A DNA stretch of 25,453 bases from a virus, in the IMG/VR virus record IMGVR_UViG_3300036715_000784, positions 1 through 25,453 of that record; one strand, given 5' to 3'. Numbering within the stretch: position 1 is the first letter of the stretch; the number at the start of each line of letters is the position of its first letter. Below, piece by piece: positions 1 through 25,453 of the stretch. Position numbers and translations under genes: made by a program. The notes under the pieces are model-generated. The model worked only from the letters and a program-made list of their open reading frames with translations. It searched no databases and was not told the DNA's origin.

Positions 1-1
1 G

Positions 2-337
2 GACTGCGGCATGTTCCTGGCTGAGGTCTACGAGCAGACGGGCGTCATGCCCCATGTGGTCCCCGATGAATACCCCCCCGACTGGCACATGCACCAGGAC
101 GGAGAGCGGTACCTGGGCCTGGTGGCGGCCCATGCCCACCAGGTGGAGGTCGGCCTGCCGGGTGACATCGTGCTTTATCGCTTCGGCAGGTGCGTCAGCC
201 ATGGCGCCATTGTCATCGCCTGGCCTCAGATCATCCACGCCTACATCCGGCTGGGGGTTGTGCTGGACGAGGGGGAGCGAAACACCGTGCTGCGCGAGGC
301 GCAGGCTGGATTCTGGTCTCCGTGGGGAGGTGCCTGA
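2..337 (+). CDS. NlpC/P60-type tail peptidase, 5'-partial
   Basis: The reading frame is open to the left edge, so the gene starts upstream. It opens with Asp-Cys-Gly, the catalytic cysteine context of phage NlpC/P60 proteins, continues into a helix (MFLAEVYEQ), and later has the SHGAIVI strand that carries the catalytic His and an IIHAY segment fitting the third polar position. Phage members are tail-tip assembly or peptidoglycan hydrolases (lambda K-like) that help the tail cross the cell wall. The position directly before a J-like protein is the usual one. The TGA stop overlaps the ATG of the next gene by one base. The ATG at 11 is internal, because it would remove the catalytic Cys. Confidence 0.85.
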   Translation, partial: DCGMFLAEVYEQTGVMPHVVPDEYPPDWHMHQDGERYLGLVAAHAHQVEVGLPGDIVLYRFGRCVSHGAIVIAWPQIIHAYIRLGVVLDEGERNTVLREAQAGFWSPWGGA

Positions 338-2406
338 TGGGTGGGGTATTCGGAGGTAGACATAGCACCAGCACCACGGAGCAGGTTCTGGCCGGGATGC
401 AGATTCAGACCAGTTCCTACGGTGGGGTTCTGCCGATCGTCTATGGCACCACTCGCATCGCAGGGAATCTGGTCTACTACCCAATCAACGACTTCAAGGC
501 CATCCCCCACACCACCAGCACCACCGTGGGCAAGGGTGGCGGCGGTTCCACGGTCACCAACACCACCTACACCTACACGGCCTGCGTCATACTGGCGCTC
601 TGCGAGGGTCCCGCCACCAGCATCAACCAGGTTTGGAGGGACAAAGACCTGGGCAGTCTGTCCGGGTTCGGCTTCACCTTCTTTTCTGGAACCCGCACTC
701 AAACGCCCTGGAGCTACCTGACCTCCAACCACCCGACCCAAGCCACCGGCTACTCCGGCATGGTCCTGGTGGCTAACGCCGCTGCCGACCTGGGCAGTTC
801 CGGCGCCATGAAAAACCACAGCTTCGAGGTAATCGCCCTGGCCGCCACCCAGCAAGATCCTGCCGCCCACGCAGCCTATGATGCGAAGCCCTCGGATATT
901 GTCATCGACTTCCTGAGCAATGCCTACTACGGCGCCACATGGGACCCGACGAAGATTGGGGACCTGGTGACTGGCGCGGCAAGCTACGCCACCTATTGCC
1001 AAGCGGCGGGCTTCGTTCTGTCTCCCGCCTTCAACACCCAGAAGCCAGCGAGAACACACCTGCAGGACATTTTCGACGCCACAAACTCAGATTCCGTGTG
1101 GCACTCAAGCGCAACCAGTATGGTCCTGAATGTGGTGCCCTACGGCGACCAGCCCATCACAGCCAACGGGACCACCTACACCCCGAATACGACCCCGCTC
1201 TACGACCTGACCTACGACGACTTTCTCGGGGTGGTAGGGAAGGACGGGAAGCCCACCGGCAAGAGCCCCATCACGATTACCCGCACCTCCAACCAGGATG
1301 TCTACAATTCCGTTCCGGTCGAGTACTGGGACCGGCTGACGGGCTACAACGTGAGCGTGGTGGATGTTCCCGAGCCGACCGATGTGGCCGTGAACGGGCT
1401 CAAGAAGGCTTCCCCGATGAGCCTCCACATGATCACCCGGGCCAGCGTGGCGCAGTCCATCAGCACAATTAAGGCCCAGCGAAATGTCTATGTTCGGAAC
1501 CAATACACCTTCAACCTCGGCTGGCGCTACTTCCTGCTGGAGCCGATGGATCTTGTGACCCTCACGGACCCCATCATCGGCTTCGATCACAAGGTCGTCC
1601 GCATCCTCAGCATTGACATACCAGACGAGAGCAGTGAGGAGAACGGCATCACCGTTACCGCCGAGGAGTGGCCCTTCGGCGTGGCCACCGCCACAGCCTA
1701 CACGGTCCAGACGCCATCGGGCGTTGCGCCGAATGTGAATGCTGACCCTGGTCCGGCGGCTGACCCGACCATCTTCGACAGCCCTGCTCTCTGGTCGCAG
1801 AGTGGCGGCCCAGAGGTCACGCTGGCGGCGGCTGGTGGCTCAATCTGGGGTGGCGCCGAGGTCTGGGTCAGCACCACGGGGACGACCTATGCCAAGGCGG
1901 GCTACATCACCAACCCATGCCGTTTCGGCACCCTCACCGCCGCGCTGGCGGCCTACGCAGGCGGCACGGCCCAGGACAACACCAACACCCTCTCCGTCAC
2001 TATCCCCAACGGTGGTGCGCTCTTCAGTGTCGACAATGCCAGTGCGGCGGCTGGTCTGAATCTGATCTGGGTGGACGGGGAGATGATCAGTTTCCAGACT
2101 GCCACGCTCACGGGTACGAACGCCTACAATCTGACCGGGCTCTACCGTGGGCTCTACGGCACCTCACCTGGCAGCCATCTCTCCGGGGCGAAGTGGGCGA
2201 AGTGCGACCCCAATGTTTTCCACTACGCCATCCCGGCGGCGCAGGTGGGCGTCCCGCTCTATGTGAAGCTCGTCTCCTACAACCAATGGGGCGGCGGGCT
2301 GAGGCAGATCAGCGCCGAGACTGCATATACCTTCACGCCCACCCTCCAGACTCTGCCGGGGCCAACCAGCGTCACGGTAGCGGTCGCAGACACGCCTTTC
2401 TGGTGA
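337..2406 (+). CDS. J-like phage tail protein (host-specificity/tip type)
   Basis: This 689-residue protein starts at the ATG at 337, chosen for a GGAGG box at 326-330 and a one-base overlap with the preceding stop; an in-frame start at 190 would lie inside the upstream gene. The N-terminal part (GGVLPIVYGTTRIAGNLVYY) and the conserved region around residues 330-460, ending near EEWPFG, resemble the phage tail protein family that forms the baseplate hub or tip of siphoviruses. A Gly/Ser/Thr-rich loop lies near residues 60-75. The C-terminus enters what looks like a fibronectin III strand (LPGPTSVTVAV) but stops 6 residues later, while the next gene holds the likely remainder of that fold. Confidence 0.8.
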   Translation: MGGVFGGRHSTSTTEQVLAGMQIQTSSYGGVLPIVYGTTRIAGNLVYYPINDFKAIPHTTSTTVGKGGGGSTVTNTTYTYTACVILALCEGPATSINQVWRDKDLGSLSGFGFTFFSGTRTQTPWSYLTSNHPTQATGYSGMVLVANAAADLGSSGAMKNHSFEVIALAATQQDPAAHAAYDAKPSDIVIDFLSNAYYGATWDPTKIGDLVTGAASYATYCQAAGFVLSPAFNTQKPARTHLQDIFDATNSDSVWHSSATSMVLNVVPYGDQPITANGTTYTPNTTPLYDLTYDDFLGVVGKDGKPTGKSPITITRTSNQDVYNSVPVEYWDRLTGYNVSVVDVPEPTDVAVNGLKKASPMSLHMITRASVAQSISTIKAQRNVYVRNQYTFNLGWRYFLLEPMDLVTLTDPIIGFDHKVVRILSIDIPDESSEENGITVTAEEWPFGVATATAYTVQTPSGVAPNVNADPGPAADPTIFDSPALWSQSGGPEVTLAAAGGSIWGGAEVWVSTTGTTYAKAGYITNPCRFGTLTAALAAYAGGTAQDNTNTLSVTIPNGGALFSVDNASAAAGLNLIWVDGEMISFQTATLTGTNAYNLTGLYRGLYGTSPGSHLSGAKWAKCDPNVFHYAIPAAQVGVPLYVKLVSYNQWGGGLRQISAETAYTFTPTLQTLPGPTSVTVAVADTPFW

Positions 2407-2415
2407 GGTGTTGCA

Positions 2416-2706
2416 ATGAGGTCCAAGGATGACAGCGATGGGATCAGCGGCACGGGCGGCACGGGCGGCGGCCCTGCTGTCCTCCGACGGCAGTACATCG
2501 CCGTGACTTGGGAGTGGCCTTCCAATGTCGCAAATCCGTCCAGCTTTGAGGTTGCGATCTACACGGGCGCGGACCCCACCGCCACGGACACTTATGTGGT
2601 TCCTCTGAAGAAGTGCCTGGGCACGGATATGCGCTTACAGGTGACCGTCTCACCATCCACCAATCTGACGAACATCAGTGCGGCTGTGAGGGCATTGTAT
2701 GAGTAG
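2416..2706 (+). CDS. Small fibronectin-III-like tail protein
   Basis: A 96-residue protein. A Gly-rich stretch (GTGGTGGGPAV) at residues 12-22 leads into beta-strand-like sequence (YIAVTWEWP, SFEVAIYTG, MRLQVTVSP, ISAAVRALYE) that fits most of one FnIII domain. It begins 9 nt after the stop of the J-like gene and overlaps the next gene by 8 nt. It could be an independent small tail protein or the broken-off end of the J-like protein, since the J-like protein ends in what looks like the first strand of the same domain. No close family is recognised. Confidence 0.6.
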   Translation: MRSKDDSDGISGTGGTGGGPAVLRRQYIAVTWEWPSNVANPSSFEVAIYTGADPTATDTYVVPLKKCLGTDMRLQVTVSPSTNLTNISAAVRALYE

Positions 2707-5700
2707 CTCACCCTGGTCCACCAGTTCTGCCTCTGGAACCGCCACGGCATTGTCCACGGATCTGGCAACGGGGGCGGCTGTCGCCGCAGCTCAGACCGCC
2801 GCGAATAATGCTCAGGCTGCGGCTAATGCAGCACTTGACGGTCTCTCTATCATCATCTCGGACAATACCTTAAGCCCTGTCGAAAAATCCGCCGTAGTGT
2901 TGGACTACATGAACATTACGAATGAGCAGGCCGGGATTGATGCTCAAGCAGACGCTTACGCCGTGAGCCGCACGGCCTATGACACTTCCGTCTCGGCTCT
3001 GACCTCCTACCTCGGAACACTCACGGGCTGGAATGTCATTCCCGGCTCGGGCGTGACCATTGATGGCCCAACCTTCCGGCAGAAGTTTGCCGATGTGTAC
3101 TCCACTCGTCAGGCGCTTCTGAATGCGATCTATGCGAAGGCTAAGGCTCTGGCTGATGCGGCACAAGCCACGGGGAATAGCGCACAGACCGCCGCGAATA
3201 ATGCTCAGACAGCCGCGAATAACGCACAGACCGCAGCTAACACAGCGAACACAGCTCTCGCCAACATTGCCTCAGACAACATTCTCAGTCCTGGTGAGAA
3301 GCCTGCCGTAGTCCTCGACTACACCAACATCACGAATGAGCAATCCGGGATTGATGCTCAGGCTGGTGCCTTCACTTGCACAGCGGTTGATGCAGCTAAG
3401 GGGCCTTACGACACTGCCGTCTCATCACTGACCTCCTATCTGGGCACACTTACGGGTTGGAACGTCATCCCTGGTTCTGATGTAGCCATCGTGGGAACCA
3501 CCTTCAGACAGAAGTTTGCCGATGTGTACTCCACTCGTCAGGCCCTTCTGAATGCGATCTATGCCAGGGCCAAGGCGCTTGCAGATGCGGCGCAGTCTGG
3601 CGTCAACACCATCAACGACCCCGACACCCTCACCGTCGGTGAGAAGCCTCAGATCATCCTGGATTACAACGCGATCACGGGCGAGAACGCGGACCTCGTG
3701 GCGAAGGCCAATGCCTACAGCGTGGACCACTCCACCTATGACACGGCCTATTCCGCGCTGCTATCTTATCTGTCCACCCTCACCAGTCCCACGGCCTGGA
3801 ACTCCCTCAGCGGAACCACATCGCTTGGAACTGGCAACCGTGTGGCCTTGTGGAATCCGAAATGGGCCGCCGTAAAGAATGCCGCCTCCGATCTACGTAA
3901 CGCCATTGCGGCTGGAGCTGGGCAGAAGGCGATCAGCACGGCAGCGACGGACGCCAGCACCAAGGCCAACGCCGCACAACTCGCGTCCCAGCCACATCAG
4001 GTGGCGTGGGCCTATGCGTCCAAGCCAGCGCTTCCGAGTGCGCTCTATCCCGCAGGTTACTACGCGATCACCACGGACGCCCGCACGGTGCAGGTGAACG
4101 CGGCAGGCACGGCGTGGACGGATGTGCTGGTGGCGGCGACGGGGGTTTTCGGACAGTTCTTTACGAAGCAGCTTGTGGTAATGAACTTCGACAATCTGAT
4201 CCCAAACCCCAATAGTGAGCTGGATCTTACGAACATGCCGGTCGGGAGCTATGAGGGCGCTGGGGTTGTCACCGCATCGGACTATGGACTTTCGGCACGG
4301 TCAGGAACAAAGGTTCGACTCGTCCAAAGCTCCCAAGTGCCCTTGTGGCTTACGGATTTCATCCCGTGTGGTGTTGGCGACCAGTTTTACTTCGAGGGAT
4401 ACGCCATTCCCATAGATGTAGCCGGGCAGCGGATAGACTTCTTCGTGGTTTTCTTCGGCGCCGACAAAGTTACGGAATTGGCGTATCCGATGGGGTCTAC
4501 CTATGCGCCTGGCAATGTGTGGAGCAAGGTGTCCGTAGCGTCAACACCAGCTCCGGCAGGTGCGCTTTATGTTCGGTTTGCCGCTCAGACCTACTCGACC
4601 ACCACCAGATACCTCATTGACGATCTATATGCCCGCCGAATGGCCGACGCCTCCATGATCGTGGATGGCACTCTCCAAGCCCTCGTGGTGAAGACCCCGC
4701 TGCTCTACTCGCTGGACATCCGGAGCGGGTCGAACGCGAGCGGGTACCAGGCGGGCACAAATAGCTCGGCACCCGTCGGGTTCAGGATCAGCGCGACACC
4801 GTTCCCCACTTCTTACCTCGGTGCCTCTGGCCAGGATGCCACCCTAGTTCAAATGGAGCTTGGTGCTGGCATCAATATCGCAGGCTATAAATTGTCTGGC
4901 CTGACTGCCCGTTCCATGAGCGCCATCGGTGACAATTTGCAGACCGGAATGTCCTTTCGATGCTTCTACCGTGGGAGCAATGACCCTGGTACCAGGGGCG
5001 GACGCCCCAACATCTCTCGGCTCACCATCACGCCAACGCTCTACCAGACGGACACCACCTACACGGGACGCCTCGATCTCAAGCTGGCACCAAGTTCATA
5101 CACGGATAATTTGGATGGGCTCTCCTACGCCAAGATCGAGTTATTCAGCCAGTCCGCCGCCGGCACAACGGCCACGCTGACCGCACAGGGTGTCTACTAT
5201 TGCACACTGCCAGATCGGATCTACTACAACCCAACGAGTGATTCAGATCCCGGGAACGCGTCCTATGCGACCCAGGTTATTGCCGAGGCTGCGCTGCCAG
5301 GATTCCCGGCATGCAAGGTCACGCTCTACGGCGTGGCGGGATCGAGCGATACCCACTGTTTCTATTCGGCGTCCGGGTGGAATGTTGGGACTGCGCTCAC
5401 GGACAACGGCACAGCTTGGCCGTCAGGTATCACGGGGTCAACGGGTGGCGGAACTGGCGGTGGCACGGGCGGTGGAGGTGCCTGTCCAGACCCCAATGTG
5501 CCTTTGCTCATGGCCGATGGCACCGAGAAGCCTGCTGGTGTTATCCGTGTTGGTGACCGTGTTGTAGCCTGGGACGAAGACGCAGGGTGCGAATGCGTGG
5601 AGGAAGTCACGAGCGCAGTTATGAGCACAAACCACCGCTGGCTGCTTGTTCTTTCCAACGGGCGCACGGGCAAGTTCGCCTCCAATCACCGATTCCTGCT

Positions 5701-5878
5701 TAGTGACGGACATTGGCAAGAAATACAGCACCTAGTCCCCGGCGATGTGCTAACGAACGGCCTAGTTGTAGAATCCGCACGGGCCGACGTTTACGGGCCT
5801 GTCGTCAAGATCACCGTCAACCGAGTCCACACTTACATCACGCTGGGTGTGGTATCCCACAATGTGAAGCCCCAATAG
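2699..5878 (+). CDS. Repeat-containing tail/fibre protein with C-terminal Hint domain
   Basis: A 1059-residue protein. Residues ~20-55 and ~160-190 are Ala/Asn/Gln-rich (AQTAANNAQTAAN), likely coiled coil. Three tandem modules of about 110-140 residues follow, each opening with D-N-x-L-S-P-x-E-K-like sequence and LDY-x-x-IT-x-E; the first two are near-identical around TFRQKFADVYSTRQALLNAIYA. The middle (about 480-910) looks like beta-rich carbohydrate-binding or fibre sequence. After a Gly/Thr linker (~913-927) comes a complete Hint fold: Cys929, VRVGDRVVAWD-like block A, SNHRF block B, and VHTYITLGVVSHN at the end with His1054-Asn1055, followed by only four residues. Hint domains self-cleave through a thioester at the first Cys. 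The late position, after the J-like gene, fits a central fibre or tip protein. Confidence 0.8.
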   Translation: MSSSPWSTSSASGTATALSTDLATGAAVAAAQTAANNAQAAANAALDGLSIIISDNTLSPVEKSAVVLDYMNITNEQAGIDAQADAYAVSRTAYDTSVSALTSYLGTLTGWNVIPGSGVTIDGPTFRQKFADVYSTRQALLNAIYAKAKALADAAQATGNSAQTAANNAQTAANNAQTAANTANTALANIASDNILSPGEKPAVVLDYTNITNEQSGIDAQAGAFTCTAVDAAKGPYDTAVSSLTSYLGTLTGWNVIPGSDVAIVGTTFRQKFADVYSTRQALLNAIYARAKALADAAQSGVNTINDPDTLTVGEKPQIILDYNAITGENADLVAKANAYSVDHSTYDTAYSALLSYLSTLTSPTAWNSLSGTTSLGTGNRVALWNPKWAAVKNAASDLRNAIAAGAGQKAISTAATDASTKANAAQLASQPHQVAWAYASKPALPSALYPAGYYAITTDARTVQVNAAGTAWTDVLVAATGVFGQFFTKQLVVMNFDNLIPNPNSELDLTNMPVGSYEGAGVVTASDYGLSARSGTKVRLVQSSQVPLWLTDFIPCGVGDQFYFEGYAIPIDVAGQRIDFFVVFFGADKVTELAYPMGSTYAPGNVWSKVSVASTPAPAGALYVRFAAQTYSTTTRYLIDDLYARRMADASMIVDGTLQALVVKTPLLYSLDIRSGSNASGYQAGTNSSAPVGFRISATPFPTSYLGASGQDATLVQMELGAGINIAGYKLSGLTARSMSAIGDNLQTGMSFRCFYRGSNDPGTRGGRPNISRLTITPTLYQTDTTYTGRLDLKLAPSSYTDNLDGLSYAKIELFSQSAAGTTATLTAQGVYYCTLPDRIYYNPTSDSDPGNASYATQVIAEAALPGFPACKVTLYGVAGSSDTHCFYSASGWNVGTALTDNGTAWPSGITGSTGGGTGGGTGGGGACPDPNVPLLMADGTEKPAGVIRVGDRVVAWDEDAGCECVEEVTSAVMSTNHRWLLVLSNGRTGKFASNHRFLLSDGHWQEIQHLVPGDVLTNGLVVESARADVYGPVVKITVNRVHTYITLGVVSHNVKPQ
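3080..3565 (+). repeat. Pair of near-identical 57-bp direct repeats inside the tail gene
   Basis: Bases 3080-3136 and 3509-3565 match with one visible difference (a G/C change in the middle of the GCNCTT stretch). They are 429 bp apart and encode the same segment of two adjacent protein repeats. The near-identity at DNA level, including silent positions, implies a recent duplication or gene conversion. Recombination between them would delete one repeat module in frame, since 429 is a multiple of three. Confidence 0.8.
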
Positions 5879-5892
5879 CTATAGGAGCCACC

Positions 5893-6339
5893 ATGGCCGA
5901 CACCCTTCAAACCCTTGCCTTTCTCAATGGAAAGGAGGCCGCGCTCACCCAAGCTAAGAACCTGGTGGATCAGTGCGCCGCTTCCATCGCCCAACTCCAA
6001 GCGGCCAACTACGCGGAGAAAGCACCCATCGTCGCCTCGCTCCAGGGCGTACCCACCATCGGCATCAAGTCGCAACTCACCGTTGAGGCCGAGGCCGAGC
6101 GGCTGGTGGGCATCGGGGCCATGATTGACGCGATCAAGGCCAACCCCGACATTGACCCCACAGCAACCGAAGCGGCCTGGGTCACAGCAGTTGCGGCATT
6201 CACCACGAACCCGGCCATTGAGAACCCCGTGGGCGTGGTCACGGCCATCATGCGGATCATCAACGCACCTGACTGGGCATCGTTCAAGTCCATCATCGTG
6301 GCCGGGGTCAAGGCTGATCTGATCGCGGCGGTATCATAG
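5893..6339 (+). CDS. Hypothetical phage protein, helical, downstream of fibre gene
   Basis: A 148-residue Ala-rich, mostly helical protein of unknown function (MADTLQTLAFLNGKEAAL, AVSAFTTNPAIENP-like segments). The ATG at 5893 is chosen for a TAGGAG box 6 nt upstream and because the longer frame to 5713 runs backwards into the Hint-domain coding region. It lies 14 nt after the tail protein stop, so it may be a fibre-assembly or tail-associated protein by position only. No membrane segment or catalytic motif is seen. Confidence 0.65.
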   Translation: MADTLQTLAFLNGKEAALTQAKNLVDQCAASIAQLQAANYAEKAPIVASLQGVPTIGIKSQLTVEAEAERLVGIGAMIDAIKANPDIDPTATEAAWVTAVAAFTTNPAIENPVGVVTAIMRIINAPDWASFKSIIVAGVKADLIAAVS

Positions 6340-6436
6340 CTGCCCTTGGCGGTGGACTCGTCCCAACATCAAGATCCTGGATTAGAACGCCCGTGGAGGG
6401 CACTGTGCAACACATCACGAAAGCACCGAGGTACAC

Positions 6437-6826
6437 ATGGGGGCAGAGTTCGAGACCTACGCGATGCGGGGACTGGTGGCTGTGCTGGGGGCGGCCCTCT
6501 CCGCCTTCATTTGGCGGGAGGTCACCTCCAAGGACAAACTGTGGAGGGCGGTCAATCAGAACCGGATGGACCATGAAGCCGCGTTGAAAGAAGCGCGGGA
6601 CAGTTTCACCCGCGCCCTGGAGCGTGTGGCCGACCAGTTCCGCCTGTCCATTGACTCACTGAACGACACCATCGGAAGCCTCAGCGCCACCGTGTCTAAG
6701 CTCGATAGTACGATGGCCCGAGATTACGCCACCAAGGATGACTTGCGGGAAACGCGGAACGAACTACGCACGGAGATCCAGTACCATACAGAGAACTGCC
6801 CGCTGAAATATGGAGGTGACCGATGA
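6437..6826 (+). CDS. Membrane-anchored coiled-coil protein of the lysis region
   Basis: A 129-residue protein with one hydrophobic N-terminal segment (about residues 10-26, GLVAVLGAALSAFIW) followed by a long charged helix with heptad character (residues ~40-115) and a short C-terminal tail with a single Cys. This topology is common in phage lysis regions (Bdr/XhlA-like or holin-accessory proteins), but no family is recognised. A GAGG box lies about 6 nt before the ATG. The stop overlaps the next start (ATGA). The 97-nt gap upstream holds no gene. Confidence 0.65.
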   Translation: MGAEFETYAMRGLVAVLGAALSAFIWREVTSKDKLWRAVNQNRMDHEAALKEARDSFTRALERVADQFRLSIDSLNDTIGSLSATVSKLDSTMARDYATKDDLRETRNELRTEIQYHTENCPLKYGGDR

Positions 6827-7203
6827 ACCTGAACTTCAGCCAGTCCACCGGCATGGTGACCAGGGATGACGGCGCACACGTTGGCCAGGGATGGGCTGGG
6901 AATGGGGAGGGCAAGTGCAACCCCGCCATGCAGCACGTCCACAACGTGGGGCCGCTACCCCAGGGCATCTACCGCCTCGGCCCTTGGCAGAACCATCCCC
7001 ACCTGGGACGGATGGTGGCGCCCCTGACCCAGATCACCGGGGAGACCTTCGGGCGGGACGGCTTCTTCATCCACGGGCCGAGCATGGACCCCGCCCGCCG
7101 AGGCCAGGAGTCCCAGGGGTGCTGCGTGGTTCCTTTCGCCGGGCGACTGAAGATCCACGACCTCACACCCGGCCCCGATGACACACTGACGGTGACACCA
7201 TGA
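6823..7203 (+). CDS. DUF2778 (Tlde1-like) protein, candidate endolysin
   Basis: A 126-residue protein. It has the DUF2778 signature: an N-terminal beta hairpin with GKCNPAMQHVHNVGPLPQGIY, then IHGPSMDPARRGQESQGCCVV, where the His (HGPS) and the Ser-x-Gly-Cys segment are the expected active-site residues of the L,D-transpeptidase-like fold. The founding member of this family, Tlde1, is a type VI secretion effector that cleaves or exchanges peptidoglycan cross-links. Here the gene sits between a membrane protein and a holin-like gene, where a phage endolysin is expected, and no other lysin is seen. Function as lysin is therefore inferred. A strong GGAGG precedes the ATG. Confidence 0.75.
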   Translation: MNLNFSQSTGMVTRDDGAHVGQGWAGNGEGKCNPAMQHVHNVGPLPQGIYRLGPWQNHPHLGRMVAPLTQITGETFGRDGFFIHGPSMDPARRGQESQGCCVVPFAGRLKIHDLTPGPDDTLTVTP

Positions 7204-7228
7204 CCGCGTTCCTGCTCGGGAGGATGTA

Positions 7229-7504
7229 ATGCCACCGTGGCTGACTGATCTATTGGAGAAGTTGAGGCCGCGCCTAGGTATTGGCCGCGCCTTTGACAGC
7301 CAGGACCACACCCTGGAGGTCAACCTGGCCGCCTATGGTGTGGGGCTCATCGCCGCTGCGGGTTGGCTGACGTGGTGGTTCTACACCGGCCCACGGGACG
7401 GCAACCTGGTCCTAGCCCTCAGCGCTTTCCTCACCGCCATTACCGGCGGCCTGTTCAAGAAGGGGTCCAATGCACCGGAACCACCGAAGGGGGACGAGCC
7501 GTGA
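7229..7504 (+). CDS. Holin-like two-TM protein
   Basis: A 91-residue protein with a short amphipathic N-terminus, a first hydrophobic segment (about residues 32-53, containing AAYGVGLIAAAGWLTWWFY), a short loop (TGPRDGN), a second hydrophobic segment (about 60-76) and a charged Lys/Pro-rich tail. Size, two membrane segments and charged C-terminus match phage holins. It follows the candidate lysin and precedes a spanin-like gene. GGAGG stands 4-5 nt before the ATG. Its stop overlaps the next GTG start. Confidence 0.65.
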   Translation: MPPWLTDLLEKLRPRLGIGRAFDSQDHTLEVNLAAYGVGLIAAAGWLTWWFYTGPRDGNLVLALSAFLTAITGGLFKKGSNAPEPPKGDEP

Positions 7505-8166
7505 ACGACGCTCAGAAGGGGCTTGTCGCCTGCGTTCTGGTATTCGGGGCCGGGCTAGGGACAGGATGGATGCTGTGGAGGCCGAAGACCCCGAAGCCGG
7601 AGACCTACGCCCCCGCCGCAAGGCAGCAGGACGGAAGCCTGGTGCTGGATCGCAAGCCGCAGCAGGACGCGAAGCCCGTCCAGCAGATCCCCAAGGGGGC
7701 AAAGGTGGAGCGCATCGTCCAGGTGACCGTCCACCCAAACCCAGGTCCGGGGCCTTTGCGCCCCTCCGCGTCCGATGCTTCGGGAACCGTTGACAACCGT
7801 GAAACAGCGCCGCCCTTAATTTCAGTTCCAGGGGGAAACGAAAATAAGCCCCCCTGCCCGCCCGTGCGCGTGGACCTCAGCCTAGTGAGGATGCCTGACC
7901 AGTCCCGCCGCGTGGTGGCATCCAGCCCTGACGGTGTGGTCGTGGGCGGGGTGGACATCCCTGTGGATGCGGCGGTGCCTCAGCGGGTTCTGAAGTGGGC
8001 AGCGGGGCCAAGCTGGAACCCTGCCGACAGAACCTTCGGCGCATGGATCGAGCGGGACGCTGGGTTCCTCCGCCTGGGAGCCGATCTCCACCAAGTGCGA
8101 GAACCCACGGCGGCGGGTGGCCGCACCACATGGGCTGGGTTCATCCGGGTCGGTATTCAGTTCTGA
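7501..8166 (+). CDS. Spanin-like membrane-anchored protein
   Basis: A 221-residue protein from a GTG start that overlaps the holin stop (GTGA). The N-terminus carries one membrane segment (GLVACVLVFGAGLGTGWMLW), followed by a Pro/Gln/Lys-rich periplasm-type stretch and a folded C-terminal part with KWAAGPSWNPADRTFGAW and a final strand GFIRVGIQF. Topology and last position in the lysis cassette resemble an inner-membrane spanin or another phage envelope protein, but it lacks the long coiled coil of Rz. The family is not recognised. The terminator at 8228-8259 follows. Confidence 0.55.
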   Translation: MNDAQKGLVACVLVFGAGLGTGWMLWRPKTPKPETYAPAARQQDGSLVLDRKPQQDAKPVQQIPKGAKVERIVQVTVHPNPGPGPLRPSASDASGTVDNRETAPPLISVPGGNENKPPCPPVRVDLSLVRMPDQSRRVVASSPDGVVVGGVDIPVDAAVPQRVLKWAAGPSWNPADRTFGAWIERDAGFLRLGADLHQVREPTAAGGRTTWAGFIRVGIQF

Positions 8167-8227
8167 GGATGCCATCACGCCGCCCGCCCGCCGTGGCGGC
8201 TCCTCACGGCAGCGAGGGTGGAGTGGG

Positions 8228-8259
8228 CGCCCGGCTCATTGTGGGCCGGGCGTTTTCTT
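8228..8259 (+). terminator. Rho-independent terminator closing the late operon
   Basis: A perfect 8-bp stem CGCCCGGC (8228-8235) / GCCGGGCG (8245-8252) with a 9-nt loop is followed directly by TTTTCTT. It lies 62 nt after the spanin-like stop and separates the late genes from the early promoter. Confidence 0.9.
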
Positions 8260-8274
8260 GTGCCTGTGTGCAGG

Positions 8275-8290
8275 TGTGATAAAGATCACA
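8275..8290 (+). promoter_or_regulatory. CRP-type palindrome upstream of the early promoter
   Basis: TGTGA-N6-TCACA, both half sites perfect against the E. coli CRP consensus. The centre (8282.5) is 57.5 bp upstream of the first base of the -10 box at 8340, so about -70 from the predicted start, near the class I activator positions. The same element with the same spacing recurs at 13720-13735. Confidence 0.7.
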
Positions 8291-8317
8291 ATGTGTGGAG
8301 CGATGATCAATAAAGTG

Positions 8318-8345
8318 TTGCGTCCTGGCCAACGGCACCTAAACT
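8318..8345 (+). promoter_or_regulatory. Early promoter 1
   Basis: -35 TTGCGT (8318-8323), 16-bp spacer, -10 TAAACT (8340-8345). The -35 is weak, which suits activation from the CRP-type site. The sequence after the -10, ACTGAA, is shared with the two other promoters of this region (11547 and 13785). It would drive the Cro-like, YqaJ and RecT genes. Confidence 0.65.
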
Positions 8346-8359
8346 GAAAGCATGGACTA

Positions 8360-8377
8360 GCGGCCAACACAGGCCGC
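8360..8377 (+). promoter_or_regulatory. GCGGCC inverted repeat just downstream of promoter 1
   Basis: GCGGCC (8360-8365) and GGCCGC (8372-8377) flank a 6-nt spacer. They lie about 8 nt after the predicted transcription start and upstream of the HTH gene. It could be an operator for that protein or a 5' hairpin in the mRNA; the sequence does not decide. Confidence 0.4.
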
Positions 8378-8393
8378 CAACATGGAGTCAGGA

Positions 8394-8612
8394 ATGGACC
8401 AACCCACCCTCAACAACTTTGGAGCCTGGATTCAGGCGTACGGGGTGCGGGCTCTCGCCCGGCGCCTCGGCGTAGATCCAAGCGCCGTGACCAACTGGAA
8501 GAAGGGCCGGACCCAGCCAACGCTGGACCACGCCGCCGAAATCCTCAAACTGGCGAAGGGCAAGTTGAAGCCTAGCGATCTGAAGAAGGCGGTGAAAGTT
8601 GGCCCAGCCTAA
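8394..8612 (+). CDS. Cro-like helix-turn-helix regulator
   Basis: A 72-residue protein. The segment RALARRLGVDPSAVTNWKKG (about residues 19-38) is a canonical HTH, and the rest (PTLDHAAEILKLAKGKL) completes a small Cro/YdaS-type fold. The ATG at 8394 is preferred over 8382 because GGAG at 8384-8387 sits at proper spacing. It is the first gene after promoter 1 and probably represses that promoter. No partner CI-type repressor gene is visible, which is odd for a temperate phage and suggests the repressor lies elsewhere or is unrecognised. Confidence 0.8.
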   Translation: MDQPTLNNFGAWIQAYGVRALARRLGVDPSAVTNWKKGRTQPTLDHAAEILKLAKGKLKPSDLKKAVKVGPA

Positions 8613-8730
8613 GAAGCCCATTCTCCGTCGGCACCAAGAACACCCCACCACCCCGCCTCGGTCCTTCCCGCATGAGCGCGAAGCCGTGGCCTACGCCAGC
8701 AAAACGCTGGAGATTGAGGTTGAGCGATGA
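8599..8730 (+). CDS. Possible small coupled ORF (TTG start)
   Basis: A 43-residue basic, Pro-rich frame (starts LAQPKKPILRRHQEH) begins at a TTG overlapping the end of the Cro-like gene and ends in a TGA that overlaps the ATG of the YqaJ gene (ATGA). It fills the only gap between the two genes, as expected for a coupled small gene. The start is non-ATG and the ribosome site is weak (AAGG), so this may be chance. No family recognised. Confidence 0.4.
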   Translation: MAQPKKPILRRHQEHPTTPPRSFPHEREAVAYASKTLEIEVER

Positions 8731-9770
8731 GCAATGAACTGATGATGAAGGCCACGGCATCCGCCACGACCTCCGTGTTAGGCGCCATGGAGGCCCCGAC
8801 CGAGGAGACCATGGAACAGCGCCGCAAAAGATGGCTGGATGATCGCCGGAAGGCCATCAGTGCCACCGACCTAGCCAAGATCCTCGGCCTCTCCCCGAAA
8901 TCCTGGGGCGGCCCGATGAGCGTGTGGCTTGCCAAGACTGGAGCCCTCATGGATGAGGACTTCGTGATGAGCGAGGAGATGGAGATGGGCCTCGAACTGG
9001 AGGAGACCATCCTCCGGGTCTACGCCAAGCGCACGGGGCACGAAATCGTCCGCGCTGACCCCTATGACTTCCGCAAGGTGCCGGGTTCCGACATCCTCGG
9101 CGCCTCCTTCGATGCCCGCCGCGCAGGGGGTGACCACCGCCCGGTGGACGCCAAGAATGTGGGTTACTGCGATCCCTCAAAGGGCTGGGGAGAGCCGGGG
9201 ACCGATCAGATCACCAAGGGCTACCTTGTCCAACTCCATGTGCAGATGATGGTGGACACCGCGCCCTACGCGGACCTCGCCGTCCTCGAACGGGGCCAGA
9301 AGTTCCGGTGCTATGAGGTCGAGGCCGACCTGGAGCTTCACGCCTTCTTCAAGGAGGCCGCCGAGAGTTTCTGGCTCAACCATGTGATCGCGGACATCCC
9401 GCCCGAAGTGGACGGCTCCGATGATTGGGGCCACTACCTGGGGAAGATGGCGCAGGCCACCAAGGCGGTCAAAGACCCCACCCCTGAGCAACTGGAGGAG
9501 GCGAAGCGCCTCTTTGAAATCCGCACCACCATGGCGGCCCTGGACGAGGAGCAGAAGGCCATCGAGAACCGCCTGAAGCAAGCCATTGGGGAAGCCTCCG
9601 GCCTCAAGGGCATCGCCACTTGGAATCAAACCAAGGGGCGCGTCACCACCCGCTGGGAGGAACTGGCCCGCAAGCACATCCACGAAAAAGACCTCGAGCG
9701 CCTCATCCCCGAGTTCACGGCGGCTGGCAACGGCTACCGCACCTTCCGCTTCAACTTCAAAGGAGAATGA
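8727..9770 (+). CDS. YqaJ-family phage exonuclease
   Basis: A 347-residue protein. The N-terminal third carries the YqaJ hallmark RRKAISATDLAKILGLSP, followed by GLELEETILRVYAKRTGHE. Acidic metal ligands fit in GLELEE, GASFDARR and PVDAKNV (the PD-(D/E)xK core), and YLVQLHVQM is the usual glutamine helix. Such enzymes digest one DNA strand from double-strand ends and hand the single strand to an annealase, here the RecT gene 3 nt downstream. The C-terminal ~110 residues form a coiled-coil extension with a terminal beta part. Translation is coupled through ATGA with the small ORF upstream. Confidence 0.9.
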   Translation: MSNELMMKATASATTSVLGAMEAPTEETMEQRRKRWLDDRRKAISATDLAKILGLSPKSWGGPMSVWLAKTGALMDEDFVMSEEMEMGLELEETILRVYAKRTGHEIVRADPYDFRKVPGSDILGASFDARRAGGDHRPVDAKNVGYCDPSKGWGEPGTDQITKGYLVQLHVQMMVDTAPYADLAVLERGQKFRCYEVEADLELHAFFKEAAESFWLNHVIADIPPEVDGSDDWGHYLGKMAQATKAVKDPTPEQLEEAKRLFEIRTTMAALDEEQKAIENRLKQAIGEASGLKGIATWNQTKGRVTTRWEELARKHIHEKDLERLIPEFTAAGNGYRTFRFNFKGE

Positions 9771-9772
9771 CC

Positions 9773-10753
9773 ATGGCCGAAACCATGACCCCCGCCGCCA
9801 GGGCCAAGAGCCCCATCCACCAACTCCAGGAGCTTCTGGAGAGCCGCAAGGGCGCCCTCGCCGCGCTCCTCCCGCGCCACCTGACCGCCGACCGCCTGAT
9901 GAAGGTCGCCATCAACGCCGCCAGCCGCAACCCGCTCATTCTGAAATGCACCCCGGCCTCCGTGGTCAAGGCGGTGATGCAGGGTGCCGAGCTTGGTTTG
10001 GAGGTGGGCTCCGCGCTTGGCGAGTATTACTTGGTCCCGTTCAAGAACAACAAGACCGGGAACTACGAGGCGCAGGGCATCCCCGGCTACCGGGGCCTCA
10101 TCTCCCTGGCCCGCCGCACGGGCGAAATCGCCATGATCTTCGCCGCCGTGGTGAAGGACGGCGATGAGTTCACCTACCAGTTGGGCTCTGACCCCCTCCT
10201 CATCCACCGCCCGAACCTGGACGCCGATGAGAACGCGCCCGTGAAGTGGGTCTACGCCGTGGCGAAGCTCAAGGACGGCTCCACGCAGTTCGAGGTGATG
10301 AGCCGCAAGGCGGCAGAGGGCATCCGCTCCCGCTCCCGCGCTGGGCAGAGTGGCCCATGGGTCACCGATTGGAACGAGATGGCGAAGAAGACCGTCATCA
10401 AGCGCCTGACCAAATACCTCCCCCTCTCCGTGGAACTTGCCAAGGCCCTGGAGGTGGACAACAAGGTCGATGGCTTCCCCCCCATGCCTGGGGAGGTGGT
10501 CATTGACGCCCCGGACGAACTGGACCACCAGATCGCCGGAGCCCTCGGCATGGACTCGGTGGAAGATGCCCAGCCGGAAGGACCCAAGGGCAACGCCGAC
10601 CTGAAGGCCTCCCTCAAGGGCTCCAAGAAGCCCGCCAAGGGTGCCGAGCAGGAATCGGAGGTGCCCCACGCCGGAGCCGGGCACGGTGTAGACGCCCCGC
10701 CCGAGCAGGAGGCTACGCCCGCCGGGAGCCCGGAATGGTTGCCTATCGACTGA
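9773..10753 (+). CDS. recT: RecT-family single-strand annealing protein
   Basis: A 326-residue protein. The RecT core is clear: PLILKCTPASVVKAVMQGAE-type helix, then GLEVGSALGEYYLVPF, GIPGYRGLISLARRTG and AVYAVAKLKDG, ending in EMAKKTVIKRLTKYLPLS. RecT proteins anneal complementary single strands during phage replication and repair. The C-terminal ~60 residues are low-complexity (Lys/Pro/Glu/Gly). The ATG at 9773 is chosen for AGGAG at 9761-9765; the ATG at 9767 is too close to that site. It pairs functionally with the YqaJ exonuclease. Confidence 0.92.
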   Translation: MAETMTPAARAKSPIHQLQELLESRKGALAALLPRHLTADRLMKVAINAASRNPLILKCTPASVVKAVMQGAELGLEVGSALGEYYLVPFKNNKTGNYEAQGIPGYRGLISLARRTGEIAMIFAAVVKDGDEFTYQLGSDPLLIHRPNLDADENAPVKWVYAVAKLKDGSTQFEVMSRKAAEGIRSRSRAGQSGPWVTDWNEMAKKTVIKRLTKYLPLSVELAKALEVDNKVDGFPPMPGEVVIDAPDELDHQIAGALGMDSVEDAQPEGPKGNADLKASLKGSKKPAKGAEQESEVPHAGAGHGVDAPPEQEATPAGSPEWLPID

Positions 10754-10766
10754 TCCCGCCATGATG

Positions 10767-10799
10767 ACGGCCCTGGGGACCACCAACCCCCAGGGCCGT
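10767..10799 (+). terminator. Strong 12-bp hairpin after recT
   Basis: ACGGCCCTGGGG (10767-10778) pairs perfectly with CCCCAGGGCCGT (10788-10799) across a 9-nt loop. There is no T-tract (TTCC follows), so it may be a weak terminator, an mRNA 3' stabiliser or a partial attenuator between recT and the next gene, whose AAGGAGG box begins a few bases later. Confidence 0.6.
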
Positions 10800-10815
10800 T
10801 CCAGAAGGAGGAGCC

Positions 10816-11085
10816 ATGCACGATGAAACACAAGACCTCCCGCTGTTCCAGCTGGCTGACCCCAAGGTCCGGGGCACAGAGGAGGAACCACGCCTCTCGC
10901 GCCAGTGTCAGGCGATCCTGGCTCGGCTAAAAGAAGGCCCGGCCAGCAATTCAGACCTCATGCAGATCGCCCAGCGCTTCGGTGCCCGCATCCACGACCT
11001 CCGGGGCGCAGGCTACACCATCGAGATTCTGAGCCGTGACCGCGTGACGGGCGTGACCACCTACGCCTTGGAGCCACGACCATGA
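10816..11085 (+). CDS. Small helix-turn-helix (winged-helix-like) protein
   Basis: An 89-residue protein. Residues ~25-65 (LSRQCQAILARLKEGPASNSDLMQIAQRFGARIHDLRGAGY in outline) match the small phage winged-helix domain in which two helices are followed by R-I-x-D-L-R-x-x-G and a beta wing (TIEILSRDRVTGVTTYAL). It probably binds DNA. A strong AAGGAGGAG precedes the ATG, and the stop overlaps the rusA-like start. Confidence 0.75.
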   Translation: MHDETQDLPLFQLADPKVRGTEEEPRLSRQCQAILARLKEGPASNSDLMQIAQRFGARIHDLRGAGYTIEILSRDRVTGVTTYALEPRP

Positions 11086-11528
11086 CCTGGACCCTCATCA
11101 TCCCCAAGGTCCCGCCCAGCGGGAATGTCATCAAGCGCATGGCGTGGCCGGTGTACGGTCGGCTCATGCATGAGTGGTTCTGGCTGATCCGGGCGGCGCC
11201 GGGATTCGTGGACATCCCCAAGGCCGGGTGCAGGCGTCGGCTGACCCTGACCCGGTTCGGTCGTGGCACCCTTGACCGCGACAACCTCTATGCCAGCATG
11301 AAGCCGGTGATTGATGTCCTTCGCCCCCCGAAGCATGAGGAGGGCTACTACAAGACCGGCAAGAAGGCAGGCCAGTATTGGAGCCGACGGCGCATCGGCC
11401 ACGGATTGATCCTGGAGGATGACACCGCCCACCTGGACCTGATCGTGGTGCAGCACCCGCTGTGCAAGGGAGAGAAGCCCCACCTGTGGGTGATCCTGGA
11501 GGACGCCCCGCTGGGAAAAGGGGGTTGA
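11082..11528 (+). CDS. rusA: RusA-like Holliday junction resolvase
   Basis: A 148-residue protein. The RusA signature is present: PPSGN near the N-terminus, L-D-R-D-N at residues 64-68, then KPVIDVL and a late GLILEDD (Asp113-114), giving the acidic cluster that binds Mg2+. RusA dimers cut four-way junctions after recombination. It sits downstream of the exonuclease/annealase pair as expected. Longer than E. coli RusA (120 residues), with an insert of basic residues at 84-104. Confidence 0.85.
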   Translation: MTWTLIIPKVPPSGNVIKRMAWPVYGRLMHEWFWLIRAAPGFVDIPKAGCRRRLTLTRFGRGTLDRDNLYASMKPVIDVLRPPKHEEGYYKTGKKAGQYWSRRRIGHGLILEDDTAHLDLIVVQHPLCKGEKPHLWVILEDAPLGKGG

Positions 11529-11552
11529 CGCAAGGCGGCAATCTCCTAAACT
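11525..11552 (+). promoter_or_regulatory. Promoter 2 (no CRP-type site)
   Basis: -35 TTGACG (11525-11530), 16-bp spacer, -10 TAAACT (11547-11552), followed by ACTGAAAA as in promoter 1. The -35 is nearly consensus. At the position where promoters 1 and 3 carry the CRP-type palindrome (around 11489.5) nothing similar is present. The -35 overlaps the stop codon of the rusA-like gene. Confidence 0.7.
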
Positions 11553-11604
11553 GAAAAGACCGGGCCTGAATCGCGCAGGATGCCCCGGATGAGTTCACGA
11601 CATC

Positions 11605-11664
11605 CCCCCCGCTGGTGACCGGACAGACCGCAAGGTGTTCCGGACGCGACCACCAGCGAGGGGG
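11605..11664 (+). ncRNA. Structured leader RNA element
   Basis: Within the 154-nt gene-free leader after promoter 2, CCCCC-CGCTGGTG (11605-11617) pairs with CACCAGCG-A-GGGGG (11651-11664), 13 bp with one bulged A. Inside lie CCGGA/TCCGG and an apical ACC-GCAA-GGT with a GNRA tetraloop. The element begins about 45 nt after the predicted transcription start. It could be an antitermination, attenuation or mRNA-stability element. No T-tract follows. Confidence 0.5.
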
Positions 11665-11682
11665 CCTTTGCCCGGAGCGGGC

Positions 11683-11763
11683 ATGAAACAGAAAGAACTA
11701 GCATCACGGGTGGAATCCCTGGGGTGGATCTACGCGATGCGCGGATCGAAAGGATGGCGCTGA
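11683..11763 (+). CDS. Possible 26-residue HicA-N-terminus-like peptide
   Basis: A short frame with GGAG at 5-nt spacing before its ATG; its TGA overlaps the next ATG by one base. The sequence (KELASRVESLGW, then MRGSKG) resembles the first helix and the G-W-x-x-x-R-x-x-G-S region of HicA toxins, but the rest of HicA is absent. It may be a coupling leader peptide. Low confidence because of length. Confidence 0.35.
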   Translation: MKQKELASRVESLGWIYAMRGSKGWR

Positions 11764-12755
11764 TGGCACGGTGCAGGATGGACCGACCTGAGCGGGCCGA
11801 TTATTTCCGCATCTTCTCCAGACATATGCTCATGGATGAGGACTACGAGAACCTGAGCCGTGAGGAATGGGGCTCCGTTTTCCTCCTCATGCTCCACCAA
11901 TGGGCCAAGGGCGGCACCCTGCCCGATGACCGCCGGAAGTTGGCTGGGCTGGCCCGATGCACCCCGGATGAACTGGATGACCTGCTGGCGAAGTGGCCGA
12001 AGCTGGAGCCAGTCACCGGCCAGCCGGGGAGGACCGGCATCCCCTACTTGGTCAGGGAATGGGATCAGGTGATGAGTTTCTACGAGGAGCAGAGGAACCG
12101 TGGTAAAGCCTCCGCTGAAGCGCGGGGGCGGAAATCGGGGGCGCCGGACGAGCCGAACCCCAACCATGGTTCGAACCATGGTTCAACCGCCGGTTCAACC
12201 GCCGGTTCAACCAACCAAGACCAAGACCAAGACCAAGACCAAGACCAAGACCAAGACCAAGACCAAGACCAAGACAAAAAGAAAACTACTACCGCGACCC
12301 GCAAGCGGGCCTCGGCGCAAAGGGCCGGTGAGTCCCTGGAGGAGATTCTGAGGGGTGGGAAAGGAACCCCGTACTGGGAAGCCTACTGGAAACTCTCAGG
12401 CACTTTCGGCGGCCAGCCCAAGAACCCCGCCCCCAAGACCACGGCCAAGCTCTACATGAGCGCCACCGTGGGCTACCACCCGGATCACATACAGGAACGG
12501 GCGGAGGCTCTGCGGGCGTCCATCAGCGAGGTCCGGTTCATGCCTCAACTCCAGAAGTGGCTGGAGGGCCAGGGGTATGCCACCCCGGACCTCCCTGCCC
12601 CTCCCCCCCATCCTCAAGGAGCCAAACATGGATCTGCGACCCATCGCCACGCGATGCGCGATGCCGCCCTCAAAGCCCAACTCAGTGACGCCGGAGCCCA
12701 CACCCTGCCCGGTCTGCAAGATCCCGATGTGGCCAGACCGGAAGAACCCTGGTGA
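11763..12755 (+). CDS. DUF1376-like phage replication-region protein
   Basis: A 330-residue protein. Residues 5-105 (ADYFRIFSRHMLMDEDYENL, GSVFLLMLHQWAKGGTLPDD, LAGLARCTPDELDDLL) match the DUF1376 helical domain found next to phage helicase loaders. A disordered linker with ten Asp-Gln pairs follows (CCAAGA repeats), then a second domain (about 190-290) with YWEAYWKLSGTFGGQPKNPA. The start at 11763 is chosen for AAAGGA at 11749-11754 and the overlap with the preceding TGA; GTG at 11724 and ATG at 11754 lack a suitable site. The 3' end overlaps the next gene by about 128 nt, which is unusually long. Confidence 0.75.
   Translation: MARCRMDRPERADYFRIFSRHMLMDEDYENLSREEWGSVFLLMLHQWAKGGTLPDDRRKLAGLARCTPDELDDLLAKWPKLEPVTGQPGRTGIPYLVREWDQVMSFYEEQRNRGKASAEARGRKSGAPDEPNPNHGSNHGSTAGSTAGSTNQDQDQDQDQDQDQDQDQDQDKKKTTTATRKRASAQRAGESLEEILRGGKGTPYWEAYWKLSGTFGGQPKNPAPKTTAKLYMSATVGYHPDHIQERAEALRASISEVRFMPQLQKWLEGQGYATPDLPAPPPHPQGAKHGSATHRHAMRDAALKAQLSDAGAHTLPGLQDPDVARPEEPW
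12215..12274 (+). repeat. CCAAGA hexanucleotide tandem repeat, ten copies
   Basis: Ten perfect CCAAGA units encode an Asp-Gln run inside the linker of the DUF1376-like protein. Just upstream are two GGTTCAACCGCC copies and two ATGGTTC copies. The six-base unit means slippage would lengthen or shorten the linker without a frameshift. Confidence 0.95.
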
Positions 12756-13458
12756 ACTGGTCTGCGGCTACTGCCAGGAGCAAGCATGGCTGGCAAAGCG
12801 CAAGGCTGAACACCTGGAGAAGATCGGCGCATGGAGTTGGGGCGTCTGCATGGATGCCGGTATGAGTCCCCGCGAGGCCCGGTCGGAAGTCGGGAAGATC
12901 CCGGTGGAAATCAAGCGGGCTCTCCCCATCGAGGCCGTCAAGTTCATGCTGGAGGGCAAGCCGCCCAAGGCGGGATTCGGCATCGGGGGCGAGGGCACGG
13001 GCGTCGGCAAGACATCCGCGATGGCCGCGATCCTCCGAGCGCACTTACAGGCGCGGGAAGTGGCCCGCGTGAACGAGGGCGGAGAACCCAACCCCTGCCC
13101 AGGGGCCGCCGGTCTCCACTGGCGATCCTGGCCGTCTACCGTGGCTCTCATCAGGTCTCGGGCAACCGTGGACGGGTTCGTGGAGACCACTGTGAGTGAC
13201 ATGATCCAGGCCGACATCCTGTTCCTGGACGACCTCGGATCGGAACGCATCAAGGGTTCCTATGTGGAGGACTTCGCCGCCTCCCAACTGGATGTCGTGG
13301 TTGATGAGCGCTACCGCCGGGAGGCACCGACCTTCTACACCACCAACCTGAACATGAGCGGCCTAATTGAGTTCTATGGCGCCCGCCTCGTCAGCCGCCT
13401 CTGCGGCGACAACCCGCTGGTCATCGTGACCGGCCTCAAGGATCAGAGGTTCAAGTGA
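12628..13458 (+). CDS. DnaC-like replicative helicase loader (AAA+ ATPase)
   Basis: A 276-residue protein. An N-terminal zinc-binding motif (C27-P-V-C30, C46-G-Y-C49) is followed by an AAA+ core: Walker A GEGTGVGKT (121-129), Walker B ILFLDDLGSE (197-206), sensor TTN (238-240) and a probable arginine finger in ARLVSRL (about 252-258). DnaC/DnaI proteins place the replicative helicase on DNA; in phages they recruit the host helicase to the phage origin. The ATG at 12628 has AAGGAG about 8 nt upstream, though it lies within the previous gene. No phage helicase is seen nearby, so host DnaB is the probable partner. Confidence 0.88.
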   Translation: MDLRPIATRCAMPPSKPNSVTPEPTPCPVCKIPMWPDRKNPGELVCGYCQEQAWLAKRKAEHLEKIGAWSWGVCMDAGMSPREARSEVGKIPVEIKRALPIEAVKFMLEGKPPKAGFGIGGEGTGVGKTSAMAAILRAHLQAREVARVNEGGEPNPCPGAAGLHWRSWPSTVALIRSRATVDGFVETTVSDMIQADILFLDDLGSERIKGSYVEDFAASQLDVVVDERYRREAPTFYTTNLNMSGLIEFYGARLVSRLCGDNPLVIVTGLKDQRFK

Positions 13459-13724
13459 CCAACTCCCCGATCGAACCCCCGCTGGATGAGCCCGAGGCAT
13501 ACGGGTGGAGCCCTCCTAACATGGCGGAAGATGACTTCCATGTCCCGCCCGATCTGGTCCCCCACTACCGGCAGTTCCGTCCTGGCTATTGGGGCTATGT
13601 CTGCCCATCGTGCAATTGCGTGTTAGCCCCCGGCTGGGGGCCGAACATACCCGAGCAGTTCCGGGCGCATATCCGCCCCCACCTGGAAGGGAAGGGATGC
13701 TTCCTAAACCCAAAGAAGATGTGA
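13455..13724 (+). CDS. Small zinc-finger-like phage protein
   Basis: An 89-residue protein from a GTG overlapping the loader stop (GTGA). It has C-P-S-C-N-C in the middle (YVCPSCNCVLAP) and a His pair in RAHIRPHLEGKGC, consistent with one zinc site. Function unknown. Its stop codon is part of the CRP-type palindrome at 13720-13735, so the operon ends exactly where the next regulatory region begins. Confidence 0.7.
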   Translation: MTNSPIEPPLDEPEAYGWSPPNMAEDDFHVPPDLVPHYRQFRPGYWGYVCPSCNCVLAPGWGPNIPEQFRAHIRPHLEGKGCFLNPKKM

Positions 13725-13735
13725 CGAATATCACA
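13720..13735 (+). promoter_or_regulatory. Second CRP-type palindrome
   Basis: TGTGA-N6-TCACA with perfect half sites, overlapping the stop codon of the upstream gene. Its centre (13727.5) is 57.5 bp upstream of the -10 at 13785, the same distance as at promoter 1. The N6 spacers of the two sites differ (TAAAGA versus CGAATA), so this is not a simple duplication. Confidence 0.7.
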
Positions 13736-13761
13736 CTTCGCAGAAAAACACGGTTTGGGGG

Positions 13762-13790
13762 TTGATTACCAGTCAATAGTGGCCGATACT
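13762..13790 (+). promoter_or_regulatory. Promoter 3
   Basis: -35 TTGATT (13762-13767), 17-bp spacer, -10 GATACT (13785-13790), followed by GAAC, sharing the ACTGAA context of promoters 1 and 2. It would drive the small-gene operon from 13812 onward. Confidence 0.65.
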
Positions 13791-13811
13791 GAACCATCGA
13801 AGGAGCCCACC

Positions 13812-13997
13812 ATGAAACGCATCCCCCCAACCCGCTACGCCGGAAAGACGGACGCTGAATTAGCCTTCATCGTCATGGACGCGCAAGAAGCCGCGCAGGC
13901 CATGAGGTCCATCGGGAACGAGGATGCCGAGGCGAAATATCTGGACCAGGTGAATGACGCCCTAACCGAGAAACGCCGTCGGCAGGTGAAGAAGTAA
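13812..13997 (+). CDS. Small hypothetical phage protein
   Basis: A 61-residue charged helical protein (KTDAELAFIVMDAQEAAQAM, then a Lys/Arg-rich C-terminus). AAGGAG precedes the ATG by 7 nt, and it is the first gene after promoter 3. No family recognised. Confidence 0.7.
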   Translation: MKRIPPTRYAGKTDAELAFIVMDAQEAAQAMRSIGNEDAEAKYLDQVNDALTEKRRRQVKK

Positions 13998-14042
13998 CCG
14001 CCCGGCACATCACCCCACATCACCCCTCTCAAGGAGCCCACC

Positions 14043-14411
14043 ATGACAAACGCCTTTCCCTACCGCCCCGTCCAACTGATGGAGGACATCTACGCCTCCA
14101 TCCACTTCGCGCCCGAGCGGGGTATCAACAAGCCATGGCTACACTTCTCCACGGGTTGCATGGCCATGACCCCCACCTGCACGGAGGAGACCGTGAGCGC
14201 CCTCCGCGCCCTGGCTGATCACCTGGAGGAAGCCTTCCAGATGAAGGCGAAGCGGGCGGCTATCGAGGCCGCCATGGCGGTGTACGATCCCACCCCTGAG
14301 ACCCCGGCGGGGCCGTCAATCGAGGTGAACAGCCCCGCTGAGGATGCCGCCATGGACGCCCTGGAATCCGCCGTCAACATGGTTCGCCCCCCTGCGCAGG
14401 TGCTCGCATGA
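14043..14411 (+). CDS. Hypothetical phage protein
   Basis: A 122-residue protein. The first 60 residues include aromatic-rich strands (ASIHFAPERG, PWLHFSTGC); the rest is an Ala/Glu-rich helix and a Pro-rich tail. The Shine-Dalgarno context (CAAGGAGCCCACC) is nearly the same as that of the preceding gene. ATGA overlap with the next gene. Function unknown. Confidence 0.7.
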   Translation: MTNAFPYRPVQLMEDIYASIHFAPERGINKPWLHFSTGCMAMTPTCTEETVSALRALADHLEEAFQMKAKRAAIEAAMAVYDPTPETPAGPSIEVNSPAEDAAMDALESAVNMVRPPAQVLA

Positions 14412-14638
14412 CCCCCACCACGTCCACCGAGCAGAAAGCCCCGAAGGTCATAGCCGATCTGATCGCCAACCTCACGGCGCTCACCACTAACCAGCCCACT
14501 ACTGCCGAGATCGAAGAAGCCCTCATCACGAGCAAGGCGATCACCAGGGGCCTTTTCGAATGGCTGGCCTCGCGCTACGCCACCCGGGCGCAGGCGCACC
14601 TCAGCGGCCTGGACCGCAACACGGATGGCCCCCTGTGA
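14408..14638 (+). CDS. Small hypothetical phage protein
   Basis: A 76-residue mostly helical protein (APKVIADLIANLTALTTN, AEIEEALITSKAITRGLFEW). It is translationally coupled on both sides (ATGA upstream, GTGA downstream). No motif identifies it. Confidence 0.65.
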   Translation: MTPTTSTEQKAPKVIADLIANLTALTTNQPTTAEIEEALITSKAITRGLFEWLASRYATRAQAHLSGLDRNTDGPL

Positions 14639-14922
14639 GCATCCACCCCACCATCGCCGCCCTGCGCCCCTACCTCAACGCCTGGGGCTGGGACCACCCG
14701 CAGGATGTCCTGGCGGCCCTCAGCACGGTGAAACCCCGCCACGGCATCATCCTAGCCCCATCCCACGTCCTCCCGGCCCAGGCCAGCCGCATCCTCCAGA
14801 TGCCCGGGACCACCCTGTCCTACCGCGTGAAGCACGGGAACATGGCATCTGAGGTCTGGTGGCAGACCACCATGATCCCCATGTCCGCCGTCATGGCGGA
14901 ACTGAAGAAGAAGGAGTCATGA
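14635..14922 (+). CDS. Hypothetical phage protein (GTG start)
   Basis: A 95-residue protein whose GTG overlaps the previous TGA. It contains PRHGIILAPSHVLPA and VWWQTTMIPMSAVMAELKKK, an alternating strand/helix pattern, and no recognised motif. The longer in-frame start at 14560 lies inside the upstream gene and is not preferred. The AAGGAG near its 3' end serves the next gene. Confidence 0.6.
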   Translation: MSIHPTIAALRPYLNAWGWDHPQDVLAALSTVKPRHGIILAPSHVLPAQASRILQMPGTTLSYRVKHGNMASEVWWQTTMIPMSAVMAELKKKES

Positions 14923-15047
14923 TGAACGGAAGACCTGCACACCATCCACCCTTGGGGCGCTCGCACGAGGGCCTGACCCCCGTCCAGCCGCTGGCTGGCG
15001 CCCTTGCCACTCCCGCCGATCCCGGCGCTGATGACATTCCGTTCTAG
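14922..15047 (+). CDS. 41-residue peptide ending in an SSB-type tail (DDIPF)
   Basis: A short, Pro/Gly-rich, probably disordered protein whose last residues are G-A-D-D-I-P-F, the same acidic-hydrophobic tip used by bacterial single-strand-binding protein (SSB) to recruit RecO, PriA, exonuclease I and others. The OB fold is absent. AAGGAG at 14911-14916 gives 5-nt spacing to this ATG (an ATG at 14919 is 3 nt upstream). It lies in the early operon 9 nt before the next gene. It may compete with or mimic SSB; this is inferred from the tail only. Confidence 0.6.
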   Translation: MNGRPAHHPPLGRSHEGLTPVQPLAGALATPADPGADDIPF

Positions 15048-15056
15048 GGAGATCAC

Positions 15057-15626
15057 ATGGAAACGATCACTTTCAGGGTCAAAGGCGCGGCGCTCTTGAT
15101 GCACAACATCAGACTGGCGAATCCGCTGGACCCCATCAGCAAGCGGATGAAGGCCCTAACCAGCATCCGCAAAAAAACGGATGAGAATATGTCGGACATC
15201 GCAGACATTGAGTTCGAGGGCGGCCTCTACTACGACGAGGCGATCGGCCCCTACATCCCAGGCCTATGGCTGGATGCCTGCCTCGTCGACGGCGGGAAGC
15301 TCCAGAAGAACGGCACTAAGATCAAGCAAAGCGCCCTTGTCCTGGACGACATGGTGCCTATCGAATACGACGGGCCGCGAAGCATGGAGAAGCTGAAGGC
15401 TGACCCTCGGTTCCGCGATGTCCGCGCCGTGACCGTGGGGCAGGCCAAGACGATGCGGTGCCGCCCGAAGTTCACAAACTGGGCCGCCCAGTTCTCGGTT
15501 CAGTTCGACCCGCAACTCATCAACCGGAACGAGTTGGTAGCGGCGCTTCATGCGGCGGGCCAGTGCAAGGGCCTGGGTGACTTCCGCCCCCGGTTCGGAC
15601 GGTTCACTGCTGAGGTTGTGGAGTGA
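15057..15626 (+). CDS. Hypothetical phage protein of the recombination region
   Basis: A 189-residue protein with a good AGGGAGA box before its ATG. It opens with TITFRVKGAALLMHNIRLAN and ends with GLGDFRPRFGRFTAEVVE, with strands and basic residues throughout (KTMRCRPKFTNWAAQFSVQF). The Gly-rich end resembles loops in RAMP-type nucleic-acid-binding proteins, but not strongly enough to name. Its neighbour with the SSB-type tail and the absence of an SSB gene make DNA or RNA binding a reasonable guess. Confidence 0.6.
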   Translation: METITFRVKGAALLMHNIRLANPLDPISKRMKALTSIRKKTDENMSDIADIEFEGGLYYDEAIGPYIPGLWLDACLVDGGKLQKNGTKIKQSALVLDDMVPIEYDGPRSMEKLKADPRFRDVRAVTVGQAKTMRCRPKFTNWAAQFSVQFDPQLINRNELVAALHAAGQCKGLGDFRPRFGRFTAEVVE

Positions 15627-15636
15627 ATTCAGAGAC

Positions 15637-15731
15637 GGCTGGGCTAGACGTGGCAAGGTCAGGTGGGGCGCGGCTAGGCTCGGCGAGGCGTGGCCTGGCA
15701 CGGCATGGCCTGGCAAGACGCGGCGCGGCAG
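15637..15731 (+). repeat. GGCNN degenerate pentamer repeat, block 1
   Basis: Nineteen consecutive 5-bp units, fifteen of which begin GGC while positions 4 and 5 vary; the exceptions are GACGT, GGTCA, GGTGG and GACGC. The lack of codon periodicity and the gap between two well-supported genes argue that it is non-coding even though one frame is open through it. GG every 5 bases would permit stacked two-tier G-quadruplexes on the + strand. Confidence 0.85.
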
Positions 15732-15735
15732 GGGT

Positions 15736-15786
15736 GTGCGGCTTCATGCCGCACCACCGAGGGGACTGCGGTCTCTTGGGTGGTGC
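15736..15786 (+). ncRNA. Two mutually exclusive hairpins between the pentamer blocks
   Basis: Hairpin A: GTGCGGC-TTCAT-GCCGCAC (15736-15754). Hairpin B: 15751-15786, sixteen positions per arm, starting GCACCACC and ending GGTGGTGC, with one G-G mismatch and two G-U pairs around a TGCG loop. They share GCAC at 15751-15754, so only one can form fully. This is the layout of a switch or an attenuator, but no ligand or T-tract is evident. Confidence 0.5.
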
Positions 15787-15799
15787 GACAGCATCAGAC

Positions 15800-15859
15800 G
15801 GCCTGGACGGGCTGGGCGAGGCGAGGCATGGCACGGCTGGGCGAGGCAAGGCAGGGTCA
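15800..15859 (+). repeat. GGCNN degenerate pentamer repeat, block 2
   Basis: Twelve consecutive units, ten beginning GGC (exceptions GGACG and GGTCA). Same strand and type as block 1 but in a different phase (offset 163 bp). It ends 25 bp before the start codon of the next gene, just upstream of its AAGGGAGAA ribosome site. Confidence 0.85.
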
Positions 15860-15883
15860 ACACAAACAACCAAGGGAGAAACC

Positions 15884-16363
15884 GTGAACGTCAAAAAATC
15901 ACCGATCTGGAAGCAGGCCATTGAGGACTTCCTGGCCTCGGACTTCGGCTACGGGGATACAGTCCCACACGCCTGGTTCGTGGATCACTTCGGGCTCGAA
16001 CTGCCCACCACGGCCCGTCAGCAGAAGGACTTTCAGGCTCAACTGGCGCGGTACTTCGCCAAGTTCCGAGGCCACATGCTCAAGCACCACCTCATGGACT
16101 TCGTGAACGTGTGGGGCTCCGGCTACCTAGTCGTGAAACCTGGGGATCAGACGCGATATGCACTGAAGGACACGCGAGACGCCATCCGAAAGGCGCTGAG
16201 CGAAGGGACCAAGCGGACGGTCTTCGTGAACCAAACCATGCTCACGGAAGCCCAGCGTCAAGAAAACACGGATGCGATCAACAAATTGGCCGCTCTCCAG
16301 GCCATTGCATCGCCCAAAAAATGGCTTCACACTCTGCGTGAAGGCTCAAAAGGAGCTATTTGA
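15884..16363 (+). CDS. Hypothetical phage protein with HTH-like N-terminus
   Basis: A 159-residue protein from a GTG with AAGGGAG 6 nt upstream. The frame stays open back to 15623 across the pentamer repeats, but that part is low-complexity Gly/Arg/Ala and is rejected. The N-terminal half (WKQAIEDFLASDFGYGDTVPHAWFVDHFGLELP, then FAKFRGHMLKHHLMDF) matches the helical layout of small phage DNA-binding or primase-associated domains; the C-terminal half is charged helix. Function unknown. The stop overlaps the next ATG (TGATG). Confidence 0.65.
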   Translation: MNVKKSPIWKQAIEDFLASDFGYGDTVPHAWFVDHFGLELPTTARQQKDFQAQLARYFAKFRGHMLKHHLMDFVNVWGSGYLVVKPGDQTRYALKDTRDAIRKALSEGTKRTVFVNQTMLTEAQRQENTDAINKLAALQAIASPKKWLHTLREGSKGAI

Positions 16364-16716
16364 TGCGCCCACTTGTCTATGTCAGCTCTCCCTACACCGC
16401 CGCCAGTGAACAGTTGGTGGCGGCCAACACCCAGCGGGCCATCGACTACGGCGCACAGGTCCGCGACATGGGTGCCACGCCCCTGGTGCCCCACGTATCA
16501 GTTATCCCGTTCCCCGCGCTGCGCGCCAAGGAAGCCTGGGGCCTGGCGATGCAAGAGTGCCTGACCATGCTCTCCAAGTCCGACGCCATGCTGCTCTGTC
16601 CAGGCTGGGAGGAATCCCGTGGGTGCCGCATGGAACTTCTCCAGGCTGAGCAATGGCAGACCCCCGTGTTCTACAATATCCAGGACCTGCGAGCCTGGGT
16701 GGAGAAGTCCGCATGA
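16363..16716 (+). CDS. Nucleoside 2-deoxyribosyltransferase-like protein (DUF4406 type)
   Basis: A 117-residue protein. It starts PLVYVSSPYTA (the nucleotide-binding strand-loop), has PLVPHVSVIPF, and a C-terminal SDAMLLCPGWEESRGCRMELLQAEQWQTPVFY, in which the acidic and Ser-Arg-Gly residues belong to the active-site region of this family. Such proteins transfer deoxyribose between bases, or are related nucleotide-salvage or nucleotide-sensing enzymes. The ATG at 16363 is used; the TTG one codon upstream is part of the preceding stop region. Confidence 0.75.
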   Translation: MRPLVYVSSPYTAASEQLVAANTQRAIDYGAQVRDMGATPLVPHVSVIPFPALRAKEAWGLAMQECLTMLSKSDAMLLCPGWEESRGCRMELLQAEQWQTPVFYNIQDLRAWVEKSA

Positions 16717-17069
16717 CACCCGCTGAAGCCCTAGCCGCCCATATCGCCCAGCGCCCCGAGATGCCTCGCCCTTATGACCCCGACAGCGCCGAGGCCATCG
16801 CCTGGTATCGAGCCATGCAACGATGGGTTGATACCAAGGGACGCCTGGAGTGCGCCGTATCCATGGAGGGCGTTACCGTCGGATTCGAGCGGCAACACCC
16901 CGTAGTCACGCCCCGTGCCGACTACATCTACCGTGAGCCAAGGGGCCGGAAACGCAAGAGGCCCGCCTGGTCCGGTGCCACCCGTGAATACAACCGTCAG
17001 AAGGCCAGGGAGTCACGGGAGCGCCGCCGGGCCGCGATCCGGGAGGCCATGGGGGAGAACCCGCGATGA
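16713..17069 (+). CDS. Hypothetical basic phage protein
   Basis: A 118-residue protein starting at an ATG that overlaps the upstream TGA. The C-terminal half is strongly basic (EPRGRKRKRPAW, RQKARESRERRRAA), suggesting nucleic-acid contact. No family recognised. ATGA coupling to the next gene. Confidence 0.6.
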   Translation: MTPAEALAAHIAQRPEMPRPYDPDSAEAIAWYRAMQRWVDTKGRLECAVSMEGVTVGFERQHPVVTPRADYIYREPRGRKRKRPAWSGATREYNRQKARESRERRRAAIREAMGENPR

Positions 17070-17422
17070 TTCTCGCAGTTCTCGTTCCCCTCTGGGCGCT
17101 CGGGATCGCTGTGATTCTCCGAGACCTCGACCGGGAGCGGTCGGCCCGGATGAAGTCGGCCCGCAAGGTGCGCCCCCTGACGCAGGACGAAAAAGCCGCC
17201 CGTGTTCTCTACAGGAAGCGCGACCGGGACCGTGTGCAGGCCTTACGATCCACCCGCTACGCCGAGAAGCAGTTGTGGGAGATGCGGAGACGCGAGGCCG
17301 AGCATATCAATCATGTGCGGGACTTCCGCCTGCTATGGGCTGAACGGCTAGGCCTCACATCTGAACCATCCGGAGATACCGGAGAGTTGCCCCCCCGCGT
17401 CCATGAGGTGCCCCATGCCTGA
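17066..17422 (+). CDS. Small membrane-anchored basic protein
   Basis: A 118-residue protein. Residues 1-19 form one hydrophobic segment (MILAVLVPLWALGIAVIL), followed by a long Arg/Lys/Glu-rich helix. Function unknown. It overlaps both neighbours (4 nt and 8 nt). Confidence 0.6.
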   Translation: MILAVLVPLWALGIAVILRDLDRERSARMKSARKVRPLTQDEKAARVLYRKRDRDRVQALRSTRYAEKQLWEMRRREAEHINHVRDFRLLWAERLGLTSEPSGDTGELPPRVHEVPHA

Positions 17423-17561
17423 AACCAACCTCGACTACCAGCTCTGCATCTTCTTTCTCTTCGCCCTCGGCATGGCGGCGGTCCTGCTGCTGCCCACTCC
17501 CGATGAGCATCGCAGCGGGCCCCGCACCCACGACACCACCAAGACCTGGCGGCGGCCATGA
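17415..17561 (+). CDS. 48-residue single-TM protein
   Basis: A short frame with a clear membrane segment (LCIFFLFALGMAAVLLLP) and a polar basic tail. It overlaps the upstream gene by 8 nt. It is the last gene before the attC array, and its stop lies at the edge of the first degenerate site. Confidence 0.6.
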   Translation: MPETNLDYQLCIFFLFALGMAAVLLLPTPDEHRSGPRTHDTTKTWRRP

Positions 17562-17646
17562 CGCTCACCGGCCCTGCCGCACGGTGAGCCACAACCTACC
17601 AAATCTCAGACTTGCGGCAGGGTCCGAGTGCAACGCCCGGTTGGGC
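17562..17646 (+). repeat. attC-like site 1 (left core degenerate)
   Basis: Right core GTTGGGC at 17640-17646. A 13-bp stem, CGGCCCTGCCGCA (17569-17581), pairs with TGCGGCAGGGTCCG (17613-17626) with T17623 unpaired, the kind of extrahelical base that marks attC hairpins. The right half is almost identical to that of site 8. The expected left core near the end of the 48-residue gene is not recognisable, so this may be the junction where the array was joined to phage DNA. Confidence 0.6.
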
Positions 17647-17667
17647 GCGTGGAGCGGAGGGCACAGC

Positions 17668-17850
17668 ATGAGGATGGACCTCGAAGATGGTTATTCAATC
17701 ACGACGATCTCACCCGCCAGCGCGAGTGACAAAATTTCAATCACTATCGCCAAAGACAACCGAAGCCAAGGCATGGTGTGCCTGGACGCGAACCAATCTG
17801 CCGCGTTCATCAGCGAACTCCGTAAGGCGTTCCTTCAATTCACCGAGTAG
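17668..17850 (+). CDS. Cassette gene A, hypothetical
   Basis: A 60-residue protein starting MRMDLEDGYSITTIS, mostly beta-like then a helix (AAFISELRKAFLQF). GGAGG precedes the ATG by 8 nt. The TAG stop directly precedes the left core of site 2. No family recognised. Confidence 0.6.
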   Translation: MRMDLEDGYSITTISPASASDKISITIAKDNRSQGMVCLDANQSAAFISELRKAFLQFTE

Positions 17851-17851
17851 C

Positions 17852-17949
17852 GCCCAACGACCAAGTTGACCGGCGTTGCCTGGGAGATGACGAGATGAGA
17901 CGAGAACCGACCAAGAAAGGCAACGTCCGAGTCGAACGCCCGGTTAGGC
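17852..17949 (+). repeat. attC-like site 2 (complete, 98 bp)
   Basis: Left core GCCCAAC (17852-17858), right core GTTAGGC (17943-17949). The inner parts are complementary: GGCGTTGCCT on the left against AGGCAACGTCC on the right, with mismatches between the boxes as in natural attC stems. The loop contains the ATG of cassette gene B. Confidence 0.8.
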
Positions 17950-18167
17950 GGTGCCCAATCTGCAACGAAGCCGATGGGACGATGGTGAACTACTCGCTTG
18001 CGGGTGGGGAGTTCATGATGCACGACACTTGCGCGGCACGGCATTTCCAGCAGGCGTTGAGAAATATCGACTGGGGAGCATTCCCTGGGAGCGAATACAG
18101 GAACGGAGAGGCGATCTACGCGAGGTCAATTCTTGAAGGGAACCACCTACCTGAACATGACGCCTAA
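17895..18167 (+). CDS. Cassette gene B, zinc-binding protein
   Basis: A 90-residue protein. The body has C-P-I-C-N and later HDTC, a probable zinc site, and ends in helix. The ATG at 17895 lies inside attC site 2, so residues 1-18 (to VRR) are encoded by the site. The next in-frame ATG would delete CPIC, so the attC-borne start seems required. The TAA stop is within the left core of site 3. Confidence 0.6.
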   Translation: MRREPTKKGNVRVERPVRRCPICNEADGTMVNYSLAGGEFMMHDTCAARHFQQALRNIDWGAFPGSEYRNGEAIYARSILEGNHLPEHDA

Positions 18168-18197
18168 CGCAACACTTAACCGGCCCTGCCGTGGGCC
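18162..18197 (+). repeat. attC-like site 3, left half
   Basis: GCCTAAC (18162-18168) followed by CTTAACCGGCCCTGCCGTGGG, strongly like the left half of site 10. No GTTRRRY right core follows; a degenerate candidate with GTTTATG lies at about 18333 inside the next gene. The 112 nt up to the next gene hold no ORF. Confidence 0.6.
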
Positions 18198-18279
18198 AAG
18201 GATTGCTCGACTATCCTCGAAGCCAAAATGCGGAAAGCAGCTAACCTCCCCAAGTAGCGCCTATCCATCTGGAGGAACC

Positions 18280-18681
18280 ATGACGATCCACCCCGCAAAT
18301 ACGCCGGTGGAAGGCGGGTCCAGCCCGGAGAAGTTTATGCCGAACACTGACCCCGAAACAGCCCAGGTCTTAGCCGATGTCCTCGACGCACTGGAGGTCT
18401 TAGGCGATGCCCTAGACACGCTGGAGAAGGAGCGAAAGTCGAAAGGCTGGATTCCCTGCGCTGATCGCCTCCCCGAGAAGGGTCAGGAAGTGCTGATCTA
18501 CCTGGATGAGAACGAAGGCGGGATGCTCGAACTTGGATACACCAGCCTCATCACCATCGCCATTTACACCGGGGAAGGTGATGAGTGGTCCCGTGATTGG
18601 GAAGCCGATGCCAATGCGCCCATCGAGGACGGTTGCCAGCCGACCCACTGGATGCCCCTCCCTGAACCCCCGACCGTCTAA
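18280..18681 (+). CDS. Cassette gene C, DUF551 protein
   Basis: A 133-residue protein. The N-terminal half is an acidic helix (TAQVLADVLDALEVLGDALD). The second half has the DUF551 pattern: WIPCADRLPEKGQEVLIYL and, at the end, PTHWMPLPEPP. DUF551 proteins are small phage and prophage proteins of unknown function. A strong GGAGG stands before the ATG. The TAA lies in the left core of site 4. Confidence 0.8.
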   Translation: MTIHPANTPVEGGSSPEKFMPNTDPETAQVLADVLDALEVLGDALDTLEKERKSKGWIPCADRLPEKGQEVLIYLDENEGGMLELGYTSLITIAIYTGEGDEWSRDWEADANAPIEDGCQPTHWMPLPEPPTV

Positions 18682-18694
18682 CAAACACCAAGCT
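18676..18694 (+). repeat. attC-like site 4, left half
   Basis: GTCTAAC then AAACACCAAGCT, which closely matches the left half of site 10 (GCCTAACAAACCAAGCT). The right half is absent here; a matching right half lies at 19514-19542, after three genes without attC sites. Confidence 0.6.
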
Positions 18695-18717
18695 GTAGAT
18701 GCCCAGAGGCACCCCAC

Positions 18718-18948
18718 ATGACTGACCTTTCAACCCTCGAACAATGCCTGCTGACCTGTGATGCCCCCGAGTCCGTATGGCGTCCCGCCCTGGATTCCCT
18801 GCGGGATGACTTGGAACAAGCCAGGAAGGACAACGCCAGCGCCTTCGACCTGATCTCCCGTATCAGGTTTGCCCTTGGCGACAACGGTAAGCGGATGCAG
18901 GACGAACTGATCGAGTACTGCAAGGAACTGGCGGCGAGGACGGCATGA
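18718..18948 (+). CDS. Small hypothetical protein
   Basis: A 76-residue acidic helical protein (ESVWRPALDSLRDDLEQARKD). It is the first of three genes lying between the separated attC halves 4 and 6; its stop overlaps the next start (ATGA). No family recognised. Confidence 0.6.
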   Translation: MTDLSTLEQCLLTCDAPESVWRPALDSLRDDLEQARKDNASAFDLISRIRFALGDNGKRMQDELIEYCKELAARTA

Positions 18949-19139
18949 GCCAGCTTTCTCGCGATGTTTACCGGTGTATCGGAACGACCTGCGGCAAGCG
19001 CGATACCTGCGCCTGTTTCATGGACTGTGAGGCAGACGATGGCAGGGGGCTTGGACACCTCATCTTTGCCGACCTGAGCCCCACAGCACCGCCGTTCTAC
19101 TGCCCGTTCTTCATCGAAAATCCACCAATGTCCACCTAG
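18945..19139 (+). CDS. Small cysteine-rich protein
   Basis: A 64-residue protein with six cysteines in the first half and middle (YRCIGTTCGKRDTCACFMDC) and a later YCPFF, suggesting a metal site. ATGA coupling to the upstream gene. Function unknown. Confidence 0.6.
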   Translation: MSQLSRDVYRCIGTTCGKRDTCACFMDCEADDGRGLGHLIFADLSPTAPPFYCPFFIENPPMST

Positions 19140-19146
19140 TGGAACC

Positions 19147-19479
19147 ATGAAGCGTCGATTCGGCCCATCCCCCGCAGGATATATCACATGGCATGACTGG
19201 GCAGAGGCTCAGATCAAGGCTGGGAACAAGCAGCGGAAGTGCCCAAAATGCCTCCGCTGGTTCTTCCCCTCCGAAAAGCACGACGAAGAAAACTGCTCTC
19301 AACTCCGAGAACATGCACAGCCCCAAGGGCCCGGGTCGAGCAAATGCCCATGGTGTGGTGGTCCTGCCGACAACGGGCATGACCACAGCATCACGCCGAA
19401 TACCAACCTGTGCTCGAAATGCGCCAGTTCAGATCGAGCCAAGCGAAACCTCGAATACAACCTGCTAATGGAGCAGTGA
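19147..19479 (+). CDS. Zinc-ribbon protein
   Basis: A 110-residue protein with C-P-K-C (residues ~32-35), C-P-W-C and C-S-K-C pairs plus His residues, predicting two zinc ribbons. The first segment (HDWAEAQIKAGNKQRKCPKC) is typical of phage and island zinc-ribbon proteins. It begins 7 nt after the upstream gene. Probably nucleic-acid or protein binding. Confidence 0.65.
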   Translation: MKRRFGPSPAGYITWHDWAEAQIKAGNKQRKCPKCLRWFFPSEKHDEENCSQLREHAQPQGPGSSKCPWCGGPADNGHDHSITPNTNLCSKCASSDRAKRNLEYNLLMEQ

Positions 19480-19496
19480 CGCATGAAAGGAGAAGC

Positions 19497-19811
19497 ATGA
19501 GAGAGGAAGATGACAACGTCCGACTTGAGCGACAGGTTAGGCGCTTGACGGACGATGAATGCGACGTGTTTCGAAGGATGCCCCTCAGCTTCAACGATAT
19601 GGTGAGAGCTATTTTTGAGGCTGGCAGGGCTGAGGAACGGGAACGCTACACGGCGCGGGAGGCCCACCTACAAACGCGCATCAACAAACTGGAGAAGTTC
19701 ATCTGCCACAGCGGAGGATTGACCAACGAGTGGGCCAAAACTTGTCCGTTCGGAACAAAGATGACAGACCACATCAAAGGCAAACTCTATGAATGGTTGA
19801 AGCGTAATTGA
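19497..19811 (+). CDS. Cassette gene D, hypothetical coiled-coil protein
   Basis: A 104-residue protein with AAAGGAG before the ATG. Residues ~6-17 are encoded by the attC right half (frame RQVRR as in genes B and F). The centre is an Arg/Glu-rich helix (FEAGRAEERERYTAREAHL), and there are two Cys in the last third. An internal ATG at 19578 is a possible alternative start. The TGA lies just before the left core of site 7. Confidence 0.6.
   Translation: MREEDDNVRLERQVRRLTDDECDVFRRMPLSFNDMVRAIFEAGRAEERERYTAREAHLQTRINKLEKFICHSGGLTNEWAKTCPFGTKMTDHIKGKLYEWLKRN
19514..19542 (+). repeat. attC-like site 6, right half
   Basis: CAACGTCCGACTTGAGCG then GTTAGGC (19536-19542). The start repeats the right half of site 2 (CAACGTCCGAGT). 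No matching left half is found directly upstream; the left half at 18676 is the best partner. Confidence 0.6.
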
Positions 19812-19813
19812 GC

Positions 19814-19870
19814 GCCTAACGACCCAAGCTCGGCGGCCCCAACGGGGTCCGCTGGAACGACTGGTTAGGG
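19814..19870 (+). repeat. attC-like site 7 (complete, 57 bp)
   Basis: Left core GCCTAAC (19814-19820), right core GTTAGGG (19864-19870; last base departs from Y). The centre GCGGCCCC-AAC-GGGGTCCGC forms an 8-bp stem with one extrahelical T. Length and layout are those of a compact integron attC site. Confidence 0.85.
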
Positions 19871-19897
19871 CGATCAACCAACAAAAGGAGAACCACG

Positions 19898-19981
19898 AGA
19901 AACACGAAATTCATCATCTTCGATAAGCGCGGAACAGTGATTGAGAGACACCCAACCCAACTCCACGGATCGAACCCATGA
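19898..19981 (+). CDS. Possible 28-residue peptide (ACG start)
   Basis: AAAAGGAGAACC is followed by ACG AGA AAC ACG AAA TTC; the frame reads TRNTKFIIFDKRGTVIERHP and ends in a TGA overlapping ATG 19978 (ATGA). It may be a small leader gene whose ATG mutated to ACG, or use a rare start. Low confidence. Confidence 0.3.
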   Translation, partial: RNTKFIIFDKRGTVIERHPTQLHGSNP

Positions 19982-20007
19982 CCCGAACCACCAAGAAGGA
20001 AACTCCG

Positions 20008-20736
20008 ATGACGTTGCAACGATATACCCCCGCAAAGCTCCAGACCGTCTTGGCTAATCACAAGAAATGGCTTGCGGGTGACGAAGACTCCAGGGCGGAC
20101 CTTTATGGGGCCGATCTCTCCGGTGTCGATCTCACCGGGTCGGATCTCGCCGGTGCCGACATCTCTGACGCGGACCTTTCCGGTGCGAACCTCACAAAGG
20201 CGATACTCGCCGGGGCGAACCTCCACGGCACAGACCTCGCAGGTGCGAATCTCACCGGAGCGAACCTCGACATGGTAAACCTTACCGATGCTGATCTCTA
20301 TGGCGCGAACCTTGCCAGGACGAGCCTCTACGGTGCAGGCCTGGCTGGGGCGAAACTGGCCGGTGCGAACCTCTCCGGGGCGAATCTCGATGAGGCGGAC
20401 CTCGCCGGGGCCGATCTCTCCGGAGCGAATCTTGTCGGGGCGAAACTCACCGGTGCAAGATACGAGGACCTGAAACTGGCCGCAGTCGTGGTGCTCACAG
20501 GTCTCTACAAGTACCAATGCTGGGCTGCGGTCAGTGTTGACGGCGCGCCCTACGTGCTCATGGGATGCCTCTTCCACTCAGTGGATGAGTGGGACGCCAT
20601 CGGCATCCGCAATAGCAACCCCAGCGAGTTCCCTGATGACGGTAGCGCGAAATCTGAGGAGCGCGTGGCGGCCTTTGAGTTTGTGCGGGCCAAGGCGCTA
20701 CGTATGGCTGAGGCACACAGGAAGGAGATGTCATGA
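20008..20736 (+). CDS. Cassette gene E, pentapeptide-repeat protein
   Basis: A 242-residue protein. After an N-terminal helix (YTPAKLQTVLANHKKWLAG) come about 25 A-(D/N)-L-x-x pentapeptides (residues ~28-150), predicting a right-handed beta-helix. The C-terminal ~90 residues form a separate domain (AAVSVDGAPYVLMGCLFHSVDEW). Members such as Qnr or MfpA mimic DNA and protect gyrase, but most are of unknown role. The ATG at 20008 has AAGAAGGAAA upstream; ATG 19978 is an alternative supported by overlap with the small frame above. Confidence 0.8.
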   Translation: MTLQRYTPAKLQTVLANHKKWLAGDEDSRADLYGADLSGVDLTGSDLAGADISDADLSGANLTKAILAGANLHGTDLAGANLTGANLDMVNLTDADLYGANLARTSLYGAGLAGAKLAGANLSGANLDEADLAGADLSGANLVGAKLTGARYEDLKLAAVVVLTGLYKYQCWAAVSVDGAPYVLMGCLFHSVDEWDAIGIRNSNPSEFPDDGSAKSEERVAAFEFVRAKALRMAEAHRKEMS

Positions 20737-20789
20737 CTCCCCGCGCCTCTGAGTACAGATCGGGCGAGATGACGAACTAGAACGCACCC

Positions 20790-20822
20790 GAGGCAGGGTC
20801 CGAGTGCAGCGCCCGGTTAGGC
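20790..20822 (+). repeat. attC-like site 8, right half
   Basis: GGCAGGGTCCGAGTGCAGCG then CCCGGTTAGGC, right core 20816-20822. It is nearly identical to the right half of site 1. The left half between 20737 and 20789 is degenerate (GCCTCTGAGTAC at the expected place). The 106 nt from 20737 hold no gene. Confidence 0.65.
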
Positions 20823-20842
20823 GCAAGCGTGAAAGGGACGAT

Positions 20843-21079
20843 ATGAGCAAGTCCATTTATTCATGCGTTGTTGAAGGCGATCCACTTTGCGACGACGCAC
20901 CAGTTGCACGAAGGCTGCTGCTAGACGCGCACCAGAACCTGAAAGACTTGAGCGAAATACTGGGAGCCATCAAGAACCGTGAGGACGAGGAATGTGATCT
21001 TGGGTATCTGATTGGCCAGGTGGAAGCGGCCAGATCTATCCTCGCCACCCACATCACCACGGACTATCGAACGACCTAG
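20843..21079 (+). CDS. Cassette gene F, hypothetical
   Basis: A 78-residue protein (MSKSIYSCVVEGDPLCDD, then a helix LLLDAHQNLKDLSEILGAIK). AGGG sits upstream of ATG 20843. The frame continues upstream through the attC right core (RPVRR) to a GTG at 20804, so an attC-borne start is possible. The TAG lies in the left core of site 9. No family recognised. Confidence 0.6.
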   Translation: MSKSIYSCVVEGDPLCDDAPVARRLLLDAHQNLKDLSEILGAIKNREDEECDLGYLIGQVEAARSILATHITTDYRTT

Positions 21080-21129
21080 CTCCCGAGTTCAGCGGCCCCA
21101 ACGGGGTCTACTGGGACGACGGGTTAGGC
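21074..21129 (+). repeat. attC-like site 9 (complete, 56 bp)
   Basis: Left core ACCTAGC (one change from RYYYAAC), right core GTTAGGC (21123-21129). The central CGGCCCCAACGGGGTC is identical to that of site 7, and so is the following CTGG-AACGAC-like right arm. Sites 7 and 9 are a closely related pair. Confidence 0.8.
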
Positions 21130-21155
21130 GCGGGATGAAAACAAAAGGAGAAGAC

Positions 21156-21320
21156 ATGGATGAGTGGGAATGCCTGAAGGAAATCCTGGAATATTCGATC
21201 AAGAAGAACGGCGACAAGCCTCTAACTACGAAGCACCTACTTGCCATGATGAACATGGCTGAACGCAAAGCGGAGCGGGATAGTTATCTGGATCTGGTCG
21301 GCATGGGGTCGGATGATTGA
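21156..21320 (+). CDS. Cassette gene G, small hypothetical
   Basis: A 54-residue acidic-basic helical protein (WECLKEILEYSIKKNGDKPL, LLAMMNMAERKAERD). AAAGGAG precedes the ATG by 5 nt. It fills the cassette between sites 9 and 10 with no other ORF. Confidence 0.65.
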   Translation: MDEWECLKEILEYSIKKNGDKPLTTKHLLAMMNMAERKAERDSYLDLVGMGSDD

Positions 21321-21321
21321 C

Positions 21322-21421
21322 GCCTAACAAACCAAGCTAACCGGTCCCGCCGTGGGCCTGAAGGGACGACATGGACCAGAACACACCTGAGGCAGGGCCC
21401 GAGTCGAATGACGGGTTAGGC
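21322..21421 (+). repeat. attC-like site 10 (complete, 100 bp)
   Basis: Left core GCCTAAC (21322-21328), right core GTTAGGC (21415-21421). The left arm AACCGGTCCCGCC is complementary, with mismatches, to the right arm GGCAGGGCCCGAG. The ATG of gene H lies in the loop. Confidence 0.8.
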
Positions 21422-21625
21422 GCGGCCTCGCCATGCACCTGCCTTGCCTGCATACAGACCCACGATCTTCGAGTGGACGGAATCCCGTTGAATTTGGCCC
21501 GCATGATTGTGTGCCCGATCTGTGGGGACAAACGGTGCGTCCATGCGAAGGACCATAGCGCGCCTTGCGCCAAATCCGATATTTACGCGCATAACCTGTG
21601 GGTCGAGAAGTATATCAACGACTAA
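21371..21625 (+). CDS. Cassette gene H, small zinc-binding protein
   Basis: An 84-residue protein with C-x-C-x-x-C near the start (SPCTCLACIQTHD) and C-P-I-C-G-D-K-R-C-V-H-A, a pattern common in small phage and island proteins. The start ATG is inside attC site 10; no downstream ATG preserves the first Cys cluster. The TAA falls in the core of site 11. Confidence 0.65.
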   Translation: MDQNTPEAGPESNDGLGAASPCTCLACIQTHDLRVDGIPLNLARMIVCPICGDKRCVHAKDHSAPCAKSDIYAHNLWVEKYIND

Positions 21626-21657
21626 CACCCGAGCTAACCGGCCCCGCCCGGTAGCTC
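21620..21657 (+). repeat. attC-like site 11, truncated, with hairpin
   Basis: Left core GACTAAC (second base departs from Y), then CCGAGCTAACCGG as in sites 3 and 10. Instead of a right half there is GAGCTA-A-CCGG (21631-21641) pairing with CCGG-TAGCTC (21648-21657), a 10-bp stem with one bulged A. It ends 12 bp before the integrase stop and could also act as a two-way terminator. Confidence 0.55.
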
Positions 21658-21669
21658 GATTGAAACCAT

Positions 21670-22851
21670 CTAGTCTTGTCCTGCCGAGCTCCTCGCAGCC
21701 TTGAGGATGGCAGCGCCCACCTTGTCGTTCACGGCCTGGGTGTCGGCAGCGACCCGGTGGGTGTACCGCTGGGTGGTCCGTAGGGAGGTCTGGTTCAAGG
21801 CCCCTCCGATGGCATGCAGGGAGAGTCCCTCGCTGCCAGCCAAGGTGCCAAAGGTGTGCCGGAGGTCATGGAAATGGACATCCTGGAGCTTGGCTGCTGC
21901 TCGAATGCGGAACCAGCCATCATCCAGGTGGACCCGGCATCCGGGCCGCTGGCCCGGAAAGACGAGGGCCACTCCAGGCTTTCGCGGAAGAGCCTGCAGC
22001 AGGTCCCATGCTGGCTTCGACAAGTGCTTGAGCACGGGGCCCAGCACCCCCACGGTCTTGTGCTTGCGGAGGCGGTAGGTGTGAGCGCCCAGGTCCACGT
22101 CGCGCCATTCGAGGCCGACGATCTCGCTCTTTCGGCAGCCGGTGAGCAACGCGAAGCGCACGGCCGCGGTGAGCCAGATGCTCTCCGATCCCGTGGCGTC
22201 CATCTGATCCAGCGTCTTCCAAAGGCGCGCCAACTCCTCCTCGGAGAGGTGCCGATCCCGCTGGTTCTCGGGGTTCCGGTCCAGGTAGAGACAGGGATTC
22301 GAGTTCCGGGGGCGATACCCCCAGCGTTCCGCCAGTTCCATCATCTTCGAGAGGACGGACACGGCCAGGTTGGCCGTGCGCGGCGAGTCGGACAAGGAGG
22401 CGTGGAACCCTTCAACGTGGTGGGCCTCGATCTCCGCCACACGCAAGGGGCCAAAGGCGGGGATGAGGACGCCCTTCAGGATCCAGCGGTAGCTCTTCAC
22501 CGTGGAGGCGGCCAGCTTCGGCATGATGTGGTGGCGTAGGAAACGATCCGCCAGATCCACGAAGACGCAATCCTTGGTCGAGGGCTCCCCCTCAAGGTGG
22601 GGCGGCTCCCCCTGGAGGATCTTCAGGCGCAGGGCGGTGGCCTTCTCCCGGGCTTCGTCTAGACTCAGGGCCGGCCATTCTCCCAGGGTCCGCCGGTAGC
22701 CAGTACCATGGTAGGTGTAGCGGTAGGTGAAGGTTTTCCTGCCCAGGGCCGTGACGCGGACCCCGAGGCCAATGGTCTGGGTATCCCAGAGCTCGATCCG
22801 GGGGCCTGGTGTGCTGAGGTCTTCGATCAGGCGCTTCGTGAGCTTCGGCAT
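21670..22851 (-). CDS. int: Phage-type tyrosine recombinase (DUF4102 N-terminus)
   Basis: A 393-residue integrase. The N-terminal arm-binding domain (residues 1-75, KLTKRLIEDL, GLGVRVTALGRKTFTYRY, LSLDEAREKA) is of the DUF4102 type. A core-binding domain follows, then the catalytic domain with Arg240 (LLTGCRKSEIVGL), Lys265, His328-x-x-Arg331 (HDLRHTF) and Tyr363 (TTQRYTH). The usual third His (LGH) is replaced by Asn353 (ALNQTSLRTTQRY). The IntI-specific insertion is not seen, so this is not an integron integrase. AAGGGG precedes the start. It probably integrates and excises the prophage. Confidence 0.92.
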   Translation of the reverse strand: MPKLTKRLIEDLSTPGPRIELWDTQTIGLGVRVTALGRKTFTYRYTYHGTGYRRTLGEWPALSLDEAREKATALRLKILQGEPPHLEGEPSTKDCVFVDLADRFLRHHIMPKLAASTVKSYRWILKGVLIPAFGPLRVAEIEAHHVEGFHASLSDSPRTANLAVSVLSKMMELAERWGYRPRNSNPCLYLDRNPENQRDRHLSEEELARLWKTLDQMDATGSESIWLTAAVRFALLTGCRKSEIVGLEWRDVDLGAHTYRLRKHKTVGVLGPVLKHLSKPAWDLLQALPRKPGVALVFPGQRPGCRVHLDDGWFRIRAAAKLQDVHFHDLRHTFGTLAGSEGLSLHAIGGALNQTSLRTTQRYTHRVAADTQAVNDKVGAAILKAARSSAGQD

Positions 22852-23094
22852 AAATTACCCCTTGCTGCAGGCGTGTTAGAAAATCATGCTGAGCAAAGCG
22901 TGGGAGCCATTGACAATTTAGGCGATCCCGCCCTCCGGTCAAGCACTACGGATCAAGTTGGTGAGATTTCCCATCTCATGCACCTCCGAAGCCAGCTTAA
23001 TGTCAGCATCTAGTAATTGCAACCTAATGCGCTCTTTTTTGCCATCGCTGAAAACCCCTTCCGGGTCCGTCCCGGGTCAGCAGAAAGGAACCCC
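22852..23094. other. AT-richer intergenic region beside the integrase
   Basis: No gene or tRNA is recognised in these 243 bases. TGAGAT-TTCCC-ATCTCA (22962-22978) is a small perfect inverted repeat. A TTGACA-like hexamer on the + strand near 22912 has no good -10. This is the region where the attachment site is expected, but no core repeat can be named without the other prophage end. Confidence 0.4.
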
Positions 23095-23403
23095 ATGACC
23101 GACGAACCCCTCAACCCCGGCGCCCGCCTGCGCCGCCTCCAAGAAGAAGGCGAGCCCTACCTCCCCATCCATCGTCTGACGGACGTGTCGGAGCTGGTCG
23201 TCCGCTTTCCCCGCCTTCCTGGCGCGCCACCGGCCCTCTACGGGGGGGTGATCCGTGTCCGCGTCTATGACGACGATCAGCTCCTTGAGGACCACCTGAG
23301 CCCCCTGGAGACCGAGCGTGGCCTCCTCCTGGATGAACACCGGGAGACCATCGAACGGGCCCTGGCCCACCATGGGGCCACCCTCCGGGAGAACCTGGGG
23401 TGA
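23095..23403 (+). CDS. Hypothetical protein
   Basis: A 102-residue acidic protein (MTDEPLNPGARLRRLQEEG, ETERGLLLDEHRETIERALA). AAAGGA precedes the ATG by about 7 nt. It is coupled to the next gene by a GTG overlapping its stop region. The codon style resembles neighbouring genes to the right rather than the phage. No family recognised. Confidence 0.65.
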   Translation: MTDEPLNPGARLRRLQEEGEPYLPIHRLTDVSELVVRFPRLPGAPPALYGGVIRVRVYDDDQLLEDHLSPLETERGLLLDEHRETIERALAHHGATLRENLG

Positions 23404-23678
23404 GCAGCCCCGAGATCGTCGGGGACAGCGACTATCACAGCCTCGAGATCACCTGTGTCCAGCAGCCGGACGGACGCTGGCGGGTTTTCCCGACCCTCAT
23501 GGAAGCCGCGGACTGGCCCATCCCCATCACCGGGCGCGACTACTTCGACCTGCCCACCTTCCCGGATCGCTACCTGGCCGAGACCTTCGGTTGCTTCGTG
23601 GCCTGGCAATTCCTGGACCGGCTGCAGGTCTGGGACGTCAAGCAGCAGGCCTACCGGGCCGTGGACGTGCTGGAATGA
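23400..23678 (+). CDS. Hypothetical protein (GTG start)
   Basis: A 92-residue protein rich in aromatics (RWRVFPTLMEAADWPIPITGRDYF, CFVAWQFLDRLQVWDV). The GTG overlaps the upstream stop. Function unknown. A hairpin follows directly. Confidence 0.65.
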   Translation: MSSPEIVGDSDYHSLEITCVQQPDGRWRVFPTLMEAADWPIPITGRDYFDLPTFPDRYLAETFGCFVAWQFLDRLQVWDVKQQAYRAVDVLE

Positions 23679-23679
23679 A

Positions 23680-23701
23680 CAGGGCCCCGCAAGGGGCCCT
23701 G
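23680..23701. terminator. Bidirectional hairpin between convergent genes
   Basis: CAGGGCCCC-GCAA-GGGGCCCTG, a perfect 9-bp stem with a GNRA tetraloop, lies between two converging gene sets. There is no long T-tract on either strand, so termination is inferred from position and stability. Confidence 0.65.
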
Positions 23702-23720
23702 GCCTTGGGCGACCTCGGCC

Positions 23721-23840
23721 TCAGTCCGCGAAGGGAGCCAGCGGCTCCGGAGACGCGGGCGCGCAGTTCCGGTCGAAGTTCTGGGCAGTAGCCCGGGTAC
23801 CCGCCGGGAAGGTCGCGGTGCAGAAGGTCGGCTTGGTCAC
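23721..23840 (-). CDS. Small 39-residue ORF at the end of the minus-strand operon
   Basis: A short frame from a GTG that overlaps the upstream TGA (GTGA), with GAGGA 5 nt upstream. The peptide starts MTKPTFCTATFPAG and has two cysteines. Coupling and ribosome site support it, but nothing identifies a function. Confidence 0.5.
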   Translation of the reverse strand: MTKPTFCTATFPAGTRATAQNFDRNCAPASPEPLAPFAD

Positions 23841-24217
23841 TGGTTCCTCTGGTGCTTGCGGGATCGACGCAGCCACTTGGGATGGCTCATGGGGCGCAAG
23901 GCCAACCGGTAATCATGGAAGGCTGCCCGCGCCAGGGCCCGGAAGGCTCCCACCAGTTGGGCCGCGCCCTCCTCTAGGCCCTGGAGGTTGGGATCCGTGA
24001 TCTGAACCATGCCCTGAAAGGCCATGGGCCGAGGCCAGTCGGCATCCCAGACCACCCGGAGCACGGAAAGGCTGGGCACCTTGGGATGCCGAACGTAGCC
24101 CAGGGTCCGGACGCGCAGGGCGTGGCCCGAGGTGTCCACCGCGAGGGCCGGGAAGGGCAGGGGCTTCCCCAGCACGGTGAGCACATGATGGGCGCCAAGA
24201 TCACTTCGCTGAAGCAC
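23837..24217 (-). CDS. Hypothetical protein
   Basis: A 126-residue protein from a GTG with AAGGAGG 5 nt upstream, a strong site. Strand-rich first half (GKPLPFPALAVDTSGHALRV), helical and basic C-terminus (MSHPKWLRRSRKHQRNQ). It overlaps the upstream gene by 17 nt. No family recognised. Confidence 0.65.
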   Translation of the reverse strand: MLQRSDLGAHHVLTVLGKPLPFPALAVDTSGHALRVRTLGYVRHPKVPSLSVLRVVWDADWPRPMAFQGMVQITDPNLQGLEEGAAQLVGAFRALARAAFHDYRLALRPMSHPKWLRRSRKHQRNQ

Positions 24218-24323
24218 GGGAACCTCCTTGGGTCAGAGCTCGGGTCCGGGTCTGTTCCTGATCCAGGTCCCAAAGGCAGACCCCGACCGAGTAGGCGAAC
24301 CAGAGCAGCGCGATGACACCCAT
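24201..24323 (-). CDS. 40-residue membrane peptide
   Basis: One membrane segment at the N-terminus (MGVIALLWFAYSVGVCLW) and a charged tail. The ATG overlaps the upstream TGA (ATGA). The longer frame to 24419 lies inside the upstream gene and is rejected. Confidence 0.55.
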   Translation of the reverse strand: MGVIALLWFAYSVGVCLWDLDQEQTRTRALTQGGSRASAK

Positions 24324-24547
24324 CACGGCCGCCCCTTGTCGTCCGAACCCATGCGAATGAGCCCGAAGACCAGGGTGAGGATCCAGGTAACGGCCAGGGG
24401 CAGATACCACCAGGCCCAATACGCCCCTTGGCTACCCTCCGCGCGCTGGGCCGGGAAGGCCTGATCCAAGAGGTGGCCCAAGATGCCCACCAGCCAGGTG
24501 CCAAGACCGACAACGGCCGCGCCTTCCGTGATTCGCTGGGCGCTCAT
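24323..24547 (-). CDS. Two-TM small membrane protein
   Basis: A 74-residue protein with two hydrophobic segments (GAAVVGLGTWLVGILGHLL and YLPLAVTWILTLVFGLI). The ATG overlaps the stop of the MazG-like gene (ATGA). The topology resembles small phage or island membrane proteins, including holin-like ones, but it is not assigned. Confidence 0.6.
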   Translation of the reverse strand: MSAQRITEGAAVVGLGTWLVGILGHLLDQAFPAQRAEGSQGAYWAWWYLPLAVTWILTLVFGLIRMGSDDKGRP

Positions 24548-25453
24548 CGCGCATCTCCGGAGCCCTTGAGCACCTGGCGGACCTTGCGGTCCTGGAGCTT
24601 GGTGCGATTGGCGGAGAGCACGCACTCGGGGGTGTAACCCAGGTCATCAGCCAGGCGGAAGGCGTACCAGAGTACGTCCCCCAGCTCCAGCATGATGTCG
24701 TGGTTGGTCGGTCGGTCCGGGTCGCCCCGGAGGATCTTCTTGAGCTTGCCGGCCACCTCGCCCGCCTCGGAGCAGAGGCCCAGGGCCAGGTAGTTCAGGT
24801 TCTCCCGCCTTGCGCTCAGGGCCCCAGGATTGCAGGCCGTGGTGCGCGTGAAGGCGACGTACTCCGCAAGGGTGATGGGGGATGGGGCAGGATGGGCTGT
24901 CGGCGGATCCTGCGGTGCCTTCGGGTCCAGGGCTGGTCCGACTCGGTGGATGATACAGGTGAGGCCCTGCGCGTTCGGGGGAAAGACGGGTTTCAGTCCC
25001 AGCGCCTGGTTCATCAGGTTGTAGAGGGCCGCAAGCACGTCCTGGGGTCTGATCCCATGGCGGTAGATGGTTGCGCCATCCGTGATGACCGAAACGCAGG
25101 CCGCCCCTGAGTCGAGGTTGACCCAAATGCCGTTTCCGATGCGATCCACGAGGTTCACGATTTCCACGTCAAGGCAACGAAGTGGCATGTCACCAAAGAA
25201 GGCCGAGAATTGGTCGCGGACGCTTTCCGCAAAGACATCGGCCAGCTTCCGCTCGCTGTGTCCGAACCCAACTGCTTTCGTGGAAGACGAAGCTGGAAGG
25301 GTCTTGGCTTGCATCGTCTGGTCCACTTTGTCGCGCAAGGACTGAAGGACCGCATGGGCCGCAGTTCTGGAGTTCACGTCACGAAGCCGAAGGTTCTCAA
25401 GCACGGCGAGGGGCGGCTGGCCCGGGGGGTAGATGCCCAGCAGGTAGGTGTCT
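24544..25453 (-). CDS. MazG-like NTP pyrophosphatase domain protein, 5'-partial
   Basis: The frame runs off the right edge (upstream residues read YLLGIYPPGQPPLAVLENLR), so the GTG at 25404 is probably internal. The C-terminal ~90 residues carry the all-alpha NTP pyrophosphatase pattern: CSEAGEVAGKLKKILRG with E-x-x-E, and MLELGDVLWYAFRLADDLG with E-x-x-D, then ANRTKLQDR. MazG-like proteins hydrolyse nucleoside triphosphates; phage versions affect alarmone or nucleotide pools. The N-terminal ~170 residues match no family I recognise. It leads a minus-strand operon of overlapping small genes. Confidence 0.75.
   Translation of the reverse strand, partial: DTYLLGIYPPGQPPLAVLENLRLRDVNSRTAAHAVLQSLRDKVDQTMQAKTLPASSSTKAVGFGHSERKLADVFAESVRDQFSAFFGDMPLRCLDVEIVNLVDRIGNGIWVNLDSGAACVSVITDGATIYRHGIRPQDVLAALYNLMNQALGLKPVFPPNAQGLTCIIHRVGPALDPKAPQDPPTAHPAPSPITLAEYVAFTRTTACNPGALSARRENLNYLALGLCSEAGEVAGKLKKILRGDPDRPTNHDIMLELGDVLWYAFRLADDLGYTPECVLSANRTKLQDRKVRQVLKGSGDAR

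Follow-up and report, generated by a model that had tools for sequence, protein, structure and literature searches.

Conserved CRP-type palindromes upstream of two predicted early promoters in a phage lineage as candidate sites for a host activator

Introduction

Can a phage lineage place its early promoters under a metabolic regulator of its host? Few cases are documented in which a metabolic activator of the host directly controls the early promoters of a phage. The question is raised by a 25,453-base IMG/VR virus record (the window, analysed here over its whole length), for which it was predicted from sequence that two CRP-type palindromes stand at identical spacing from two phage promoters, close to class I CRP positions. 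Here we ask whether the palindromes are functional, how they are placed relative to the promoters, and which protein is likely to read them.

Results

Two CRP-type palindromes precede predicted promoters with weak -35 elements

A scan of the whole window finds exactly two matches to TGTGA-N6-TCACA. They lie where the original prediction had placed them and are the sole exact matches in 25.4 kb.

8275..8290, no strand: site 1, CRP-type palindrome TGTGA-TAAAGA-TCACA (sequence TGTGATAAAGATCACA); arms unchanged in 11/11 related loci
13720..13735, no strand: site 2, CRP-type palindrome TGTGA-CGAATA-TCACA (sequence TGTGACGAATATCACA); arms unchanged in 5/5 related loci

Under a first-order Markov model the window is expected to hold 0.019 copies of this motif, with a probability of two or more of about 1.7e-4, which is a fair figure here because the CRP arm was fixed beforehand by the literature; 5-6-5 inverted repeats of whatever sequence number 39 in the window. 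The left arm of site 2 includes the stop codon of the open reading frame at 13455-13724.

Downstream of each palindrome lies a predicted sigma70-like promoter (P1 and P2), and a third predicted promoter (P3), which has no upstream palindrome, serves for comparison.

8318..8345, + strand: predicted promoter P1; -35 TTGCGT (8318-8323), 16-bp spacer, -10 TAAACT (8340-8345)
13762..13790, + strand: predicted promoter P2; -35 TTGATT (13762-13767), 17-bp spacer (16 in relatives), -10 GATACT (13785-13790)
11525..11552, + strand: predicted promoter P3; TTGACG-N16-TAAACT

The -35 element matches the consensus at three of six positions in P1, four in P2 and five in P3. Neither P1 nor P2 passes a strict consensus promoter scan of the window, as is expected of activated promoters. 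P3 is kept in six relatives, in two of which its -10 element reads TAGACT. A weak -35 element with a palindrome at P1 and P2, as against a good one without a palindrome at P3, fits activator dependence.

The genes and neighbouring elements that matter for the argument are the following.

8228..8259, + strand: rho-independent-type terminator, stem CGCCCGGC / GCCGGGCG, T-rich tail (read in the sequence)
8394..8612, + strand: small HTH protein (P22 Cro / YdaS-like), first gene after P1 (Pfam HTH_3, E 1.2e-8, scanned as 8382-8612)
8727..9770, + strand: YqaJ/RecE-like exonuclease (Pfam YqaJ 2e-18, phrog_434 6e-56)
9767..10753, + strand: RecT-like annealing protein (Pfam RecT 2.8e-48)
10816-11085: small winged-helix protein
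12625..13458, + strand: DnaC-like helicase loader, upstream of P2 (phrog_50 1.4e-26)
13455-13724: 89-aa open reading frame between the DnaC-like loader and P2
13812..13997, + strand: 61-aa protein, first gene after P2, matching no family

P1 is followed by the genes for the HTH protein, the YqaJ/RecE-like exonuclease and the RecT-like protein, in this order, and P2 precedes the 61-aa gene and then more small genes. In two of the relatives (L045 and L047), no homologue of the 61-aa protein was found after P2. Lying directly ahead of site 1, the terminator ends the upstream lysis-side operon and parts its genes from P1. It is mostly invariant in nine distinct sequences, and it is unlisted by the hairpin and promoter scan because its loop exceeds 8 bases.

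The palindrome arms are conserved in related loci

Relatives of the P1 region were collected by a search with the HTH protein, which gave 11 close loci on 10 contigs, and relatives of the P2 region by a search with the DnaC-like protein, which gave five contigs. The palindrome stands at the matching place in every case (11/11 and 5/5), and its arms do not carry a single substitution. At site 1, the arms are unvaried across nine distinct sequences while the spacer varies at three of its six columns; at site 2, they are unvaried across five distinct sequences, with four variable spacer columns out of six. Taken together, 0/20 arm columns vary, compared with 7/12 spacer columns (Fisher p 2e-4) and 77/224 other columns (p 3e-4); these p values assume independent columns and, the sequences being kin, are a guide only. 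The relatives are all close and were drawn from few metagenomes, which leaves the conserved columns less than fully independent.

The -10 and -35 elements of both P1 and P2 are conserved as blocks. Around P1, the unvarying blocks are the terminator (for the most part), the palindrome arms, the -35 block AAAGTGTTGCG and the -10 block TAAACTGA, and the DNA between them drifts. Read from the alignment, this block-and-drift pattern is that of a regulated promoter.

One relative (G003, composed of L063 and L064; 37448 bases) has contig ends that overlap at 92% identity, and appears to wrap round a circularly permuted population of a phage of ~36 kb. Each site occurs once per ~36-kb genome in G003 when the repeated contig end is counted once. 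Searches for more distant relatives, using an HTH profile and a P2 DNA pattern free of the palindrome, returned the same small group, plus L050, L080 and a 27-residue match (L081).

These data bear on whether the palindromes are protein sites at all. It is hardly credible that they arose by chance, or that they act as RNA hairpins instead. Pairing of the 5-bp arms could give a weak hairpin (-3.0 to -4.3 kcal/mol), but in up to nine distinct variants the arms are held constant by sequence and not by compensating pairs, for which reason we rejected the hairpin reading; moreover, site 1 is immediately preceded by a terminator, downstream of which P1 starts. A chance origin is very unlikely because the arms are conserved, and two copies were found where 0.02 are expected. 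The alignments support the view that the arms are held by selection while the spacers drift, and that the palindromes are functional DNA.

The sites lie at class I-type distances from the -35 elements

In the window, the distance from the palindrome centre to the first base of the -10 element is 57.5 bp at both P1 and P2. The original prediction had started from this coincidence and proposed to look for the same spacing in related phages. Among the relatives the distance is 57.5 bp at P1 in 11/11 loci, and 56.5 bp at P2 in 5/5 (read from the alignment for L045 and L047), the difference at P2 being due to one extra base between the -35 and -10 elements of the window. The identical spacing is real in the window but does not extend to the P2 loci of the relatives, so that the two distances agree to within 1 bp and not exactly, and we dropped the exact coincidence as a constraint. 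The accompanying argument, that differing spacers imply a match kept by selection, holds in so far as the arms are invariant and the spacers vary; the equal distance to the -10 element is peculiar to the window.

What is fixed is the distance from the palindrome centre to the first base of the -35 element, at 35.5 bp (P1) and 34.5 bp (P2), with no indel in any relative. We take the lac CRP site, at -61.5, to lie 25.5 bp from the lac -35 element, which turns these distances into lac equivalents of -71.5 and -70.5. On the predicted promoters, both sites lie on the helix face that is characteristic of class I sites (-61.5, -71.5, -82.5 or equivalent), and the predicted nearness to a class I position is borne out. 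Counted from the -10 element alone, the sites fall near -69.5 and -68.5, and for this reason the '-70' of the original prediction looked only approximate.

The cooperativity between CRP and RNA polymerase in E. coli amounts to ~105 at -71.5, 83 at -72.5 and ~1 at -66.5, in constructs that the authors align by the CRP-to-35 spacing; -70.5 is not among the positions measured (PMC6301791). Measured from the -35 element, the palindromes appear to occupy a class I position from which CRP acts strongly.

A host CRP-family activator is the probable reader

At both sites and in all relatives, the TGTGA-N6-TCACA sequence of class I CRP-dependent promoters is present exactly, and P1 and P2 combine sigma70-type -10 and -35 elements with a weak -35. 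One feature points the other way: the 5' flanks of the palindromes are GG or TG and not A/T-rich, unlike the extended E. coli consensus. The window and five relatives yielded no cNMP-binding domain (PF00027), and G003 yielded no Crp-type HTH (PF13545). With no phage protein of the CRP or cNMP-domain type found, a host protein is the likeliest reader, and we consider it probable that this protein is a CRP-family activator.

A host regulator from outside the CRP/FNR family, with a similar palindrome, is a very improbable reader, given that the arms and the 6-bp spacing are the exact CRP consensus and that the position relative to the -35 element is that of CRP class I sites. We know of no other family with exactly this motif.

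The palindromes might also be operators of a phage protein that serves as early activator or autoregulator. The candidates are the Cro/YdaS-like HTH protein (8394-8612) and the winged-helix protein (10816-11085). A 16-bp palindrome has a size that phage Cro and CI proteins also use. Wherever a relative covers the two genes in question, both candidates are there, and the winged-helix protein shows 95-98% identity between relatives. However, the recognition helix of the HTH protein varies among relatives while the arms are constant: N, H or L occupies the position aligned with lambda Cro Lys32, and D, Y, H and K, M, N, T occur at other positions. On this ground the HTH protein was set back as a candidate, and it is unlikely to be the reader. 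The winged-helix protein is a possible reader. Homologues of the HTH protein and of the winged-helix protein also occur in records without the palindrome (L050 and L015, respectively). Furthermore, phage repressor operators usually overlap the promoter, whereas the sites in the window lie ~70 bp upstream. Overall, we regard a phage-encoded reader as unlikely.

Two further elements near P1 deserve mention in their own right. The block between the palindrome and the -35 element (8300-8317) varies with the type of HTH recognition helix, being GATGATCAA-like where the helix has Asn and of other sequence where it has His or Leu; it is a possible operator of the HTH protein. The predicted 5' leader of P1 contains a hairpin at 8363-8380 (GCGGCCAACACAGGCCGC in the window, -12.9 kcal/mol) with a stem that is largely kept in relatives; this hairpin may serve as a second operator or as a structure of the leader.

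A host CRP-family protein could also bind the sites and repress, so that the early genes are switched on when the signal falls. This would resemble phage T1, in which host cAMP-CRP inhibits the pir, dam and recE promoters (PMC6737242), and P1 likewise drives a recE-like gene. We consider repression quite improbable here. The sites lie well upstream of the -35 elements, where a bound dimer leaves the polymerase unblocked, and the weak -35 boxes of P1 and P2 are as found in activated promoters. In addition, even with ≤2 mismatches allowed, the T1 DNA directly preceding recE, pir and dam contains no match to TGTGA-N6-TCACA, so the T1 mode differs.

For activation by a host protein, we propose the following mechanism. 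Both palindromes would be operators of a transcription factor that the host encodes and that belongs to the CRP branch of the CRP/FNR family. A dimer bound ~35 bp upstream of the -35 element would contact the C-terminal domain of the alpha subunit (class I activation) and help RNA polymerase onto the two early promoters with weak -35 elements, of which P1 governs the recombination operon (HTH-YqaJ-RecT) and P2 the small early genes that come next. P3, with its near-consensus -35, would need no help. Early transcription would be tied to a host signal, which would be cAMP if the reader is a true CRP. Which protein reads the sites, that it activates and does not repress, and which signal it conveys are inferences.

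The palindromes lie outside the integrase segment

The integrase gene (21670-22851) lies within a segment (18271-25453), with pentapeptide and MazG-like genes, that recurs at 99.3% identity within a 55-kb phage contig (L066-L069) which is otherwise different. The idea that the integrase end consists of host flanking genes was dropped because the same segment lies inside that phage contig; its presence in both seems to be due to a recent exchange or else to chimeric assembly. Five close relatives, some of them fragmentary records, yielded no integrase. As the palindromes lie in the shared early region and not in the integrase module, they are better treated as a matter of early-gene control than of prophage control.

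Further observations concern the phage and its host. The YqaJ-RecT segment (8717-10595) is 97.5% identical to L003, compared with ~82-92% over most of the genome, which suggests recent exchange of the recombination genes. The large tail-fibre-like open reading frame at 2699-5878 has, to judge from its sequence alone, a C-terminal Hint/intein-type look (CPDPNVPLLMADGTEKPAGVIRVGDRVVAWD...VHTYITLGVVSHN) beside a Gly-rich linker. The lysis-side gene at 6823-7203 encodes a Tlde1/L,D-transpeptidase-like protein, which suggests a Gram-negative host. For a closer host link via RecT, a scan of genome contigs gave only relatives of 41-45% identity, and searches in the phyla of the two genomes concerned gave nothing closer; the matches of tail, capsid, integrase and MazG in phages and plasmids are all <60% identical. 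G008, a 55-kb phage, has DNA in common with the window and on that ground probably also the host; it is without a TGTGA-N6-TCACA site, which counts against a host CRP-family reader.

Discussion

It is quite possible, though we stop short of calling it probable, that in this phage lineage the early operons for recombination and replication are hard-wired to a nutrient-sensing activator of the host through class I sites at two promoters, with a cAMP-type signal, and not a lysis/lysogeny regulator, gating early transcription. Control of a phage by host CRP is known from T1, as repression; what is new here are two conserved consensus sites of class I type on early operons. A phage group with two such conserved sites offers a simple, portable test of whether the carbon or energy state of the host sets the timing of early genes. 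The analysis also illustrates that metagenomic variants of a phage suffice by themselves for reading promoter footprints.

The class I promoters of E. coli, namely lac (-61.5) and the engineered -71.5 series (PMC6301791), share with the window the consensus arms and a single dimer site upstream of a weak -35 element. They differ in that the sites in the window belong to a phage, are known as sequence, and have 5' flanks that are not A/T-rich. T1, in which the control by host cAMP-CRP works through pir (PMC6737242), resembles the proposed reading in that host CRP regulates phage genes, among them a recE-like gene. The T1 case is one of repression, whereas the window has two consensus sites in an activator-type position; a pir-like gene was not recognised in the window. 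In phage lambda, lysogenisation is affected by cya and crp, largely indirectly. The likeness lies in the influence of host cAMP-CRP on the phage life cycle, and the difference in that the sites in the window sit on the phage promoters themselves.

What the first reader, a model, noticed from the sequence alone, without database searches (positions are those of the whole stretch)
15637..15859. GGCNN degenerate pentamer tract in a non-coding gap
31 units in two blocks (19 and 12) keep GGC while positions 4 and 5 vary freely. Selection seems to act on a 5-bp rhythm of GGC rather than on a fixed sequence. GG every five bases could form serial two-layer quadruplexes on the + strand, or be a pairing or recombination substrate for the phage annealase. 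The tract lies directly before a ribosome site.
Basis: partly seen in the sequence, partly recalled or inferred. Interest (0 to 1): 0.6.

Follow-up and report, generated by a model that had tools for sequence, protein, structure and literature searches.

The report
Phage VIPR guide-RNA pair (GGY/NN repeats)
The odd five-letter rhythm is two guide-RNA genes of a phage weapon described only in 2026 (VIPR), in which the two variable letters of each unit spell the DNA target; this is a new example of that system rather than a new kind of system.

Summary
In detail: 31 five-base units in two blocks (15637-15731, 19 units; 15800-15859, 12 units). GGC is exact in 25 of 31, position 3 is a pyrimidine in 30 of 31, and the last two bases vary freely. 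The upstream gene (15057-15626) matches the SUSP1 Vipr protein in the PDB (E 5.7e-35), with a Cas7/Csm3-like predicted fold. The downstream gene (15884-16363) is homologous to the gene after vipr in SUSP1, inferred to be Vap1. The tract is therefore a pair of vrRNAs of a type II VIPR system, known from a 2026 preprint (PMC13142463): GGY scaffold, NN guide, target read xNNxNN. Vipr loci found by protein alone carried such tracts in 15 of 23 cases, control loci in 0 of 124. No convincing natural target was found for either guide. Differences from studied members: guide 1 is long (19 units) with a hairpin tail unlike the Pseudomonas-type tail; guide 2 has no structured tail and ends 24 nt before the vap1 start codon. 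Verdict: new member of a known, very recent kind.

The parts
15057..15626 (+). vipr: RAMP/Cas7-like guide-RNA-binding protein, 189 aa
   Evidence: phmmer to PDB 36pp_D 'SUSP1 Vipr protein' E 5.7e-35 over residues 4-188; phrog_4652 E 4.2e-55; AlphaFold2 pLDDT 92.7, Foldseek top hit Csm 9ash_F E 2.3e-5, VIA Z up to 11.1
15637..15731 (+). vrRNA 1 guide tract, 19 GGY/NN units; NN = TG TA GT AA CA GG GC TA TC GA GT CT AC AT CT AA GC GC AG
15732..15786 (+). structured 3' element of vrRNA 1 (strong hairpin 15751-15786), placed like a vrRNA tail
   Evidence: 15727-15799 folds at -40.4 kcal/mol, z -3.6, 1 of 200 shuffles as low; no match to the Pseudomonas-type tail model R1
15800..15859 (+). vrRNA 2 guide tract, 12 GGY/NN units; NN = CT CG TG GA GA AT AC TG GA AA AG CA; no structured tail
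   Evidence: 15800-15883 folds at z -0.5
15860..15883 (+). 24-nt link with ribosome site (GGGAG 15874-15878) between vrRNA 2 and vap1
15884..16363 (+). inferred vap1 (type II accessory protein), GTG start, 159 aa, predicted helix-helix-wing N-terminal half
   Evidence: tblastn to the gene that follows vipr in Medea1 (E 9e-19) and to Felixounavirus-type phages; phmmer to the SUSP1 ORF after vipr E 6.4e-10; phrog_5926; model pLDDT 87.7

Best explanation
The tract encodes two guide RNAs (vrRNAs) of a type II VIPR system carried by a temperate phage. Vipr subunits bind the GGY triplets along the RNA. The NN pairs are displayed and pair with double-stranded DNA whose sequence reads x-NN-x-NN (one skipped base per unit). 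Binding blocks transcription of a competing phage, prophage or satellite gene, helped by the DNA-binding accessory protein Vap1. Shown here: the repeat, the Vipr homology and predicted fold, the linked accessory gene, the association across loci. Inferred from the 2026 preprint on relatives: RNA expression, binding, the skip code, repression. Unknown: the targets of these two guides.
For: Vipr: PDB 36pp_D E 5.7e-35; Cas7/Csm3 fold, 47 of the 50 listed VIA rows being titled as CRISPR effector proteins and the other 3 only as bacterial protein or complex. Gene order vipr - guides - accessory gene. Converse: Vipr loci found by protein alone hold a GGY tract in 15 of 23; control loci 0 of 44 and 0 of 80. 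In loci with vipr, 351 tracts lie on its strand and 7 on the other (most of these loci were chosen by tract). Positive control of the code in relatives: of two guides tested, one of P. juntendi (L173) finds a 22/24 xNN match in 119 Pseudomonas genomes (expected about 0.013), in frame with the skipped base at the codon wobble position, in an ORF beside Rha-like and AlpA-like ORFs as read by eye.
Against: No natural target stands out for either window guide. Guide 1 has 19 units against the published 9-16. Its tail does not match the tail model of the Pseudomonas-type relatives, and guide 2 has no structured tail. Of the 23 Vipr loci found by protein, 8 show no GGY tract of seven or more. The second control guide (LESphi2) gave only a 3-mismatch hit, at chance level. 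No expression data.
Confidence: 0.95

Rival explanations
1. A DNA or RNA quadruplex tract: GG every five bases forms serial two-layer quadruplexes that regulate the downstream gene.
For: GG is kept in 29 of 31 units.
Against: Position 3 is a pyrimidine in 30 of 31, which a two-layer quadruplex does not need; the tract is tied to Vipr genes across unrelated phages; SUSP1 GGTNN tracts are guide RNAs by experiment (PMC13142463).
Confidence: 0.02
2. A pairing or recombination substrate (ssDNA-binding site with 5-nt register) for the phage annealase.
For: The phage carries a RecE-like exonuclease at 8727-9770.
Against: The recombination gene is about 5.9 kb away, while vipr directly abuts the tract; tracts accompany vipr in other genomes.
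Confidence: 0.01
3. Only block 1 is a working vrRNA; block 2 is a decayed or purely regulatory copy in the vap1 leader.
For: Block 2 has no structured tail and ends 24 nt before the vap1 start.
Against: Block 2 has 11 of 12 GGY units, so no decay is visible; tracts ending 17-50 nt before a vipr or vap start were found for 22 genes (17 vipr, 5 vap, the window's included), from 61 genes with a tract less than 400 nt upstream.
Confidence: 0.2

Closest known systems
VIPR type II (Escherichia phage SUSP1; PMC13142463, main text read)
   Same: Vipr homolog, downstream accessory gene homologous to the one after SUSP1 vipr, GGY/NN tandem tracts on the same strand, phage-borne
   Different: Guides lie between vipr and vap1 (in SUSP1 one upstream and three downstream); GGC rather than GGT; guide 1 has 19 units; its tail is not the SUSP1 sequence; guide 2 is tail-less in the vap1 leader
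Pseudomonas / LESphi2-type VIPR loci (L132, L172-L174) found here
   Same: GGC-type units and Vipr 43-47% identical
   Different: Those guides carry a covarying tail (GGGCTG..CAGC, long stem, then GGTG); the window has no match to its model
CRISPR class 1 Cas7/Csm3 (RAMP) effectors
   Same: Fold of the RNA-binding backbone subunit
   Different: No repeat-spacer array was seen in the window and no Cas family matched the two genes; guide pairing is gapped, not contiguous (from the preprint)

Membership tests
VIPR | Vipr protein: RAMP homolog of about 20 kD | tested here: met
   36pp_D E 5.7e-35; Csm3/Cas7 fold, Z up to 11.1
VIPR | Non-coding tandem GGY/NN tracts with hypervariable NN near vipr, same strand | tested here: met
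VIPR | 9-16 units per vrRNA (published for the characterised clades) | tested here: inconclusive
   Block 2 has 12; block 1 has 19, but RNA ends are unknown; 64 of 351 tracts in my Vipr loci have 17 or more units
VIPR | Structured 3' tail | tested here: inconclusive
   Strong hairpin after block 1 (z -3.6), none after block 2; no match to the Pseudomonas-type tail model
VIPR type II | vap1 accessory gene beside vipr, predicted DNA-binding | tested here: met
   Homolog of the gene after vipr in SUSP1 and Medea1; that this gene is the authors' vap1 is inferred. Helix-helix-wing layout in the model, but Foldseek gave no hit with E below 0.1
VIPR | Encoded by a phage or provirus | tested here: met
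   IMG/VR record; integrase, tail and RecE-like genes
VIPR | vrRNA expressed and bound by Vipr | not testable with these tools
   needs small-RNA sequencing and pull-down
VIPR | Guide NN pairs match a target by the 1-nt skip rule | tested here: inconclusive
   No target above chance for the window guides; one of two relative guides tested gave a hit
CRISPR class 1 | Repeat-spacer array and cas genes | tested here: not met
   No such array among the 30 tandem-repeat rows; no Pfam, PADLOC or NCBIfam Cas match of the two genes. Other window genes were only partly screened

The most novel reading that the evidence does not exclude
Tail-less leader guides are a distinct class. A vrRNA fused to the vap (or vipr) messenger, ending about 17-50 nt before the start codon, would tie guide loading to translation: Vipr assembling on the guide would open, block or cleave off the leader, so that the accessory protein is made according to how much free Vipr there is. 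The window would then combine a tailed trans-acting guide (block 1) and a leader guide with a second, regulatory role (block 2).
Probability: 0.2. Interest if true: 0.65.

Novelty: new member of a known kind. Interest (0 to 1): 0.45.

Why it matters
VIPR is a just-described RNA-guided system read by a gapped code and proposed as older than CRISPR. Finding that the plain DNA pattern of ten GGCNN units retrieves Vipr loci in 87 of 120 cases gives a protein-free way to find VIPR systems, including those whose Vipr is too diverged or lies off the contig. The window adds a member with a guide longer than the published range, a different tail and a tail-less leader guide, which raises testable questions on vrRNA processing and on control of vap1.

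Tried and rejected
Quadruplex and annealase readings were set aside because the tract tracks Vipr genes and keeps a pyrimidine at position 3. Protein coding was rejected because the open frame through the tract is not part of the family match. Rfam: no match in the window up to E 0.5.

Targets. Five 16-base xNN sub-patterns in IMG/VR gave 13, 22, 1, 3 and 5 stretches. Extended to the whole guide the best were 27/38 and 26/38 (guide 1) and 19/24 (guide 2), about what chance gives. The one lead was L189/L191: eight exact units in the codon frame of a T7-like tail tubular protein B gene. In 80 homologous loci the unselected units 9-19 ranked 207th of 764 alignment columns at that site (index 206 counted from 0), so I do not claim it. 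A tblastn with the decoded 20-residue peptide found nothing. 24-base patterns with up to 3 mismatches found nothing in 8 genomes that hold related Vipr loci (guide 2 only) and in 398 Pseudomonadota genomes (reverse-pattern control 1, 0 and 0 hits). A pooled test of the skip rule on 1.46 Mb of held loci was uninformative and stopped on time, with about half of the guides scored. The host of the window stayed unknown: no DNA match of bases 1-7900 to phages.

The Vap1 model found no clear fold match in the PDB.

Full report
What is there. The window is an IMG/VR virus record of 25,453 bases, 62% G+C, with an integrase, tail and RecE-like genes: a temperate phage fragment. Between two genes on the + strand lie 31 five-base units in two blocks, 15637-15731 (19 units) and 15800-15859 (12 units). 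The triplet is GGC in 25, GGT in 3, GAC in 2 and GGA in 1; the NN pairs use 14 of 16 dinucleotides and the two blocks share no run of two consecutive NN pairs. Shuffles of the window never exceeded a run of 4 (100 shuffles) against an observed 10.

What it is. A paper search for pentanucleotide repeats in phages listed PMC13142463, a 2026 preprint on VIPR; I read its main text in full, not its supplement. It describes Vipr, a RAMP protein of about 20 kD, and vrRNAs of 9-16 YNNGG repeats, with GGY kept and NN variable, which recognise dsDNA by NN pairs separated by one skipped base. In a second search, for vrRNA, VIPR and phage, it was the only one of the 20 listed papers that holds 'vrRNA'.

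Test of the proteins. The 189-aa gene that ends 10 bases before the tract matches PDB chain 36pp_D, 'SUSP1 Vipr protein', at E 5.7e-35 over residues 4-188. An AlphaFold2 model on nine sequences has pLDDT 92.7. Foldseek's top hits are Csm/Cas7 chains (best E 2.3e-5); of the 50 VIA rows 47 are titled as CRISPR effectors and 3 only as a bacterial protein or complex, Z up to 11.1. The 159-aa gene after the tract has homologs in 119 phage records, among them the ORF that follows vipr in SUSP1 and in Medea1. I infer that this is Vap1. Its model has a helix-helix-wing layout but no clear PDB match. Pfam, PADLOC and NCBIfam gave no useful name for either gene.

Test of the link. Going the other way, loci fetched by Vipr protein alone hold GGY tracts of at least seven units in 1 of 2, 5 of 5 and 9 of 16 cases; 44 loci fetched by the target patterns and 80 tail-protein loci hold none. 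Guides between vipr and vap are common: among 28 loci with both genes on one strand, the between position is used in 14 (6 alone, 5 with upstream, 3 with downstream, window included).

RNA anatomy. After block 1 a 73-nt stretch folds at -40.4 kcal/mol (z -3.6), after block 2 nothing does (z -0.5). Tails of 16 guides from nine Pseudomonas-type and related loci share GGGCTG..CAGC and a long stem; 12 of 16 predicted pairs have compensatory changes. A covariance model of them finds nothing in the window, so the window's tail is of another kind. Block 2 ends 24 nt before the GTG of vap1. Tracts ending 50 nt or less before a vipr or vap start were found for 22 genes, the window's included, out of 61 genes with a tract less than 400 nt upstream; start codons were chosen by a simple rule.

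Targets. None was found above chance for the window's guides (see Tried and rejected). As a positive control of the code I tested two guides of relatives in 119 Pseudomonas genomes. One guide of P. juntendi has a 22/24 match (expected about 0.013 by a uniform-base estimate), in codon register with the skipped base at the wobble position, in a small ORF beside Rha-like and AlpA-like ORFs as read by eye. The other guide gave only a chance-level hit.

Mechanism. Most likely (0.95 that these are vrRNAs of VIPR): transcribed with vipr and vap1, bound by Vipr along the GGY register, guiding gapped recognition of DNA and repression of a competing element. The protein identities, the repeat and the linkage are shown here; expression, binding and repression are inferred from the published relatives.

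Novelty. New member of a known kind. New in detail: a 19-unit guide, a different tail, and a tail-less guide in the vap1 leader.

Noticed in passing
L019 about 6857-7058 (minus strand), L073 1474-1821, L133 2953-3030, L134 3163-3235 (L082 same genome): Some vrRNA tails end in a tRNA-like acceptor/T-arm minihelix: 8 of 432 tracts have the T-arm motif within 75 nt (0.95 expected), 5 of 432 with a full T-stem and at least 6 of 7 acceptor pairs (0.30 expected). Two of the loci are Gordonia phages. Suggests RNase P/Z processing of the guide. 'tRNA-like' has no occurrence in the preprint's held text; its supplement was not read. ARAGORN calls a tRNA-Pro in L073 and weak candidates in L134 and L082.
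   Followed up: partly
L180, L183-L187: Vipr homologs in Clostridia, Lachnospiraceae, Zixiibacteriota, Nitrosospira, Porphyromonadaceae and Bathyarchaeota MAGs with no GGY tract in the flanks; they may use another unit.
   Followed up: no
window 20180-20456: Pentapeptide-repeat-like array of 15/30-bp units inside ORF 19978-20736; naming from recall.
   Followed up: no
window 12161-12275: Perfect hexamer array (ACCAAG, 10.3 copies) next to a degenerate 12-mer array, inside the primosomal-like ORF 11724-12755.
   Followed up: no
L189 2718-2774: Guide 1 matches eight exact xNN units in the codon frame of a T7-like tail tubular protein B gene; not significant after controls.
   Followed up: yes
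L012 6310-7010, L031 874-2432 (minus strand): Very long GGY/NN arrays (about 140 units nearly in one register in L012), far longer than single vrRNAs.
   Followed up: no
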